From: Arthrobacter sp. V1I9
GTDB taxonomy: Bacteria; Actinomycetota; Actinomycetes; Actinomycetales; Micrococcaceae
NCBI RefSeq assembly: GCF_030817075.1
Contig: NZ_JAUSYU010000001.1
Coordinates: 1,922,001-1,986,000 of the forward strand
Length of the DNA stretch: 64,000 bases
Direction of reading: 5' to 3'
Made by a program: the position numbers and the translations under genes. Below are positions 1 through 64,000 of the stretch, in pieces; position 1 is the stretch's first letter; the number at the start of each line of letters is the position of its first letter. The notes beneath the pieces were generated by a model, which worked only from the letters and a program-made list of their open reading frames with translations, was not told where the DNA came from and did not search any database.

Positions 1-372
1 CCCGCCGCCGTGGATCTGAACCGCGAGGTCAAAGCGGCGTGCCCGCATCTCCCCGAAAAACCGGTCCAGCTCATCCTCGTTCTCCGCCCCTGGCCGGACA
101 CCTTCCGAAAAGGGCAGGACCTGAACCTCGTCCACCGGGCTCTTCGTGGCAGCGATCAAAGCCTCATGCGCCGGAGTGCCGAGAAGTGTGATGGAAGCCT
201 CAGGGTATGCCGCCTTTAAAGCGGCAATGGCGGGAATGGCGAAAATCAGGTCGCCGAGGCCGCCGCCCCGCAAGACGACTATCCTTGATACTGACTCGAA
301 CTTATCCAGAACCGGACCAACGCCCGTGCCGGCCCGCCCGGCGCCTCCGAACTCTGCAGTGAGCTGCTCCAC
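1..372 (-). CDS. Glycosyltransferase family 9 protein, N-terminal part (cut by window edge)
   Basis: The reverse strand reads open from a GTG at 372 to the window edge (124 codons). An AAGGGG ribosome site lies just upstream of the GTG. The translation contains RGGGLGD at residues 35-41 followed by a hydrophobic helix and an alternating beta/alpha pattern, which is the N-terminal signature of heptosyltransferase-like GT9 enzymes. GT9 proteins transfer sugars from nucleotide donors to cell-envelope or secondary acceptors. The family is seen from the motif; the acceptor cannot be told because the C-terminal donor-binding half is outside the window. Confidence 0.75.
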   Translation of the reverse strand, partial: MEQLTAEFGGAGRAGTGVGPVLDKFESVSRIVVLRGGGLGDLIFAIPAIAALKAAYPEASITLLGTPAHEALIAATKSPVDEVQVLPFSEGVRPGAENEDELDRFFGEMRARRFDLAVQIHGGG

Positions 373-582
373 GTGTACCCCTTTGAATAGTGCGAAAGAC
401 CGCAGCGTTCGCCGCGACCTCCCTTGCCCGCGCAGCCACAGTAGGGTGATGAACCTTGAGGCCGCTTCGTTTAAACCTCTACCCAAACGGCAGTCAATAT
501 ACTCCCGCTATTGGGGAATACCCGGATGATGCTGTACGTTTCATACGCGACAGACGAACCAAAGAAAAGAGAAGCACCTAAA

Positions 583-885
583 TTGGCAACCGATTACGAT
601 GAACTGCGTTCCGACGTCAAGGAATCGCAGGACAACTCTCTCGAGCAGCTCCAGTCGGCTAACGCTCCTGACGCGCGCAGCGTTGTCCTGGAGCTGGACG
701 AAGCTGACGGCCTCGACGGCGCGGGCGTACCCGGCGGCGAGTTTGTCGCTGAGGAGCTCGTGGTGCAGGTCATCCCGCAGGCAGAGGACGAATTCACCTG
801 CTACTCCTGCTTCCTGGTCCGCCACCGCTCGCAGATTGCGCGCCAGAAGGACGGCCACACCTACTGCACAGAGTGCGAAGGCTAA
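583..885 (+). CDS. DUF4193 family zinc-ribbon protein
   Basis: A 100-residue protein beginning ATDYDELRSD after a TTG start. The TTG is chosen because this N-terminus is the conserved family start and a GAGAAG ribosome site lies about 10 bases upstream; an in-frame ATG at 511 would add 24 residues with no family look. The middle is acidic. The C-terminus has CxxC at 73/76 and CxxC at 95/98, a probable zinc ribbon. DUF4193 is widespread in actinobacteria with no established role; it is often thought of as a small regulator, but that is unproven. It stands alone, convergent with the yqeY remnant. Confidence 0.85.
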   Translation: MATDYDELRSDVKESQDNSLEQLQSANAPDARSVVLELDEADGLDGAGVPGGEFVAEELVVQVIPQAEDEFTCYSCFLVRHRSQIARQKDGHTYCTECEG

Positions 886-934
886 TCAGGCAGTCAGGCG
901 GGACGGCTCAAGCAGCCGCTCCCTCAACTGAGCA

Positions 935-968
935 AAAGGCACGCCCGCCATTTGGTGGACGTGCCTTT
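935..968. terminator. Bidirectional rho-independent terminator
   Basis: The arms AAAGGCACG and CGTGCCTTT are perfect complements around a 16-base loop, with A and T tracts at the two ends. It lies between the convergent DUF4193 gene and yqeY, so it can end both transcripts. Confidence 0.8.
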
Positions 969-973
969 CGGCT

Positions 974-1437
974 TTAGGCGAGCTTTTGCCGGACCAGCTG
1001 GCTCACTTCCTTGCCGTCAAAGCGCCCTGAAACCTTCGCGGTCACGGGCTTCATCACTTCGCCCATCTGCCGGGCCGTCAGCTCCCGGCCCTCAGCGCGG
1101 AGCCCTTCGATAACCTCGTCCACAATTGCCTCAACCTCCGCCAGGGACAGGGGCTTGGGCAGGTAGGACTCGATGACCTCCGCTTCGGCGATTTCCGCCG
1201 CCGCACGGTCCGGCTGCCCCGCTTCCGCATAAATGTCCGCCGTGTCCGGCGCTTCGCGGCTTCCTTCTGAAGCAGGGATGTCACCTGTGCGTCATCGAGC
1301 TGCACGGGCGTCTTACCTGACTTTTCACGGGTCTCAATCTCGCCCAGGACGTTCCGGACGGTGGTCAGCGCAGCCTTGTTGCGCTCCTTCATATGGATAA
1401 CGACGTCGGCCTGCAGCCGTTCCTTCAAAGATGACAC
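974..1437 (-). pseudogene. yqeY: GatB/YqeY-domain protein gene, frameshifted
   Basis: The gene starts at a GTG (1437) with AGAGGA upstream and reads a normal YqeY N-terminus (SSLKERLQAD...) up to EAAKRR. The frame is then lost near position 1246. Reading one base out of phase from there restores a perfect family C-terminus (DTADIYAEAG ... ARQMGEVMKP ... QLVRQKLA) ending at TAA 974. The whole span is 464 nt, one base short of a multiple of three, so a single G has probably been lost from a GGG run. YqeY proteins resemble the tRNA-binding tail of GatB, and their role is uncertain. This is either a true one-base mutation or a sequencing error. Confidence 0.85.
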
Positions 1438-1568
1438 GTTTCCTCTGTTCCTGTGTTTCCTGTTGCATTTGGACGGGGCGGCCCACGGCGCCGCGTCAGC
1501 GTCCACCCATCCCTAGTACCGTAGGGGCTTATGGCTGAAATTGACCACTCATTCCCGGACACCTTTCG

Positions 1569-2309
1569 ATGAACCTCCCGGATAACCCCTGGAACACGTT
1601 CATCAGTGCCTTCAGCCGCACAGAGGTTCCCGTCATTACGTTCACTGAACTGGTGCTGGCGGTCTGCATAGTGACTGCCCTCTCGATCCCCCGCCGGTCC
1701 TGGAAGTACGTTGGCCTGCTTGCAACTGCCACCCACGAGTTGGGACACGCCGTCGCGGCCGTCACGAGCGGCCAGCGGCTGTCCGGAATACGGCTTCGGT
1801 TCGACCACTCAGGCACCACCACCACGTACAGCCGCAGTAAACTTGCCACCGTGTGGTCCTGCTTCTGGGGCTATCCGGTGCCTGCCGTCGTCGGCGCTGC
1901 GTTTGTGTGGTGCGGGTTCAACGGCTGGGGGCCGGCTGCCCTTGCCGTCAGCACGGCGGCCCTTGCAGCCACACTGCTGTTCCTGCGCAACCCCGCAGGT
2001 TTCCTGATCACCTCCGCCGCGATCGCCGGCAACATAGCCCTCATTTTCCTGGTGCCGGCCGGATTTGTGGGCCACGTGTCCGTTATCCTGGGCCTGGTGC
2101 TGCTGGTGGGCGCTGTCCGGGACCTCATCAAGCTCACCCACGTGCACCTGCGGCGGAGGGACCGGCTTGCCAGCTCGGACGCCTACCTGCTGTACCGTGC
2201 GACGGCTATTCCTTCGGGCGTCTGGATTATCCTGTTCACGGTCCTCGTTGCGGGGTCCTGGCTGGTCGCCTGGCAGCCCATCTCTGCGATCCTGCCTCCG
2301 GGCGCTTAG
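1569..2309 (+). CDS. M50 family-like membrane metallopeptidase
   Basis: A 246-residue, strongly hydrophobic protein with HELGH at residues 56-60, the zinc-binding and catalytic HExxH of site-2-protease-type enzymes, at the end of a membrane segment. Several more hydrophobic stretches follow (about 98-200 and 215-240). The usual PDZ domain and a clear LDG motif are absent, which fits the compact M50B-like group of actinobacteria. Members are presumed to cleave substrates within the membrane, but this group is not characterised. It starts about 130 bp from the divergent yqeY remnant and is followed within 10 bp by the GST-fold gene, so both may be cotranscribed. Confidence 0.75.
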   Translation: MNLPDNPWNTFISAFSRTEVPVITFTELVLAVCIVTALSIPRRSWKYVGLLATATHELGHAVAAVTSGQRLSGIRLRFDHSGTTTTYSRSKLATVWSCFWGYPVPAVVGAAFVWCGFNGWGPAALAVSTAALAATLLFLRNPAGFLITSAAIAGNIALIFLVPAGFVGHVSVILGLVLLVGAVRDLIKLTHVHLRRRDRLASSDAYLLYRATAIPSGVWIILFTVLVAGSWLVAWQPISAILPPGA

Positions 2310-2318
2310 GGTGGATCC

Positions 2319-3410
2319 ATGAGCCAGGAAACGGAAAGCACCCACCAGACGGAAAGCGCCAGCACGACTGAGCACAGCACCCGCGGCGCCTATGTAACGG
2401 GCGGAGCGGAGTTCAACCGCGACACCAATTACATTGAGGACCGGATTACCTCAGACGGGAGACCGGGCCTCAACGGGGAGCCAGGTTGGCCCGCAGAGGC
2501 GGGACGCTACCGCCTCATCGCTGCCAGGGCGTGCCCCTGGGCCAACCGGACGGTGATTGTCCGCCGTCTCCTGGGACTCGAGGACGCCATCTCCCTCGGC
2601 CAGCCCGGCCCGACCCATGACGCGCGGTCCTGGACTTTTGACCTGGACCCCGACGGCGTTGATCCGGTCCTGCGGATCGAGCGCCTCCAGGAGGCCTACT
2701 TCAGGCGCTTCCCCGGTTATCCGCGGGGCATTACCGTACCGGCGGTCGTCGAGGTAGCCACCGGCGCCGTAGTCACCAACAACTTTCCGCAGATCACCCT
2801 CGACTTCTCCACGGAATGGGCAAAGTTCCACCGCCCCGGCGCGCCCCAGCTATATCCCGAGCACCTTCGGGAGGAGATCGACGCCGTCAACAAGCGGGTA
2901 TTCACGGAAGTCAACAACGGGGTCTACCGCTGCGGCTTCGCTGGCTCGCAGGAAGCCTACGATTCCGCCTACGCCAGGCTCTGGGCCGCCATGGACTGGC
3001 TGGAAGAGCGGCTCTCCCGGCAGCGGTACCTGGTGGGCGACACCATCACGGAAGCCGACGTACGGCTGTTCACCACCCTGGCGCGGTTTGACGCCGTCTA
3101 CCACGGCCACTTCAAATGCAACCGCCAGAAACTGAGCGAGATGCCGGCCCTCTGGGGCTACGCACGCGACCTCTTCCAGACCCCCGGCTTCGGCGACACC
3201 ACCGATTTTGTGCAGATCAAGCAGCACTACTACATCGTGCACGAGGACATCAATCCCACCGGCATCGTCCCCGCTGGCCCTGCGCTCGGGGGTTGGCTCG
3301 AGGCCCACGGGCGTGAGTCCTTGGGTGGCCGGCCCTTCGGGGACGGGACCCCGCCGGGGCCTGTGAAGCCGGGAGAAGAAGTTGCCCCCGGACACGGAGC
3401 GCAGCACTGA
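2319..3410 (+). CDS. GST-fold (ECM4/YqjG-type) hydroquinone reductase
   Basis: A 363-residue protein. After an about 60-residue polar N-terminus comes a thioredoxin-fold domain with the nucleophile motif ARACPWANR (Cys72), then an all-helical GST C-terminal domain (about 175-330) with the family hallmark GDTITEADVRLF. Length and motifs match glutathionyl-hydroquinone reductases (YqjG/ECM4), which reduce thiol-conjugated quinones. Actinobacteria normally make mycothiol rather than glutathione, so the likely physiological thiol is mycothiol; this is inferred. The ATG at 2319 lies 10 bp after the protease gene stop. Confidence 0.85.
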   Translation: MSQETESTHQTESASTTEHSTRGAYVTGGAEFNRDTNYIEDRITSDGRPGLNGEPGWPAEAGRYRLIAARACPWANRTVIVRRLLGLEDAISLGQPGPTHDARSWTFDLDPDGVDPVLRIERLQEAYFRRFPGYPRGITVPAVVEVATGAVVTNNFPQITLDFSTEWAKFHRPGAPQLYPEHLREEIDAVNKRVFTEVNNGVYRCGFAGSQEAYDSAYARLWAAMDWLEERLSRQRYLVGDTITEADVRLFTTLARFDAVYHGHFKCNRQKLSEMPALWGYARDLFQTPGFGDTTDFVQIKQHYYIVHEDINPTGIVPAGPALGGWLEAHGRESLGGRPFGDGTPPGPVKPGEEVAPGHGAQH

Positions 3411-3440
3411 AGGAAACCGCTTTCTGGCTAGACTGGCCGG

Positions 3441-4550
3441 ATGCAGACATCTCAATGTTATGTAGCGCCCGGCTACGAAAACGTACTGGAGCTCTTCGAA
3501 TCGTTCCTGGTTGAGGACCCGGACTACAGTGCGCAGCTCGCCGCCTACCATCACGGGAAGCAGGTGGTGGGACTCACCGGTGGACCGGACATGGATGAGC
3601 GGACGATAACCGGCGCCTACTCCTGCTCCAAGGGAGTGGCAGCCATGGTGGTGGCACTCCTGGTCCAGGACGGACTGATTGACCTCGACGCCACAGTTGC
3701 CCACTACTGGCCGGAATTCGCGGTCCACGGCAAGGACCGGCTGCTGGTGCGTGAGGCTTTGTCCCATCAGGCGGGGCTTCCCGGAGTGGAGGGCGGCTTT
3801 GCACTGGACGAGTTCACCACTCCCGGTGCTGCCGCCCGCCTGGCCTCGGCCCGGCCCGCTTGGCAGCCCGGGCGGCAGTTTGGCTACCACGCCCTGACCA
3901 TCGGGATCCTCATGGAGGAGCTGTGCCGCCGCACGGCAGGAGAATCGCTGCAGGATATGTACCACCGGCGGATCCGGACTGCATTGGACATCGACTTCTT
4001 CCTCGGCCTGCCGGAGGAGCTGGAGCCCCGCTACCGGGATGTCCTGTATACCACTGACCCGCAACAGCCGTGGCTCGATCCGCTCAGCCTGGACGGCCTG
4101 AACAGCAACGCGGCAGTCAGCACCATTATGGAGCTCCCGAACATCCGGGCTGTGCGCGGCGCAGGCATGTCGGCGGCGGGCGGCGTGGGTTCCGCCGAGG
4201 GTTTGGCCAGGCTTTACGCAGCAGCCACCACCGGGATCGACGGCGCGAAGGCATTTCTGAGTCCTGCAACGGTGGAGCTGATGTCCCAGGAACAGGTCTG
4301 GGGACTGGACCGATCCTCCGGCCTGGACAACGCTTTTGCCGTGGTGTTCATGAAGCCGCACCCCTCCAGGAACTTTGGCAGTCATCGTGCTTTCGGACAC
4401 GAGGGCGCCAACGCCGCCCTTGGCTTCGCGGACCCCGCCTACGGCCTGGGATTTGGCTACATTCCCCGGCGTGCGGAGGAGGGACGAACACCCGGGAAAG
4501 CCCACCAGCTGGCCGCCGCCGTGCGCCGTTCAGCAGCGGCCTTGTCCTGA
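3441..4550 (+). CDS. Serine hydrolase, beta-lactamase / class C esterase family
   Basis: A 369-residue protein of the EstB/class C beta-lactamase fold. The SxxK catalytic motif is Ser61-Cys-Ser-Lys64 (AYSCSKGVAA). A Tyr at 149 (FGYHALT) fills the YxN position, and GHEGA near the end corresponds to the third (KTG-like) box. There is no signal peptide, so it is probably a cytoplasmic esterase or peptidase-like hydrolase rather than an antibiotic-resistance enzyme. The substrate is unknown. It is followed about 80 bp later by the FUSC membrane protein. Confidence 0.85.
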   Translation: MQTSQCYVAPGYENVLELFESFLVEDPDYSAQLAAYHHGKQVVGLTGGPDMDERTITGAYSCSKGVAAMVVALLVQDGLIDLDATVAHYWPEFAVHGKDRLLVREALSHQAGLPGVEGGFALDEFTTPGAAARLASARPAWQPGRQFGYHALTIGILMEELCRRTAGESLQDMYHRRIRTALDIDFFLGLPEELEPRYRDVLYTTDPQQPWLDPLSLDGLNSNAAVSTIMELPNIRAVRGAGMSAAGGVGSAEGLARLYAAATTGIDGAKAFLSPATVELMSQEQVWGLDRSSGLDNAFAVVFMKPHPSRNFGSHRAFGHEGANAALGFADPAYGLGFGYIPRRAEEGRTPGKAHQLAAAVRRSAAALS

Positions 4551-4631
4551 ACCTTCCTGGCAGGACGTCTTTCTTGCCCTCCTGACCAGCAGCTTTGTCC
4601 CCGGCCGCACAGGCGCCCTAGGGTGGATTGG

Positions 4632-5765
4632 ATGGGCAATTCTCAAGCACGTCCGGCAGTCCGGTGGGCCAGGGGGACCCAGTACCTGAAGCAGGCAGTG
4701 GAAGGACTGTCCACGGCGTTCGCTGCACAACGCCTGCAATTGGCGGCCAAGGCTGCTCTGGCGGCCGGCCTGGCCTTCCTCATCGCCCCGGTGATGCCCG
4801 GGGCCGCAGCCAACTACCCCTACTACGCCCCGCTGGGAGCGCTGGTGGCCATGTACCACAACGTGGCCGGCTCGGTGCGGAATGGGGTTCAAGCCCTGGT
4901 TGGGCTCACCGTGGGAATTGGCCTCGCTGTCATCCTGGTGAACATCGCCGATCCCTCGCCCCTGACGGTGGCTTTGTTCATGGGTATCGGCGTGCTTCTG
5001 GGCGGGATAAGGGGCATCGGCTCCGGCAGTGACTGGATTCCGACGGCGGCGCTGCTGGTCCTCCTGGTGGGAGGCAACAACGCCGACGACTTTTCCTTTG
5101 GCTATCTGGTGCAGATGGGCGTCGGCGTTGGCGTGGGCATCGCGGTTAACTTCCTGGTTTTTCCCCCGCTGCACCTAAAGGCGGCGGCAGCGAGCCTGGA
5201 CAGCCTCCGTCTTGCCCTCGGCCAACAACTGACGGACATGGGTGCAGCATTAAAGGAAGAGTGGCCGCCCGAGCATGAGGAGTGGTCCCGCCGCTCGGAG
5301 GAACTGGCATCAGCCACCGGCTCCGTACGGCACCTCGTCAAAGAAGCTGACGCCAGCCGGCGCGCCAACCCCCGGCGAAGGCTCCATCCCCGGGACATCG
5401 ACGTGGACTACCGCAACCTTCGTCAACTGGAGCGGGTGACGTTCCATATCCAGGACATGACAGACGTGCTCTCCGACGTGATCTGGGAAAGCGATGTGCC
5501 GTACACCGTTCCCCTGCAGGACAATGAACCGCTTGCCGATGCCATTACGGCCACCGGAAATTTGCTTCGTTCCGTCAGCGATGCGGACACAGAGGAGCAG
5601 GAGGAACTTCTCAGGGCTGCCACCGCGGCGGTGGAAACCGCAATGGCTGCCACCGCCGCCCGTGAACTGGATGAGGGCGCCGTTCCCGCGTCCGAATCCA
5701 TCATCCTCAGCCTTCACCGGATCCTGCGTGCTGTCCGGCCAGGTGCCGAGGGACCGCCGTCGTAA
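4632..5765 (+). CDS. FUSC family membrane protein (aromatic-acid-exporter-like)
   Basis: A 377-residue protein. The N-terminal 180 residues form about five or six hydrophobic helices, including repeated Gly/Val-rich segments such as VGVGVGIAVNF. The C-terminal half is a charged, helical cytoplasmic domain. This layout matches the FUSC / YccS-YhfK-like family linked to efflux of aromatic acids or stress compounds. The ATG at 4632 is preferred over a GTG at 4623 because GGGTGG lies at suitable spacing. Its last 59 bp overlap the 3' end of the convergent MaoC gene. Confidence 0.75.
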   Translation: MGNSQARPAVRWARGTQYLKQAVEGLSTAFAAQRLQLAAKAALAAGLAFLIAPVMPGAAANYPYYAPLGALVAMYHNVAGSVRNGVQALVGLTVGIGLAVILVNIADPSPLTVALFMGIGVLLGGIRGIGSGSDWIPTAALLVLLVGGNNADDFSFGYLVQMGVGVGVGIAVNFLVFPPLHLKAAAASLDSLRLALGQQLTDMGAALKEEWPPEHEEWSRRSEELASATGSVRHLVKEADASRRANPRRRLHPRDIDVDYRNLRQLERVTFHIQDMTDVLSDVIWESDVPYTVPLQDNEPLADAITATGNLLRSVSDADTEEQEELLRAATAAVETAMAATAARELDEGAVPASESIILSLHRILRAVRPGAEGPPS

Positions 5766-6687
5766 GAAAGGGGGCCTGGAAGGACCTCACGGAGCCGCTG
5801 AAATGCCGGCGGCCGGAGCGAGGATTCCACGCGGCGAAGTCCGAACGCTCCCATGTTCCCGCCGTGCCCTGAACCGTACTGATGTCCAGCGCAACCCGGC
5901 AGGGAAGGAAGACCGGCGCCTCGAAGTCCACGTCCCATATAAACGAATCCCCGCGGACGGCGCCAACGTCGGCGAGCGCCCTGGCGGCAAGGTACATGCC
6001 GTGGGCTATGGAGCGCCGCATCCCCAGCGCTTTGGCTGACAGCACGCTGAGGTGGATGGGATTGAAGTCACCGGACACCGCTGCGTAGGCCCTGCCGGTA
6101 TCAACGCCCAGCTGCCAGAGTCCGGTAGGGTCAGGTGCCGTGAAGCCGGTCCGGACCGCGGCGGCTGAGGTCTTGTCGATACCCGGCAGGAAAACGCCCT
6201 TGGCGAGGTACGTTGACGTACCGAGCCAGGAAATGTCTGCCGTCCCTGCCAAGCGCGCCTCGGCCACCACGTCCACTTGTGTCCCTGCGCGGTGGCCACG
6301 CAGGTTTTCCACGTGCGCCGTGATGTCCAGGGCGTCGGTGAAGAGCACCGGCGACCTCTGCTCCACGCTGTTCCGCAGATGGATCATGCCCAGCAGCGGG
6401 AGCGGAAAGTCGTCCCGGTTCAGCACGCTCATCGCAAGCGGGAACGCCAGGGCATGGATAAAACCGGCCGGCAGGACGTCGCTGGCAGTTTCGCCGATGA
6501 GGTGCTGGTAGGCAGTGAGGTTCCCGACGTCCACCGTGACCCCGCGGACCTCGTGGCTCACGGCCGGGAGAACGGAGCCGTCATGCGTCCCAAGCAGCCG
6601 GCGCCGGGCGGCCTGGGCTGCCGCATTCAGGTAGAGCTTCGAAAGCGACGGCATCTCCCCCAGGATCACCGGTTGTGCGGGCATCAT
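5707..6687 (-). CDS. MaoC-type (3R)-hydroxyacyl dehydratase, HtdX-like
   Basis: A 326-residue double-hotdog protein. The C-terminal hotdog carries the hydratase 2 motif DFNPIHLS followed by RRSIAHGMYLAARAL, holding the Asp/His catalytic pair. It overlaps the stop of the FabG4 gene by ATGA and is therefore translationally coupled. The order MaoC-FabG4-FadA2, with an acyl-CoA dehydrogenase/oxidase nearby, matches the Mycobacterium tuberculosis Rv0241c (HtdX)-Rv0242c-Rv0243-Rv0244c region. A role in acyl-ACP/CoA dehydration in fatty acid modification is inferred from that synteny. Confidence 0.85.
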   Translation of the reverse strand: MMPAQPVILGEMPSLSKLYLNAAAQAARRRLLGTHDGSVLPAVSHEVRGVTVDVGNLTAYQHLIGETASDVLPAGFIHALAFPLAMSVLNRDDFPLPLLGMIHLRNSVEQRSPVLFTDALDITAHVENLRGHRAGTQVDVVAEARLAGTADISWLGTSTYLAKGVFLPGIDKTSAAAVRTGFTAPDPTGLWQLGVDTGRAYAAVSGDFNPIHLSVLSAKALGMRRSIAHGMYLAARALADVGAVRGDSFIWDVDFEAPVFLPCRVALDISTVQGTAGTWERSDFAAWNPRSGRRHFSGSVRSFQAPFLTTAVPRHLAGQHAGSGEG

Positions 6688-8021
6688 GCCCCCATCACAT
6701 ACTGTCCGCAGACCCGGAGTACCTCGCCGTTGATACCGCCGGCGGCGTCGCTCGCGAGGAAGGCGATGGTTTCGGCAACGTCGGTTGGCTCCCCGCCCTG
6801 CTGCAGCGAGTTCAGGCGCCGCCCCATCTCCCGGAGGACCAGGGGTACCTTGGCTGTCATCTCGGTTTCAATGAAGCCAGGCGCCACGGCGTTGATGCTT
6901 CCCCCGTGGGGAGCCAGCAGCGGCGCGGTGGCACGGACCATGCCCATGACCCCGCCCTTGGACGCCGCATAGTTTGTCTGGCCCCGGTTTCCTGCGATGC
7001 CGCTGGTGGAGGCGACGCAGACGATCCGTGGAGAAGCGCGGAAGTGTTCGGACGCCAAAAGCGCCTCGTTGATCCGGAGCTGGGCGGCGATGTTGATCTC
7101 AATCACCGAGTTCCAGCGGTCCTCATCCATGTTGGCCAGGAGCTTGTCCCGGGTGATGCCGGCATTGTGGACCATAATGTCCAGCCGCCCGTGCCGCTGG
7201 ACGCAGTGCTCAAGGATCCGCTGTCCGGCGTCCTGCCTGCTGATGTCCAGCTGGAGCGCCGTCCCGCGGACCTCGTTGGCCACCGCTGCCAGCTGCTCAC
7301 CTGACGCGGGGATATCCACCAGCACCAGGGTGGCCCCGTCCCGGTGCAGGGTCCTGGCGATTGCCGCGCCGATGCCGCGGGCTGCTCCTGTGACGACGGC
7401 GATCCTCCCCTTCAGGGGCTTGTCCAGGTCCTGGGGAGGCTCCCCCGCCGTGGAGACTGTGATGAACTGACCGTCCACAAAGGCGGAGCGGCCGGATAGG
7501 AAGAACCGGACTGCCTCCAGTGCCCCCGGACTCGCCGCCTGCACGTCCGGTGCCAGGAGGATGCCGTTTCCGGTGGCTCCTGCCCGCAGTTCCTTCGCCA
7601 GCGAGCGCAGGAACCCGTCCACTCCCTGGCGCGCGGCTGCTGCCGCCGGAGAGGTTGCGCCTGACGCCGGCCGGGACACGGTAATGGCGCGGCCGCCCGG
7701 AGCCAGGTCCCGGAGGGAGGCTGCCGCGGAAAGAATTGGCTTCCCCAGGTCTTCCGGCCGTTCCACCTCATCCAGCACCAGGATGATGGCGCCAAGCTTT
7801 TCCCGCGGAACGGCGTGCCGCCGGACGTCCAGATCCCAGGACAGCAGTGCGGCAGCCAGGCTGTCGGCACCGGCAGTATCTCCCTGGACCAGGATGGGCC
7901 CGGTGATCAACGGGCCACCGGGCTCGTACCGGCGCAGGACCGCTGGCTGTGGCAGGCCGAGCTTCTTGGCCACATTCCTGCCCAGGCCCTGGTTCACGAA
8001 CTGTGCGTATTTATCTGTCAT
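6684..8021 (-). CDS. fabG4: Two-domain 3-oxoacyl-ACP/CoA reductase FabG4
   Basis: A 445-residue protein, about 200 residues longer than classical FabG. Residues 1-200 form a degenerate Rossmann/flavodoxin-like domain. Residues 204-445 are a full SDR ketoreductase with TGAARGIG at 211-218, NAG near 286, the Ser of VASTS near 338-340 and the catalytic pair Tyr351/Lys355 (TNYAASKGG). This domain order is that of mycobacterial FabG4 (Rv0242c), which reduces 3-ketoacyl-CoA with NADH. It sits 9 bp downstream of fadA2 and overlaps the MaoC start, so the three form one operon. Confidence 0.9.
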   Translation of the reverse strand: MTDKYAQFVNQGLGRNVAKKLGLPQPAVLRRYEPGGPLITGPILVQGDTAGADSLAAALLSWDLDVRRHAVPREKLGAIILVLDEVERPEDLGKPILSAAASLRDLAPGGRAITVSRPASGATSPAAAAARQGVDGFLRSLAKELRAGATGNGILLAPDVQAASPGALEAVRFFLSGRSAFVDGQFITVSTAGEPPQDLDKPLKGRIAVVTGAARGIGAAIARTLHRDGATLVLVDIPASGEQLAAVANEVRGTALQLDISRQDAGQRILEHCVQRHGRLDIMVHNAGITRDKLLANMDEDRWNSVIEINIAAQLRINEALLASEHFRASPRIVCVASTSGIAGNRGQTNYAASKGGVMGMVRATAPLLAPHGGSINAVAPGFIETEMTAKVPLVLREMGRRLNSLQQGGEPTDVAETIAFLASDAAGGINGEVLRVCGQYVMGA

Positions 8022-8030
8022 CCGTTCCCC

Positions 8031-9395
8031 CTACAGTGATTCGAGAATCGCAACGACGCCCAGGCCGCCGGCGGCGCATATCGATACGAGGCCCCGGGCA
8101 GGACGTCCCTCGGCGGCAGCCTTGTCATGCAGCATCTTGGCGAGTGAAGCAACAATCCGGCCACCGGTGGCGGCAAACGGATGGCCGGCGGCAAGCGAGG
8201 ACCCGTTGACGTTCAGCTTTGAGCGGTCGACTTTCCCAAAGGCACCCGGCAGACCGAGCCGCGTCCGCCCGAATTCCTCGTCCTCCCAGGCGGCCAGCAT
8301 GCTGAGGACCGTGGCTGCGAAGGCTTCGTGGATCTCGACGAAATCAAAGTCGTCGAGCGTGAGCCCATGACGGGAGAGCAGCCGGGGCACGGCGAACACC
8401 GGGGCCATCAGCAAGCCGTCTTTGCCGTGCACAAAATCCACCGCCGCTGCTTCGGCGTCCACCACGGCGGCGAGCTTGGGCAGGTCGCGGGCATCGGCCC
8501 ACTCCTCCGAGGACAACAGGACAGTCGAGGCGCCGTCAGTCAGCGGTGTGGAGTTCCCGGCCGTCATGGTGGCGTCGGCGCCGAGGTTCTTCCCGAAGAC
8601 GGGCTTCAGGGTGGCCAGCTTTTCCTGGGAGGTGTCTGCCCGCAGGTTGCCGTCGCGGGTCAGTCCCCGGTAGGGGGTGAGCAGGTCGTCAAAGAACTTG
8701 GCGTCGTAAGCGGCCGCAAGGTTCCGGTGGCTGTTCAGGGCGAGTTCATCCTGTGCCTCGCGCGAAATTTTCCACTGTGCTGTGGTCAGCGCCTGGTGCT
8801 CCCCCATGGACAGGCCGGTCCGCGGCTCGGACGTTCCGGGCGCCAGCGGTGCCAGGTCCTTTGGCCGCAGGCGGCTGAGGATCTGCAGCCGCTGTGGAAG
8901 GCTCTTGGCCCGGTTGAGGTCGAGGATTACCTCACGGAGGCCTTCGCTGACCACCACCGGCGCGTCCGAGGCGGAATCCACCCCACCGGCGATCGCCGAG
9001 TCGATTTGGCCCAGCTTAATCTTGTTGGTCAGCCCCACGACCGTTTCCAGGCCTGTGGCGCACGCCTGCTGGAGGTCGTAGGCGGGGGTCTCCGGGGAAA
9101 GGGCAGAACCGAGGACGGCCTCACGCGTGAGGTTGAAATCCCGTGAGTGCTTGAGCACTGCACCCGCGGCCACCTCCCCGATCCGTTCGTCCTGCAGGCC
9201 AAAACGTGCGATCAGCCCGTCAAGGGCTGCTGTCAGCATGTCCTGGTTCGAGGACTTGGCATAGGCCCCGCCCGATCGCGCGAACGGGATTCGGTTGCCG
9301 CCGACAATGACTGCGCGGCGGTGCACACGGGCGGCGGCAGCGGCGGAAGTCCCGGCCGCGTCAGGTCCGGTGGTGGGCTGTCCGTCAATGGACAT
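8031..9395 (-). CDS. fadA2: Acetyl-CoA C-acetyltransferase (thiolase) FadA2
   Basis: A 454-residue thiolase with all catalytic residues: nucleophile Cys112 (QQACATGLE), His405 (AAGHPFAATGG) and the acid/base Cys440 (ICAAGGLG). Thiolases join or split acyl-CoA chains by two carbons. It is the first gene of the fadA2-fabG4-MaoC operon, with an AGGAG ribosome site just upstream of the ATG. Its promoter region contains the inverted repeat at 9426-9456 shared with the divergent TetR gene, so repression by that regulator is likely. Confidence 0.9.
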   Translation of the reverse strand: MSIDGQPTTGPDAAGTSAAAAARVHRRAVIVGGNRIPFARSGGAYAKSSNQDMLTAALDGLIARFGLQDERIGEVAAGAVLKHSRDFNLTREAVLGSALSPETPAYDLQQACATGLETVVGLTNKIKLGQIDSAIAGGVDSASDAPVVVSEGLREVILDLNRAKSLPQRLQILSRLRPKDLAPLAPGTSEPRTGLSMGEHQALTTAQWKISREAQDELALNSHRNLAAAYDAKFFDDLLTPYRGLTRDGNLRADTSQEKLATLKPVFGKNLGADATMTAGNSTPLTDGASTVLLSSEEWADARDLPKLAAVVDAEAAAVDFVHGKDGLLMAPVFAVPRLLSRHGLTLDDFDFVEIHEAFAATVLSMLAAWEDEEFGRTRLGLPGAFGKVDRSKLNVNGSSLAAGHPFAATGGRIVASLAKMLHDKAAAEGRPARGLVSICAAGGLGVVAILESL

Positions 9396-9425
9396 GGGTA
9401 TCTCCTCGGGTCACGTTCGGTTACC

Positions 9426-9456
9426 GATACCCAGCGTACCTGATACGCTGGGTATC
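9426..9456. promoter_or_regulatory. Perfect 13-bp inverted repeat, probable TetR operator
   Basis: GATACCCAGCGTA and its exact reverse complement TACGCTGGGTATC flank a 5-base spacer. The element lies between the divergent fadA2 and TetR-family genes and abuts the GTG of the regulator directly. Size and symmetry fit a TetR dimer site controlling both directions. Because no ribosome site fits between it and the GTG, the TetR mRNA may be leaderless. Confidence 0.8.
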
Positions 9457-10144
9457 GTGAACATCCAGCAAACGTCCCCCGCTGCCGCCGCGCCCGAAGA
9501 GCGGGCGCTCATCACGCTGGCAGAGCCACCGGGAGGAACGGCGCAGGGAGCTGATCAAGTCCGCACGCCGGGCGGTACACACCCTGGGAAGCGACGCATC
9601 CATGGAGGACATAGCTGCCGCAGCTGGGACGTCCAAGTCTGTCTTCTACCGCTACTTCGGGGACAAGGCCGGACTCCAGCAGGCAGTGGGCGAAGTTGTC
9701 CTCAGCCAAATGCAGCGGCGGATCCAGGAGGCTGCGCAGAGCGCCGTCACCCCGCGCGAAGGCTTGTTGGCAATGGTCACCGCTTATCTGCAGATGGCCA
9801 GTACGAGCCCCAACGTCTACACCTTCGTCACCCGGCATGCCGCTGAACCGGACAGCCCCCAGGACGCCGCAGCCGGCTCCGCTGCCCTAGGGCACTTCTT
9901 TGACGCCGTCGCCGACATGATTGCCACCCCGATGCGTTCCCACTTGGGCGATGGCAAGGAGGCCGTGATCGGATACTGGCCCAAAGCTGCGATCGGACTG
10001 GTGCGGAATGCGGGCGAACAGTGGCTCAGTACCCCTGACTCCGCAACGAAACCCGGGCAGGAAGCGATGGCACGGCAAATTACGGCTTGGCTGTGCGTCG
10101 GCATTGCCCCCGAACTGCCCAAGCTGTCCGTCCCGGACGCCTGA
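9457..10144 (+). pseudogene. TetR-family regulator gene, frameshifted near its N-terminus
   Basis: The GTG at 9457 begins a plausible N-terminus (NIQQTSPAAAAPEE) in one frame. The helix-turn-helix region is in the next frame: RWQSHREERRRELIKSARRA leads into MEDIAAAAGTSKSVFYRYFG and a typical TetR ligand domain ending at 10144. The second frame has a stop at 9458 and no start codon until ATG 9602, which would remove helix 1 of the DNA-binding domain. A one-base insertion (or two-base loss) between about 9460 and 9515 explains both halves. It should repress the lipid operon through the 9426-9456 repeat. It may be a sequencing error. Confidence 0.75.
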
Positions 10145-10204
10145 TCCCGTTGCTTAGCCGCAGCACCATCAACCCACCTGTCAGCACCAACGAAGGACAT
10201 TGAC

Positions 10205-12328
10205 ATGACTGAACTAGTGGACCGTCCCGCCGGAAACCGGCAACGCCCCGCCCCAACGGCCGCCCCCTCTGGAACGGCCCCGCGAACAGCCTCCGCGCAG
10301 CCGGCCGTCGACGTCGACGCGCTGGGCGGTCAGCTCCTTGGCAAGTGGGCCGCAACCCGGCTTCAAGCCAGGAGCCTCGCAGCACAGCCGGAGCTGCACA
10401 AGATCGAAGGGCTGGCGCATACCGAACACCGTGAGAGGGTCTTCGGGCAGTTGAAGTACCTCGTGGAGAACGAGGCAGTGCACCGCGCGTTCCCCAAGGC
10501 GCTGGGCGGCTTCGATGACCACGGCGGGAACATCGCCGGCTTTGAGGAGTTGGTGGTGGCGGACCCGTCACTGCAGATCAAGGCCGGTGTCCAATGGGGA
10601 CTCTTCGGTTCGGCGGTGATGCACCTCGGCACCGCAGAACACCACTCCAAGTGGCTTCCAGGGATCATGAACCTGGAGATCCCGGGCTGCTTCGCCATGA
10701 CGGAGACAGGCCACGGCTCTGACGTGGCCAGCATCGCCACCACCGCCACCTATGACCCCGCCACTGATGAATTCGTGGTGCACACGCCGTTCCGGGCAGC
10801 CTGGAAGGACTACATCGGCAACGCGGCCACGGACGGCTTGGGCGCAGTGGTGTTCGCCCAACTGGTCACCCGGGGCGTCGGGCACGGCGTCCACGCGTTC
10901 TACGTGGACCTGAGGGACCCTGAAACGAAGGAATTCCTGCCCGGTATCGGCGGTGAGGATGACGGCATCAAGGGCGGCCTTAACGGCATTGACAACGGCA
11001 GGCTGCACTTCACCAACGTCCGGATCCCACGCACCAACCTGCTGAACCGCTATGGCGACGTGGACAGCGACGGAAAGTACAGCTCCCCCATCGCCAGCCC
11101 CGGCCGCCGCTTCTTCACCATGCTGGGCACCCTGGTGCAGGGCCGCGTGTCCCTGGATGGCGCAGCCGTCGCCGCCTCCAAAGTCGCTTTGAAGGCGGCC
11201 ATCCAGTACGCCACCGAACGCCGCCAGTTCAACGCCTCGTCCCACACGGAGGAGGAAGTGCTCCTGGATTACCAGCGCCACCAGAAGCGCCTGTTCACGA
11301 GGCTGGCCACCACCTACGCTGCCAGTTTCGCCCACGAGCAGCTGCTGGAGAAGTTCGACGACGTTTTCTCGGGCGCCCACGATACGGACGAAGACCGCCA
11401 GGACCTGGAAACGCTCGCTGCTGCGCTGAAGCCGCTGAGCACCTGGCATGCCTTGGATACCCTGCAGGAGTGCCGCGAAGCCTGCGGCGGCGCCGGGTTC
11501 CTGATCGAAAACCGCTTCGCGTCACTGCGGGCCGACCTCGACGTGTACGCCACCTTTGAGGGCGACAACACCGTGCTGCTGCAGCTCGTCGCCAAGCGGC
11601 TGCTGGCTGACTACGCCAAGGAATTCCGGAGCGTCGACTTCGGAGTGCTGGCCCGGTACGTCGTGGGCCAGGCCACCGGAGCCGCCATCCACCGCACCGG
11701 CCTGCGCCAGGTGGCCCAGTTCGTGGCTGATACGGGGTCGGTGCAAAAGGCCGCGATTGCCCTCCGCGATGAGGAGGGGCAGCGTGCGCTCCTCACCGAC
11801 CGGGTGCAGACCATGGTGGCCGAGGCTGCGACAGCGCTCAAGGGTACGGGCCGGCTGTCGCAGGAGAAGGGCGCTGCCCTGTTCAACCGGCACCAAAACG
11901 AACTCATCGACGCTGCCCAGGCACACGCCGAACTGCTTCAATGGGAGGCGTTCACGGACGCGCTTCGCGATGTCACCGACCCCGGCACTAAAACGGTGCT
12001 GACCTGGCTGCGCGACCTGTTCGGACTTTCCCTGATTGAAAAGAACTTGTCCTGGTACCTCATGAACGGCCGCCTTTCCATGCAGCGGGGACGCACCGTG
12101 GGTGAGTACATCAACCGGCTGCTCGTGAAGCTCCGCCCGCATGCCGTGGAACTCGTTGATGCATTCGGGTACGGTGAACAGCACGTGCGGGCGAAGATTG
12201 CGACGGGCGCCGAGAAGGAACGGCAGGACGAGGCACGGACCTACTTCAGAAGCCAGCGCGCCAGCGGCCAGGCGCCCGTGGACGAGAAGGTGCTGCTGGC
12301 CCGCACCGCCGCAGTGAAGCGCAACTGA
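10205..12328 (+). CDS. Acyl-CoA dehydrogenase / acyl-CoA oxidase family protein
   Basis: A 707-residue flavoprotein, longer than ordinary acyl-CoA dehydrogenases (about 380-610). It has the FAD-binding CFAMTETGHGSDV segment, the ERRQF helix and the catalytic-glutamate motif TFEGDNTVLLQ (Glu452), which is the acyl-CoA-oxidase form, followed by an extra C-terminal helical domain of about 200 residues. It would make trans-2-enoyl-CoA, passing electrons to oxygen or an electron-transfer flavoprotein. It lies 60 bp after the TetR gene and near the fadA2 operon, in the place of FadE5 in mycobacteria. Confidence 0.85.
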   Translation: MTELVDRPAGNRQRPAPTAAPSGTAPRTASAQPAVDVDALGGQLLGKWAATRLQARSLAAQPELHKIEGLAHTEHRERVFGQLKYLVENEAVHRAFPKALGGFDDHGGNIAGFEELVVADPSLQIKAGVQWGLFGSAVMHLGTAEHHSKWLPGIMNLEIPGCFAMTETGHGSDVASIATTATYDPATDEFVVHTPFRAAWKDYIGNAATDGLGAVVFAQLVTRGVGHGVHAFYVDLRDPETKEFLPGIGGEDDGIKGGLNGIDNGRLHFTNVRIPRTNLLNRYGDVDSDGKYSSPIASPGRRFFTMLGTLVQGRVSLDGAAVAASKVALKAAIQYATERRQFNASSHTEEEVLLDYQRHQKRLFTRLATTYAASFAHEQLLEKFDDVFSGAHDTDEDRQDLETLAAALKPLSTWHALDTLQECREACGGAGFLIENRFASLRADLDVYATFEGDNTVLLQLVAKRLLADYAKEFRSVDFGVLARYVVGQATGAAIHRTGLRQVAQFVADTGSVQKAAIALRDEEGQRALLTDRVQTMVAEAATALKGTGRLSQEKGAALFNRHQNELIDAAQAHAELLQWEAFTDALRDVTDPGTKTVLTWLRDLFGLSLIEKNLSWYLMNGRLSMQRGRTVGEYINRLLVKLRPHAVELVDAFGYGEQHVRAKIATGAEKERQDEARTYFRSQRASGQAPVDEKVLLARTAAVKRN

Positions 12329-12345
12329 CCATCACCTGACGGCAG

Positions 12346-12398
12346 GAATGACGACGGCGCCGCTCCCCTTGCGAGGGGGCGGCGCCGTCGTCGTTCCT
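12346..12398. terminator. Strong terminator hairpin
   Basis: GACGACGGCGCCGC pairs perfectly with GCGGCGCCGTCGTC, extended by GGAA/TTCC outside. It separates the convergent acyl-CoA oxidase and glycogen synthase genes and can serve both. Confidence 0.85.
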
Positions 12399-12411
12399 TC
12401 AGAGCAGCCGG

Positions 12412-13623
12412 CTAGCTCTGTGCCGGAAGCACCGAGCGGTACACCTCGAGGGTTGTTTCGGTGATCGACTCCCAGGAAAAGTGCTGTTCGGCGCGCAGCC
12501 GGCCGGCCTGTCCCATGGCGCGGGCCCGCTCGGGGTCCGAGACCACCTCGGTGAGGGCGGCGGCGAATTCGGTGACGAACTTTTCCGGGTCAAGGGGCGT
12601 CCCGGTACCGTCGGTAACCTGCTCCAGCTCCACGAGGAGCCCGGTCCGGCCGTGCTCCACCACCTCGGGGATGCCGCCGGTGGCACTGGCCACAACGGCT
12701 GCCCCGCAGGCCATGGCTTCCAGGTTCACGATGCCCAGCGGTTCGTAGATGGAGGGGCAGGCGAATGCCGTCGCATGGCTGAGTACCTGGATGAGCTCAT
12801 TGCGGGGCAGCATGCGTTCAATAAGGACAACGCCGGTCCGCTCCCGCTGCAGGTCCTCGATCAGGCGGGCAGTCTCGGCGGCCAGTTCCGGAGTGTCGGC
12901 CGCGCCCAGGCAGAGGACCAGCTGGACGTCGGCGGGAAGCTTCGCGGCAGCCCGCAGAAGGTAGGGAACCCCCTTCTGGCGGGTGTTTCTCCCCACAAAG
13001 ACAACACTCGGCTTGTCCGGATCAATGCCCAGCGCGCGGACGGCGTCGCTGTTCTCGTCGCGGTTCCACAGCTCGACGTCGATGCCATTGTGGACAACCC
13101 GCACCTTGGCCGGGTCCACGTCCGGGTAGCTGCGGAGGATGTCCTGCCGCATGCCCTCCGATACGGCGATGATGGCCGCTGCGGCCTCGTAGGCGGTCTT
13201 CTCCACCCACGAGGACAGGGCGTAACCCCCGCCGAGCTGCTCGGCCTTCCAAGGACGGAGCGGTTCAAGGCTGTGGGCGCTGAGAACATGCGGAATCCCG
13301 TGCAGCAGGGACGCAAGATGGCCTGCCATGTTGGCGTACCAGGTATGCGAGTGGACCACGTCCGCGCCCTCGACGTCCGGGACGATCCGCAGGTCGACGC
13401 CTAGTGTCTGCACAGCCGCGTTTGCCGAACCCAGGTCCTCCGGCACGGAGTAGGAAGTCACCCCGGCGCCATGGTAATCGGCGTCGCGGGGAGCCCCGAA
13501 AGCACGAATCTGCAGGTCAACATGCTTACTAAGCACCCTGCTCAATTCGGCCACGTGGACCCCGGCGCCACCATAGATCTCCGGTGGGAACTCTTTAGTC
13601 ACAATGTCTATTCGCACAAGCAC
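12412..13623 (-). CDS. glgM: GT4 glycogen/maltose-1-phosphate synthase, GlgA/GlgM type
   Basis: A 403-residue GT-B glycosyltransferase with the donor motif KEFPPEIYGGAGVHV at the N-terminus, SAHSLEPLRPWK mid-protein and the C-terminal ExxxxxxxE signature in EPLGIVNLEAMACG. At about 400 residues it is of the actinobacterial GT4 type, which in mycobacteria (Rv1212c, GlgM) uses ADP-glucose to make alpha-maltose-1-phosphate for glycogen and capsular glucan. Older annotation calls it GlgA. The GTG at 13623 follows AAGGA at good spacing; a TTG three bases upstream is the alternative. It is divergent from glgC, which makes its donor. Confidence 0.9.
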   Translation of the reverse strand: MLVRIDIVTKEFPPEIYGGAGVHVAELSRVLSKHVDLQIRAFGAPRDADYHGAGVTSYSVPEDLGSANAAVQTLGVDLRIVPDVEGADVVHSHTWYANMAGHLASLLHGIPHVLSAHSLEPLRPWKAEQLGGGYALSSWVEKTAYEAAAAIIAVSEGMRQDILRSYPDVDPAKVRVVHNGIDVELWNRDENSDAVRALGIDPDKPSVVFVGRNTRQKGVPYLLRAAAKLPADVQLVLCLGAADTPELAAETARLIEDLQRERTGVVLIERMLPRNELIQVLSHATAFACPSIYEPLGIVNLEAMACGAAVVASATGGIPEVVEHGRTGLLVELEQVTDGTGTPLDPEKFVTEFAAALTEVVSDPERARAMGQAGRLRAEQHFSWESITETTLEVYRSVLPAQS

Positions 13624-13720
13624 CAAGGTAGTCCTTCACGCTTAACTGTTCTAGTGTGAAGGAGTCCGGGCATGCCGGACTGTCTTGGGGAGTTACGAAG
13701 GCGTACAGGAGCGACCAATT
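13624..13720. promoter_or_regulatory. Divergent glgM/glgC promoter region
   Basis: The 97-bp gap between the two divergent glycogen genes must hold both promoters. AGGAG about 10 bases before the glgC ATG is its ribosome site. No clear operator repeat was seen. Confidence 0.55.
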
Positions 13721-15130
13721 ATGCCGTTGAACAAAAGAGTCCTGGCCATTGTCCTTGCAGGCGGCGAGGGAAACAGGCTGATGCCGCTGACGGCAGACCG
13801 GGCGAAGCCTGCCGTGCCCTTTGCGGGAAGCTACCGCCTGATCGACTTCGCCCTGTCCAACCTGGTGAATTCCCGTTACCTGCAGATCGTCGTACTCACG
13901 CAGTACAAGTCGCACAGCCTTGACCGCCACATCTCGGAAACCTGGCGCATGTCTACCCAGCTGGGCAACTACGTGGCCTCCGTCCCGGCACAGCAGCGGG
14001 TAGGCAAGAGCTGGTTCCTCGGCAGCGCCAATGCCATCTACCAGTCCCTGAACCTCATCCACGACGCCAACCCGGACATTGTGGTGGTGGTCGGCGCTGA
14101 CCACGTGTACCGCATGGACTTCGCCCAGATGGTGGCGCAGCACGTCCACAGCGGCGCCAAGGCCACGGTGGCCGCGGTGCGGCAGCCGCTGCACATGGCC
14201 GACCAGTTCGGCGTGATCGAAGTGGACCAGGAGAATCCCCAGAAGATCGCCGCGTTCGTGGAAAAGCCCGCCACCACCCCCGGGCTCGCGGCCGACCCCT
14301 CACAGTTCCTTGCCTCCATGGGCAACTACGTTTTCGACGCCGACGCCTTGGTCGCGGCGCTGCACGTCGACGCCGAGCGGCTCGACACCAAGCACGACAT
14401 GGGCGGCGACATCATCCCCTACTTCGTGAACCAGGGCGAAGCGGACGTCTACGACTTCACCCTCAACGACATCCCCGGCTCCACCGAGCGTGACCGTACG
14501 TATTGGCGCGACGTCGGCACCATCGACTCCTTCTACGACGCCCACATGGACCTCATCTCCCCGTTGCCGGTCTTCAACCTGTACAACTCCGAATGGCCCA
14601 TCTACACCCGGCAAAGCATCTCCCCGCCGGCCAAGTTCGTCCGTGGGCAGAACAACACGGTGGGCACCGCGCTGGACTCCATCGTGTCCAGCGGTGTGGT
14701 GATCTCCGGTGGTGTGGTGGAAGGGTCCGTCCTCTCCAACGACGTCTACGTGGCCACCAGCAGCCGGGTCATCGATTCCGTCCTGATGGATAAAGTACAG
14801 ATCGGCGAGGGCGCCGTGATCAACCGGGCCATCATTGACAAAAACGTGAAGGTGCCGGCTGGGGCTGCAATCGGACTGGACCCGGAGCTGGACCGCTCCC
14901 GCGGTTTCAAGGTCACAGAGTCCGGGATCACCGTCCTGTCCAAGGGCCAGGAAGTCCCCGAGCCCGGTGAAGCAGAGCGCAAGCTCGCGGCCGCCAACCT
15001 GCATCTGGTGCCCAACGCCGTCAAGGCCGCAGCGGAACAGTACCCGGACGTTCGCGAGTCCGTTGACAAGGTGGCTAAAACTCACGCTGCTGCAGCGGCG
15101 GAAACAGCGCCCAGCGCACGTATCTCCTGA
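13721..15130 (+). CDS. glgC: Glucose-1-phosphate adenylyltransferase
   Basis: A 469-residue enzyme making ADP-glucose from ATP and glucose-1-phosphate. The nucleotidyltransferase motif [14 protein letters not shown] is at the N-terminus, with [16 protein letters not shown] and [18 protein letters not shown] typical of GlgC. The C-terminal 150 residues form a left-handed beta-helix of hexapeptide repeats. ATG 13721 is chosen because AGGAG precedes it and the protein start [10 protein letters not shown] matches the family; the frame is open further upstream. The C-terminus has an alanine-rich tail beyond the usual end. It supplies the divergent synthase. Confidence 0.93.
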
Positions 15131-15138
15131 GCGTGCCC

Positions 15139-15164
15139 GGGGTGCGCCCGGCAGGGCGCTCCCC
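15139..15164. terminator. Terminator-like hairpin after glgC
   Basis: GGGGTGCGCCC and GGGCGCTCCCC form an 11-bp stem (one T:T mismatch) with a GGCA loop, just past the glgC stop. Only a short T run follows, so termination strength is uncertain. Confidence 0.5.
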
Positions 15165-15224
15165 TTCGGCCGGCCCTTCTCATCGTGGGGCCGGCACGCA
15201 GTCCCAGCCTGTAAAATTGGCCTA

Positions 15225-16676
15225 ATGAGCTCCCCCGATCTGACGCCTGAGGAAATCCAGGCCTGCCTCAAGGTCCTCAACACGATCCACGCTTACGACG
15301 AGGAGCATCCGGACTACGTCTCGGTGCGCCGCGCCACCGGGAAAATGTTCAAGGCCGTCAAGCGGCACCGCCGTGTCACCAAGCGCGACCTGATCTCCGA
15401 GGCCGACCGCGCCGTGCTCGCCCAGACAGCCACCGCAGCCCCGGACCGGATCGACGACGAAACCCGGGGGAACAAGCTTGCCCCGTCCGCTACGGGCAAG
15501 GTTGCCGGCCACCTCATCCGGTCCCGTCCCTGCTACATCTGCAAGCAGCACTACACCCAGGTTGACGCCTTCTACCACCAGCTCTGCCCGGAGTGCGCCG
15601 CGTTCAACCACGGCAAACGCGACGCCCGCACCGACCTGACGGGCCGTCGCGCCCTGCTGACCGGCGGACGCGCCAAGATCGGCATGTATATCGCGCTCCG
15701 GCTGCTCCGTGACGGCGCCCACACCACCATCACCACCCGGTTCCCCAAGGACGCGGCCCGCCGCTTTGCCGCCATGGAGGACAGCGGCGAGTGGCTGCAC
15801 CGGCTCCGCATTGTGGGCATCGACCTGCGCGACCCCGCCCAGGTGATGGCCCTGACCGACTCGCTCAACGAGGCCGGCCCCCTGGACATCATCATCAACA
15901 ACGCAGCCCAGACGGTACGGCGGTCCGGCAACGCCTACAAGCCGCTGGTGGACGCGGAGGACGAACCGCTTCCCGCGGCACTCGAGCATGCCAACGGCGG
16001 CCCCGAGCTCGTGACCTTCGGCCACGCCCACGACAAGCACCCCCTGGCCCTGGCCAGCAGCGTCACCGAACATCCGGTCCTCGCCGGGGACGCCATCACC
16101 TCACTGGCGCTCTCGACCGGTTCCGCTTCGCTGGAACGCATCGCCTCGGGAACAGCGATCGACGCCGGCGGTCTGGTACCGGATCTGGCCACCATCAACA
16201 GCTGGACGCAGGTAGTGGACGAGGTGGACCCGCTGGAAATGCTCGAAGTCCAGCTCTGCAACGTCACAGCCCCCTTCCTGCTGGTCAGCCGGCTCCGCCC
16301 CGCCATGAAACGGTCCACAGCGCAGCGGAAGTACATCGTGAACGTCTCAGCCATGGAGGGCCAGTTCTCGCGCGCCTACAAGGGGCCCGGCCATCCGCAC
16401 ACCAACATGGCCAAAGCGGCTCTCAACATGATGACGCGGACCAGCGCGCAGGAAATGCTGGACACCGACGGCATCCTGATGACCGCCGTCGACACCGGCT
16501 GGATCACCGACGAGCGTCCCCACTTCACCAAGGTCCGGCTTATGGAGGAAGGCTTCCATGCGCCGCTGGACCTGGTGGACGGGGCAGCGCGGGTCTACGA
16601 CCCGATCGTGATGGGCGAACACGGCGAGGACCAGTACGGGGTGTTCCTCAAGGACTACAGGCCAAGCCCCTGGTAG
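15225..16676 (+). CDS. SDR-family oxidoreductase with N-terminal zinc-ribbon region
   Basis: A 483-residue protein. Residues 1-100 are helical and basic. Residues 103-124 hold CxxC...CxxC (Cys103, 106, 121, 124), a probable zinc ribbon. From about 138 a Rossmann SDR domain begins (TGGRAKIG at 146-153, NNAAQTV later). The usual catalytic YxxxK is altered: Lys397 is present but Thr393 sits at the Tyr position, and the nearest Tyr is 385. Either the tyrosine has moved or the protein is not a standard reductase. No partner or substrate is evident from the neighbours. The start is the first ATG of the conserved reading, after a 94-bp gap from glgC. Confidence 0.75.
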   Translation: MSSPDLTPEEIQACLKVLNTIHAYDEEHPDYVSVRRATGKMFKAVKRHRRVTKRDLISEADRAVLAQTATAAPDRIDDETRGNKLAPSATGKVAGHLIRSRPCYICKQHYTQVDAFYHQLCPECAAFNHGKRDARTDLTGRRALLTGGRAKIGMYIALRLLRDGAHTTITTRFPKDAARRFAAMEDSGEWLHRLRIVGIDLRDPAQVMALTDSLNEAGPLDIIINNAAQTVRRSGNAYKPLVDAEDEPLPAALEHANGGPELVTFGHAHDKHPLALASSVTEHPVLAGDAITSLALSTGSASLERIASGTAIDAGGLVPDLATINSWTQVVDEVDPLEMLEVQLCNVTAPFLLVSRLRPAMKRSTAQRKYIVNVSAMEGQFSRAYKGPGHPHTNMAKAALNMMTRTSAQEMLDTDGILMTAVDTGWITDERPHFTKVRLMEEGFHAPLDLVDGAARVYDPIVMGEHGEDQYGVFLKDYRPSPW

Positions 16677-16731
16677 TGGCACCGGAGGCGGCGTTGCCAG
16701 GGCAGCCCCGGAGTATGCCGGACTAAACGCC

Positions 16732-16759
16732 GGAGGCGTCCGCAGATGCGGACGCCTCC
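16732..16759. terminator. Bidirectional terminator hairpin
   Basis: GGAGGCGTCCGC and GCGGACGCCTCC are perfect 12-bp complements around AGAT, between convergent genes. Confidence 0.75.
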
Positions 16760-16792
16760 AAGTGAAACAGCTGCCGGTCAGGCCGGGCGCTA

Positions 16793-17644
16793 TCAGGCGA
16801 GCTGGGTGATCTCCACGCTGACGTTCAGTGCGGACCCGCCGCCACCGGACAGGATGCCCTTGAGCGGGGACACGTCGCGGTAGTCCCTCCCCCTGGCCAC
16901 GGTTACGTGGAAGTCACCGGCAGGCTTGTGGTTGGTGGGATCCCAGCTCCGCCAGTCGCCGTCCCAGAACTCCAGCCAGGCGTGCGACTGCCCGGCCACG
17001 GTTTCGCCGATGCCTGCGCTCGCCCGCGGGTGCAGGTACCCCGAGACGTATCGGGCCGGTATACCGCAGCTCCGCAGGGCTCCGATGGCGAGGTGGGCGA
17101 GGTCCTGGCAAACTCCCTGGCGCTGGCCCCAGGCCTCCTCGGCATTGGTGGTGACGGCGGTGGAGCCGGACATGTACGTCATCTCGCCGCGCATCCATGC
17201 GAAGACGGCCATGGCGGCGTCGTGCGGGTTTTTGTCCGCTACCACGCCGGGGATGATGCCCAGGACCTCGTCCCCGGGACCGCTCAGCCTGGACTGGGGA
17301 AGCCAGTCGCTGAACGTATTGAGGGTCTCGGGTGCGGCAAGGACGTCCCAGCCCACAATGTCCGCCTCGGAGGGGATCTTTTCGGCGCGGTGCACTTCCA
17401 CCGTGATGTTGGAGACCACTTCGAGGTGCTCATGCGGCATCTGCATGTCGAAGGCCGTGACCCTGGTCCCCCAGTAGTCCCGGTAGGTGCTCACCGCGGC
17501 CTGCGACGGCGAAACCTTGACCACCGATTCCAGCACCACCTGCTGGGAATCCGTCAGGGGCGTCATCCGGGCCTCGTTGTAGGACAGGGTGACCCGCTTG
17601 TTGTACTTGTAGGCCGTCTTGTGAACGATGCTTAGCCGGGTCAT
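16793..17644 (-). CDS. Transglutaminase-like protease family protein
   Basis: A 283-residue protein with the papain-like transglutaminase core: Cys179 in RQGVCQDLAH, His221 in GQSHAWLEF and Asp235 in SWDPTNHK. An N-terminal beta domain (about 1-120) precedes the core, as in the COG1305 'bacterial transglutaminase-like' family. Its start overlaps the stop of the alpha-E gene by ATGA. The three genes here (ATP-grasp, alpha-E, transglutaminase) form a conserved bacterial cassette proposed to make and process a peptide-like product; its chemistry remains unestablished. Confidence 0.88.
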   Translation of the reverse strand: MTRLSIVHKTAYKYNKRVTLSYNEARMTPLTDSQQVVLESVVKVSPSQAAVSTYRDYWGTRVTAFDMQMPHEHLEVVSNITVEVHRAEKIPSEADIVGWDVLAAPETLNTFSDWLPQSRLSGPGDEVLGIIPGVVADKNPHDAAMAVFAWMRGEMTYMSGSTAVTTNAEEAWGQRQGVCQDLAHLAIGALRSCGIPARYVSGYLHPRASAGIGETVAGQSHAWLEFWDGDWRSWDPTNHKPAGDFHVTVARGRDYRDVSPLKGILSGGGGSALNVSVEITQLA

Positions 17645-18567
17645 GAAACTTCTCCCACCCAGGCCAGTTCGTCCGCCTGATTGAAGTACTTACGGGAAAT
17701 GGCGTCCGAGGCCTGGGACACTGCCTTCTGCACGCGTTCCATGTGTTCGGGGAGCTCGGACATGAGGTCGTCCGTGCGGTGGAACTCGAGGAACGTGCGC
17801 GCCTGCCCCACAATCCGGCGGGCGTCGTTGATGAAGCCCACACGCTGCGCGGAGGGATCCAGTTTGGCAAGGCACTCGTCGGCATCCCGCAGCGCATACA
17901 CAATGGACCGCGGGAACAGCCGGTCCAGCAGCAGGAATTCGGCAGCGTGCTGGTCGCCGAAGGCGGCCCGGCGCGTGCGCAGGAAGGACTCGTACGCCCC
18001 GGCGCAGCGGAGCATGTTGACCCAGGACATGCCTGCGGACAGGACATCGCGGGTGGACAGCATGCGGGCGGTCATGTCGGCCCGCTCCAGGGAGCGTCCC
18101 AACACCAGGAACAGCCAGCTTTCATCATGGCTCACCGTGGTGTCCGCCAGGCCGCTCACCATGGCTGTGCGTTCCAGCGTCCAGTTGCAGAACCGGTAGG
18201 TGCCCACCACGTCCTTGCGGTGCTGGCTCAACCCGTAGTACGTGGTGTTGAGGCTCTCCCACAAACCGGAGGAAACCGTTTCGCGGGCGCGGCGGGCGTT
18301 CTCGCGTGCCGCTCCCAGGGACCCGGCAATCGAGGTGGCGCTGGTCTTGTCGTACGCCAGGGCATGGAGTAGTTCAGGCAGCCCGAAGTCCTCGCTCTGC
18401 GGGCGGGCGCCCATAACGGCCAGAAGCTCCTGCGCCACGCTTTTCCGCTCGTCCATGGGCAGGTGGTTCAGCCGCTCCAGGTGCACATCGAGGATGCGCG
18501 CCGTGCCGTCGGCACGCTCCACATAACGGCCAATCCAGAAAAGGGACTCGGCAATACGGCTAAGCAT
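17641..18567 (-). CDS. Alpha-E domain-containing protein
   Basis: A 308-residue, almost wholly alpha-helical protein beginning MLSRIAESLFWIGRYVERA, the invariant start of the alpha-E (COG2307) family. No catalytic motif is recognised. The family occurs almost always beside a circularly permuted ATP-grasp protein and a transglutaminase-like protein, as here. It lies 60 bp downstream of the ATP-grasp gene and is coupled to the transglutaminase gene. Confidence 0.88.
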   Translation of the reverse strand: MLSRIAESLFWIGRYVERADGTARILDVHLERLNHLPMDERKSVAQELLAVMGARPQSEDFGLPELLHALAYDKTSATSIAGSLGAARENARRARETVSSGLWESLNTTYYGLSQHRKDVVGTYRFCNWTLERTAMVSGLADTTVSHDESWLFLVLGRSLERADMTARMLSTRDVLSAGMSWVNMLRCAGAYESFLRTRRAAFGDQHAAEFLLLDRLFPRSIVYALRDADECLAKLDPSAQRVGFINDARRIVGQARTFLEFHRTDDLMSELPEHMERVQKAVSQASDAISRKYFNQADELAWVGEVS

Positions 18568-18627
18568 TCGCGGCTACCTCCTGCGGGCCCGACACGGGAA
18601 AAGACAATCGATGGATCACGGCCCGGT

Positions 18628-20184
18628 TCACTGCTGCTGCTCCGACTGGCGGTCGCGCCAGTTGCTTTCAACCGGCCACACGGACACGCGTTCTCGCACC
18701 GAAATGGACGGCCGGGGCAGGGTCTCCACCGGCACCTGGGGCGAATCGGCAAGGACCCAGGTGTCCTTGGACCCGCCGCCCTGGCTGGAGTTCACAATCA
18801 GCGAGCCTTCCTTCAGTGCCACGCGGGTAAGGCCGCCGGGCAGCACCCAGACGTTGTCGCCGTCGTTCACTGCGAAAGGCCGCAGGTCCACGTGGCGGGG
18901 GCCGAACTTGTCGCCGCCCAGCGTGGGGACGGTGGAGAGCTGCAGTACCGGCTGCGCGATCCAGCCGCGGGGGTCTGCGATGACCCGCTGGCGGAGGGCG
19001 TCCAACTCGTCCTTGGAGGCGTCGGGGCCGATGACCAGGCCCTTGCCGCCAGAGCCGTCCACAGGCTTGACCACGAGTTCTGACAGGTTGTCCAGAGTGT
19101 ACTCGCGGGCTTCCTTCTCCTCCAGGCGGAAGGTGTCCACGTTCGCGATGATGGGTTCCTCGTTGAGGTAGTAGCGGATGAGGTCCGGGACGTAACTGTA
19201 GACCAGTTTGTCATCCGCGACGCCGTTGCCCACTGCGTTCGCGATGGTCACCCCGCCTGCCCGGGCAGCGTTGACGAGCCCGGGGCACCCGAGCATGGAG
19301 TCGGCCCGGAACTGCAGCGGGTCCAGGAAGTCGTCGTCGATCCGCTTGTAGATGACGTCCACGCGCTGCTCACCGGCGGTGGTGCGCATGTAGACGCGGT
19401 TTCCACGGCAGATGAGGTCGCGGCCTTCCACCAGTTCCACGCCCATCAGGCCGGCGAGCAGGGTGTGCTCGAAGTAGGCGCTGTTGAACACACCGGGGGT
19501 CAGGACGACGACGGTGGGATCGTCCACGCCCGCGGGTGCGGTTTTGCGCAGGGCCGAGAGGAGCCGGCGGGGGTATTCCTCAACCGGGCGGATGAGCTGC
19601 TGGCCGAAGGCTTCGGGCAGGCCCTTCGCCATGGCACGCCGGTTTTCCAGGACGTAGCTGACCCCGGAAGGGACGCGCACGTTGTCCTCGAGGACCCTGA
19701 AGGTTCCGGCCGCATCACGGACGACGTCGATGCCGGAGATGTGCACCCGCACGCCGCCGGCCGGTTCGAAGCCGTGGACCTGACGGTGGAAATGTGCACT
19801 GGTGGTCACCAGTTGCCGGGGTATCACGCCGTCGGACACCACGTTCATCTTGTCGTACACGTCGTTGAGGAAGGCCTCAAGCGCGTGCACGCGCTGGGCG
19901 ACGCCGCGTTCCAGCACATCCCATTCCGCCGCGGGAATGACCCGGGGAACGATATCGAGCGGGAAGGGACGCTCCTCGCCGGCAAAGTCGAAGGTGACAC
20001 CGCGGTCCAGGAAGGTGCGCGCCATGGAATCGGCACGGGCACTGACATCGGCAAGGGAGAGCTTACGAAGGGCGTCGGCCACCTGCCCATAAGAGTCACG
20101 GGCCTGTTGCCCGGGGGCAAACATCTCGTCGTAGGCTCCGGTGCGGCCGGCGGCCACGGAGTAATCCTGGAATAGGTCTGACAT
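18628..20184 (-). CDS. Circularly permuted ATP-grasp protein
   Basis: A 518-residue protein of the COG2308 family. VSYVLENRRAM and ELVVKPVDGSGGKGLVIGP (the ATP-binding loop) identify the permuted ATP-grasp fold, which joins carboxylates to amines through acyl-phosphates. ATG 20184 (MSDLFQDYS) is chosen from family starts; an ATG at 20229 would add 15 residues, and neither has a strong ribosome site. It is the first gene of the three-gene cassette on this strand, and it is divergent from the YeiH gene. Confidence 0.85.
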   Translation of the reverse strand: MSDLFQDYSVAAGRTGAYDEMFAPGQQARDSYGQVADALRKLSLADVSARADSMARTFLDRGVTFDFAGEERPFPLDIVPRVIPAAEWDVLERGVAQRVHALEAFLNDVYDKMNVVSDGVIPRQLVTTSAHFHRQVHGFEPAGGVRVHISGIDVVRDAAGTFRVLEDNVRVPSGVSYVLENRRAMAKGLPEAFGQQLIRPVEEYPRRLLSALRKTAPAGVDDPTVVVLTPGVFNSAYFEHTLLAGLMGVELVEGRDLICRGNRVYMRTTAGEQRVDVIYKRIDDDFLDPLQFRADSMLGCPGLVNAARAGGVTIANAVGNGVADDKLVYSYVPDLIRYYLNEEPIIANVDTFRLEEKEAREYTLDNLSELVVKPVDGSGGKGLVIGPDASKDELDALRQRVIADPRGWIAQPVLQLSTVPTLGGDKFGPRHVDLRPFAVNDGDNVWVLPGGLTRVALKEGSLIVNSSQGGGSKDTWVLADSPQVPVETLPRPSISVRERVSVWPVESNWRDRQSEQQQ

Positions 20185-20297
20185 GTCCAATAGCCAACCA
20201 TCTTTTTGTTTCGAATTCATTACTGCCATCCATTCTGGCGTGTTGGCGGACGTGGTCCGGTTCGTGCATCCCGTGTCTTTTCCGGCACAGTAGGTGA

Positions 20298-21350
20298 GTG
20301 CCAGTCCGCAGAAGCCTCCCCGCCCCCGGCCCGGGCATCCCCGGAGGCGCCGACCGGCTGCTTCCGGGCCTGGCTACGGCAGCCGTGGCACTGGCCGCCG
20401 CCTTCCTGATCCACGGGCTCGTTCCAGCCCTCCCGGCCATGACCCTGGCCGTGGTCCTGGGCGTCCTGGCTGCCAACCTGCCGGCGACGGGCGTCTGGAC
20501 TGCCGGCAGGGCACGCCCGGGGCTGGACTTCGCCGGAAAGCACCTGATGCGCGGCGGGATTGTCCTGCTGGGCCTGAAGGTGAGCGTTATGGACGTACTG
20601 GGACTGGGCTGGCTTGCCCTGTTACTGATCGCGGCGGTGGTGGCCGCGGGCTTTGGCGGAACCTACCTGATCTCCCGGCTGTTCCGGCTTCCGCCGGTGA
20701 CGTCGCTGCTGGTGGCAACGGGGTTTTCAATCTGCGGCGCTTCCGCCATCGGCGCCATGGCAGCCGTCCGCCGCATCCGGCACGTGGACACCGTCCTGCC
20801 GGTGGCGCTGGTGACGCTCTGCGGAACCCTCGCGATCGGTGTCATGCCGCTGCTGGTCCATCCCCTGCAGCTCAGCGCGCCGGTTTTCGGTGCCTGGATT
20901 GGCGCCTCAGTGCACGACGTCGGCCAGGTGGTGGCCACGGCGCAAACCGCCGGGACTGCGGCACTCGGCATCGCCGTCGTCGTCAAGCTCACCCGCGTGC
21001 TGCTGCTCGCACCCGTGGCGGCCATCGCGGGAGCGCACCAGCGCCTGACTGCGAAACCCGGCCCGGGGGCGGATGGCAATGCGAAGCTTCCGCCGGTGGT
21101 GCCCCTGTTTGTCCTGGGCTTCGTCGCCATGGTGGGTCTCCGCTCCGCCAGTTGGCTCCCGGGAGGATGGCTGGAGGCGGGGGCGGCGGTTCAAGACATC
21201 CTGCTGGGCGCCGCGCTGTTCGGTTTGGGCTCAGCCGTGCGGATCCGCCTACTGCTGCACACCGGTGGCCGTGCGCTCCTGGCGGCCCTGGTGTCCTGGC
21301 TCCTTATTGCCCTCCTGGGACTTGCGGCCGCCCTGCTGATCGCCGCGTGA
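20298..21350 (+). CDS. YeiH/UPF0324 family putative sulfate exporter
   Basis: A 350-residue membrane protein with about 9-10 hydrophobic helices. It contains ATGFSICGASAIGAMAAV, the signature of the YeiH (conserved hypothetical 698) family. Members are annotated as putative sulfate/sulfonate exporters, though direct proof is thin. The GTG at 20298 follows AGGTGA closely. No sulfur genes lie beside it. Confidence 0.85.
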   Translation: MPVRRSLPAPGPGIPGGADRLLPGLATAAVALAAAFLIHGLVPALPAMTLAVVLGVLAANLPATGVWTAGRARPGLDFAGKHLMRGGIVLLGLKVSVMDVLGLGWLALLLIAAVVAAGFGGTYLISRLFRLPPVTSLLVATGFSICGASAIGAMAAVRRIRHVDTVLPVALVTLCGTLAIGVMPLLVHPLQLSAPVFGAWIGASVHDVGQVVATAQTAGTAALGIAVVVKLTRVLLLAPVAAIAGAHQRLTAKPGPGADGNAKLPPVVPLFVLGFVAMVGLRSASWLPGGWLEAGAAVQDILLGAALFGLGSAVRIRLLLHTGGRALLAALVSWLLIALLGLAAALLIAA

Positions 21351-21383
21351 TTTTGACCACCCGGCGCGTGCTTAGATAGCTGG

Positions 21384-24020
21384 GTGTTAAATGAGAATCT
21401 GCAGCGCAACGAAGCCGCCGAACGTTCAGCCCTGATCAGCACCACCAGCTACGACGTAACGCTGGACGTGCGCCGGGCGGCCGACCCGGACGTTGCAGGC
21501 TATCCAAGCCGCAGCATCATCAACTTCACCGCCGAGCCAGGCGCCTCGACGTTCCTGGATTTCATCGGCGAGGTCCACAGCGTGCTCCTTAACGGCCAGG
21601 AACTCCGCGTGGAGCACGCGGTGGGCGGCGCCCGCATCAAGTTGGACAACCTGCAGGCCGAGAACCAGGTGACCGTCACCGGTACCGCCTTGTACAGCCG
21701 CACGGGCGAAGGCATGCACCGCTTCGTGGATCCCGCCGACGGCCAGTGCTACCTCTACACACAGTACGAGCCGGCGGATGCCCGCCGGGTCTTCGCGAAC
21801 TTCGAACAGCCCGACCTCAAAGCCGCCTTTACCTTCCATGTGACGGCACCCGCCGAATGGCACGTGGCCTCCAACGGTGCGGAAGTGAACCGCACGCTCC
21901 TCTCCAACGACCGGGCCGCGGCACGCTGGGACTTCGCCAGCACCGAACCCATGTCCACCTACGTCACCACCGTGCTGGCCGGCCCCTACTTCAAGGCAGA
22001 AGACCGCTGGCAGGCAACGCTCGACGACGGCACGCCCCTCGACGTGCCGCTCGCCCTGTACTGCCGTGCGTCGATGGCTGACTCTTTCGACACCGGTGCG
22101 CTCTTCCGCCTCACCAAGAACGGCCTGGACTTCTTCAACCGGCTCTTCGACTACCCCTACCCCTGGGGCAAGTATGACCAGGCCTTCGTTCCCGAATACA
22201 ATCTGGGCGCCATGGAGAACCCCGGCCTGGTGACGTTCACCGAGAACTACGTCTTCACCTCACGTGCCACCGACGCCCAATACCAGGGCCGCGCCAACAC
22301 CCTCATGCACGAGATGGCGCACATGTGGTTCGGGGACCTGGTGACCATGCAGTGGTGGGATGACCTATGGCTCAAGGAATCGTTCGCGGACTACATGGGC
22401 ACATTGGGCGTTGACCAGGCTACCGATTGGGACACCGCCTGGGTCAACTTCGCCAACAAGCGCAAGGCCTGGGCCTACGTCCAGGACCAGCTGCCCACCA
22501 CGCACCCGATTGTGGCGGACATCCCCGACCTTGAGGCCGCAAAGCAGAACTTCGACGGCATCACCTACGCCAAGGGCGCTTCGGTGCTGAAGCAGCTGGT
22601 GGCCTACGTGGGCTTCGAATCGTTTATCGCCGGCTCCCGCGGGTACTTCCGCAAGCACGCCTACGGAAACACCTCCCTGGCCGATCTGCTTGCGGCCCTC
22701 ACCGCCTCCTCCGGGCGGGACCTGGCCGGGTGGGCGCAGCAGTGGCTGCAAACCTCGGGCATCTCCACGCTGTCCCTGGACATCGCTGCGGATGCGGCAG
22801 CCGACGACGGCGTGCTGGGCCGGGTGGCAATCGTCCAGAAGGCAATGGACCCGGTCACCGGACGGGAAGAACTCCGTCCCCACCGGCTGCGCGTGGGTTC
22901 CTATGATTTTGATGCCGACGGCGCTTTGGTGCGGACCGGAAGCATCGAGACCGACGTTGTGGGTGCACGGACAGAGCTTGCAGAGCTGACGGGGCAGCCG
23001 CGGCCCGCGCTCCTGCTCGTGAATGACGACGACCTTACCTACGCCAAAGTCCGGCTCGACCCGGAGTCCGAGGCCACCGTCCTGGCCTCGTTGGACAGGA
23101 TCACGGACCCCATGGCCCGTGTCCTGTGCTGGACGGCGCTCTGGAACTCGGTCCGGGACGGTGAAAGCGCGGCTGCGCGGTACGTTGACGCGGTGGCCAC
23201 CTTCGCTCCAGCGGAAACTGGCATCGGCGTCCTGTTGAACATCCTCGACAACGCAAGAACCGCCGTCGAACGCTACACGTCTGCAGACGACCGGAAAGCC
23301 GTGCGGGCCTCCTTCCTGGCGACCGCTGCTGCAGAACTGGACCGCGCCCAGCCGGGCTCGGACCAGCAGTTGGCGTGGGCTCGGACGCTTGCCACCCTCA
23401 GCAGGCACGATGACGGGATGCTGCACCGGCTGAGTGGCCTGTTGGACGGAACATCCCCGGTATCGGGCCTGGCAGTGGACGCCGAGCTGCGCTGGCAGCT
23501 TTGGCACGCCCTGGCGGCGAACGGGCAGGCAACGGTCGCCGAGCTCGACGCCGAGCTGGCCCGCGACACCACAGCCTCGGGACGCGCCGGGCACACTACA
23601 GCGCTCGCCGCCCGGCCCGATCCGGAGGTTAAGGCAGCGGCATGGAAAGCGGCCGTGCAGGGGAACGACCTGTCCAACCAGCTGCTGACCGCCACGATCA
23701 ACGGCTTCATCACCGCCCCGGAAGAACTGCTTGAACCTTACGCGGAGCCGTACTTTGAGTGCCTTCGCGCAGTCTGGAACGGGCGCAGCATCGAGATCTC
23801 GAGCCGGATCGTGCGCGGCCTCTACCCACTCGCGCAGGACCTGGCCGAGGGGGCGGAACCGGCAGACCATCCGGTTATCCTGCGGACCGACGAATGGCTG
23901 GCCGAGAACGCCGAGGCACCCCGCGCCCTGCGCCGGATTGTCATCGAGCAACGCAGCCACCTGCTGCGGGCGCTGACGGCGCAGGCGGCCGTCCTCAAAA
24001 CCCCGTCCGCTGCTCCGTAA
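21384..24020 (+). CDS. pepN: Aminopeptidase N (M1 family)
   Basis: An 878-residue zinc metalloaminopeptidase. The exopeptidase motif GAMEN is at 275-279, the zinc site HEMAH at 309-313 with the third ligand Glu332, and a large helical ERAP-like C-terminal domain follows. No signal peptide is seen, so it acts in the cytoplasm, trimming N-terminal residues from peptides. The start is a GTG 33 bp after the YeiH stop. Length and motifs match actinobacterial PepN. Confidence 0.93.
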   Translation: MLNENLQRNEAAERSALISTTSYDVTLDVRRAADPDVAGYPSRSIINFTAEPGASTFLDFIGEVHSVLLNGQELRVEHAVGGARIKLDNLQAENQVTVTGTALYSRTGEGMHRFVDPADGQCYLYTQYEPADARRVFANFEQPDLKAAFTFHVTAPAEWHVASNGAEVNRTLLSNDRAAARWDFASTEPMSTYVTTVLAGPYFKAEDRWQATLDDGTPLDVPLALYCRASMADSFDTGALFRLTKNGLDFFNRLFDYPYPWGKYDQAFVPEYNLGAMENPGLVTFTENYVFTSRATDAQYQGRANTLMHEMAHMWFGDLVTMQWWDDLWLKESFADYMGTLGVDQATDWDTAWVNFANKRKAWAYVQDQLPTTHPIVADIPDLEAAKQNFDGITYAKGASVLKQLVAYVGFESFIAGSRGYFRKHAYGNTSLADLLAALTASSGRDLAGWAQQWLQTSGISTLSLDIAADAAADDGVLGRVAIVQKAMDPVTGREELRPHRLRVGSYDFDADGALVRTGSIETDVVGARTELAELTGQPRPALLLVNDDDLTYAKVRLDPESEATVLASLDRITDPMARVLCWTALWNSVRDGESAAARYVDAVATFAPAETGIGVLLNILDNARTAVERYTSADDRKAVRASFLATAAAELDRAQPGSDQQLAWARTLATLSRHDDGMLHRLSGLLDGTSPVSGLAVDAELRWQLWHALAANGQATVAELDAELARDTTASGRAGHTTALAARPDPEVKAAAWKAAVQGNDLSNQLLTATINGFITAPEELLEPYAEPYFECLRAVWNGRSIEISSRIVRGLYPLAQDLAEGAEPADHPVILRTDEWLAENAEAPRALRRIVIEQRSHLLRALTAQAAVLKTPSAAP

Positions 24021-24093
24021 CCGCCCTTGTGGCCGCTCATAAGGGCACCTGCGGAGCAATCGATGGGATAAGTCCCGGATTCTCCGGGTCTGG

Positions 24094-25185
24094 TCAGGGG
24101 ACCCGGTGAAGCCATTCCTCCGTGCCGAACTTGGTTGCCACACGCTCGCGGGCGGTGGCCAGTTCCGTCCCGGTCAGCTCAGACGGCGTGGCGCCATACC
24201 GCTCGCGAAAGACTTCCATCATGGCCGCAATAATCTCGGCGCGCGCCAGGCCAGTCTGCCGGCGGAGGGGGTCCACCCGCTTCTTTGCACTGCGGGTGCC
24301 TTTGTCCGAGAGCTTTTCCTTGCCGATGCGGAGTACCTCCACCATCTTGTCGGCGTCGATGTCGTAGCTCATGGTGACGTGGTGCAGCATGCCGCCGTTG
24401 GCGAGGCGCTTCTGGGCCGCGCCGCCGATCTTGCCCTGGTCCGTGGCGATATCGTTCAGCGGGATGTAAAAGGCCGTGATGCCCAGTTTTTCCAGCGCTG
24501 CCATGACCCACGCGTCGAGGAAGGGGTAGGAGTCGGCGAAGCTGAGCCCGTCCACCAGGGTCTGCGGCAGGTACAGCGAGTAGGTGATGCAGTTGCCCGC
24601 CTCCATGAACATCGCTCCCCCGCCGCTGATTCGGCGGACCACGTTGATGCCATGCTTCGCCACGCCGGTGGGGTCCACCTCGTTGCGGTAGGACTGGAAG
24701 CTGCCGATCACTGTTGACGGTTCCTGCCAGTCCCAAAAACGAAGCGTGGGGTTGCGTCGGCCGGCGCCCACCTCCTCTGTGAGGACCTCGTCGAGGGCTA
24801 CGTTGACTTCGGTGGGCAGGACCGTGGGCGGAATAAGGTTCCAGTGGTGGTCCGCCCAGGACGTGGCTTTGGCCAGCGCCCGGCGGACCGCGATGGCCAC
24901 GGCGTCGGCCGAAAATCCGAACAGGGCTGCGCCTTCCGGCAGCGACGCAGTGACGACGGCGGAAAGCTCGGACGCCGTCGTCGTGTCCGGCAATCCTGTG
25001 AGCCCCCGGTTGATGTCCAGGAGCGCCTCGTCGGGCTCCAGGAAGAAGTCCCCACTGACGGAGACATCGGCGAGCCGGCCGTGCACCACGTCCAGGTCCA
25101 CCACCACGAGTTTGCCGCCGGGTACTTTGTACTCGCCGTGCCGGCGGGCGGCGGAATCAGCAGCTGGGACGGGCGTGGCAGTCAT
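24094..25185 (-). CDS. lplA: Lipoate--protein ligase family protein
   Basis: A 363-residue protein with a BPL/LplA ligase core: the RRISGGGAMF motif (lipoyl-AMP binding), an IGSFQSYRNEVD segment before it, and a KIGGAAQKRLANGGMLHH segment after it. An N-terminal extension of about 110 residues resembles the LplA accessory domain placed first rather than last. It would load lipoate or octanoate onto dehydrogenase E2 or GcvH proteins. ATG 25185 has AGGA at good spacing; ATG 25194 is an alternative. It is convergent with pepN. Confidence 0.85.
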   Translation of the reverse strand: MTATPVPAADSAARRHGEYKVPGGKLVVVDLDVVHGRLADVSVSGDFFLEPDEALLDINRGLTGLPDTTTASELSAVVTASLPEGAALFGFSADAVAIAVRRALAKATSWADHHWNLIPPTVLPTEVNVALDEVLTEEVGAGRRNPTLRFWDWQEPSTVIGSFQSYRNEVDPTGVAKHGINVVRRISGGGAMFMEAGNCITYSLYLPQTLVDGLSFADSYPFLDAWVMAALEKLGITAFYIPLNDIATDQGKIGGAAQKRLANGGMLHHVTMSYDIDADKMVEVLRIGKEKLSDKGTRSAKKRVDPLRRQTGLARAEIIAAMMEVFRERYGATPSELTGTELATARERVATKFGTEEWLHRVP

Positions 25186-25245
25186 AAGTCCCATCCTGCC
25201 CCAGAAAGGCCGGGCCCCTGAAACGCGGCCTGCCGTTAACGCGGA

Positions 25246-25275
25246 AAAGCCCGCGCCGTTGCCGGTGCGGGCTTT
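25246..25275 (-). terminator. Rho-independent terminator of rpmE2
   Basis: AAAGCCCGC/GCGGGCTTT stem just past the L31 stop on the reverse strand, ending in a T run when read in that direction. Confidence 0.8.
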
Positions 25276-25299
25276 CGCTTGAAGCTTGGGGGAAGTGAG

Positions 25300-25557
25300 T
25301 TACTTCTTGCCGCCGAAGCCCTTGAAGCGAGCGTTGAAGCGCTCGACGCGGCCTGCGGCGTCCATGATGCGCTGCTTGCCCGTGTAGAACGGGTGGGACT
25401 CTGAGGAGATTTCGACGTCGATAACCGGGTAGGTGTTGCCGTCTTCCCACTCGATGGTCTTCTTGGAAGACACGGTGGACTTGGTCAGGAACTTCGTGCC
25501 GGAGGCCAAGTCGTTGAAAACAACAGCTTCGTACTTCGGGTGGGTATCAGACTTCAT
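25300..25557 (-). CDS. rpmE2: 50S ribosomal protein L31 type B
   Basis: An 85-residue protein beginning [16 protein letters not shown] and ending in a basic KGFGGKK tail. It lacks the CxxC zinc motif of L31 type A and has the longer type B form. In many actinobacteria the zinc-free paralogue is induced by zinc starvation under Zur; no clear Zur box was seen upstream here. It is a single gene with its own terminator and marks the left edge of the core genome before the biosynthetic cluster. Confidence 0.95.
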
Positions 25558-25712
25558 AATGGGACCTTTGTTCGCACAACTGGATTTTGCCAGCTGCCAG
25601 GTATGAATGGGATGGCCGCTTCCGTGCCAAAAGACGCAGGGCAGCCAGCTATTAATACTAGCCGAAACCCGGGGTGCCCGCGAACCGCCTGCCGGGCCCA
25701 GCCGCCGTGCAA

Positions 25713-25778
25713 GGGGTGCGAGTGCGAGTAAGCAGGTAGTTACGGGGGGTGCGGGTGCGAGTAAGTAGGTACTTACGG
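25713..25778. repeat. Two tandem 33-bp direct repeats
   Basis: Copies 25713-25745 and 25746-25778 differ at three positions. Each carries the run GGGGTGCG followed by GTGCGAGTAAG and ends in TTACGG. The second copy contains a perfect palindromic half-site pair. Such direct repeats ahead of a gene cluster suggest repeated regulator binding, but a slippage remnant is also possible. Confidence 0.75.
25761..25776. promoter_or_regulatory. GTAAGTA-GG-TACTTAC inverted repeat, candidate operator
   Basis: Perfect 7-bp arms around GG. A degraded version (GTAAGCA-GG-TAGTTAC) lies one 33-bp repeat upstream, so two sites would sit on the same face about three helical turns apart. The regulator is not in the cluster. 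Confidence 0.5.
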
Positions 25779-26063
25779 GGCTTGGATACAGGTACTCGAA
25801 GTGGTTGCGGTGGGTTACGAACCCTGTCTACTGTCGAACCACAGGTTAGAAGCCTCAACTGTCTCGGAGTATCCGCGGTGGGGAAGCCAGGTATTCGCTG
25901 CTGGGGGAAATAGCGGCGGCCGCAGTGTTCCGTTCGTGCCGCTCTGCGCGGCTTTCTTGAAAAGTGAACCGGTCCGGACGCAGATGTCCGCCACCAATCA
26001 CACACCAGCTGGCAGGAACTTTCCCCAACCCTGACCAAGCTTATGGCAGGGACGAGGGAGAAC

Positions 26064-27137
26064 ATGCCGATTATCAAGGATCCATACCTGTTCAACGAGC
26101 AGAGCCTGTTCATTGACCTGGAAGGGGTACTGGGCCGCCGCCTTTATTTGAAGATCGAGGGGTTCAATTTCGCGGGCTCAATCAAGCTCAAGCCCGCGCG
26201 GGAAATGGTGGAGCGCGCAGAGCGGGAGGGGCTGATCGGCCCAGGCTCCGTTCTCGTGGAGTCATCCTCGGGCAACCTCGGCGTCGCGCTCAGCATGATC
26301 TCCGCCAGCAAGGGATACCGCTTCGTGTGTGTGATCGATCCGCGCTGCAACCCGGCAACCCGGCAACTCATGGAGTCGCTCGGGGCACGGGTGGACCTGG
26401 TCACCGAACCGGACCCCGTCGACGGCTTCCTCGGAGCCCGGCTGAACCACGTGCGGGAGCTGTGCGCGTCCGACGAACAGTACGTCTGGCTCAACCAGTA
26501 CACCAATCCCGGCAACTGGGGAGCGCACTACCGCTGGACTGCCCCCGAGATTTCCAATCAGTTCCCCGAACTGGACGTGCTGTTCGTGGGTGCCGGGACA
26601 ACGGGGACCTTGATGGGTTGCGCGCGGTACTTCCGTGAGCACCGGCCCGATGTCCGCATTGTTGCGGTCGACGCCGCAGGATCCGTCTCGTTCGGTGGCC
26701 TGCCGGCCACCCGGCTGATCCCGGGACTTGGCATGAGCGTGCGGCCGCCGCAGCTCGACGAGTCCTTGATCGATGACGTAGTGATGGTCGAAGAACTGGA
26801 CACGGTGCGCGCCTGCCACCGCCTCACCGCGGCCGGCTTCATGCTCGGTGGCTCCACTGGGACCGTGGTCCACGGCGCCATGTCTTGGCTCGCCGACCAC
26901 GATGCCCAGGACCTGATGGCGGTGGCCATTTCCCCGGACATGGGCCGTCCCTACCTTGACACTGTCTACAACCCTGACTGGGTACACGATCATTTCGGGG
27001 CCGAAACGCTGCGAACCGACGATCGGACGGGGGCTCCGGGCCGACAATCCGGCCCGCTGTCGGAGCCACAGCACCCGACACCCGTACCCGCGGCCGCTTA
27101 CGCGGCCACCGCCGCAGCAGGAAATTTCCTAAGGTGA
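26064..27137 (+). CDS. sbnA: SbnA-like N-(2-amino-2-carboxyethyl)-L-glutamate synthase
   Basis: A 357-residue fold-type II PLP enzyme. The PLP lysine is in FNFAGSIKLKPA (Lys41), SSSGNLGVAL holds the substrate loop, and GAGTTGTLMGCARYF binds the PLP phosphate. LNQYTNPGNWGAHY and the SIK-type lysine motif are those of the SbnA group rather than CysK. SbnA condenses O-phospho-L-serine with L-glutamate to give ACEGA, which SbnB oxidises to L-2,3-diaminopropionate. ATG 26064 has GAGGGAG at good spacing; ATG 26043 has none. It is the first gene of the cluster, 2 bp before the next gene. The C-terminal 40 residues are Pro/Ala-rich and probably disordered. Confidence 0.88.
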   Translation: MPIIKDPYLFNEQSLFIDLEGVLGRRLYLKIEGFNFAGSIKLKPAREMVERAEREGLIGPGSVLVESSSGNLGVALSMISASKGYRFVCVIDPRCNPATRQLMESLGARVDLVTEPDPVDGFLGARLNHVRELCASDEQYVWLNQYTNPGNWGAHYRWTAPEISNQFPELDVLFVGAGTTGTLMGCARYFREHRPDVRIVAVDAAGSVSFGGLPATRLIPGLGMSVRPPQLDESLIDDVVMVEELDTVRACHRLTAAGFMLGGSTGTVVHGAMSWLADHDAQDLMAVAISPDMGRPYLDTVYNPDWVHDHFGAETLRTDDRTGAPGRQSGPLSEPQHPTPVPAAAYAATAAAGNFLR

Positions 27138-27139
27138 AC

Positions 27140-30100
27140 ATGCGTATCGACAACCTTCAGGGAACTCCGCGTTTCATCCCTCCCATGAGTCCTCCTGTTC
27201 CTGAGGCAACCGCGGCTTCGGCCGGGGACGGCCCTCCAGCCACGCCGGCTACGGGTGCGGACGTTGTCCTGGAGCGCCGGCTGGCGGATCTGCTCGCATC
27301 GGTGGTGAAGAAGGACGATGTCCCCGTGGACGCCAACTTCTTTTACGAATTGGGCGCGGACTCTCTGGTCATGGCGCAGTTCTGCGCCCGGGTGCGCAAG
27401 CAGCCGGACCTGCCCGCCGTGTCGATCAAGGACATCTACCAGAACCCTACGATCGGCGCTCTGGCAGCGGCTTTGGCACCAACAGAAACGACGGCGCCTG
27501 CGGCGGAATTAATGTCCGCATCTGTGCAGATCCGGCTAGCCGAGTTGCTGGCTGGCGTACTGGGCCGTGAACAGGTCTCCACTGACGCCAACTTTTTCAA
27601 CGACCTGGGCGCGGACTCGCTCGTGATGGCACAGTTCTGTGCCCGGGTGCGCAAGCAGCCGGACCTGCCGCCGGTGTCCATCAAGGACATTTACCAGAAC
27701 CCCACGATCGGCGCTCTGGCAGCGGCTTTGGCACCAACAGAAACGCCGGCGCCTGCGGCGGAATCAATGTCCGCATCTGTGCAGATCCGGCTAGCCGAGT
27801 TGCTGGCTGGCGTACTGGGCCGTGAACAGGTCTCCACTGACGCCAACTTTTTCAACGACCTGGGCGCGGACTCGCTCGTGATGGCACAGTTCTGTGCCCG
27901 GGTTCGCAAGCACCCAGACCTGCCGCCGGTATCGATCAAAGACATCTACCGAACCCCGACGATCTCGGCGCTGGCCTTGGCCCTGGCACCGGCGGACCCG
28001 GCGCCGTCCAGCCCGCCTGCGGTTGCCGGTACACCCACCTCACGCAGAGCACTACCGGAAGCGTCACCCGATCCCGCACCCGAGGCGACCTCTGCGAACA
28101 ACGCGGGGCAAGGGCGACACGGGGCCGTCCCCGCGGTGGTAACTCCGGCCACGACAACCGAGTACTTGACGTGTGGCATGCTGCAGGTGCTGATCTTCCT
28201 TGCCTACACCTATCTTTACGCAGTGATCTTCGAGAAGGGGCTGGAATGGGTCTGGGCGGGTAATACTTTGCCCGACCACTATGTAAGGGGCGCCGGCTTC
28301 GGTGCCGTGACCTTCGTGACCATGTGCACGCTGCCCATCCTGGTCAAATGGGTTCTCATCGGTCGCTGGAGGCCCCAGGAGATTCGCATCTGGAGCCTGG
28401 CCTACGTGCGGTTCTGGTTCGTCAAGACGGCAGTGATGGCCAACCCGCTGGTCCTCTTTGCCGGGTCCCCGCTGTACCTGCTCTACCTGCGCGCCCTGGG
28501 AGCCAAGGTCGGAAAGGGCGCGGTCGTCTTCACCCGTCACATGCCAGTCTGTACCGACATGCTCACGATCGGCGAGCACACGGTTATCGACAAAGAAACC
28601 TTCCTCAGCGGGTACCGCGCCATCAACGGCGTGATCCAGACGGGCCCGGTGTCAATAGGCGGGAATGTCCTCATCGGTGAGAAGGCGGTGCTCGATATCC
28701 GCACCTCGCTCGGCGACGGGGCCCAATTGGGCCACGCCTCGTCCCTCCACGAGGGCCAGTCAGTACCCGCCGGAGAGAGCTGGAACGGATCGCCGGCGAG
28801 GCTAACGAGCACCGACTACCGGATGGTACCCCCGGCTCCCTGCGGCACTTGGCGGAGGGCAAGGTTCGCGGTCCTGCAGTTGGCGAACCGCCTGCTCATA
28901 ACGGTGCCTGTGGCCTTCACTTTCCTGTCTGTGGTCATCGTCGAGGTGCCGTGGACCCGGGAGCTTTTGGACACACCTCACCTGTCACTCGCCAGCTGGT
29001 CTTTCCTGGGTGTCGTCCTGGGGCTGTCCTTGGCGCTATTCCTGGGCGCGATGATCGTGAGCCTGATCTTCGTCATGACCGTCCCGCGACTACTGAACCT
29101 TGCGCTCAAACCGGACCGCGTCTACCCGTTGTACGGTATCCACTACGTCCTGCACCGGGCGATCGGGCGCATCACCAACCGGAAGTTCTTCCACGAGCTA
29201 TTCGGCGACAGCTCCTTCATTGTTCACTACCTGCTGTCCCTCGGATACAAGCTCTCCCCCGTGGTGCAAACCGGTTCCAACTTCGGCACCGAGGTGAAGC
29301 ACGACAACCCTTATCTGAGCGCGGTCGGCCGGGGAACCGTCGTCGCGGCTGGCCTCTCGTTCATCAACGCCAACTACTCCAGCACGGCTTTCAGCGTGTC
29401 GCGGAGCGCCATTGGCGCGAACAGCTTCCTCGGCAACGACATCGTCTACCCCCCGCAGGGCAAGGTGGGCGACAACTGCCTCATCGCGACAAAGGCCCTC
29501 GTCCCGATCGACGGAGAGATCCGGGAGGGCATCGGCCTGCTCGGATCACCTGCTTTCGAAATTCCCCGAACGGTGCAACGGGACAGCGCCTTCATCCGTA
29601 TGGCGCACGACGACGAGTTCCCTCGCCGGCTCGCCGCCAAGAACCGGCACAACCTGGTGAGCATGGCGCTGTTCCTGCTCTCACGCTGGTTCTACACCTT
29701 CGTGGTGCTGCTGGCCTCGCTGACCTCCGTGGACCTGATCCAGCAATTCGGCGCCTTCGCGATCATGGGACTCCCCGTGGTGATGCTGGTTTTCACTGTG
29801 CTGTACTTCGCCTTCGTCGAGCGGGCATCCACGGGATTCCACGGAGTACGGCCAAAGCACTGCTCAATCTACGACATTGACTTCTGGCGGACTGAACGCT
29901 TCTTCAAGCTGTGCGCCCGGGCAAACGTGCACAGGCTGCTCAGCGGCACGCCCTTCAAGGGACCCACTTGGCGGCTCGTCGGCGTCCGTGTGGGTAAGCG
30001 ACTATTCGATGATGGTGCCGGGATGTCCGAGAAGAACATCGTCACCTTGGGAGACAACGTGATACTCAACGCCGGGTCGTACATCCAGTGCCACTCCCAG

Positions 30101-30379
30101 GAGGATTACGCGTTCAAATCCGACGCCACCGTAATCGGTTCGGGCTGCACGCTCGGCGTAGCGACGATGGTGCACTACGGGGTCACCATGGGCGACGGAG
30201 TGGTGCTCGCCCCGGACTCCTTCCTGATGAAGGGCGGGGAGGTCCCGGCCTTCGAGCGTTGGGGAGGCAATCCTGCCGAAGTATTGAGCGCTTCGACCTC
30301 TGGCCTGCCGGCGCTGCCAATCGGCACTGCCTCACCAGCTTCGAGTGGCGGCGCCGCAGGTGCAGTCGCAACGTATTGA
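27140..30379 (+). CDS. Three tandem carrier domains fused to a Pls-type membrane condensation region
   Basis: A 1079-residue protein. Three PCP domains lie at about 43-113, 128-198 and 213-283, each with the phosphopantetheine motif LGADSLVMAQF (Ser75, Ser160, Ser245). After a Pro/Ala linker come six membrane helices (about 345-366, 385-410, 584-605, 624-650, 841-864, 871-895) separating three soluble lobes (about 454-554, 717-808, 967-1041). The lobes have hexapeptide, left-handed beta-helix character. This is the membrane half of epsilon-poly-L-lysine synthetase (Pls), which repeatedly joins carrier-bound amino acids without a classical condensation domain. Unlike Pls, no adenylation domain is attached; it is encoded next door. 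ATG 27140 is preferred over GTG 27134 for AAGG spacing. Confidence 0.88.
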   Translation: MRIDNLQGTPRFIPPMSPPVPEATAASAGDGPPATPATGADVVLERRLADLLASVVKKDDVPVDANFFYELGADSLVMAQFCARVRKQPDLPAVSIKDIYQNPTIGALAAALAPTETTAPAAELMSASVQIRLAELLAGVLGREQVSTDANFFNDLGADSLVMAQFCARVRKQPDLPPVSIKDIYQNPTIGALAAALAPTETPAPAAESMSASVQIRLAELLAGVLGREQVSTDANFFNDLGADSLVMAQFCARVRKHPDLPPVSIKDIYRTPTISALALALAPADPAPSSPPAVAGTPTSRRALPEASPDPAPEATSANNAGQGRHGAVPAVVTPATTTEYLTCGMLQVLIFLAYTYLYAVIFEKGLEWVWAGNTLPDHYVRGAGFGAVTFVTMCTLPILVKWVLIGRWRPQEIRIWSLAYVRFWFVKTAVMANPLVLFAGSPLYLLYLRALGAKVGKGAVVFTRHMPVCTDMLTIGEHTVIDKETFLSGYRAINGVIQTGPVSIGGNVLIGEKAVLDIRTSLGDGAQLGHASSLHEGQSVPAGESWNGSPARLTSTDYRMVPPAPCGTWRRARFAVLQLANRLLITVPVAFTFLSVVIVEVPWTRELLDTPHLSLASWSFLGVVLGLSLALFLGAMIVSLIFVMTVPRLLNLALKPDRVYPLYGIHYVLHRAIGRITNRKFFHELFGDSSFIVHYLLSLGYKLSPVVQTGSNFGTEVKHDNPYLSAVGRGTVVAAGLSFINANYSSTAFSVSRSAIGANSFLGNDIVYPPQGKVGDNCLIATKALVPIDGEIREGIGLLGSPAFEIPRTVQRDSAFIRMAHDDEFPRRLAAKNRHNLVSMALFLLSRWFYTFVVLLASLTSVDLIQQFGAFAIMGLPVVMLVFTVLYFAFVERASTGFHGVRPKHCSIYDIDFWRTERFFKLCARANVHRLLSGTPFKGPTWRLVGVRVGKRLFDDGAGMSEKNIVTLGDNVILNAGSYIQCHSQEDYAFKSDATVIGSGCTLGVATMVHYGVTMGDGVVLAPDSFLMKGGEVPAFERWGGNPAEVLSASTSGLPALPIGTASPASSGGAAGAVATY
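27449..27903 (+). repeat. 255-bp tandem duplication encoding carrier domains 2 and 3
   Basis: The DNA from 27449-27648 recurs at 27704-27903 with only about two or three base changes, a spacing of exactly 255 bp (85 codons). Carrier domain 1 is similar in protein but has diverged at the DNA level. The duplication of domain 2/3 is therefore recent, or kept alike by gene conversion. Confidence 0.9.
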
Positions 30380-30395
30380 TCGAGGAGACCACAAT

Positions 30396-33011
30396 ATGGA
30401 TGTGCTGACTGACGAGCAACGCGACTTCTGGCGGGGCATGCTCGCCGGAGGCGGGCACACTGCCGTCCCGCGATGGACCCTAAATCCCCACCCCGGACTG
30501 GACGAGCACCACGAGACCCTCCCTCATAATCTTGTAGGGACCTTACGTCGCCTGGCGGACAGCCTTGGGACGACCCTGGACGTTCTGTTGCTGGCCGCCC
30601 ACGCCAAAGTGGTCGCAGTGTTGGCAGGGGAGCGGGAAATCGTCATCGGGTATGCAGTAGCTCCCGGGCACCAGCCGCTGCCCTGCCGATTGACCACCGA
30701 ACCAACGTCTTGGCGGGCGCTCCTGGTGGAAGTGGGTCGCCGGGAGCGGGAGTGCCGCCAGCACCTTGAGGCCGGAGGTTACGAGGATCTCCTCGACGGC
30801 CTCTGCCTGGAGCTAAACCTGAGCCGCCCGCTCTTTGAGACCGTGTTCGACCCGCGGGACGCCCTGAGGGAGCTGACCGAGGACACGGTTCTGCAGGTGG
30901 CGATGATATCCGAGGGCATCACCGGCGCCCGTTTGCAGCTGCGGTATCGCAGCGACGCTCTCGACGCTACCGCCGCAGCGCGCATTGCCGGCTACCACGT
31001 GGCTGCTTTGAGAGCCATCGCGGCGCACACCGACGAAGATCATGACCGCGTGTGCCTGCTCGCCCCTGAGGAATTGCGACTCCAACTGGAGGAGTTGGCG
31101 GGGCCCAGGCGGGAGCTACCGGACCTGCGGGTGCACGAGATCTTCGAACAGCGAACCGAGTCCGATCCGGAGGCCGTCGCTGCCATTCACGGCGAATGCA
31201 GCCTGACCTACCGCGAGCTGAACGCCCGGGCGAACCGGCTGGGCAGGGCGCTGCAGGCTCGCGGACTCGACCACGAGACAGTGGTCACCGTAGTGATGGA
31301 GCGCAATTTGGATTGGATGGTGACCGTTCTGGCCATCTGGAAAGCCGGGCTCGCGTACCTACCGCTCGAGCCGCACTTCCCGCCCGAGCGCATGGCCACG
31401 GCCATATCGCGGGCGGAGTCACCACTTGTCATTACAGAGCGCGCCAGTACCGCGACGCTTGACCAAGCGCTCGCCACCCTGCCGGACGTGGAGGAGCTTT
31501 TCGTCGAAGTACTCGCCGCCGAGGACCACGCCGAGGGGAACCTCGGCGTGGTCGTTGCCCCGAACCAGCTCGCGTACATCCTGTTCACGTCCGGGTCTAC
31601 CGGGCAGCCGAAGGGTGTGATGTGCGAGCACGCCGGGATGCTGAACCACATCTATGCCAAAATCGACGACCTCGGAGTGCGCGAAGGCGAGGTCATCCCT
31701 CAAACCGGTCCACAATGCTTCGACATCTCGGTGTGGCAGCTGGTGGCAGCCTTGCTCGTCGGCGGGCGGACCCTGTTCGTCGACCAGGACGCGATTCTCG
31801 ACGTCGAGCGGTTCGTTGACACGGTTCTGGATGGGCGGGCAGGCGTGATTCAGGTTGTTCCGTCATACCTTGAGGTCATTGTGTCTTTCCTGGAGCAAAA
31901 CCCACGGAAGCTGCCGGACCTGCACTGCGTGTGCCCCACCGGCGACTTCCTGAAGAAGGAGCTCGTCCAGCGTTGGTTCGCGCTCTACCCTGATGTTCCG
32001 GTCGTCAACACGTATGGGCTCACGGAGACGTCGGACGACGCGGTCCACGAGATTATGGACCGGGCCCCGGCAGGGCCACGGGTGCCCCTCGGAAGGCCGA
32101 TCAACAATGTACACGTTGACGTGGTCGACGAGTACGGCAGTCCGGTACCGCTCGGGGCGCCTGGGCTGATTGTGTTCTCTGGCGTGTGTGTGGGCCGCGG
32201 GTACGTCAACGATGCAGAGCGAACCGACGCGATGTTCGGCCCAGACCCGAACCGTGCCGGTGAGCGCGTCTGCCGTACCGGCGATTATGGCCGGTGGATG
32301 CCGGACGGAAAGCTCGATTTCCTGGGACGGCGCGACAACCAGGTGAAGATCAGGGGATTCCGGATCGAAATCGGAGAGATCGAGAATGCCCTGCTTCGAG
32401 TGCCTGAAGTTCGCGACGGCGCTGTCGTCGTCGGGGAGGGCGCGGATCAGGTTAAGTTCCTCGTGGCCTTTTACTCGGGCCGACGGCCACTCGAGATCGC
32501 CGAGTTGCGCAAGCAGATGGCGTCGCAAGTACCGGACTACATGGTCCCGTCGGCGTACCGGTGGCAGGAGAGCCTGCCTTTGACCGGCAACGGGAAAATC
32601 GACCGGAAATCCCTAGCCGGCATGGCGCAGGAAATCGTTCCCGAGGCCGGCCAGGCCACTGACGCCCTGTCGGCCACCGAGCAGCGGCTCGCGGAGGCCT
32701 GGGCGACGGTGCTCGGACTGCCCGCCGCCAGGATCGGTGGACAGGATTCCTTCTTTGCGCTGGGTGGGACCTCGCTGTCCGCAGTGAAACTCGCTGTACT
32801 GCTCAAGCGTGCTGTGTCGATCAAGGACATCCTGCAGACGCCCGTCCTGTCGGACCTGGCAGCCCTGCTTGAGGCCTCCTCTTTGGCAGACACTGCCCTT
32901 CCGCCCGCACTGCGTCCGGTGCCAGCCGCCGCGGAGCCCGATTCCGTGGCCCCGGTGGGAGGACCGGTGGGCCATTGCCACCCACTACCCGTGAAACGAA
33001 AGGACCTCTGA
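30396..33011 (+). CDS. NRPS: half condensation domain, adenylation domain, carrier domain
   Basis: An 871-residue protein. Residues 1-215 resemble only the C-terminal lobe of a condensation domain and lack HHxxxDG. An adenylation domain follows with A3 LFTSGSTGQPKG (about 396), A5 NTYGLTETSDD (538-548), A8 RRDNQVKIRGFRIEIGE and the A10 Lys734 (GNGKIDRKSL). By alignment with GrsA the pocket residues are D443, I444, W447, Q486, C513, T515, T539, D547, D548, K734. Two acidic residues at the pocket end fit a diamino acid. A carrier domain with Ser793 (LGGTSLS) ends it; there is no thioesterase. AGGAG precedes ATG 30396. The stop overlaps the next start (TGATG). Confidence 0.9.
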   Translation: MDVLTDEQRDFWRGMLAGGGHTAVPRWTLNPHPGLDEHHETLPHNLVGTLRRLADSLGTTLDVLLLAAHAKVVAVLAGEREIVIGYAVAPGHQPLPCRLTTEPTSWRALLVEVGRRERECRQHLEAGGYEDLLDGLCLELNLSRPLFETVFDPRDALRELTEDTVLQVAMISEGITGARLQLRYRSDALDATAAARIAGYHVAALRAIAAHTDEDHDRVCLLAPEELRLQLEELAGPRRELPDLRVHEIFEQRTESDPEAVAAIHGECSLTYRELNARANRLGRALQARGLDHETVVTVVMERNLDWMVTVLAIWKAGLAYLPLEPHFPPERMATAISRAESPLVITERASTATLDQALATLPDVEELFVEVLAAEDHAEGNLGVVVAPNQLAYILFTSGSTGQPKGVMCEHAGMLNHIYAKIDDLGVREGEVIPQTGPQCFDISVWQLVAALLVGGRTLFVDQDAILDVERFVDTVLDGRAGVIQVVPSYLEVIVSFLEQNPRKLPDLHCVCPTGDFLKKELVQRWFALYPDVPVVNTYGLTETSDDAVHEIMDRAPAGPRVPLGRPINNVHVDVVDEYGSPVPLGAPGLIVFSGVCVGRGYVNDAERTDAMFGPDPNRAGERVCRTGDYGRWMPDGKLDFLGRRDNQVKIRGFRIEIGEIENALLRVPEVRDGAVVVGEGADQVKFLVAFYSGRRPLEIAELRKQMASQVPDYMVPSAYRWQESLPLTGNGKIDRKSLAGMAQEIVPEAGQATDALSATEQRLAEAWATVLGLPAARIGGQDSFFALGGTSLSAVKLAVLLKRAVSIKDILQTPVLSDLAALLEASSLADTALPPALRPVPAAAEPDSVAPVGGPVGHCHPLPVKRKDL

Positions 33012-34012
33012 TGTCTTCGCCTTCACCCAGAATTGGGTTTGACCTTGAACGCCAAGCCGGCCAGCCACAGATGCTCGCCGTGGAATACGGCCACGATCCC
33101 GTCCAGTGGGCCGAACAGCACCAGGAGTCCCTGCGCATGGCGGTAGCGGAGCACGGCGCTGTGCTGGTACGCGGCCTCGCCCTCAGGGATCCGGCCGAAG
33201 TTGCGGATGTCTTTCATGGGCTGGTCCCGGGCGGCCTCATGCCGGACCGGGAGGCTTTTGCCGCACGGCAGCCCTATCTCGACGGCGTCTACTCTTCCCT
33301 GAAGTGGCCTGCTAACCAGTCCATGTGCATGCACCACGAGCTCAGCTACGCGCTCGAGTTCCCCGGTCTGATGCTTTTCGGCTGCCTTCAGGCTCCGAGC
33401 GCCGGTGGCGTGACCGGCGTGGCGGACTCCCGCGCAGTGCTCAACGCCCTGCCCCGGGACATCGTCGAGCGGTTCGAAAGCGAGGGGTGGCTGCTCACGC
33501 GCAGCTACAACGAGGACATCGGGGCCAGCTACGAGGAAGCGTTCGGGGTGGACGACCGCGCCGCCGTCGAGGAGTACTGCCGCGCCCACGCGATTGAGTT
33601 CGAGTGGCAGCCCGACGGAGAGCTCCGCACGCGGCAACGGCGCCCCGCCGTAGTCCGGCACCCCCTGACGGGCGAGCGCTGCTGGTTCAACCAGATCGCT
33701 TTCCTAAGCGAATGGACGATCGCCCCCGAAGTGCGGGAGTACCTCGTCGACGTCTACGGTGCCGACGGGCTGCCCTTCAATACCCGCTTCGGCAACGGGG
33801 AACCTATAGGCAAGGACATTGTTGCCCTCTTGAACGACGTCTACGAGGCAAACACGCTGCGGACCCCTTGGGAGTCCGGCGACCTCATGTTGGTCGACAA
33901 CATCCGCATGGCCCACAGCCGGGAGGCCTATGAGGGGCCTCGGGAGGTACTGGTCGGCATGGCCGAGCCCCGCAATGTCTTTGACCTTGTTACTGAGGAT
34001 GGTGCCCGATGA
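33011..34012 (+). CDS. TauD/TfdA-family Fe(II)/2-oxoglutarate oxygenase
   Basis: A 333-residue protein. MCMHHELSYA gives an HxE metal pair (His108, Glu110), as in the amino acid hydroxylases AsnO and VioC, instead of the usual HxD. The distal ligand His302 is in DNIRMAHSREAYEGPR, with Arg311 for 2-oxoglutarate. It is coupled to the NRPS gene upstream and to sbnB downstream (ATGA). It most likely oxidises a free or carrier-bound amino acid of this pathway. Hydroxylation at C3 of diaminopropionate would give an unstable carbinolamine, so another carbon or another residue may be the target. Confidence 0.85.
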   Translation: MSSPSPRIGFDLERQAGQPQMLAVEYGHDPVQWAEQHQESLRMAVAEHGAVLVRGLALRDPAEVADVFHGLVPGGLMPDREAFAARQPYLDGVYSSLKWPANQSMCMHHELSYALEFPGLMLFGCLQAPSAGGVTGVADSRAVLNALPRDIVERFESEGWLLTRSYNEDIGASYEEAFGVDDRAAVEEYCRAHAIEFEWQPDGELRTRQRRPAVVRHPLTGERCWFNQIAFLSEWTIAPEVREYLVDVYGADGLPFNTRFGNGEPIGKDIVALLNDVYEANTLRTPWESGDLMLVDNIRMAHSREAYEGPREVLVGMAEPRNVFDLVTEDGAR

Positions 34013-35076
34013 CCGACTACGCGATTACCCCGGCAGCTCCCGCGTCTGAGCCGAAAACGGTCCCGCCGTTCGCGGTCATTCCCGGGGCACAGGTGCAGGA
34101 GGTGCTCAGGGGCCGTGAGAAGCAGGTGATCGAACTGGTCGAGCAGACTTACCGGACGCACGCAGCTGGCGACTCGGTAAACCCTCCGTCATACTTCCTG
34201 CGCTTTCCGGACCGGCCCTCCGCGCGAATTATCGCCCTGCCCGCCTCGGTTGGAGGTGACGTAGGAGTCGACGGTATCAAGTGGGTCTCCAGCTTCCCGG
34301 ACAACGTGGCGTTGGGGATACCCCGCGCCTCCGCGGTTCTGATACTCAATGACCCGGCAACGGGCTACCCCTTCGCCTGCATGGAGAGCTCCATCATCAG
34401 CGCCTCCAGGACCGCGGCGTCGGCTGCCGCAGCCGCGGACTGGCTCAGCCGCGGACGAGGACGTCCACGGAGCATCGGGTTCTTCGGGGTCGGCCTCATT
34501 GCCCGCTACATCCATACCTTCCTGGACGCATCCGGCTGGTCCTTTGATGACATCGGGGTGTATGACCTCTTGGGCGCAAGCGCGGAGGGATTCAAGGGCT
34601 ACCTTGAACGCAGCGGCACGGCGGCCCGCGTGACGGTTCATGATGGTCCCGAACAACTGATACGGAGCAGCGACGTAATCGTGTTCGCTACCATAGCGGG
34701 CCAGCCGCACGTGCACCAGGTGGCGTGGTTTGAGCACAACCCGCTGGTACTTCACGTGTCCCTGCGCGACCTCGCCCCGGAGATCCTGTTGGCGTCGACC
34801 AACATCCTTGACGACATCGACCACTGCCTGAAGGCCGGAACGTCTGCCCACCTCGTGGAGCAGATGGTCGGTCACCGGGACTTCGTGGACGGCACCCTGG
34901 CCGATGTCATGGCCGGCAGTGTCTCGCTGGCGGACGACCGCCCGGTGGTGTTCTCACCGTTCGGCCTGGGCGTGCTCGACTTGGCGTTGGGTAAGTACGT
35001 CTATGACGAAGTTGCCCGTAGCGGCCAGCTCGGCGTAATCGACGACTTCTTCTCGGAGCTGCGTCGGTATGGCTAA
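34009..35076 (+). CDS. sbnB: SbnB-like ACEGA dehydrogenase (2,3-diaminopropionate synthesis)
   Basis: A 355-residue member of the ornithine cyclodeaminase/mu-crystallin family. A Rossmann segment GFFGVGLIARYIH binds NAD, and MESSIISASRTAASAAAAA is the conserved substrate region. Paired with SbnA in one operon it should split ACEGA oxidatively to L-2,3-diaminopropionate and 2-oxoglutarate. The 2-oxoglutarate released could also feed the neighbouring oxygenase. The start overlaps the oxygenase stop by four bases. Confidence 0.9.
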   Translation: MTDYAITPAAPASEPKTVPPFAVIPGAQVQEVLRGREKQVIELVEQTYRTHAAGDSVNPPSYFLRFPDRPSARIIALPASVGGDVGVDGIKWVSSFPDNVALGIPRASAVLILNDPATGYPFACMESSIISASRTAASAAAAADWLSRGRGRPRSIGFFGVGLIARYIHTFLDASGWSFDDIGVYDLLGASAEGFKGYLERSGTAARVTVHDGPEQLIRSSDVIVFATIAGQPHVHQVAWFEHNPLVLHVSLRDLAPEILLASTNILDDIDHCLKAGTSAHLVEQMVGHRDFVDGTLADVMAGSVSLADDRPVVFSPFGLGVLDLALGKYVYDEVARSGQLGVIDDFFSELRRYG

Positions 35077-35115
35077 CGTGGAACGCCCGGACCCGCGAGA
35101 GGAGGCATCTGCGGC

Positions 35116-36279
35116 ATGGGCAGAGTGACAGGCTCAGTACGTACCTCCGGGTGCGAGTGGCTGCAGTACGACTATGGTCCCGGTTTGGTTCCGGAAGAGG
35201 GGCTTGGAGCATTCACGATGTGGCGGTACCGCCACCTCCTGCCCATGTCCGATGGGCCGGTGGCTTATCCCCTGCCTATCGGAGGCACGCCGCTGCTTCC
35301 GGCCCCGGCGCTAAGAGCCGCCTTGGGGACACCGTCCCTGTGGCTCAAGGATGAGACCCGCGGCCCTACGGCGTCGAACAAAGACCGGGCTACTGCGCTG
35401 GTGATTGAGGACGGGTTGCGGCACGGCTTGGACACCATCACGACGGCTTCAACGGGCAACGCCGCAGTTGCGACGGCGTTCGGGGCGGCAGCCGCGGGAA
35501 TGCGTGCAGCCATCTTTGTATCGATCGATTGTCAGGAGGACAAACTCGGACTGATGACTCAGGCCGGGGCATGGGTGTTCCAGGTGCCTGATGGCTACGC
35601 GGCCGCCGTCGACCTGTCTCGCGCAGCGGTCGAGGAGTTCGGGTGGGTGGACCGGAACACCGGAGTGAATCCCCTGACGACCGAAGCCAAGAAGACCGTG
35701 GCGCTGGAGGTCTGGGAGCAGCTTGGCCGCCGGATGCCGGACGTGATGATCGCTCCGGTGGGGGACGGTCCCACTCTCGCCGCACTCGAAAAGGGCTTCG
35801 CCGAGTTGGTTGCGTGTGGAGTTGCCGCCAGTATGCCCCGCCTGGTCGGTGTGCAGGCTCGGGCCTGCCAACCGCTCGTGCGCGCTTGGCAGGGGACCGA
35901 TCCAGCACCTGACGAACTGGACCCGGGGTCCACGTTGGCTGACGGGATCGCCGTCCTGCGGCCCGCCATCGGCGATGCCGTGCTCCGAGCCGTACGTTCC
36001 AGTGGCGGCGCGATGGTCGCGGTGAGCGATTCTGAGCTCATGGACGCTGTCGGTTTGCTGGCCTCGACGGCGGGCGTCGGTGCGGAGCCGGCCGGTGCAG
36101 CCTCGCTGGCGGGCTTGCGGAGTGCTCTGCGTGAGGGGTTGGTGGACGGCAATGAAAGCGTCGTCGTGCTGGTCACCGGCCGCGAGATCAAGGCGGCGGG
36201 CTCCCCAAGCCGGGGCAGGGTCGCAGTGGCCGACCGGCTGGATGACGTACGGGAAGCATTCGGAAGGGTTCCCCTGTAA
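35116..36279 (+). CDS. Threonine-synthase-like PLP enzyme
   Basis: A 387-residue fold-type II PLP protein. The PLP lysine is Lys89 (GPTASNKDRA), followed by ASTGNAA and a phosphate-binding APVGDGPTLAA loop; LKDETRGPT is typical of threonine synthase and diaminopropionate ammonia-lyase relatives. It starts at ATG 35116 after GAGGAGG, 39 bp past sbnB. Possible roles are a second beta-replacement giving another diamino acid, or eliminating an amino or phospho group from a pathway intermediate. It differs enough from SbnA that both are unlikely to do the same step. Confidence 0.75.
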   Translation: MGRVTGSVRTSGCEWLQYDYGPGLVPEEGLGAFTMWRYRHLLPMSDGPVAYPLPIGGTPLLPAPALRAALGTPSLWLKDETRGPTASNKDRATALVIEDGLRHGLDTITTASTGNAAVATAFGAAAAGMRAAIFVSIDCQEDKLGLMTQAGAWVFQVPDGYAAAVDLSRAAVEEFGWVDRNTGVNPLTTEAKKTVALEVWEQLGRRMPDVMIAPVGDGPTLAALEKGFAELVACGVAASMPRLVGVQARACQPLVRAWQGTDPAPDELDPGSTLADGIAVLRPAIGDAVLRAVRSSGGAMVAVSDSELMDAVGLLASTAGVGAEPAGAASLAGLRSALREGLVDGNESVVVLVTGREIKAAGSPSRGRVAVADRLDDVREAFGRVPL

Positions 36280-36343
36280 CGGGATCTCTGTAAGTGACCC
36301 ATGGCGCAAGAAAGGAAGAGATGACGCAATAAGGAGCAGTCTC

Positions 36344-36376
36344 ATGCCGGCAAGCAGCCATACCACCGATGACTAG
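36344..36376 (+). other. Possible 10-residue mini-peptide frame
   Basis: In the 181-bp gap before the LuxE-like gene, AAGGAG precedes ATG by 8 bases and the frame reads MPASSHTTDD then stop. Two shorter start-stop frames lie just upstream (36301-36324 and the next 12 bases). This could be a leader for translation control or chance. Confidence 0.2.
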
Positions 36377-36460
36377 ACTGCCAACGCGCGCGTCCTGCCA
36401 ATCGAGTCCAACAATTCGTTCCCATCCATGCGACGACCGAGCAAACTGAGGAGTGACACA

Positions 36461-37648
36461 ATGCTCTCCCTACCGCAGATGCTGGGGAATGTGTCCAAGG
36501 CCTACGTCCAGTCCCCTGAGGACTGGGCACGGTCGGTCACCGACGTCCTGCGGGACGCCGCGATCTACCACCACGCCGGAAACGGCTTCTACCGCGCCCA
36601 ATGTGACGCCTTGGGAGTCGACCCCGCCACGATCAACGACCTCAACGACCTGCAATCCCTGCCACTTTTGCCGGCCGGCATGTTCAAGCGTCCCGACGCC
36701 AAGGTGCTGCTCACCTGCTCCCTGGCAGATGTCGAGACCGAATCCCGCTCCAGCGGGACCCGCGGTGTCCAGTCCGTCACCCCCCGCAACAGCGAGACAT
36801 TGACCCTGGCGCTGGTCGCCCTGATCGGGACCTACCGGGCGTTCTTCAACCTGTCCGGGGGCGCGGGACTTTTTTTGAACCCGTCGGATCCCGAAGCCTC
36901 GGAGATGGGACTGCTCAAGGACTTGAACATCCTGAACAGCGTCTTCGACCACCACGCATATCTCGTTGCCGACCAGGCGTTCGACGCCGGGGAGGCCTTG
37001 GAGCACCTGCGCCGGTGGGAGGGACACATGACACGCCACATCGTCAGTCCGCCGTTCCTCGTCGACCGGCTCCTCCGGTTCCTTGAGCGGGAGAATATCA
37101 GTGTGCGGTTGGACCCGTTCAGCATGATCATCACTCTCGGCGGCTGGAAGCGGCATACAGCCGAGGCCATCCCTGATGAAGACTTTCGGGAGCGGTGCCA
37201 CGACTTGCTCGGCGTGCGCGCGGTGAACGTGCGCGACATGTATGGGATGGTCGAGTCGAACATGCTCGCTGTGGAGTGCCACCTGCATCGCAAGCACGTC
37301 CCGCCGTGGTGCTACATCTCCATCCGGGACCCCGGCCAGAGCGGCCGGGAGGTCGCCTCCGGGGAGACCGGCACCATCGCCGTACTGGACGCCCTCAGCA
37401 CCAGCTACCCCGGTTTCCTCCTCACCGACGACATGGGCGACGTCGAGACCGGCACCTGCGGGTGCGGCAGGACCGGCCAGGTCATCAACTTCCGCCGCCG
37501 GGGCCAAGGCGGCGGGCTGGGCCACTGCCCCGTCAGCATCGAGCGCTACCTCGGTTCGGGCACTGCCGCGAACAATGAAACGCCGGCGCTTGTGAAGGCC
37601 CAAGCTGGGGACCGCAGTCGGGGCAGTTCCGCCTACCGGGTCGCATAG
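36461..37648 (+). CDS. LuxE-type acyl-protein synthetase
   Basis: A 395-residue adenylating enzyme of the LuxE/acyl-protein synthetase family (ANL superfamily). RSSGTRG at 96-102 is the P-loop-like motif and DMYGMVESN (about 258-266) the A5-like motif. Cys356 (LGHCPVS) near the C-terminus may match the acyl-accepting cysteine of LuxE; this is inferred. A CGCG pair lies just before. LuxE enzymes activate a fatty acid and pass it to a thiol. Here it could load a starter or cap acyl/aminoacyl group onto a carrier. ATG 36461 follows AGGAG. The 3' end overlaps the convergent methyltransferase gene by 16 bp. Confidence 0.8.
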   Translation: MLSLPQMLGNVSKAYVQSPEDWARSVTDVLRDAAIYHHAGNGFYRAQCDALGVDPATINDLNDLQSLPLLPAGMFKRPDAKVLLTCSLADVETESRSSGTRGVQSVTPRNSETLTLALVALIGTYRAFFNLSGGAGLFLNPSDPEASEMGLLKDLNILNSVFDHHAYLVADQAFDAGEALEHLRRWEGHMTRHIVSPPFLVDRLLRFLERENISVRLDPFSMIITLGGWKRHTAEAIPDEDFRERCHDLLGVRAVNVRDMYGMVESNMLAVECHLHRKHVPPWCYISIRDPGQSGREVASGETGTIAVLDALSTSYPGFLLTDDMGDVETGTCGCGRTGQVINFRRRGQGGGLGHCPVSIERYLGSGTAANNETPALVKAQAGDRSRGSSAYRVA

Positions 37649-38466
37649 AACGCAACCGCCGATGAGGCGGCAACATTCAGCGAATCCACGCCATTCATCA
37701 TCGGAATCGTCACGCGCGCGTCGAGCAACCGCTCAGTCTCGGGCTTTAGCCCGTCACCTTCAGTACCGAAGACCAACACCAGACTCTGATGATCCTGGGC
37801 CACCAGCTCATCAAGAGTGATGGCCCCCTCCCCCAGAGACATGCCTGCAACGAAATACCCCGCCTCTTTCAGCTGTTCGAGACTGGCCGGCCACGATTCG
37901 ATCCGCGTCCATGGCACCTGGAAGACCGTGCCCATCGACACGCGGATCGAGCGGCGGTAGAGCGGGTCGGCACACTGCGGCGTCACCAGTACGCCGTCGA
38001 CGCCGATCGCTGCGGCGCTGCGAAAAACCGCACCTACGTTTGTATGGTCCGTAAGGTTTTCCAGGATCGCGATCCTTGATCGCCCTCGTGCACGGCCGCC
38101 CTCGGACTCCTGCGCACTGACCAGCAGTTCCGGCAGCGGTACCGGCGCGGGGCGCTGCATTGCGGCCATGGCACCGCGGTGAAGATGGAAACCGGTGATT
38201 TCCTCCAGCAGGGCCGCGCTGCCGATGAAGGCCGGGACGTGGGGGTAGGCACCGAGGATGTCCTGAAGGTCGTCCAGCCACTTTTCCGCGAGGAAGAAGG
38301 ACCGGGGCTGGTGCCCCGCGGCCAGGGCGCGGCGCAGCACGCGGGAGGATTCGGCGATATACATGCCCTCCGCGGGCTCCCGGATTTTGCGCAGGTGCAC
38401 ATCCGTGAGCTGGGTGTAGTCGGACACCCGGGGGTCGGCGGCAGATTCGAGATAGTGGATTGTCAC
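37633..38466 (-). CDS. TrmH/SpoU-family RNA 2'-O-methyltransferase
   Basis: A 277-residue protein with an N-terminal substrate-binding domain (1-110) and a C-terminal SPOUT knot. Motif 1 is LENLTDHTNVGAVFRSA, motif 2 LVFGTEGDGL, and motif 3 IPMMNGVDSLNVAASSAV, which forms the SAM-binding knot. It methylates a ribose in rRNA or tRNA; the exact site cannot be told. Its start overlaps the TauE gene stop by four bases, so it is last in an ABC-TauE-TrmH operon. Confidence 0.9.
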   Translation of the reverse strand: MTIHYLESAADPRVSDYTQLTDVHLRKIREPAEGMYIAESSRVLRRALAAGHQPRSFFLAEKWLDDLQDILGAYPHVPAFIGSAALLEEITGFHLHRGAMAAMQRPAPVPLPELLVSAQESEGGRARGRSRIAILENLTDHTNVGAVFRSAAAIGVDGVLVTPQCADPLYRRSIRVSMGTVFQVPWTRIESWPASLEQLKEAGYFVAGMSLGEGAITLDELVAQDHQSLVLVFGTEGDGLKPETERLLDARVTIPMMNGVDSLNVAASSAVAFYATR

Positions 38467-39260
38467 CGAGTGATTATTTCAGCAGATTCGCGATCATGAA
38501 CTCCCAGCGCCACCAGCCCCAGGACGAAGATCACGGCGCGCAGCACCTTCGGGGACAGCCGCCGCCCCACTTTGGAGCCCAGGATGCCGCCGATGCTCGA
38601 ACTGACAGCGATCAGCAGCACCACGAGCCAGTTGATGCGGTCGAACGCGAACAGTAGATAGGAGACGGCGGCCACAAGGTTTACGCCGAGCACCAGGATG
38701 TTCTTCATGGCGTTGGCGTTCTGGATGGTGCCGGTGAGGAAGACCCCCAGGATGCCCACCAGCAGAATTCCCTGCGCAGCTACGAAGTAGCCGCCGTAAA
38801 CACCGGCGAGGTAGACCAGGACCACCAGGAGGACACCGTGGCGCTTGTCCCGCACGGCGTGCTCCGGGTTCTCCTCCCGGTTGCGGACCCAGGCCTGCAT
38901 GCGCGGTTGAAACACCACCATCAGGAGGGCCAGCACCAGAAGGACGGGCGCAACGTAGTGGAAAACTTTCTCGGGCAGGTGCAGGAGCAGCCATGCGCCG
39001 GAGACGCCGCCCAGGAGCGAGGCAGGGAGCAGCCGCATGAGCTGCCGGCCGCGGCCCTTCAGTTCACGCCGGTAGCCGAAGGCGCCGGCCGCGGTACCAA
39101 AGACAAGCCCCATGGCGTTGCTCATGGAAGCCACCACGGGGGTGACCCCCAGAGCGATGAGCACGGGGAAGGTTACCAGTGTGCCGGAGCCAACAACGGC
39201 GTTGATGGTGCCGGCCCACAGGCCGGCGATGGACACAAAGATGCTGCTGAGAAGGTCCAA
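38463..39260 (-). CDS. Sulfite exporter TauE/SafE family membrane protein
   Basis: A 265-residue protein with about seven to eight hydrophobic helices. The paired GTINAVVGSGTLVTFPVL and SIGGILGSKVGRRLSP segments are the two family repeats. Members move sulfite, sulfonates or related anions, and the substrate here is unknown. It lies 16 bp after the ABC ATPase gene and is coupled to the TrmH gene. Confidence 0.85.
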   Translation of the reverse strand: MDLLSSIFVSIAGLWAGTINAVVGSGTLVTFPVLIALGVTPVVASMSNAMGLVFGTAAGAFGYRRELKGRGRQLMRLLPASLLGGVSGAWLLLHLPEKVFHYVAPVLLVLALLMVVFQPRMQAWVRNREENPEHAVRDKRHGVLLVVLVYLAGVYGGYFVAAQGILLVGILGVFLTGTIQNANAMKNILVLGVNLVAAVSYLLFAFDRINWLVVLLIAVSSSIGGILGSKVGRRLSPKVLRAVIFVLGLVALGVHDRESAEIITR

Positions 39261-39276
39261 GGTGCTGCGCTGCTGC

Positions 39277-40062
39277 CTAGCGGCTGGCGACGGCGGTGTA
39301 CCGGCCCGCGTTGACGGATACGTCCAGGTCCAGCCCGAATGTTGTACTGAGGTGTTCGGCGGTCAGGACCTCGGTGATGGGACCTGCGGCGACCACTCCG
39401 CCGTCGCGCAGCAGCATGGCGTGCGTGAATCCCGGCGGGACTTCCTCAAGGTGGTGCGTCACGAGGACCATGGCGGGTGCTGCCTCGTCCCGGGCGAGCT
39501 CTCCGAGCTTGTGGACGAGCTCCTCGCGGCCGCCGAGGTCCAGGCCGGCAGCGGGTTCATCCAGCAGCAGCAGTTCCGGGTCGGTCATAAGGGCGCGGGC
39601 GATCTGGACCCGCTTGCGCTCACCCTCGGACAACGTTGCGAAGGTCCTGTTCAGGAGCGGGCCCATCCCCCAGTCGTTGAGCAGGCGGAACGCCCGCCGC
39701 TCGTCGTCGCGCTCGTATCCTTCACGCCAGCGGCCGGTGACACCGTAGGCGGCGGTGACCACAACGTTGAGGACGTTTTCGTGTTCCGGGATCTGGGTTG
39801 CCAGGGCGGCGGAGGAGAGGCCAATGCGGGGGCGGAGTTCGAAGACGTCCACACGGCCCAGGATCTCGTCCAAAATCCCGGCTTTGCCACTGCTCGGATG
39901 CATGCGCGCGGCGGCAATCTGGAGGAGGGTGGTTTTGCCTGCGCCGTTGGGGCCGAGGATTACCCAGCGTTCGCCTTCATTGACTTCCCAGTCAACCTTG
40001 TCCAGCAGGGTCTTTTTACCTCGGACAACGCTGACGGAAGCCAATTCCAGAACATCACTCAT
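39277..40062 (-). CDS. ABC transporter ATP-binding protein
   Basis: A 261-residue ATPase with Walker A GPNGAGKTT, signature LSEGERKR, Walker B LLLLDEPAAGLD and the switch His in VTHH. The signature is LSEGE rather than LSGGQ, as in the ModF/YlmA-like cytoplasmic ABC group. There is no membrane partner next to it, which also fits that group. ATG 40062 (MSDVLELAS) is chosen by family; the frame is open upstream. It is the first gene of the operon with TauE and TrmH. Confidence 0.82.
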   Translation of the reverse strand: MSDVLELASVSVVRGKKTLLDKVDWEVNEGERWVILGPNGAGKTTLLQIAAARMHPSSGKAGILDEILGRVDVFELRPRIGLSSAALATQIPEHENVLNVVVTAAYGVTGRWREGYERDDERRAFRLLNDWGMGPLLNRTFATLSEGERKRVQIARALMTDPELLLLDEPAAGLDLGGREELVHKLGELARDEAAPAMVLVTHHLEEVPPGFTHAMLLRDGGVVAAGPITEVLTAEHLSTTFGLDLDVSVNAGRYTAVASR

Positions 40063-40304
40063 AGGAGTAGACACTAGGACAAAAAAGAGGCCGACTGATA
40101 ACCGGTGCCGCATGGCGCCGCAAGCCCGCTCGCCAGTTGTCAAGACCCGCCAGCGACGCGCCTTGTCCCGGGGCTGCGCGCCAACGTGGGAAGGATCAGT
40201 TCCGCGAATAGAAGTCACGGGACGGCCTGGCGGAAGTGGCTCGAGCAGCACCATTCAGCGCAATAAATTCAAGGAGCGCCTCCCCCGCTACTAAGATTGC
40301 AGGC

Positions 40305-41198
40305 ATGACTTCGAACGTGACTGCCGTCAGCTATGGCCTGAGTGTGACCCCAACCGCGCTGGAGCAGCTGCGTTCCGTCTTCACGGCACAGGGCGCCGAC
40401 GTGCTGTCCGAAAACGAATATGGCGACGCGCGCTACCAGGTCCACGTGGCTGAACTGCAGCTTCCGGACGCAACTGAAGCAGGCCTCGCCGCGCTCCGGG
40501 GCGCCGTAGCCGAGGCATCCATCACCGGGCTCGACACCGCATTGGTTCCTGCAGGCCTCCGCGCGGCCGAACGCAAGCTCCTGATCCTGGACGTGGATTC
40601 CACCCTGATTCAGGACGAGGTCATCGAACTCCTTGCCGCCTACGCTGGCAAGGAGGAAGAGGTGACCGCCGTTACCGAGGCTGCCATGCGTGGAGAGGTG
40701 GACTTCACCGAAAGCCTTCTCACCCGGGTCCAGGTCCTCGCAGGACTGCCGGCCGACGTCGTCCATTCCGTCTATACAGAAGTGAAGCTGAGCGAGGGGG
40801 CCGCCGAACTCGTGGCAGCTTTCAAGGCAGCGGGCCATGTGGTGGCTGTAGTGTCGGGCGGGTTCAACCAGATCCTGGAGCCGATTGCCGGCGATCTGGG
40901 CCTGGATTACTGGCAGGCGAATGAGTTGGAGATTGTCGATGGCGTCCTGACCGGCAAGGTGCTGGGCGCAGTGGTGGACCGGGCCGCGAAGGAGAAGTAC
41001 CTGCGCGAGTGGGCAGCCAGCGAGGGTATCGCGCTGGAGCACACAGTGGCCGTGGGTGACGGCGCCAACGACCTGGACATGCTCGGGGCTGCCGGAATCG
41101 GCGTCGCCTTCAATGCCAAGCCAGCCGTGCTCGCCGTGGCTGATGCCGCCGTCACCATGCCGTACCTCGACGCTGTCCGCCACATCGCCGGCGTCTGA
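40305..41198 (+). CDS. serB: Phosphoserine phosphatase
   Basis: A 297-residue HAD phosphatase. An ACT-like N-terminal domain (1-85) precedes LDVDSTLIQDEV (nucleophile Asp of DxDST), VVSGGF (motif II), a Lys in motif III, and GDGANDLDML (motif IV). It makes serine from O-phosphoserine, the same intermediate the SbnA-like enzyme should use about 14 kb away. ATG 40305 is chosen by family start. It is a single gene, with a terminator after it. Confidence 0.93.
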   Translation: MTSNVTAVSYGLSVTPTALEQLRSVFTAQGADVLSENEYGDARYQVHVAELQLPDATEAGLAALRGAVAEASITGLDTALVPAGLRAAERKLLILDVDSTLIQDEVIELLAAYAGKEEEVTAVTEAAMRGEVDFTESLLTRVQVLAGLPADVVHSVYTEVKLSEGAAELVAAFKAAGHVVAVVSGGFNQILEPIAGDLGLDYWQANELEIVDGVLTGKVLGAVVDRAAKEKYLREWAASEGIALEHTVAVGDGANDLDMLGAAGIGVAFNAKPAVLAVADAAVTMPYLDAVRHIAGV

Positions 41199-41282
41199 TC
41201 CCTCCTTTACCGCTTAACCGCGGAATGGGCCCACGCCCGCAGGGTACCCTGACCGAGCATGCGAGGTAAGGGGGCGGGCGGG

Positions 41283-41325
41283 GACGTCGCGGCAGTGTCC
41301 GGAAGGAACATTGCCGCGACGTGTC
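41283..41325. terminator. Bidirectional terminator hairpin
   Basis: GACGTCGCGGCAGTGT pairs with ACATTGCCGCGACGTGTC around a 9-base loop, between convergent serB and the SDR gene. Confidence 0.8.
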
Positions 41326-41346
41326 ATCTCACGGTGTGCATGGAGC

Positions 41347-42111
41347 CTAGCTCGCGGGCTCGCCGGTGCCCTTGCCGAAGTAGTCTGCGCCGCCAGCGTA
41401 TTCGGTGTGGCCCGACTCGACGTCGGCCGTAACCATCCCGGCCACCACCTCCGCGAACTCTTCGACGGAGTACAGCTTGCCTGCTTCCGCGCGGCGCGCT
41501 TCGATGGCGCCCGGAGTGGAGCGGTCCAGGAGGGTTGCGGTAACGGTGCCCTCGATCATGTCGCCGGACACAACCACCAGGGAGATGCCCTTCTCGGCCA
41601 GGCTGGGGATGAGTTCGCGCAGTGCGTCCTCCCCGGCACGCTTGCTGCGGGCCACGGGCTCGTAGGCCTCCATGGTGGGCACGGTGTTGATGAAGTGGGC
41701 CTGGTGGCTGGTGACGAAGACCACGCGGGAGCCTTCACGCATCAGGGGCACTGCCGCGTTCAGCATGTTGATCTGGGCATCGCGGTTCAGTTTGAGCGCA
41801 TAGTCCTCGCCCATGCCGGTTTCCATTCCGCCGGAGGCGTTCAGCACCAGGATGTCCAGCGTCCCGAAGTTTTCCATGGCGGCGGAGGCCAGGGCCTGGA
41901 CACCTTCCTGCGTGGTGAGATCAGCGCCCACAGCCACAGCACGTCCACCGGTGGCTTCAATTCCCTGCACTACCTTGTTGGCGCGCGGCGCCTTCTGGCG
42001 GTAGTTGACCACGACGGCGGCACCCTGGCTTGCGAGGTTCCTGGCTACGTCAGCGCCGATGCCGCGTGATGATCCGGTGACGATGGCGGTCTTGTTGTCC
42101 AGCAGTCCCAT
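41347..42111 (-). CDS. SDR-family oxidoreductase
   Basis: A 254-residue classical SDR. TGSSRGIGADVAR binds the cofactor and NASGG follows the fourth strand. The catalytic region is TMEAYEPVARSKRAGEDA, where the active Tyr and Lys are spaced more widely than the standard YxxxK. It lies 127 bp downstream of fabG on the same strand. A lipid-related reductase is likely, but the substrate is not known. Confidence 0.8.
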   Translation of the reverse strand: MGLLDNKTAIVTGSSRGIGADVARNLASQGAAVVVNYRQKAPRANKVVQGIEATGGRAVAVGADLTTQEGVQALASAAMENFGTLDILVLNASGGMETGMGEDYALKLNRDAQINMLNAAVPLMREGSRVVFVTSHQAHFINTVPTMEAYEPVARSKRAGEDALRELIPSLAEKGISLVVVSGDMIEGTVTATLLDRSTPGAIEARRAEAGKLYSVEEFAEVVAGMVTADVESGHTEYAGGADYFGKGTGEPAS

Positions 42112-42238
42112 ACGAGCTCCCTTTGTTCATAACGTCTAAATCCCTGATGGTCTGGAGTCCATCATGCCAGCGGTCGCTGATGAATCGCTTGTGTGACCTC
42201 CACAAAGAAGCACCCCGCGCCTAGTGCGCTGGAAGGGG

Positions 42239-43033
<795 letters not shown>

Positions 43034-43116
43034 TTAGCGTCCGCCCACGGCCCGGTTTGGGTGCCACTGCCGTTGGTGAGAGAATTAACGCAAGCCTTTG
43101 GAGCGTGATAATCGCC

Positions 43117-43551
43117 GTGACCCTTGAAAACCATGCGGGACAAACCGCGCCCGGAGAGCCGGAGCGGTTCTCCGGCGACGCGGAAGTTCACAGCATCACG
43201 GACGCTGGCGCGGCCCATTCCGAGGACATGCGCCAGCGCATGATCAAGTACGCGGTGGCCATGGGTATCCGCATGGTGTGCCTGATCATGATCTTTGTGG
43301 TGGACGGCTGGTTTAAGATTATTGCGGTAGCCGGTGCAGTGTTCCTGCCTTGGATTGCAGTTGTTATAGCCAACGGCGATGACAAGGCCGAAGGCCACAG
43401 CGACCTGCTGCTGGATTCTGCGCCCCTGGCAGAGATTGAAAGCCCGCCTGCTCCGTCCGGCGACGACGAGCACGGCAGCGAGGTCCTGCAGGGCGAGCTG
43501 ATTATTGACGACGACGAAACACCATTCGGGCAGGAGCGGCGGGCATCATGA
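43117..43551 (+). CDS. DUF3099 family membrane protein
   Basis: About 144 residues. HSITDAGAAHSEDMRQRMIKYAV, here read only in part, matches the DUF3099 core. It is followed by two membrane helices (GIRMVCLIMIFVVDG and IIAVAGAVFLPWIAVVIA) and an acidic tail. The start is uncertain: GTG 43117 has GGAG 13 bases upstream, and ATG 43018 is in frame but has no family match. It overlaps the next gene by ATGA. The function is unknown; the family is actinobacterial. Confidence 0.75.
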   Translation: MTLENHAGQTAPGEPERFSGDAEVHSITDAGAAHSEDMRQRMIKYAVAMGIRMVCLIMIFVVDGWFKIIAVAGAVFLPWIAVVIANGDDKAEGHSDLLLDSAPLAEIESPPAPSGDDEHGSEVLQGELIIDDDETPFGQERRAS

Positions 43552-43817
43552 GTATTTTCGACTTCGCTGCAGGAGCGGGTCCCACCGCGGCGGAAGCCAC
43601 TGCGGTCTGCTCCCGGAAGGCGTGCCGGTCCCAGGCCTCCTGGCAGCTCCTGTGGAACAACCCGAAGATCCACACCCCCGAGCGCCGCAAGATCTGGCTG
43701 GCGTGCGGAGAGCACCGGGACTGGCTGGAGGACTACCTGCAGACGCGGGGGCTCTGGAAGGAAACAGTTGTGCTTGAGGCTGTTGCCCCTCTTGGTTCCC
43801 TGGAGCAGGACAACTGA
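43548..43817 (+). CDS. Small Cys/His-containing protein, actinobacterial
   Basis: An 89-residue soluble protein with Cys21, Cys26, a Cys-Gly-Glu-His segment (LACGEHRDWL) and several tryptophans, suggesting a zinc-binding site. I recognise it as a conserved companion of DUF3099 and SURF1 genes but not with any known role. It is coupled to both neighbours: ATGA upstream and zero gap downstream. Confidence 0.7.
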   Translation: MSIFDFAAGAGPTAAEATAVCSRKACRSQASWQLLWNNPKIHTPERRKIWLACGEHRDWLEDYLQTRGLWKETVVLEAVAPLGSLEQDN

Positions 43818-44693
43818 ATGTACCGTTTCCTCTTTTCCAGCAAGTGGCTGGGTTACCTTCTGCTGGCTGCCATCTTCGCTTCCGCCTGTGTTTTCCTGGG
43901 CCGCTGGCAGATGGACCGGCGCGCGGAGACCCTGGCGGAGATCAACCGGGTTGTCACCAACTACTCGGCGGCCCCTATCCCCTTTGCTGATTCCAGGGAA
44001 CAGTTCGACCGCCTGGACCCCGCCATGGAATGGACCCAGGTGGAGTTGAAAGGCTCGTACCTCATCGACGGGCAGCGCGTGGTTCGGAACCGTCCCCTCA
44101 ACGGCCAGCCGGGCTACGAAGTGGTGGTCCCGTTCCGCCTGTCAACAGGCGAAACCGTGGTGGTTGACCGGGGGTGGCTGCCCATCGGCAACAAAAATCC
44201 CGGTAGCCCCGACTCGGTGCCGGCTCCTCCGGCAGGTGAGATCACCGCCGTCGTCCGGCTGAAGCATCCGGAGCCGGAACTGCAGCGCGGCGCGCCGGAA
44301 GGCCAGCTGGCCTCCATCGACCTCGCCGCCTACTCAGCGCAGCTCGGGTATCCCCTGCTCACCGGGGCATACGGCCAGCTCGCCTCCGAGACTCCGCCAG
44401 CAGCGGAGATGCCGCTGCCGTTCCCGAAGCCTTCCACCGAGGAGGGCACGCACCTGTCCTACTCGCTGCAATGGTTCGCGTTCGGCGTGCTGATGTTCGT
44501 GGGCTTCGGATATGCTGCCCGCCAGCAGGCCCGCAACGCTGAAATTGACGCCGAGGACGGCGACGAGTCATCAGAGGGTGTGCTCCACTCGGCTGCCGCC
44601 GCAGCCCGCCGTCGTCCGCCCGCCCCGCGGAAGCGGAAGAGGGCGACGGCGGAAGAAGAAGAAGACGCCCTGCTCGACGCGCAGGGGTTCTAG
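43818..44693 (+). CDS. SURF1 family protein
   Basis: A 291-residue protein with an N-terminal helix (YLLLAAIFASACVFLGRWQ) ending in the family motif GRWQMDRR, a periplasm-side domain containing VDRGWLP, and a second helix near 220 (LQWFAFGVLMFVGFGYAA). The C-terminal 50 residues are charged and rich in Arg/Lys. SURF1 proteins assist haem insertion into cytochrome c oxidase. It is the last gene of the three-gene set. Confidence 0.85.
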   Translation: MYRFLFSSKWLGYLLLAAIFASACVFLGRWQMDRRAETLAEINRVVTNYSAAPIPFADSREQFDRLDPAMEWTQVELKGSYLIDGQRVVRNRPLNGQPGYEVVVPFRLSTGETVVVDRGWLPIGNKNPGSPDSVPAPPAGEITAVVRLKHPEPELQRGAPEGQLASIDLAAYSAQLGYPLLTGAYGQLASETPPAAEMPLPFPKPSTEEGTHLSYSLQWFAFGVLMFVGFGYAARQQARNAEIDAEDGDESSEGVLHSAAAAARRRPPAPRKRKRATAEEEEDALLDAQGF

Positions 44694-44700
44694 CGCACGG

Positions 44701-46299
44701 CTAAGCCAGCGTGATCAGGTCCAGGTAATCTTCGTTCCAGTGGTCTTCGATGCCGTCTGGCAGCAGGACGACACGCTCGGGGTTGAGGGCTTCTACTGCC
44801 CCTTCGTCGTGACTGACCAGGACGACGGCGCCGCTGTAGTTCTTGAGGGCACCCAGAATTTCGGCGCGGCTGGCCGGGTCCAGGTTGTTGGTGGGCTCGT
44901 CCAGGAGCAGGACGTTCGCGCTGGAGGCCACGATGGTGGCCAGCGCAAGGCGCGTCTTCTCGCCGCCGGAGAGCACGCCGGCGGGCTTGTCGACGTCGTC
45001 GCCCGAAAACAGGAACGAGCCCAGGATGCCGCGCACCTCTGCGTCCTTCATGTCGGGAGCAGCGGAGCGCATGTTTTCCAGGACGGTACGGTCGACGTCC
45101 AGCGTTTCGTGTTCCTGGGCGTAGTAGCCCACCTTCAGGCCGTGTCCGGCGATAACGTCGCCGGTGTCAGGCCTGTCCACCCCGGCCAGCATCCGCAGGA
45201 GGGTGGTCTTGCCGGCGCCGTTAAGGCCAAGGATGACCACTTTGGAGCCGCGGTCGATAGCCAGGTCCACGTCGGTGAAGATTTCCAGCGAACCGTAGGA
45301 CTTGCTGAGGCCTTCGGCCGTGAGCGGCGTCCGGCCGCAGGGCGACGGGTCCGGGAAACGCAGGGCTGCCACCCGGTCCTGCTCGCGGACGGCCTCCAGT
45401 CCGCTCAGCAGACGCTCGGCGCGCTTGGCCATGTTCTGTGCGGCGACGGCCTTGGTGGCCTTGGCGCGCATCTTGTTCGCCTGATCGAACAGGACCTGGG
45501 CTTTCTTTTCCGCGTTGGCGCGTTCGCGCTTGCGGGCACGTTCGTCGGTTTCGCGCTGCGTGAGGTAGCGCTTCCAGTCCATGTTGTAGAAGTCGATCTG
45601 CGCGCGGTTGGCGTCGAGCAGGAAGACCTTGTTGACGGTGGCCTCAAGCAACTCGGTGTCGTGGCTGATCACGATGAGCCCGCCCTGGTGGCTTTTCAGG
45701 AAGTCACGGAGCCAGGCGATGGAATCGGCGTCGAGGTGGTTGGTGGGTTCGTCGAGGAGCATGGTCTCGGCGTCGGAGTAGAGAATCCGGGCGAGCTCCA
45801 CACGGCGCCGCTGGCCACCGGACAGCGTCTTGAGAGGCTGGTTCAGCAGGCGGTCCGGCAGGGCGAGGTTGGAGCAGATTGCCGCTGCCTCGGCTTCGGC
45901 TGCGTAACCGCCGGCCGCCAGGAACTCGGACTCGAGCCGGTCATAGCGGTTCATCGCCTTGCGCTGTACCGCAGCATCCTCGCTGGCCATCTCTTCGTGG
46001 GCGAGGCGGAGCTTGCCGACGGCGATGTCCAGGCCGCGGACGGACAGGATGCGGTCCCGTGCGAGCTGCTCCATGTCCGGGGTGCGGGGATCCTGGGGCA
46101 GGTAGCCGATCTCGCCGGTGCGGGTGACTTTACCGGCGGCAGGGAGGCCCTCCCCCGCGAGCACGCGTGTAAGCGTCGTCTTCCCGGCACCGTTGCGGCC
46201 CACCAGGCCGATCTTGTCTCCCTTGTCGATGCGGAAGCTCACCTGGTCCATCAGGAGCCGGGCGCCGGCGCGCAGTTCAAGATCCTGGACAGTAATCAC
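44701..46299 (-). CDS. ABC-F family ATPase
   Basis: A 532-residue protein with two ABC cassettes: Walker A GRNGAGKTT and GLNGAGKTT, signatures LSGGQRRR and LSGGEKTR. The linker between them holds a charged helical stretch (residues about 225-300, rich in Arg, Lys and Glu). There is no membrane domain. ABC-F proteins bind the ribosomal E site and ease translation or protect against antibiotics; which one cannot be read from sequence alone. It is convergent with SURF1. Confidence 0.9.
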   Translation of the reverse strand: MITVQDLELRAGARLLMDQVSFRIDKGDKIGLVGRNGAGKTTLTRVLAGEGLPAAGKVTRTGEIGYLPQDPRTPDMEQLARDRILSVRGLDIAVGKLRLAHEEMASEDAAVQRKAMNRYDRLESEFLAAGGYAAEAEAAAICSNLALPDRLLNQPLKTLSGGQRRRVELARILYSDAETMLLDEPTNHLDADSIAWLRDFLKSHQGGLIVISHDTELLEATVNKVFLLDANRAQIDFYNMDWKRYLTQRETDERARKRERANAEKKAQVLFDQANKMRAKATKAVAAQNMAKRAERLLSGLEAVREQDRVAALRFPDPSPCGRTPLTAEGLSKSYGSLEIFTDVDLAIDRGSKVVILGLNGAGKTTLLRMLAGVDRPDTGDVIAGHGLKVGYYAQEHETLDVDRTVLENMRSAAPDMKDAEVRGILGSFLFSGDDVDKPAGVLSGGEKTRLALATIVASSANVLLLDEPTNNLDPASRAEILGALKNYSGAVVLVSHDEGAVEALNPERVVLLPDGIEDHWNEDYLDLITLA

Positions 46300-46670
46300 A
46301 GCAGGTAAAGCCTTTCACAGCAGGGATAAGCCGCAGCCCAGAGCGTCTGTGGTGGGCGTGGGCGGCAATGGCCGGAGAACGGCCCATCCAAGTCTACCGT
46401 CCGCGCCTTCTCCGCAGAACCGCGGCAGAGTGGCAGCCAAGGCGCGCTGATTGCGCCAGCGGCGGCTCCGGCTATGGAAGAACCTCGTAGCGGTCCAGGA
46501 CCATGCCAAGGATTTCCCAAGCGCCGCAGGTCAAACTTGCACAACATTAGAGCCCCGGTGTTGAGACCACGGGATCAGGGCAAGTAGACCGGCGGAAGAG
46601 GCGCGATGTCGCTCACTCCTCCTTTCCGGCCAGCAGGATGACCCTACTCCGCGACTACATGGGAGACGAC
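46300..46670. other. Intergenic gap, nothing clear
   Basis: About 370 bp between the divergent ABC-F gene and the Tat-signal gene. It must hold both promoters. Open frames here are short and without family features. One small GGCGC/GCGCC hairpin is present near 46440-46456. Confidence 0.5.
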
Positions 46671-47354
46671 ATGAATTCTCAACCAAACCACTTCACTAAT
46701 CGAGGCCTAAGCCGCCGCCAGTTCGGCTTGGTGCTGAGTGGTGGCGCTTTCCTGCTGCTGGCCGGCGGTACCTATGGAGTTGCCGGGCGCAATCCGCAGA
46801 ACACAACCACCAGCGTGGCCACGGGATTTGGATCCCTGGCGATTGTTCAGGCCGGACGCCTTGCCCGGCTCGATGCCCAAGGGCAACCGGCTTTCAAGAC
46901 CTTGGCGGCCGCTGCTTCGCGCATGAAGTCCGGTGGGGGCATCGGAGGCGGCACGCGAATCCAGCGTGTCAGCACTGCGGGACAGCCCGGCGCCGACGCA
47001 CATGGCCACGACGCCGGATCGTTGGGTGACCCCGCGGGGCCGGTACCGCTTAACCTCACCTGGGCCGACGTCGTGCTGCTCGAAGTGCAACTTCAGAACG
47101 CCGGGGCTGAGCCGGTGCTTTTCAGTCCGGGTCAGCTCCGGTTGAAGCTGGGCTCGTCGGCTGTAACGGTTACTCCGCAGGACTCCGACCGGAATCCCGG
47201 GCCGATAGCACCGCACTCCTCGGAGCACCTACTGATCAGTTACCTGGCGCCGCGCGATTCCCCGGAGCTGGAGCTGGACTACTCTGACGAGCAGCAGGAC
47301 CGGACCTACCGGCTGGCCCTGCCGCCCCTGACCACGAACGAGGCGAAGTCTTAG
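46671..47354 (+). CDS. Secreted protein with a Tat-type signal
   Basis: A 227-residue protein. Residues 14-20 read SRRQFGL, a twin-arginine motif, followed by a hydrophobic stretch (LVLSGGAFLLLAGGTYGVAG), so export by Tat is likely. The mature part (about 45-227) has a beta-rich look with a single Ig-like region (WADVVLLEVQLQNAGAEPVLF). I do not recognise the family. GGGAG six bases before ATG 46671 decides the start. It stands alone before the ArfB-like gene. Confidence 0.7.
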   Translation: MNSQPNHFTNRGLSRRQFGLVLSGGAFLLLAGGTYGVAGRNPQNTTTSVATGFGSLAIVQAGRLARLDAQGQPAFKTLAAAASRMKSGGGIGGGTRIQRVSTAGQPGADAHGHDAGSLGDPAGPVPLNLTWADVVLLEVQLQNAGAEPVLFSPGQLRLKLGSSAVTVTPQDSDRNPGPIAPHSSEHLLISYLAPRDSPELELDYSDEQQDRTYRLALPPLTTNEAKS

Positions 47355-47462
47355 AAACACTGGACTTCCATACCTACAAGGGTTGCAGCGCGATGGTGGA
47401 CGGCCTCAGGGTGCTGGCTATCCGCACGGTGGCAGTTACCGCCTCGTGAAGCTTCGGGTTTC

Positions 47463-47480
47463 ATGCAACGCTGGTTGCAT
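47463..47480. promoter_or_regulatory. Inverted repeat overlapping the ArfB start codon
   Basis: ATGCAAC-GCTG-GTTGCAT has perfect 7-bp arms, and its last two bases are the A and T of the ArfB ATG. As RNA it would bury the start, and as DNA it could be a small operator. Confidence 0.4.
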
Positions 47481-47901
47481 GGATCTGGAGGTGTCGCCCG
47501 AGCTCACGATTCCCGCGGCTGAACTCGAGTGGCGGTTTTCGCGTTCGTCCGGGCCGGGCGGTCAGCATGTCAACACCTCGGACAGCCGCGTGCAGCTCTC
47601 CTGGAACGTCAGGGACTCCGCTGTACTTTCGGGCGGCCAACGGACGGTTCTCATCCGGCGGCTCGGATCCCGTTTCGTCTCCGGAGCGCTTACTGTTACG
47701 GCGTCGGAGCACCGCTCCCAACTGCGCAATCGCGAGATCGCCCTGGCCAAGCTAGCCCACCTTGTGGCAGGGGGCCTTGCTCCTGAAGGGCCTGGCCGCC
47801 GGGCGACAAAACCCACCCGCGGCTCGAACCGTCGCCGGCTTGCGGCTAAGGAAAGGCGGTCTGCAACGAAGCAGCAACGGAGGCGGCCATCCGCCGAGTA
47901 G
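47479..47901 (+). CDS. arfB: ArfB-type peptidyl-tRNA hydrolase (release-factor-like)
   Basis: A 140-residue protein with the class I release-factor catalytic loop SSGPGGQHVNTSDSRVQL (GGQ) and a basic C-terminal tail (ERRSATKQQRRRPSAE), the layout of ArfB/YaeJ. It lacks the codon-recognition domain of true release factors and frees stalled ribosomes by hydrolysing peptidyl-tRNA, with the tail in the empty mRNA channel. ATG 47479 fits the family start, although no clear ribosome site precedes it. Confidence 0.88.
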   Translation: MDLEVSPELTIPAAELEWRFSRSSGPGGQHVNTSDSRVQLSWNVRDSAVLSGGQRTVLIRRLGSRFVSGALTVTASEHRSQLRNREIALAKLAHLVAGGLAPEGPGRRATKPTRGSNRRRLAAKERRSATKQQRRRPSAE

Positions 47902-47984
47902 ACACCTGGCATGTTTGCCGTGAAGCCATGATGCCGTGGGCTTAATCTCCCGCGGCATCGTCACCGTCTTGGGACAATGAACTG

Positions 47985-49049
47985 ATGGATTTCAACCGGC
48001 TTCTGCAGATACGGCGCATCTACGCGCAGCCGGCTGCGCTGGAGCTTCCCAGGGGCAAGGAGATGGTCGAACGCTGGCCGGACGCCGACGTCGTGCTGGT
48101 CGACAATCATTGGAACATCCCCGAGGTGCACGGTGATGAAGCGAACGTTCCGCGCTGGTCCCGGATCAAGACGGAGTCGCTGGTCCTCGGCGTCAAGAAG
48201 GCGCTGACCGTCAAGCCCAACGGCAGGTCGGCGGATTTTATTGCCCCCTCCACCGCGAACGGCTGTGCGATGGCATGCGCTTACTGCTACGTGCCCAGGC
48301 ATAAGGGGTATAGCAACCCGGTGACCGTGTTCGCGAACATCGGCCAGATCGCCGGGGCGCTAGAGCGGCACGTCACCCGCCAGGGCATGAAGCTGGAACC
48401 CAACCAGTGCGACCCCGAACTGTGGGTCTATGACATCGGTGAAAACAGCGACTGCTCCGTGGACGCGCTGATCAGCGACAACGTGCAGGATCTCGTCACG
48501 CTCTTCCGCGACCTGCCTACTGCCAAACTGTCCTTCGCCACCAAGTACGTGAACCCGGCGATGCTCGGCTGGGACCACGGCGGCCACACCCGGGTCCGCT
48601 TTTCGCTGATGCCCGCGGATATGGCTAAATCGATTGACGTCCGGACCTCACCGGTGGCTGAACGCATGGCCGCTATCAACGACTTTGTCGACGCCGGCTA
48701 CGAGGTGCACGTGAACTTCTCCCCCGTCATCATCACCGACACTTGGCTTTCGGACTGGGAGGGGCTGCTGCGCCAGCTCGATGCCACCCTGACACCGGCC
48801 GCAAAGGCCCAGCTCGCGGCTGAAGTCATCTTCCTGACCCACAACGAGCGGCTCCATGAGGTCAACCTTGGGTGGCATCCGCAAGCCGAAAAGGTGCTGT
48901 GGCGGCCGGACCTTCAGGAATCGAAGGTCTCGTCCAACGGCTTCACCAACGTCCGCTACCGTTCAGGAAGCAAGGGGCGCTATATGCGGCAACTGACCGC
49001 GCTCATTGAGGAGATAGCGCCTTACTGCCGCATCCGCTACGCCTTCTGA
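47985..49049 (+). CDS. Spore-photoproduct-lyase-family radical SAM protein
   Basis: A 354-residue protein with the radical SAM cluster motif CAMACAYC (Cys94, Cys98, Cys101) and SPL-family features such as TANGCAMAC, YDIGENSDCSVD and KVLWRPDLQESK. True SPL repairs the UV spore photoproduct in endospores. This organism type does not sporulate, so the protein may repair another thymine lesion or do different radical chemistry. It is a lone gene after the ArfB-like gene. Confidence 0.85.
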   Translation: MDFNRLLQIRRIYAQPAALELPRGKEMVERWPDADVVLVDNHWNIPEVHGDEANVPRWSRIKTESLVLGVKKALTVKPNGRSADFIAPSTANGCAMACAYCYVPRHKGYSNPVTVFANIGQIAGALERHVTRQGMKLEPNQCDPELWVYDIGENSDCSVDALISDNVQDLVTLFRDLPTAKLSFATKYVNPAMLGWDHGGHTRVRFSLMPADMAKSIDVRTSPVAERMAAINDFVDAGYEVHVNFSPVIITDTWLSDWEGLLRQLDATLTPAAKAQLAAEVIFLTHNERLHEVNLGWHPQAEKVLWRPDLQESKVSSNGFTNVRYRSGSKGRYMRQLTALIEEIAPYCRIRYAF

Positions 49050-49204
49050 AGTCCTGAGGCGGACGACGACGTGGCCCCGCCTTAGCGGGGTTCCTCACGG
49101 CCTGCGGTACCGCACCGCCGCTCCCGAATTGGCGCTGTGGCCTCCAGTATTGGGGCGCCATCCCCTGCCCGGGTCCGATGGCAGCGCGCTAAACTGGACC
49201 GATC

Positions 49205-50011
49205 ATGATCGGTGCCCGTACCCGTTTTCTGGCCTGGCTCATCGCCCTGGCGGCTTTCCTCGCGGGCTGCGCGCCCTCCATCGGTCTCGATGAGGCCGAC
49301 ACTGAACGTCCCACCAGCGCGTCCCCTGCCCCGCCAGCCGCGGGCGACGTGGCCCGCACCCCCCAATCTGCCCCGGCGCCAGTTACGACACCTTCCCTGG
49401 TGCCGCCCCGGCCGTTCGCCTACAACCTCTACCAGAAGGGTGACTTCGTGCCGCAGTACACCTTCGACTGGTGTGTCGCGGCGAGCATCCAGATCGCACA
49501 CAACCTCATCGACGACACCGGAGGGGGCACGTGGGCCGATTCCGGCCACCAGGGCGAACTGTGGGAAATGGCCCGGGCACGGTCGTCCAACTCGTTCAAT
49601 GGTGCCAACCCTCTGGGCTGGGCACAGGTGCTGACCGAAGTTGGAATGGGGCCGTACTCCGTGGTCAGCGTCGCTGACTACGACGATGCGCTGCGGACGG
49701 CGGCGCGTGCCATCGCTGAGACAGGCCGGCCAGTAGGGCTTGTCATGTGGAGCGGCCGCCACGCGTGGGTGATGAGCGGGTTCGAGTCGCTTGGCGATCC
49801 GATGCAGTTCCCGAAGTTCTCGGTCACGGGCATCCGCGTCCTGGATCCGTTGTACCCGCACGGCAGCGGGCGATGGGGTCCATCACCTGCCCCCAACAGC
49901 CTGCTAACCCCAAAGCAGTTGGCCACGCAGTTCGTCATCCGGGAGCCGCGGCGCTGGAGCACCGACCTTCCGACCGGTTACATGCTGGTGCTGCCGCGAG
50001 CCGAGGCCTGA
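49205..50011 (+). CDS. Putative lipoprotein with C39-like peptidase domain
   Basis: A 268-residue protein. The N-terminal signal ends in the lipobox LAGC (Cys22), so it should be anchored to the outer face of the membrane. A Pro/Ala linker (30-65) leads to a papain-like domain: DWCVAASIQ holds the candidate nucleophilic Cys, SGRHAWVMSG the His, and VLDPLYP the Asp, as in C39-like peptidases. The substrate is unknown. The ATG follows TCATG with no strong ribosome site. Confidence 0.78.
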   Translation: MIGARTRFLAWLIALAAFLAGCAPSIGLDEADTERPTSASPAPPAAGDVARTPQSAPAPVTTPSLVPPRPFAYNLYQKGDFVPQYTFDWCVAASIQIAHNLIDDTGGGTWADSGHQGELWEMARARSSNSFNGANPLGWAQVLTEVGMGPYSVVSVADYDDALRTAARAIAETGRPVGLVMWSGRHAWVMSGFESLGDPMQFPKFSVTGIRVLDPLYPHGSGRWGPSPAPNSLLTPKQLATQFVIREPRRWSTDLPTGYMLVLPRAEA

Positions 50012-50034
50012 TCCTCGGCTTCGAGGGTGCTGGA

Positions 50035-50354
50035 CTTCACCGCACCAAGACGGGACTTCTATCGATGGCCGCCGCTGCAGCACTTGCCCTCGGCCTTGCT
50101 CCCGGAACTGCTGTGGCCCATGGAGGGTCCGGGCACGGCGCCTCGGACTCGTTTACATGCCCAACAAGTATGGGCGGTACAAGCTGGTAGCCGCTGAATT
50201 TGTATCGACGGCGGCCAAGCGGCCTTCGATCGCTGGCATCAAATCCGAAAACGGGCCGTTCCCCGGCTCCTTCGCGCTCCACGCGTGGGTGTGGAAGGAC
50301 AACCCGAACAGTATGTTCGCTGCCTACAACCCGGACCTGCGCTGCCCGAAGTAG
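50035..50354 (+). pseudogene. Broken secreted-protein gene
   Basis: One frame reads a signal-peptide-like segment (HRTKTGLLSMAAAAALALGL, then an Ala-rich cleavage site) but has no start upstream and ends at 50190. The adjacent frame, from about 50151, reads YMPNKYGRYKLVAAEFVSTA ... NPDLRCPK to 50354. Joined, they would form one small exported protein of roughly 105 residues. Loss of the start and a frameshift near 50145-50155 suggest decay, or a sequencing error. The family is not recognised. Confidence 0.5.
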
Positions 50355-50454
50355 GGCACGCCCTCAGGGACTTCCCTCAGCATAAAAAGCCTTGCACTTG
50401 TTTTTGCAACCCATGGTCGAGGCAGTATTTCCCTGCCTGCGGGCTATGCGGCCC

Positions 50455-50892
50455 TCAGTTTCTCTTGAGTTCCTCGGCGAGCATCACAAGGATACCGCTG
50501 GGACCGCGGACATAAGTGAGCTTGTAGACGTCCTGATAGGTGGCCACGCCCCGAAGCGGATGGCAGCCGTGCCTCGCGGCTATCTCCAATGCTTGGTCCA
50601 GGTCATCGACGGAGAAGGCTACGCGGTGCATGCCGATCTCGTTAGGACGAGTGGGCTCCGACTCGATCGCTTCGGGGTGAATGTACTCGAAGAGCTCAAG
50701 GCGACCGTGACCGTCAGGCGTTTGGAGCATAACTACTTTGGCGTGGTTGCCGTCCAGGCCGACGGCGGTGTCGGTCCATTCACCACTGACCGTGTCACGG
50801 CCGACGACTGTGAGACCGAGGTCGGTGAAAAAGGAGATCGTTGCTTCAAGGTCGCGAACGGCGATGCCGACGTTCTCTAATTTGATGGCCAT
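50455..50892 (-). CDS. VOC-family metalloenzyme-like protein
   Basis: A 145-residue single-unit vicinal-oxygen-chelate protein with two beta-alpha-beta-beta-beta modules. Candidate metal ligands are in KLENVGIAVRD (first strand), RLELFEYI and MHRVAFSVDD. It looks like a glyoxalase/epimerase/dioxygenase-type enzyme without a clear substrate. ATG 50892 is chosen by family start (MAIKLENVGIAV); the frame extends upstream without family features. It is followed by a gap to the broken secreted gene. Confidence 0.8.
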   Translation of the reverse strand: MAIKLENVGIAVRDLEATISFFTDLGLTVVGRDTVSGEWTDTAVGLDGNHAKVVMLQTPDGHGRLELFEYIHPEAIESEPTRPNEIGMHRVAFSVDDLDQALEIAARHGCHPLRGVATYQDVYKLTYVRGPSGILVMLAEELKRN

Positions 50893-50939
50893 GCGCTGCA
50901 CGTTACCGAGCCAGGCCGAATACCTCCAGTAGCGGTCAA

Positions 50940-50975
50940 GCCGACGCCCGGGCCCTTCGGGGCCCGGGCGTCGGC
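50940..50975 (-). terminator. Terminator of the peroxidase gene
   Basis: GCCGACGCCCGGGCCC and GGGCCCGGGCGTCGGC are a perfect 16-bp stem with a TTCG tetraloop, 11 bp after the peroxidase stop. There is no long T run. Confidence 0.75.
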
Positions 50976-50986
50976 TGGCAAGCGGA

Positions 50987-53900
50987 CTAGCTGATGGCAC
51001 TCATGGTGTTCCAGCCGGCGCCGGCTGAGACCCGCGTCGGGAAGACTCCGGCACCGTTGCCCAGGTAGGACCAGAGCGTGCCGCGCGAGTCCCTGGCGAC
51101 CAGGTCAGTCCGGCCGTCGCCGTTCAGGTCACCTGCACCGCTGATGGCCGTCATGGTGTTCCAGCCGGCACCGACGCGGATCCGGTTCGGGAAGATTCCG
51201 GCACCGTTGCCCAGGTAGGACCACAGCACACCGCTCGAATCCCTGGCCAACAGGTCAGCCCGGCCGTCGCCGTTCAGGTCCCGGGAGGCGCTGATGGCAT
51301 TCATGGTGTTCCAGCCGGCACCGACCCGGATCCGGTTCGGAAAGATTCCGGCACCGTTGCCCAGGTAGGACCACAGCACACCGCTCGAATCCCTGGCCAA
51401 CAGATCGGCCCGGCCATCACCGTTCACATCGCCTGAGGCACTCAGGGCATTCATGGTGTTCCAGCCGGCACCGACCCGGATCCGGTTCGGGAAGATTCCG
51501 GCACCGTTGCCCAGGTAGGACCACAGCACACCGCTCGAATCCCTGGCCAACAGGTCGGCCCGGCCATCACCATTCACGTCGCCGGAGGAGCTGATGGCGT
51601 TCATGACGTTCCAGCCACCGCCAGCCCGGACACGCGTCGGGAATTGTCCGGCTGCGTTGCCCATGTAGGTCCAAAGCACTCCGCTCGAGTCCCTGGCCAG
51701 CAGGTCCGTCTTGCCGTCACCGTTGAAGTCCCGGAGCGCGGTCGGGACGCCCACAACGTTGGCTGCCGTTACCGGCGCCGACGTCTGGGATGCCGTAGCG
51801 TAGCCGGCCTTGGAACCGGTGACCCGGACGGTGATGGCCTTGCCTGCGTCGCCAGCTTGCAGGGTGTATGTGGCCGCCGTTGCTCCGCCGATGGCAGTGC
51901 CGTTGCCGAACCACTGGTAGCTGTACGTCACCGGCGCTGGCCCCCAGACTCCAGTGTTGGCGCTCAGCACGCCCCCGACGACGGCTGCTCCCGTGATGGT
52001 CGGGACAGCTGTTACCAGCACCGGCACGGCAGGAGTGACCGCGTTGGAAACTGCAGCCGGGCTGGAACCATGGCCGTTCGTTGCCGTGACCTCGAAGCGG
52101 ACCTGAACGCCGTTCGTCAATCCGGTGACCACCAGGCTGGTGGCGTCGCCTGCTGCTGTGCGAAGCTCACCGACCTGGGCTCCGGTAGCCACATTGATTA
52201 CCTTGACCGAGAACTCCTCCGTGATCCCGCCGGCCTCAGCAGCGCTGAAGTTCACCGTTGCCTGGGCGTCACCGGTCACGGCCGTCACACCGGTGGGTGC
52301 GTTGGGCGCGATGGAGTCGGCGAAAACCAGGGTTTCGATGTTCCGGAGGGTGTCCGTTCCGTCTGGGCCGGCGTTGTTGTGGGTCACCGTGGTTACCCCG
52401 TTCCCTTCCGTGACGGTGTAGTTCACCTCGATGTCGGAGAACACGGCCTTGTCCGTTCCACCACTGGTGGAGAGGATTTCCCTCACTGCCTCGATGTTGC
52501 CAGGGTCGACCTTGCCGGCGTAAACGTCCGCCTGGAGGGTGGCCCCGGTCAGGGCACCGGCCTCGTTCTTCAGGTACTGCGCGGTCATGCCCGTGGCACT
52601 GCCAATCACTTCGCCGGCGTCGTTCTTGACGCTGAGCCGGACATTCAGGTAGCGGTCACCATCGATGATGTCGTTGCCTCCACGGCCTTCGATGATGTCA
52701 CTGCCGCCGCCGCCGAGGAGGATGTTGCCGTCGGCCCAAGCCATAGCGTTCTCCGAGGAGTCCAGAATCGGGCAGTCCTTGGAGGCCGACGCGGCAATAA
52801 CGTCCGCGATGCGGGTGGTCCGCGCTTCTGCCGGGATCAGGTCGCTGAGGCCGGATATGCGGTCTACACCGTGCACATCCAGGACGTTGCAGCCGATAAA
52901 GCCTTCGCCCCCACCTTGGCTCGGGATGGTGTCGTCGCCCCGGAGCTTGTCATTCAGGGGGCCTCCGGAGAGCGCCTCCACTTCGTTGTAGCGGTCGCGG
53001 ACGCCTATCTGTAGGACATCCAGGGGCAGGATCTGCAGGCTGAGGTCGGCGTCCTGCGGCTGGGGATCGTGCAGGCCAATTTCCCAGTCGTAACCGGAAC
53101 CACCGGCCACCTTTTCGATGCCCGGGCCTGCGAGTCCGATGTCGTCCCCGCCTTCCATGTCGTAATCATCGTCACCGCCCTGGCCGATCAGGATGTCATG
53201 GCCCGGCTTTTCCGAATCGTCGAGGAAGAACAGGTTGCTGGAGTCACCGATCAGCAGATCGGGGCTTTCGCCGCCTTCCATCCAGTCATCGCCGCCGCCG
53301 GCGATGACTGCGTCCTGCCCCTTGCCGGCAATGGCGAAGTCATTGCCTTCACCGGCGAAGGTTTCATTGTCGTTCTCCCCGCCGTTGGTGAAGTCACTGC
53401 CGTCACCGCCCATCAGGATGTCCAGGCCCGGGCCGCCGTCGATCGCGTCGTTGCCCGGGCCGCCCTTGTGGATGTCGTCGCCGGCAAAGTCGGTGATGAT
53501 GTCGCTGCCTTCGCCGCCGAGCGCGACGTCGGCCCCGTCGCCGCCCTCGATGATATCGTTGCCCTCACCACCCCAGAAGGTGTCATTGTCGACGCCTCCG
53601 TAGATGCGGTCGGCTCCTGCGGTGCCGTTGTAAACTCCTTGGCCGTTGATGCCGGCGGGGTCCTCGGTGTTTGAGGCGCGGTACTTGATCGTGCCGTCGG
53701 GCATGCGGATAAGAAGCGCGGTTTCGTTGCACTCCGAGTCCGCGTCATCCGCCACGGTATTGCCGGAGAGCGTAAAACCATCCCGGGTGCCGGCCAGGTT
53801 CTTCAGTTCGAACTTGCAGTCGGCGGTGGCGAAGGCGTCGGCCTTCAGCGCCTGGGCGTTGGTGTTGCGCATTACCAGTTCAGCGAAGGAGTTGCCTTCC

Positions 53901-56662
53901 AGCTGTGCCCGCAGGTTCATGCCAGGGGTACGCGCCAAGTAGTACAGACGGTCCCCGTTCTGCAGTTCAGTCATCTGCTTCTCGAACACGTAGTTGAACG
54001 TGCTGCCCAGCAGCCCGCCGAAGAGGTTGGTCCGCTCTGCCAGGCCGCCGACCCAAAGGTCGACGTCTTCAAGGCCCGTCCTTGTCGATCCTTCTGCATC
54101 TGCCCATGTTTCACCGATACCGTTCATGAACGCTGCAGCGTCCTCAGGTGGAACATCCCCTGCGATGGTATCCGGGTTGACGATGGCGCGGGCAGCTGCG
54201 CGCTTGGCTGCCAGCGTGGATGCCTGCGTGATGGTGGGGTGCTTGCCGTAGGCCGCCACGAAGTTGATCAGGGACTGGGGGTGCTTGAGGTTCTCCCCGA
54301 AATCGATCCAGTTCACGTAGGGCTTGAGCTGGCCGTCGTTGGTGGCCTCGTGGATTTCCTTACGCAGCGCGTTCAGCCTGGGGATGCCTTCAGAGCGGGC
54401 GCGTGTGATGTTGATTGCGGCGAGGTCGAGGGGGAGGCCCAGCAGGTTGTTCCGCAGGGTTTCCGTGACGTATTCGTCCAGTTCGTTGCCGGCCTGGTCC
54501 GACATGCCCATGACGACGCTGCCCGCAGCCTGCTCAGGGGTCAGCTTGCCGGCATCGCCGCCGTCAAAGTAGGCCGGCGGATTCAGGAAACCCTCCAGCA
54601 GTGAAATGTCATTCACCGAACCGGCGATGTCATCCGAGGTCCCGTAGGTCCCGTCGGTTCCGGGTTTGTGTTCGTTGCGCCGGGAGATGGTCTCGGTGAG
54701 CATCGAGTGGCCGAACCGGTAGACGGCGTGGGCAAACTCGGCCGTGACGGCCGGGTTGATATCGGTTTCGGTGAAGGCGAATGGCTGGAACGGGTTGATG
54801 GCCGGCTGTACCTTGCGGGCGAAGTCCTCGAACACAATGTGCTGGTACTCCATCTCCGTGATGAAGCGGGCTGCCTGGAAGATGCGCTCCCCGTAGTCGA
54901 ACGTGGACCCGCTGACCGCCTCATAGCTGGCGCGAAGTGCCGCATTCTCCGGCTTCGCCAGCGTGGCTTTGACGTCATCGACAAGCCGGTCATGCTCTGA
55001 ATGGAACACCTGGTGAATGGCAGTCAGGCCGATGTTTTCGTTGACACGCCCGTCACCGGCAATGAAGTGGGCGTTGAGCATCTCGTCGTCGTACGTACCA
55101 GCGGGCTGGCTGGCAAAGTCAGCCGAGGCCGTCGTATCCTCGTCCGGCTGCGGGGCAACAGGCGGGGTGTCCGGCCGGTGGTCTGTGTCCTTGGCCGACG
55201 GGTCGGCATTGTGCGCGATATCGGTCAGGAACGGGGTATTGAAGTAACGCACGTTTGCCGGCACAAGGGTCCCCGCGCCTCCGTTGGCAGCCGGGTCGAT
55301 TTCCACTTCCCCTGTTGCCGTTACGAACTTCGGGAAACCGTTGGCTCCCGGAATGAAATTTCCGTAAAGGTCGACGGCCAGCATTGGGACGTTCAGGACG
55401 TCCTTGTCCAACAGTTGGATGCCGAGCAGCTCGCGCGCCTGCTTTTTCGTGGATTCCCACGTGGCCATGCCGCTTGCTTCCGGCGTGCCGGGCATGCCCC
55501 CGAGCATCTTGCCGGTGGACACGGGCTGGCCGGCAGCGTTCTTGGCGTATTCGCGCAGGAAGACCTGGTGGGAGGCGTGCGAGGTGTAGGTCTGGCTCTG
55601 ATCCACCCATGGGGAGTCCGTGTTCAGGGCGTCCTGCACGTCGTCGCTGGTGTCGTTCGGAGTGCCGTTGTCCTGGTTCTGGCCGCGGGTGAGGACCATG
55701 AAGCGGAGCTGAGGGGGAAGGTTATCGGCCGTAGTGGCGATGTTGTGGTCCGGCCCGGCGATCAACGGATCATCGGCCTTCAGTGGTACGTAAACCGTTC
55801 CTCCTCCCTTCACCGTTTGGTCGATGCCGTGGTCGAAGAACTGTCCGAACAGGGTGAACATCGAGTTGTAGGGTGGCGACAAACCGACGTCGGTGGTGAC
55901 GTTGGGGATAAAGAGCGTGCTGTGGGACGGGACGCAACCGGCCGGAGCAGCTGCCACCGGCGGTTCTGCGAGCGGATCGGGGTCCGTGGTGCACGGCTTG
56001 ACACCTTCATTGCCCTGAGTGCGCACGGGATTGCCGGCAGCCGAAACGGCGGCCGGGTTGGTCGACGTCTGGTCCACGATGAGGTTGCTGATGACGCGCG
56101 GCTGGGAATCGAAGACGTCCCCGGATTTCTGGGAGTAGCTCGTGTCCACCGCGGTTCCGCGCGGATTGGCAGTGCCGCTTTCAGCGTCGCGGAACGACTT
56201 GGAGGTCAGCCGCGGAAATACCAGGTCGGCGGCGCCGAAGGTTTCCTGGCCGGGCTGGAGGTTATTGCAGCTCCCGTCCACGGTCCGGAGACCGAACGAC
56301 AGCAGGGGGCTGGCCAGCTGGTTCGGGCCGGTGCCCACGAGGGCGCCGCAGGGTCCGGTTTCCGACGTCGTGTTCACGACGTGGGCCTCGGCAATTTTGA
56401 TCTGTTTCAGGATGAAGGACAGATCCGCAGGGGTTACGGTGAATCCGGCGCCGACAGGTGCCTGTACCGCGTTGGCCGCCACCACAGGCAATCCCATCGC
56501 CGCGGGGATCACAAGAGTGGTTGCCGCCGCAACCACCCTGAAGGAAACCGGCTGCTGGCGTCGTTTGTCGCGTCGCAGCCGCCGGTTCAAAGGCACATCC
56601 GTGAGGGCTGCGGATCGACTTTGATCCGCGCCGCCGTCTGACTTCCAGCCAAAGAGTTTCAA
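50987..56662 (-). CDS. Giant secreted haem peroxidase with RTX, Fn3, Ig-like and FG-GAP repeats
   Basis: About 1891 residues. A positively charged N-terminus (NRRLRRDKRRQQ) precedes a signal helix (about 42-65). An animal-type haem peroxidase domain follows: distal site FGQFFDHGID (about 276-285), HSEHDRLVD, proximal-type YRFGHSM (about 647-653), NITRARSEGIPRLNALR. RTX-like GGxGxDxxxGG repeats lie at about 1007-1144 and again near 1315, then an Fn3 domain (about 1451-1547), an Ig-like domain (about 1548-1634) and five 50-residue FG-GAP units (DxNGDGRxD) to the end. It is probably cell-surface or released, calcium-binding. TTG 56662 is the preferred start (AGGTG upstream); ATG 56701 or 56776 are alternatives. 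Confidence 0.88.
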   Translation of the reverse strand: MKLFGWKSDGGADQSRSAALTDVPLNRRLRRDKRRQQPVSFRVVAAATTLVIPAAMGLPVVAANAVQAPVGAGFTVTPADLSFILKQIKIAEAHVVNTTSETGPCGALVGTGPNQLASPLLSFGLRTVDGSCNNLQPGQETFGAADLVFPRLTSKSFRDAESGTANPRGTAVDTSYSQKSGDVFDSQPRVISNLIVDQTSTNPAAVSAAGNPVRTQGNEGVKPCTTDPDPLAEPPVAAAPAGCVPSHSTLFIPNVTTDVGLSPPYNSMFTLFGQFFDHGIDQTVKGGGTVYVPLKADDPLIAGPDHNIATTADNLPPQLRFMVLTRGQNQDNGTPNDTSDDVQDALNTDSPWVDQSQTYTSHASHQVFLREYAKNAAGQPVSTGKMLGGMPGTPEASGMATWESTKKQARELLGIQLLDKDVLNVPMLAVDLYGNFIPGANGFPKFVTATGEVEIDPAANGGAGTLVPANVRYFNTPFLTDIAHNADPSAKDTDHRPDTPPVAPQPDEDTTASADFASQPAGTYDDEMLNAHFIAGDGRVNENIGLTAIHQVFHSEHDRLVDDVKATLAKPENAALRASYEAVSGSTFDYGERIFQAARFITEMEYQHIVFEDFARKVQPAINPFQPFAFTETDINPAVTAEFAHAVYRFGHSMLTETISRRNEHKPGTDGTYGTSDDIAGSVNDISLLEGFLNPPAYFDGGDAGKLTPEQAAGSVVMGMSDQAGNELDEYVTETLRNNLLGLPLDLAAINITRARSEGIPRLNALRKEIHEATNDGQLKPYVNWIDFGENLKHPQSLINFVAAYGKHPTITQASTLAAKRAAARAIVNPDTIAGDVPPEDAAAFMNGIGETWADAEGSTRTGLEDVDLWVGGLAERTNLFGGLLGSTFNYVFEKQMTELQNGDRLYYLARTPGMNLRAQLEGNSFAELVMRNTNAQALKADAFATADCKFELKNLAGTRDGFTLSGNTVADDADSECNETALLIRMPDGTIKYRASNTEDPAGINGQGVYNGTAGADRIYGGVDNDTFWGGEGNDIIEGGDGADVALGGEGSDIITDFAGDDIHKGGPGNDAIDGGPGLDILMGGDGSDFTNGGENDNETFAGEGNDFAIAGKGQDAVIAGGGDDWMEGGESPDLLIGDSSNLFFLDDSEKPGHDILIGQGGDDDYDMEGGDDIGLAGPGIEKVAGGSGYDWEIGLHDPQPQDADLSLQILPLDVLQIGVRDRYNEVEALSGGPLNDKLRGDDTIPSQGGGEGFIGCNVLDVHGVDRISGLSDLIPAEARTTRIADVIAASASKDCPILDSSENAMAWADGNILLGGGGSDIIEGRGGNDIIDGDRYLNVRLSVKNDAGEVIGSATGMTAQYLKNEAGALTGATLQADVYAGKVDPGNIEAVREILSTSGGTDKAVFSDIEVNYTVTEGNGVTTVTHNNAGPDGTDTLRNIETLVFADSIAPNAPTGVTAVTGDAQATVNFSAAEAGGITEEFSVKVINVATGAQVGELRTAAGDATSLVVTGLTNGVQVRFEVTATNGHGSSPAAVSNAVTPAVPVLVTAVPTITGAAVVGGVLSANTGVWGPAPVTYSYQWFGNGTAIGGATAATYTLQAGDAGKAITVRVTGSKAGYATASQTSAPVTAANVVGVPTALRDFNGDGKTDLLARDSSGVLWTYMGNAAGQFPTRVRAGGGWNVMNAISSSGDVNGDGRADLLARDSSGVLWSYLGNGAGIFPNRIRVGAGWNTMNALSASGDVNGDGRADLLARDSSGVLWSYLGNGAGIFPNRIRVGAGWNTMNAISASRDLNGDGRADLLARDSSGVLWSYLGNGAGIFPNRIRVGAGWNTMTAISGAGDLNGDGRTDLVARDSRGTLWSYLGNGAGVFPTRVSAGAGWNTMSAIS
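51004..51753 (-). repeat. Five tandem 150-bp FG-GAP repeats
   Basis: The 150-bp unit (50 codons) recurs with the same phase at about 51000, 51150, 51300, 51450 and 51600. The three central copies are nearly identical in DNA and the outer two have drifted. Each encodes SGVLWSYLGNGAG and a calcium-binding DxNGDGxxD loop. Confidence 0.9.
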
Positions 56663-56896
56663 GGCACACCTACCGCTAGGAGGGGGAGAGAACGGTGCCA
56701 TCGTCGGATGGGAGCCTCGTAAAAACCTTGTACCAGCACATGGCTGGCGCGTGAAGCACCCAAACCGGGGTCCCAATCGAACGATCTATGCACAAGGCGT
56801 GGCGCTCCCAGTCGGAGCGACAGTCGCGCAGTGGACGGTCCAAGACTGGTATCGTTATGTGTTCGTAACAATCCCGACTGAATTGCGTGTGAGTAT

Positions 56897-57715
56897 ATGC
56901 CTGCGGAATCCGCTAATGACGACAAGCCAAAACAGTTCCTTGGGCTAAGTGGCACCCAGACTATTGGCTCGGCCTTGGCCGCGGTGACCTCCGCCTTGGT
57001 TGGGTCCTTTCTCGGCGTCGCCGGAACACTCATCGGCGCCGCCCTCGGCTCTATTGTTGCCACGGTAGGCGCCGCTCTTTATGCCCGAACACTGAGTTCA
57101 GCCGCCACCATGGCACTCACTAAAATCCCTCAGCGAGGCAGGCAGGGCCGGCAAGCTGACGACGGCGACGTGCTCGCCGCCGTCGCTCCGGCCGGGAGTG
57201 GCGAACCTCAAGCCAAACCTGCGGGTAAGCGGCTCACCCCCAGGACCTGGATCAAGGTCGGGGCAGTCAGTGCTGCCGCATTCGTTCTCGCGATGGTCAG
57301 TCTCACCGCGGTCGAATTCGGCACCAATCAGCCCATCTCCAGCCTTGTCTCCTCGACGTCGAGCATCGACGACGGTGCGACCGAGCGCACGACCACACTC
57401 GGTACAGCATTGAGCGGCAATACGACTGTCCCCGGCGAGACAGACACCTCGACTGAAAACGTGGGGCAAGTCCCCGGGCAAGTCGAGAACAGCCCGCATG
57501 AAGAAGGTGGCCTGACAACGGACGACATCTCCGGCAGCGGGGACAGCGGCTCGATCGGAACCGAAGAGCCGGGAGCGAACGAATCAGGCGACACCCTGCC
57601 AGCGGACCCCGCCCCCGAAACCGAACAGGGCCTGGTGCCTGCCCCCGGGACCGAACCGACCTCGGAATCTGAAATCTTTTCGGATCCGGGATCGGCCGAA
57701 GAAACCACACCGTGA
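56897..57715 (+). CDS. Membrane protein of unknown function with acidic, low-complexity tail
   Basis: A 272-residue protein. Residues 22-65 form two small-residue-rich hydrophobic helices (SALVGSFLGVAGTLIGAALG). A basic loop is followed by a third helix (about 118-140), and the last 120 residues are rich in Gly, Ser, Thr, Glu and Pro and should be outside the membrane. I do not recognise it. It is divergent from the giant peroxidase gene across about 230 bp, which may hint at a shared control or surface role. The ATG lacks a strong ribosome site. Confidence 0.6.
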   Translation: MPAESANDDKPKQFLGLSGTQTIGSALAAVTSALVGSFLGVAGTLIGAALGSIVATVGAALYARTLSSAATMALTKIPQRGRQGRQADDGDVLAAVAPAGSGEPQAKPAGKRLTPRTWIKVGAVSAAAFVLAMVSLTAVEFGTNQPISSLVSSTSSIDDGATERTTTLGTALSGNTTVPGETDTSTENVGQVPGQVENSPHEEGGLTTDDISGSGDSGSIGTEEPGANESGDTLPADPAPETEQGLVPAPGTEPTSESEIFSDPGSAEETTP

Positions 57716-58428
57716 GGGCAAAGACGGGGACACTGGCCGGATAGAAAGCTCCGTCCAATCGCCGCCCCCTATGGCAGCCCGAGCGGGCTGGCAGCCAACT
57801 GCGAAGCCTCCCGCGTTCCCGTTAAGACTCAACGCCAGGCATCTTTTTCGGAACAGCCATAGGTCTGTCGGGACGATTCACACGGATCTAGAATGGAGCA
57901 GTCCGCGATGCTCATGGGGCGGCGCTGCTGAGCGGACTACCGAAGTGCGGGTACATGTCGGGAAGGGCCAGCCATGGGCAGTGCGTCGGGGAAACCGAAT
58001 CAGGCGCTATCCGAAGGGGCCCCGGGGAGCCCCCTCCCCGCCCCGCGGATTCTCGCCCGCACCGGATTCGTCGTCATTGGCCTGGTCCACATCCTGACTC
58101 CCTCCATCGCCCCAAAGCCTGGTGGTCCCATCCTCAGGACGGGCTGCAGCATGAACCGCGCGGCACCTCTGGTGCTCAGCGAAGCCCCTGTCGAGGCCGT
58201 ACGATAGCCCGCTTTGAAGCAGAAGCTGGAAAAGGGAAGGAGGCGGGTTATTCAGGAGACCCGGGACAGAGCTGTATTTCAGTGCCAGGCAGGTCGAGGT
58301 GACCCGCGGAAATTCGTCGACTTTATCGAATCACGCGGCAAGAGGAACCGGTCGCGGATCCTGAAGCCGGGGGAACCCCCGATACCGGGAATGCCTGCCC
58401 CCGGGCGCAAGCTAAAGAGGAGAATGCC
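57716..58428. other. Gene-poor gap with a DUF1206-like remnant
   Basis: About 700 bp before the CBS gene. It holds the fragment described at 57974-58207 and several short frames without family features. The CBS gene's ribosome site (AGAGGAG) lies at its right end. Nothing else was recognised. Confidence 0.5.
57974..58207 (+). pseudogene. Possible DUF1206 remnant
   Basis: A 77-codon frame after GGAAGGGCC and ATG. Residues around LARTGFVVIGLVHIL look like the first membrane helix of DUF1206 proteins, but the frame then turns into low-complexity Pro/Gly sequence and stops, where the family normally has five more helices. It is either decayed or a chance match. Confidence 0.35.
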
Positions 58429-58845
58429 ATGACCACAGCACGTGAAATTATGACCGGCGGCGTTGAATGCATCGGTGAAAAGGAGACTTTGGAGGCAGCG
58501 GCACGGAAGATGAAAGACCTAGACGTCGGCGCCCTGCCTATTTGTGGAGAGGACAACCGCCTCAAGGGCATGATCACGGACCGGGACATCGTCATCAAGT
58601 GCTTTGCGGAGGGCGGAGATCCACGTACGGCGAAGGCCGGGGATTTTGGCCAGGGCAAGCCGGTGACAATAGGCGCCGACGATTCCATCGAAGAAGCGAT
58701 CAGGGTAATGGGAGAACATCAGGTGCGCCGGTTGCCGGTCATTGACGGCCATGACCTGGTGGGGATACTTACCCAAGCGGACGTCGCTCGCCACTACCCG
58801 GAGGACAGGGTGGGGGAACTTGTCGAACTCATCTCCTTCTACTGA
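58429..58845 (+). CDS. CBS-domain protein, Hrp1-like
   Basis: A 138-residue protein consisting of two CBS domains (about 1-62 and 72-130). MTTAREIMTGGVECI and GMITDRDIVIKC belong to the first, LVGILTQADVARHYPE to the second. This is the size and look of mycobacterial hypoxic response protein 1 (Rv2626c). CBS pairs usually bind adenine nucleotides, though Hrp1 itself does not clearly do so. The role here is unknown. A clear AGAGGAG precedes the ATG and a terminator follows, so it is a single-gene unit. Confidence 0.88.
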   Translation: MTTAREIMTGGVECIGEKETLEAAARKMKDLDVGALPICGEDNRLKGMITDRDIVIKCFAEGGDPRTAKAGDFGQGKPVTIGADDSIEEAIRVMGEHQVRRLPVIDGHDLVGILTQADVARHYPEDRVGELVELISFY

Positions 58846-58881
58846 CGCGTCGAGGGTTGTTCCCGGTAGCGTTTGACCCCG

Positions 58882-58913
58882 GAAAGCCCGCCGGCCCCCA
58901 ACGGTGGGCTTTC
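58882..58913 (+). terminator. Terminator after the CBS gene
   Basis: GAAAGCCC pairs with GGGCTTTC (plus an inner CCG/CGG), followed by TTT. Confidence 0.8.
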
Positions 58914-59037
58914 TTTGTGCCCACCCCTCAGCGGCCGGTGTCGCCTTTAGTAGGGCATCTACAAAATAGCGGCACGCGACCGCCAGTAACGTCGGCAGTA
59001 CATTAGATTCCGCTTGTACAACCCCGACAGGACCACC

Positions 59038-59682
59038 ATGAGCAACACCGACACTGCCGTCAAAAACTCCAACCCCAGCCGGCGCCGCCGCTGGAACGCC
59101 ACCGACCTTGGGCTGATCGCCGTTTTCGCTGCCCTCGTCGCGGGCGCCGCGCTCGTGCCCGGACTGGCCGTCAACGGCTTCGGCGTCCCCATCACCTTCC
59201 AGACCCTTGCCGTGATGCTCACCGGGCTGGTCCTTGGCCCGGGACGCGGCTTCGCCGCCGTCGGACTCTACGTCCTCCTTGGCCTCGCCGGCTTACCCAT
59301 CTTCAGCCAGGGCCGCAGCGGCTTGGGCATCCTTGCAGGCCCCTCCGCCGGGTACATCATCGCCTTCCCCATCGCCGCGCTGGTGGTCGGATGGCTGGCC
59401 ACCGTGGTGATTCGCAGGACCACCAAAACCCGCGCCCTGTGGCTGTTCCTGTCCGCCACCATCACCAGCGTTGTGTTCGTGCACTCACTCGGCATCGCCG
59501 GGATCGTCCTGAACACCAAGGCCACCCTCGAACAGGCCTTCCTGAGCGATGTCGTCTTCTACCCGGGCGACGTGGTCAAGAACATCCTCGCGGCGGTTAT
59601 CGCCGTCGCCCTCCACCGCGCCTTCCCGGACATCCTGGTCCGCCGCGTGCGGCGGAGCGTGCCCCGGTTCACGAAGGCCTGA
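59038..59682 (+). CDS. bioY: Biotin ECF transporter S component
   Basis: A 214-residue membrane protein with six hydrophobic helices. The family motifs FGVPITFQTLAVMLTGLVLGP and GLAGLPIFSQGRSG are typical of BioY, the biotin-binding S unit. ATG 59038 has AGGA at good spacing. It begins the bioYMN operon, 11 bp before the ATPase gene. No BirA or BioQ site was recognised upstream. Confidence 0.92.
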   Translation: MSNTDTAVKNSNPSRRRRWNATDLGLIAVFAALVAGAALVPGLAVNGFGVPITFQTLAVMLTGLVLGPGRGFAAVGLYVLLGLAGLPIFSQGRSGLGILAGPSAGYIIAFPIAALVVGWLATVVIRRTTKTRALWLFLSATITSVVFVHSLGIAGIVLNTKATLEQAFLSDVVFYPGDVVKNILAAVIAVALHRAFPDILVRRVRRSVPRFTKA

Positions 59683-59693
59683 GGCGAACACCG

Positions 59694-60425
59694 ATGCCCG
59701 TAGTCACCTTTGACCAGGTAACAGTCGCAGTCGAAACGGACCACAGCCCGGAGCCGAAGGTCCTTCTTGACGCACTCAACCTCAAGCTCAAGGAACGCCG
59801 CGTTGGTGTTATCGGCGCCAATGGCTCCGGGAAGTCCACGCTGCTGCGCCTGCTCAACGGCCTCGTGCAGCCCACGGCGGGCACGGTCTCGGTCGACGGC
59901 GACGATACAGTCCGTGCCGTCCGGAACGTCCGCAGGAACGTCGGCTTTGTCTTCACCGATCCACTGTCCCAGCTGGTGATGCCCACGGGACGGGAGGACG
60001 TGGAACTGTCACTGCGCCGCTCCATCAAGAACGGCGCGGAGCGGCGCAGGGCGGCCGAGACCGCCTTGGAGCGGCTGGGGCTTCTGCGCCTCGCAGACCA
60101 GAGCATCTACGAATTGTCCGGCGGTGAACGCCAGCTGATGGCGCTCGCCGCCGTACTCGCAGTGGACCCCGCCGTACTGGTGCTGGATGAGCCGTCCACC
60201 CTCCTGGACCTCCGCAACCGGGAACTCCTTCGCAGAACTCTGTCCGGACTGGAACAGCAGATCATCATGTCCACCCACGACCTCGACCTCGCCCTGGAGA
60301 TGGACCGGGTATTGGTCATCGAAGACGGAAAGGTCGCGTTCGACGGCGGCCCGGCGGAGGCTGTGGCGGCGTACCGTGCCCTGTGCACAGACGGCCTGCA
60401 GGCCCAGGGACCGGGCAGCCGATGA
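59694..60425 (+). CDS. bioM: Biotin ECF transporter ATPase
   Basis: A 243-residue ABC ATPase: Walker A GANGSGKST, signature LSGGERQLM, Walker B VLVLDEPSTLLD and switch His in STHD. Position between bioY and a T-component gene makes it BioM. It overlaps bioN by ATGA. Confidence 0.92.
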   Translation: MPVVTFDQVTVAVETDHSPEPKVLLDALNLKLKERRVGVIGANGSGKSTLLRLLNGLVQPTAGTVSVDGDDTVRAVRNVRRNVGFVFTDPLSQLVMPTGREDVELSLRRSIKNGAERRRAAETALERLGLLRLADQSIYELSGGERQLMALAAVLAVDPAVLVLDEPSTLLDLRNRELLRRTLSGLEQQIIMSTHDLDLALEMDRVLVIEDGKVAFDGGPAEAVAAYRALCTDGLQAQGPGSR

Positions 60426-61045
60426 GGGGCCACGGCTTTCTCCTGGCCAACTACGTGCCGGGGAATTCCTTTATCCACCGGTCACCGCTGGCGCTGAAGT
60501 TCCTCCTGGTGTTCGGCTGCGGCCTAGCATCGTTCATTATCCAGGACTGGCGTATTTCCGGCGCGGTACTGGCAGGGCTCGTTGGCCTCTTCCTGCTGAC
60601 GGGCGCCGGACTCAAACGGCTCTGGAGCGCCGTCCGCCCGCTCGCCGCCGTCCTGCTGGTGATCGGGCTCTTCCAGTGGTGGCAGCTGGGCGCACCCATT
60701 GCGGCCCGGATCGTCCTGAACATCCTCGTATGCGTGGTGGCGGCGTCGCTGCTGACCGCCACCACCCCGGTGCAGGCGCTCCTGGACGGAGTGGTCAAAG
60801 CGGTGGGTCCGTTCAAGAGGTTCGGTGCGGATCCCGAGCGGTTCGCCCTCACCATCGCCATCATGCTTCGGAGCATCCCCTACATCGCCGGCACGTTCGC
60901 CGACGTCCGGGATTCGGCCCGGGCAAGAGGGCTGGAGCGCAATCCGCGCGCCCTGATCCTGCCGGTCTTCATCACTTCCGTGGCCTTCGCCCGGCAGACA
61001 GGTGAGGCGCTCGCCGCCCGCGGTCTGGGCGAAGCCGAGGACTAA
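60422..61045 (+). CDS. bioN: Biotin ECF transporter T component
   Basis: A 207-residue membrane protein with about four to five helices and the coupling motifs DSARARGLERNP and AFARQTGEALAARGLG, which contact the ATPase. It is the last gene of the bioYMN set. The start overlaps the bioM stop. Confidence 0.92.
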   Translation: MRGHGFLLANYVPGNSFIHRSPLALKFLLVFGCGLASFIIQDWRISGAVLAGLVGLFLLTGAGLKRLWSAVRPLAAVLLVIGLFQWWQLGAPIAARIVLNILVCVVAASLLTATTPVQALLDGVVKAVGPFKRFGADPERFALTIAIMLRSIPYIAGTFADVRDSARARGLERNPRALILPVFITSVAFARQTGEALAARGLGEAED

Positions 61046-61060
61046 AACCCGACGGGCGAT

Positions 61061-62239
61061 CTACAGGCGCTCGTACCGCAGCAGCGCAGCCGTGCCCATG
61101 CCGCCGGCGATGCTGATCATGGCCAGCGCCAGGGTACCGGGTTCTCCGGCCCTGCGGGCCTGGGCCAGCAGGCGGGTCACCAGGACAGCACCCGACGCGC
61201 CGTACGCGTGGCCCAAAGCCAGCGCCCCGCCGTCGAGATTCACCAACTCCGGGTCAATCCCCAGCTCGTCAAGGCAGGCAAGGGTCTGGGACGCGAACGC
61301 CTCATTGAATTCCACCAGGCCCAGCTCATCCACGCCCGCGCCCGCCGCAGCCAGCACGTTGCGGGCTGCAGCGGCGGCACCGACACCAAGAAGCTGAGGT
61401 TCCACTCCCGCCGTCCCCGTACCAAGCACGAGCAGGCCGTCCGGCACCCCCAGGTCCCATGCCCGCTGCAGGGACGTGATGACGACGGCGGAGGCGGCGT
61501 CCGCGTCGAAGCAGGAGTTTCCCGCGGTGACAGTTCCCCCGTCCACGAAGGCGGGCGGGAACCGTGCCATCACCGCGGCAGTGAGCTTGCGCCGCGGCCC
61601 GTCGTCGGCACCAACAGTCCCCGCGCTGGTATCCAGCGGGACCAGCTCGCCGTGGAAAGTCCCGGCTTCTGCGGCGGCAAGAGCCAAGCGGTGGCTGCGC
61701 AGGGCGAACGCGTCCTGCCGTTCCCTGCTCACGCCGAACCTTCGCGCCACGTCTTCCGCGGCGACACCCATATCCGGGTCACCGAAGCTGTCCGGCACAA
61801 ACTGGGCCCGGGCGTAGAACTCCGGCCCGCCGTCGTCGTTCCGGTGCGCACGCAGGGGCGCGGTACTGGTGCTTTCCACCCCCCCCGCTAGGTACAGCGG
61901 ATTGCCACCAGCCGCCACCAGCCCGGCGGCGAGCACTATCGCATCAAGTCCGGAGCCGCACTGGCGGTCAACCGTAAGCCCGGGAACGCTGACCGGCAGG
62001 CCCGCTTCCAGCAGTGCAAGCCTGGCTACGTTCCCGCCCCCGCCCACCGCATTGCCGATCAGCACATCGGCGACAGCGCCCGGCGCCATTCCCGGGCCCG
62101 CCACGAGCTCCCGGAGCACCGGCGCCAGAAGCTCGTGGGCCCGGAGGTAACGCAAAGCGCCGTTGACGCGGCATACAGGAGTGCGGCGGGCCGCGACGAT
62201 GACGGGCTGGCGGTCCGGCGGAAGGAGCTCAGGCGCCAA
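61061..62239 (-). CDS. Thiolase-family protein lacking the second catalytic Cys
   Basis: A 392-residue thiolase. The nucleophile Cys94 (DRQCGSGLDA) and the His of LGHAYGASG are present. At the place of the usual CxGGGxG acid/base cysteine the sequence reads SIAGGMG, with Ser376. Loss of this Cys should weaken normal thiolysis, so it may be a thiolase-like condensing or lyase enzyme. It lies 3' of an AMP-ligase gene with an 11-bp overlap, which suggests the ligase makes its acyl-CoA. Confidence 0.85.
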   Translation of the reverse strand: MAPELLPPDRQPVIVAARRTPVCRVNGALRYLRAHELLAPVLRELVAGPGMAPGAVADVLIGNAVGGGGNVARLALLEAGLPVSVPGLTVDRQCGSGLDAIVLAAGLVAAGGNPLYLAGGVESTSTAPLRAHRNDDGGPEFYARAQFVPDSFGDPDMGVAAEDVARRFGVSRERQDAFALRSHRLALAAAEAGTFHGELVPLDTSAGTVGADDGPRRKLTAAVMARFPPAFVDGGTVTAGNSCFDADAASAVVITSLQRAWDLGVPDGLLVLGTGTAGVEPQLLGVGAAAAARNVLAAAGAGVDELGLVEFNEAFASQTLACLDELGIDPELVNLDGGALALGHAYGASGAVLVTRLLAQARRAGEPGTLALAMISIAGGMGTAALLRYERL

Positions 62240-63635
62240 GGTTCCGGATCCTGTGGTCTCCCGAGCTGATCCAGTCCAGCAGCAGCTTCCGGCTGACCTT
62301 GCCGCGGTCCGTGATGGGCAGTTCTGTCACCGCATAGTACTGAAGCGGCCACTTGTCCCGGGCCAGGATGTTCTCCAGTCCCGCCTTCAGCTGGGTTGCA
62401 GTAACAGCACCGGCGGACGGAACGATGCCGGCCACCACCCGCTGGCCCCGAAGGTCGTCGGGCACCCCGGCGGCGACGGCAGCGGCAACGCCAGGCACGG
62501 CTGCCAGCGCCAGTTCCACCTCGTGCGGATAAACGTTTTTGCCGGCAGTGAGGATCATGTCCGCACGGCGCCCCAGGATGTGCAGCTCCCCCGCCTCGAC
62601 GTAGCCTTGGTCCCCCACGGTGAACCAGCCGCCAAAAGACCGCAACGCCTCGCCGTCATCGCCCCAGAGGTAGCCGTTGCTGACCATCGCGCTGCGCACG
62701 CAGATGTTACCGGCGGCCCCGTCCGGAAGCCGCGTCCCGGCGTCGTCCAGGATTCTCACGTCCACACCGGGAAAGGGACGCCCGATGCCCGTCCCGCCCA
62801 CCGCCGCGGCTGCCCGGGCAGGAAGGCCCACCCCGGACACAAAGCTCAGCTCCGAGGCGCCGTAGTACTCGAAGATGGTGGCGTTCGGCGCCCAGCGGCG
62901 TGCCGCTTCGAGGGTCCGGGCGTCAAGCTTTGAGCCGGCGCAGATGATGCTGCGCACCCCGGAGCCGTCTACGCATCCCGTGAGACCGCGCTCGCTCAGC
63001 ATCCTCAACATGGTGGGCACCAGCACCAGGCGGGTGACACGGTCATGCGTGATGGCCGCGTGGACGTCGCCGACGTCGAACGTTTCAAGGGTCTGGAATT
63101 CCGTGCCGGCGTAGAGGCACTCGGCCAGCGCGTAAAGGTTCAGGCTCGCGGCCAGCGGACCCGGCGCCAGCGTCACATCGCCCGCGCTGAGCCCGAAGAA
63201 CTCGATCGACGCGTCAAAGGATTCCTGCCAGGACCGCCGGGACCGGGTGAAGGCCTTCGGGACCGAGGTGGTGCCGGACGTAAGGCCAATGAGGAAGGTG
63301 GCCTCCGGCGCCCCGTCAGCCAGGTCATCGTCCGGGGACACCGCTGCGGGCTGCGCGGACGACTCGGCGCGGCGGCTGATATCCTCCTGCAACGAGGCAG
63401 GCCAAGCGGGATCGAGCACTGCGCACTGGCGCCCGCCGGCCAGGGCCGCCGCGAACTTCACAACAAAATTTACCGAGTTGGCCTCAGACAGGGCCGTCAC
63501 CGCCTTGGTCTCGGGAACCAGGCCGGCAGCTGAATCGCGGAGTGCCGCCCAGGTTAGGCGGTGACCGGCGACCACGACGGCGGTGTCGTGCGGCCGTTCT
63601 TCGGCCCAGCGCTGGATTCGGTTGAGGAAAGGCAT
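62229..63635 (-). CDS. AMP-dependent acyl-CoA synthetase-like ligase
   Basis: About 468 residues, short for an acyl-CoA synthetase. The P-loop LTSGTTSVPKAF, the EYYGASE (A5) motif, GRRADMILTAGKNVYP (A8) and the catalytic Lys in DRGKVSRKLL are present. The start is chosen at ATG 63635 (MPFLNRIQRWAEE); a start at 63659 is also open. It overlaps the thiolase gene. The acyl substrate is unknown. Confidence 0.85.
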   Translation of the reverse strand: MPFLNRIQRWAEERPHDTAVVVAGHRLTWAALRDSAAGLVPETKAVTALSEANSVNFVVKFAAALAGGRQCAVLDPAWPASLQEDISRRAESSAQPAAVSPDDDLADGAPEATFLIGLTSGTTSVPKAFTRSRRSWQESFDASIEFFGLSAGDVTLAPGPLAASLNLYALAECLYAGTEFQTLETFDVGDVHAAITHDRVTRLVLVPTMLRMLSERGLTGCVDGSGVRSIICAGSKLDARTLEAARRWAPNATIFEYYGASELSFVSGVGLPARAAAAVGGTGIGRPFPGVDVRILDDAGTRLPDGAAGNICVRSAMVSNGYLWGDDGEALRSFGGWFTVGDQGYVEAGELHILGRRADMILTAGKNVYPHEVELALAAVPGVAAAVAAGVPDDLRGQRVVAGIVPSAGAVTATQLKAGLENILARDKWPLQYYAVTELPITDRGKVSRKLLLDWISSGDHRIRNLGA

Positions 63636-63694
63636 CGGACCAACTTTACCGGCAGGCACCGCTTGAGATTCAGGTCCATGGGTATTGTGACTTT

Positions 63695-64000
63695 ATGAGT
63701 TTCAACGACAATGTGCAGCTGGATCCGTCGCAGGTCCAGGACCGGCGAGGCATGGGCCGCGGAGTGAAGGTAGGTGGCGGCATCGGCGGCGGGCTCATCC
63801 TGCTCATCGCCACGCTCCTGGGTGTCAACCCGCAACTCTTGGAGGGCCTGGCAGGGGCCGGGCAGGAGCCTCAAAGCCAAGGGACCGCGCCGGCCTGCGA
63901 CCGGGGGGCGGATGCGGACGCCCGCGTGGACTGCCGCATCACCGGCACCGTCAACAGCCTGAACGCGTTCTGGCCCGCCTATCTGCAGCAGTACGACGTG
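63695..64000 (+). CDS. YpfJ-type neutral zinc metallopeptidase, N-terminal part (cut by window edge)
   Basis: The first 102 codons of a gene that runs off the right edge. SFNDNVQLDPSQVQDRRG and the Gly-rich helix VGGGIGGGLILLIATLLG match the N-terminus of the YpfJ (PF04228) family, a membrane-anchored protein with a C-terminal zinc-peptidase domain. The catalytic HExxH is beyond the window. It is divergent from the ligase gene. Confidence 0.8.
   Translation, partial: MSFNDNVQLDPSQVQDRRGMGRGVKVGGGIGGGLILLIATLLGVNPQLLEGLAGAGQEPQSQGTAPACDRGADADARVDCRITGTVNSLNAFWPAYLQQYDV

Follow-up and report, generated by a model that had tools for sequence, protein, structure and literature searches.

The window, a stretch of 64,000 nucleotides from the genome of Arthrobacter sp. 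V1I9, contains seven genes between positions 26043 and 37648, all on the + strand as claimed in the original prediction and all with open reading frames. From 5′ to 3′ they encode an SbnA homologue, a Pls-type membrane protein with three carriers, a protein with a putative half-condensation (half-C) region, an adenylation (A) domain and a carrier (the A protein), a TauD-family oxygenase, an SbnB homologue, a threonine-synthase-like enzyme and a LuxE-like ligase. The features are as follows.

26043..27137, + strand: SbnA homologue, PLP enzyme (TIGR03945, 393.9 bits, cut-off 349.95)
27140..30379 (alternative GTG start at 27134), + strand: putative membrane half of a split Pls, with three carriers and a Pls/PosA domain (TIGR02353, PF00550)
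27329..27964, + strand: tandem repeat over most of the carrier array (TRF, period 255 bp, 93% matches, 2.5 copies)
28169..30277, + strand: Pls membrane domain, residues 346-1048, modelled with three helix pairs and three beta-helix lobes
30396..33011, + strand: predicted trans-acting loader with putative condensation C-lobe, adenylation domain and carrier (PF00501, PF13193, PF00550)
31143..32621, + strand: adenylation domain, pocket D-I-W-Q...T...D-D (type T), by motif placement
33011..34012, + strand: TauD-family Fe/2-oxoglutarate oxygenase (PF02668, 156.5 bits; HHE and HSR motifs)
34009..35076, + strand: SbnB homologue (TIGR03944, 412 bits, cut-off 326.9)
35116..36279, + strand: threonine-synthase-like PLP enzyme, a paralogue (TIGR00260, 143.3 bits, cut-off 167.1)
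36428..37648 (in-frame ATG also at 36461), + strand: LuxE-like acyl-protein synthetase (PF04443, 114.9 bits, cut-off 24.9)

The genes had been described as mostly coupled, which holds for three junctions: GTG 27134 of the membrane protein (alternative start ATG 27140) overlaps the SbnA stop, ATG 33011 of TauD overlaps the stop of the A protein, and ATG 34009 of SbnB overlaps the stop of TauD. The last two genes are uncoupled, with gaps of 39 bp before the threonine-synthase-like gene and 148 bp before LuxE. The first in-frame ATG of SbnA is at 26043, and the start given earlier, 26064, is the second. The A protein, whose ORF extends from 30345 to 33011, probably starts at ATG 30396 with a GAGGAG site upstream rather than at GTG 30345. 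The TauD, PALP, OCD and LuxE Pfam models each scored above their own cut-offs. A SpoU methyltransferase gene (37633-38466) was rejected as an operon member, being located on the opposite strand and convergent.

The membrane protein showed three PP-binding (PF00550) stretches with the motif LGADSL at residues 73, 158 and 243, and a complete Pls/PosA terminal domain matching all 695 positions of TIGR02353 (1-695; 668.2 bits, cut-off 423.1). With this full-length match, a test for non-relatedness did not refute the predicted relationship to Pls. The six-helix, three-lobe region of the original prediction was also seen in an AlphaFold2 model of the membrane part (mean pLDDT 88.3, pTM 0.89), which predicts six long helices, paired within 2-69, 233-316 and 490-560 with strands in between, and three beta-helix lobes. 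The membrane part was modelled from 87 rows, comprising that of the window and 86 of 120 listed homologues; an 18-sequence alignment of the full-length protein (17 of 120 listed homologues in addition to the window protein) gave a poor model (pLDDT 53). When the membrane part was searched by sequence against the PDB, four weak matches of short length to hexapeptide-type proteins were obtained, and a fold search matched single lobes, with a TM-score by query of at most 0.17 among the best 50 of 499 matches; the single lobes resembled hexapeptide acetyltransferases. No solved structure matching the entire membrane part was found in the PDB sequence search or among these best 50 of 499. Unlike in Pls/PosA, the A domain is not on the membrane polypeptide but on a separate protein (30396-33011), and instead of one carrier there are three on the membrane protein and one on the A protein. 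Two to four carriers were present on many Pls proteins of the loci compared.

The A protein ORF matched PF00501, PF13193 and a single PF00550 and contains the A3, A5, A7, A8 and A10 motifs; the A10 lysine, read by alignment, was kept in 79/79 rows covering that motif. The half-C is putative and comes from the original prediction, from likeness among relatives and from the relative L053, which matched Condensation weakly (25.7 bits, below the cut-off of 30.6); the Pfam scan gave no Condensation match for the window A protein. Pocket residues were placed by motif at what we take to be the positions of the GrsA numbering. A cut copy of the window among the loci (L002) yielded no pocket code.

Both SbnA and SbnB exceeded their equivalog cut-offs (393.9 and 412 bits), in line with the diaminopropionate (Dap) supply proposed earlier. 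SbnA is predicted to form a Dap precursor from O-phosphoserine and glutamate, and SbnB to free Dap and 2-oxoglutarate. The predicted HxE-type oxygenase was recognized as a TauD-family member by PF02668 and its HHE motif. HxE was present in 79/79 and HSR in 69/79 TauD rows, some of which are duplicates. By sequence, its best matches among solved structures were At3g21360 and an unnamed TauD protein. A TauD match on a Burkholderia plasmid lay in a stretch without an annotated feature and was left out of comparisons. The ligase belongs to the LuxE domain family (PF04443), as had been proposed; it scored 137.4 bits against the luminescence LuxE equivalog, far below the cut-off of 550, and its alignment to 7xc6 ends short of the C-terminal region. 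LuxE was confined to Micrococcaceae among the loci examined and was found in 16/197 genomes of the window's family.

In the threonine-synthase-like PLP enzyme the PLP lysine is retained and the GNAGN loop is replaced. It was rejected as the housekeeping ThrC, its 143.3 bits falling below the TIGR00260 cut-off (167.1) and the true ThrC of the same genome being located at C1:1371002 (292.5 bits).

Several lines of comparison connect the membrane protein with the A protein. Two natural fusions, of 1696 aa (P0045) and 1681 aa (P0032), unite the membrane domain with one or more carriers, a half-C region and an A domain on one polypeptide. Eight loci have a decayed A domain at the N-terminus next to an intact trans A protein, which has the A3 motif and the A10 lysine, although the contrast with loci containing an intact cis A domain is not clean, as these have short contigs. 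A Pseudonocardia autotrophica plasmid contains a fused A-3xPCP-Pls with a decayed A domain, followed by TauD. In L117 and L120, both on Pseudonocardia plasmids, the A domain is decayed and the stretch showed no trans A protein of the kind, so decay does not always accompany a nearby loader. The A tree and the membrane-domain tree each required one change of pocket type and the TauD tree seven, which shows that the A and membrane domains were co-inherited and that the oxygenase was inherited differently. Based on the fusions, the decayed cis A domains beside trans A proteins and the shared inheritance, we infer that the two proteins are halves of one machine.

The window itself is a mosaic, in which the segment exchanged is a membrane-half-C-A cassette bounded by carriers on both sides. 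A mosaic this clear could also mark a decaying or silent recombinant cluster, its middle swapped with that of another lineage and no working product made in the strain; another genome of the genus, G009, contains fragments of the LuxE and threonine-synthase-like genes. We regard this as very improbable, since all seven frames are open, the A-domain, carrier, oxygenase and threonine-synthase-like motifs are kept, and the exchanged parts are all of one type.

The A protein was found in 60/80 actinobacterial loci examined. The remaining 20/80 membrane-protein loci were without this A protein, and among them L032, L080 and L082 are on contigs too short to tell. The core consists of PCP-Pls, half-C/A/PCP, TauD, SbnB and SbnA. 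Among the rows with at least 5.5 kb downstream (n = 55, none of them from the genome-search rows), TauD was present in 55, SbnA in 54 and SbnB in 54. The core tally was restricted to rows whose A domain was at least 55% identical, and presence was set at 52% identity, so that Arthrobacter-type membrane domains of 47-49% identity scored as absent though tblastn lists them. Of its 80 rows, 60 come from the 80 loci scanned, one is the window and 19 are genome-search rows (L098-L116), which are partly duplicates. Synteny was taken from tblastn, and genes were called by a simple GC-position script, which gave antisense false calls.

The core recurs in Streptomyces, Pseudonocardia, Kutzneria, Amycolatopsis, Geodermatophilus, Arthrobacter and others. 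A cluster unique to the window genome was therefore rejected: the combination of a split synthetase with Dap supply stands, but other genomes share the architecture. The A protein and this TauD subfamily were found in the same 17/197 genomes of the family, and among 396 genomes of the phylum all seven with TauD had the A protein at most 0.8 kb from a TauD copy. Three loci (L021, L027 and L078) contain the membrane protein and TauD with a different A protein and no SbnA/SbnB, which indicates that Dap is not universal.

The constancy of the oxygenase bears on a rival reading, in which the operon makes ordinary poly-diaminopropionate like that of Streptomyces albulus PD-1, the synthetase merely being divided and the oxygenase, threonine-synthase-like and LuxE genes being bystanders. 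The domain types are those of the PDAP synthetase and two kinds of supply gene are shared, as far as the accessible part of that report describes them (PMC4668381). However, TauD was present in all 55 core rows and is coupled by overlapping codons in the window, and the threonine-synthase-like gene followed one A-pocket type (10/11 rows vs 0/44), so that we find this reading improbable. The latter association reflects few independent events, with three pairs on well-supported branches (sign test p 0.25); the association on the TauD tree omits the short-contig loci L009, L011, L030 and L042 and the genome-search rows. For the type T genome G148, no match to the threonine-synthase-like gene was found at E 1e-60, and its contig ends just there. 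Since this gene tracks one pocket type, the monomer may differ from plain diaminopropionate, the A-pocket subtype possibly taking another 2,3-diamino acid.

A thioesterase domain was present behind the A domain in 24/60 rows, 17 of them Streptomycetaceae, and absent from the window; rows with less than 1.5 kb behind the A domain and genome-search rows were omitted from this count. A defined product would fit these thioesterases better than an open-ended polymer. Together with the oxygenase in the core and the A-pocket subtype, they weaken the idea of a plain Dap homopolymer. They also favour a small, dapdiamide-like molecule, with acylated Dap on the A protein, on-carrier oxidation, acyl supply by LuxE and release by the Pls domain. 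DdaC was reported to oxidise a Dap derivative tethered to the DdaD carrier (PMC12451424, accessible part), a likeness by description. In addition, the A-TauD pair was found in an ordinary NRPS locus of Kitasatospora whose likely diamino-acid genes form another set. A dapdiamide-like product is nevertheless unlikely in our view: the pocket end D-D would suit a side-chain amine better when it is free than when it is acylated, and the two to four carriers on many Pls proteins and the co-inheritance of A and membrane domains fit iterative use.

We consider it fairly probable that the operon encodes a two-protein synthetase of the Pls/PosA family, which would load a 2,3-diamino acid predicted to come from SbnA/SbnB and likely form a polymer or oligomer from units that TauD probably oxidises. 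SbnA and SbnB would make 2,3-diaminopropionate, and in this pocket subtype the threonine-synthase-like enzyme would alter it or add a related 2,3-diamino acid. The A domain would then activate the monomer and load it onto the carrier of the A protein as well as, acting in trans, onto the three on the membrane protein. The oxygenase may hydroxylate or desaturate the unit bound to a carrier. This oxidation step is uncertain because beta-hydroxylated Dap with a free amine would be unstable. Isopeptide bond formation and chain release would take place at the three beta-helix lobes at the membrane, and a carboxylic acid activated by LuxE may cap or prime the chain. With a split poly-lysine-type enzyme beside predicted supply and oxidation enzymes for a small diamino acid, the predicted product is likely a positively charged polymer or short chain.

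More tentatively, and with rather less confidence than an even chance would warrant, the loci may represent a widespread class of trans-loaded polymer synthetases in actinobacteria, in which a Pls with several carriers lost its A domain, an exchangeable loader moves with the membrane condensation domain as a single cassette between conserved carriers, in company with the supply gene, and an in-line oxygenase leads to oxidised polymers or oligomers of 2,3-diamino acids, cationic natural products of an undescribed class. Literature searches found no publication describing the split system or the seven-gene set, consistent with the suggestion that the set is unpublished, and none of the terms sought occurs in a review on odd NRPSs (PMC8949500). 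As the core is present in several actinobacterial families, there is a sizeable pool of unexplored clusters.

Compared with known systems, the window shares with staphyloferrin B the SbnA/SbnB pair, both above equivalog cut-offs; that siderophore pathway proceeds via NIS synthetases and is not known to include a Pls. The dapdiamide system resembles the window, by description, in pairing a 2-oxoglutarate oxygenase with a protein on whose carrier a Dap derivative is tethered (DdaC/DdaD; PMC12451424, accessible part). It is not known to include a Pls membrane domain. The PDAP synthetase of S. albulus PD-1 (EXU85975.1) is encoded by one 4,338 bp gene and has one carrier; Dap is supplied by NjxA and NjxB, which are cysteine-synthase-like and ornithine-cyclodeaminase-like, and the S. 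albulus SbnA/SbnB homologues used serine and ornithine in place of O-phosphoserine and glutamate (PMC4668381, accessible part). The window resembles this system, as described there, in its A domain, carrier, Pls-type membrane domain and two kinds of Dap supply gene, and differs in that its synthetase comprises two proteins with four carriers in all and shares an operon with the supply genes; genes for an oxygenase, a threonine-synthase-like enzyme or a LuxE are not part of the PDAP system in that description (PMC4668381). With Pls and with PosA of Acinetobacter baumannii it shares the TIGR02353 domain, in which helix pairs and beta-helix lobes each occur three times (PMC10522769, accessible part), but in Pls/PosA, as described in that part, the A domain is in cis with one carrier, whereas in the window it is in trans. 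The window genome also contains a fused Pls elsewhere, with a membrane domain 24% identical to that of the window. Cationic Pls homopolymers serve to preserve food and are under study as drug and gene carriers. In the literature covered, Pls enzymes are described as fused A-carrier-membrane proteins with one carrier only; in comparison, a split system with a record of cassette exchange points to loader and membrane domain as parts that belong together and to carriers and oxygenase as interchangeable, and it offers a direct route to testing how the membrane domain selects its monomer.

All seven genes of the predicted operon were found on one strand and mostly coupled, and both SbnA and SbnB scored over the equivalog cut-offs. 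The membrane protein, originally predicted to be Pls-related, was matched end to end by the Pls/PosA terminal domain, and the three carriers expected on it were located, each with an LGADSL motif and within a 255-bp tandem repeat. When modelled from 87 sequences (mean pLDDT 88.3, pTM 0.89), the membrane part agrees with the proposed six-helix, three-lobe region: three pairs of long helices are predicted, with beta-helix lobes between them. By Foldseek, single lobes matched hexapeptide acetyltransferases, and no solved structure matching the whole membrane part was shown. In the A protein, an N-terminal region common to its relatives is followed by an intact adenylation domain and then by a carrier. 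The N-terminal region is taken as a putative C-lobe of a condensation domain, as in the original prediction; Pfam gave no Condensation match in the window A protein and one under the cut-off in the relative at locus L053. No transporter or regulator was found among the seven genes. Upstream, the nearest identified gene is a lipoate ligase on the opposite strand. Other features of the window are as follows.

25300-25557: small frame between the lipoate ligase gene and the operon
26043-37648, + strand: seven-gene operon
37633-38466, - strand: first downstream gene, convergent and overlapping the LuxE gene by 16 bp; SpoU-family rRNA methyltransferase, housekeeping or possibly a resistance gene
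47985-49049, + strand: radical SAM protein resembling spore-photoproduct lyase, in a family not known for spores
50987-56776, - strand: protein of 1929 residues that combines animal-type haem peroxidase, RTX calcium-binding and FG-GAP repeats

The membrane protein and the A protein are taken as one machine, a reading from sequence comparison, because of natural fusions, decayed cis A domains and the inheritance of the pocket type. The fusions P0045 (1696 residues) and P0032 (1681 residues) combine carrier(s), membrane domain, half-C region and A domain, and their membrane and A domains are 68 and 71% identical to those of the window, respectively. In Pseudonocardia and its kin, the membrane protein may retain an N-terminal (cis) A domain. 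This domain has the A3 motif and A10 lysine in L038, L080 and L082; A3 is ruined in L037, L039, L041, L048, L050, L068, L071, P0083 and a P. autotrophica plasmid protein, and in L033 and P0096 the domain is truncated and the A3 lysine gone. The loci L033, L037, L039, L041, L048, L050, L068 and L071 each have a trans A protein that keeps A3 and the A10 lysine, and at L042 the trans A gene is interrupted by a frame change in a draft contig. The simplest reading is that the cis A domain would have been lost once a trans loader had taken over. Against this stand the plasmid loci L117 and L120, where the A domains are decayed and no such loader was found in the stretch; contigs are short wherever the cis A domain is intact, so that intact and decayed loci give no clean contrast. 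L117 (10034-17579), on plasmid pBCI2-1 from an ant-associated Pseudonocardia, encodes a PCP-Pls, TauD, a decayed A-domain protein and an SbnA-like protein under the equivalog cut-off.

The A-domain pocket showed D-I-W and a final D-D in 80 of 80 rows, and among the A proteins listed the fourth position is Q (positions set by motif, in GrsA numbering). Two pocket types were distinguished, type T (T322, PTGD; the window) and type A (A322, TGE). The A-domain and membrane-domain trees each need one change of type, versus seven on the TauD tree, at least three of them on starred branches. The parts of the window were also compared with eight Arthrobacter loci and nine type-T loci of other families.

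Mean identity of window parts to Arthrobacter loci and to type-T loci, in that order
SbnA: 85.5%; 64.6%
Carrier array: 69.0%; 61.2% (contrast less clear)
Membrane domain: 48.0%; 60.9%
Half-C: 36.9%; 48.9%
A domain: 63.6%; 71.9%
A-protein carrier: 79.4%; 57.2%
TauD: 83.5%; 65.2%
SbnB: 86.0%; 73.8%
LuxE: 87.3% (Arthrobacter)

The carrier array closely resembles that of Arthrobacter in its first part, and the resemblance declines on the way to residue 300. Because the identity pattern reverses between Arthrobacter and type-T loci, the stretch from membrane domain to A domain is read as a cassette that was swapped, with carrier sequences on either side of it; the threonine-synthase-like gene accompanies the type of the exchanged cassette. 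This gene was present in 10 of 11 type-T rows with enough sequence and in 0 of 44 type-A rows. The sole type-T exception, L020, also lacks SbnB; in the type-T genome G148 the gene was unmatched, but the contig ends at that point. The association is strong in count and rests on few events (three independent pairs on starred branches of the TauD tree, p 0.25). Housekeeping ThrC was ruled out as the identity of the enzyme, in which the PLP lysine is kept and the GNAGN loop found in threonine synthases is not. Our guess from enzyme chemistry is that it would contribute to the synthesis of a second 2,3-diamino acid, possibly 2,3-diaminobutyrate, with an amine instead of water added to the usual aminocrotonate intermediate. 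A Kitasatospora plasmid NRPS locus without annotated Pls (L118, 7194-19180; A domain 54% and TauD 51% identical) has a carbamoyltransferase nearby. It also encodes a protein annotated as a kinase and two proteins under equivalog cut-offs, one argininosuccinate-lyase-like and one SbnA-like/ATP-grasp-like; these three would suit a different way of making a 2,3-diamino acid.

A membrane-protein profile search with one genome per species gave 514 stretches, of which 453 were confirmed. Among the best 80 of these, the A protein (A domain at least 55% identical) was found in 60 loci. In the 55 rows with at least 5.5 kb downstream, window included, TauD was present in 55 and SbnA and SbnB in 54 each. 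HxE was found in 79 of 79 TauD rows and the distal HSR in 69, some rows being duplicates. The constant presence of the oxygenase says that it would act in the main line. In 197 genomes of the window's family, identified as Micrococcaceae by TauD rows identical to those at named Arthrobacter, Kocuria and Citricoccus loci, the A protein (E up to 1e-120) and TauD (E up to 1e-20) were detected in the same 17. LuxE (E up to 1e-3) was found in 16 of these 17 genomes and 0 of the other 180. For the threonine-synthase-like gene (E up to 1e-60), 2 of the 197 genomes gave a match, one of them a 169-residue fragment in G009, a genome of the window's genus that holds rearranged copies as well as fragments of the genes for LuxE and the threonine-synthase-like enzyme (C17:411307-417224, C14). 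Across the phylum (396 genomes), 8 genomes have the A protein (E up to 1e-180), 7 have TauD (E up to 1e-80) and 11 have SbnB above the cut-off. Each of the seven TauD genomes has SbnB next to a TauD copy and the A protein no more than 0.8 kb from one; G009 has two TauD copies, and according to this search the two neighbours belong to different ones. In the eighth A-protein genome, G208 (86% complete), TauD was not found.

By tblastn (E 1e-8) of the fetched loci, no A domain was detected at PCP-Pls loci L019, L034, L035, L036, L044, L051, L054, L055, L056, L072, L073, L076 and L085; the loader of these 13 loci, if any, must be located elsewhere. L021 (9791-16640), L027 (9911-16483) and L078 (2-6144) contain the membrane protein and TauD with another free A protein and a free carrier. 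SbnA and SbnB are absent from these three loci, and the variant likely uses another monomer.

Of the 60 rows with enough sequence behind the A domain, 24 have a thioesterase domain there (Streptomycetaceae 17/20, Pseudonocardiaceae 6/18, Geodermatophilaceae 1/5, Micrococcaceae 0/12, others 0/4; none in the window), and Pfam confirmed that of L053. Micrococcaceae loci mostly have LuxE in its place, and Kocuria rosea L018 has neither. LuxE and the thioesterase may thus be alternative solutions to chain start or release.

The strain also encodes a fused Pls (L001, C1:2337492-2339561) with visible A3 and A10 motifs, whose membrane domain is 24% identical to that of the split operon; with this second Pls-type synthetase, the strain may make two polymers. 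The predicted arrangement of helix pairs and lobes in the split form is the same as that described for the PosA model (PMC10522769). The PDAP synthetase of S. albulus is encoded by a single 4,338 bp gene and has one carrier (PMC4668381). The original prediction held the product and split architecture to be possibly new, and a literature search, judged mostly from result listings and largely outside subscription journals, found no account of the gene set or of a multi-carrier Pls that is split and accompanied by an oxygenase. A survey of coryneform Pls required 40% identity across 80% of the fused enzyme (PMC8117764), and split forms would probably escape such a threshold. In dapdiamide synthesis, DdaC is described as oxidising a Dap derivative that is tethered to the DdaD carrier (PMC12451424), and this pair may serve as a working parallel for TauD by analogy, not as a sign of membership.
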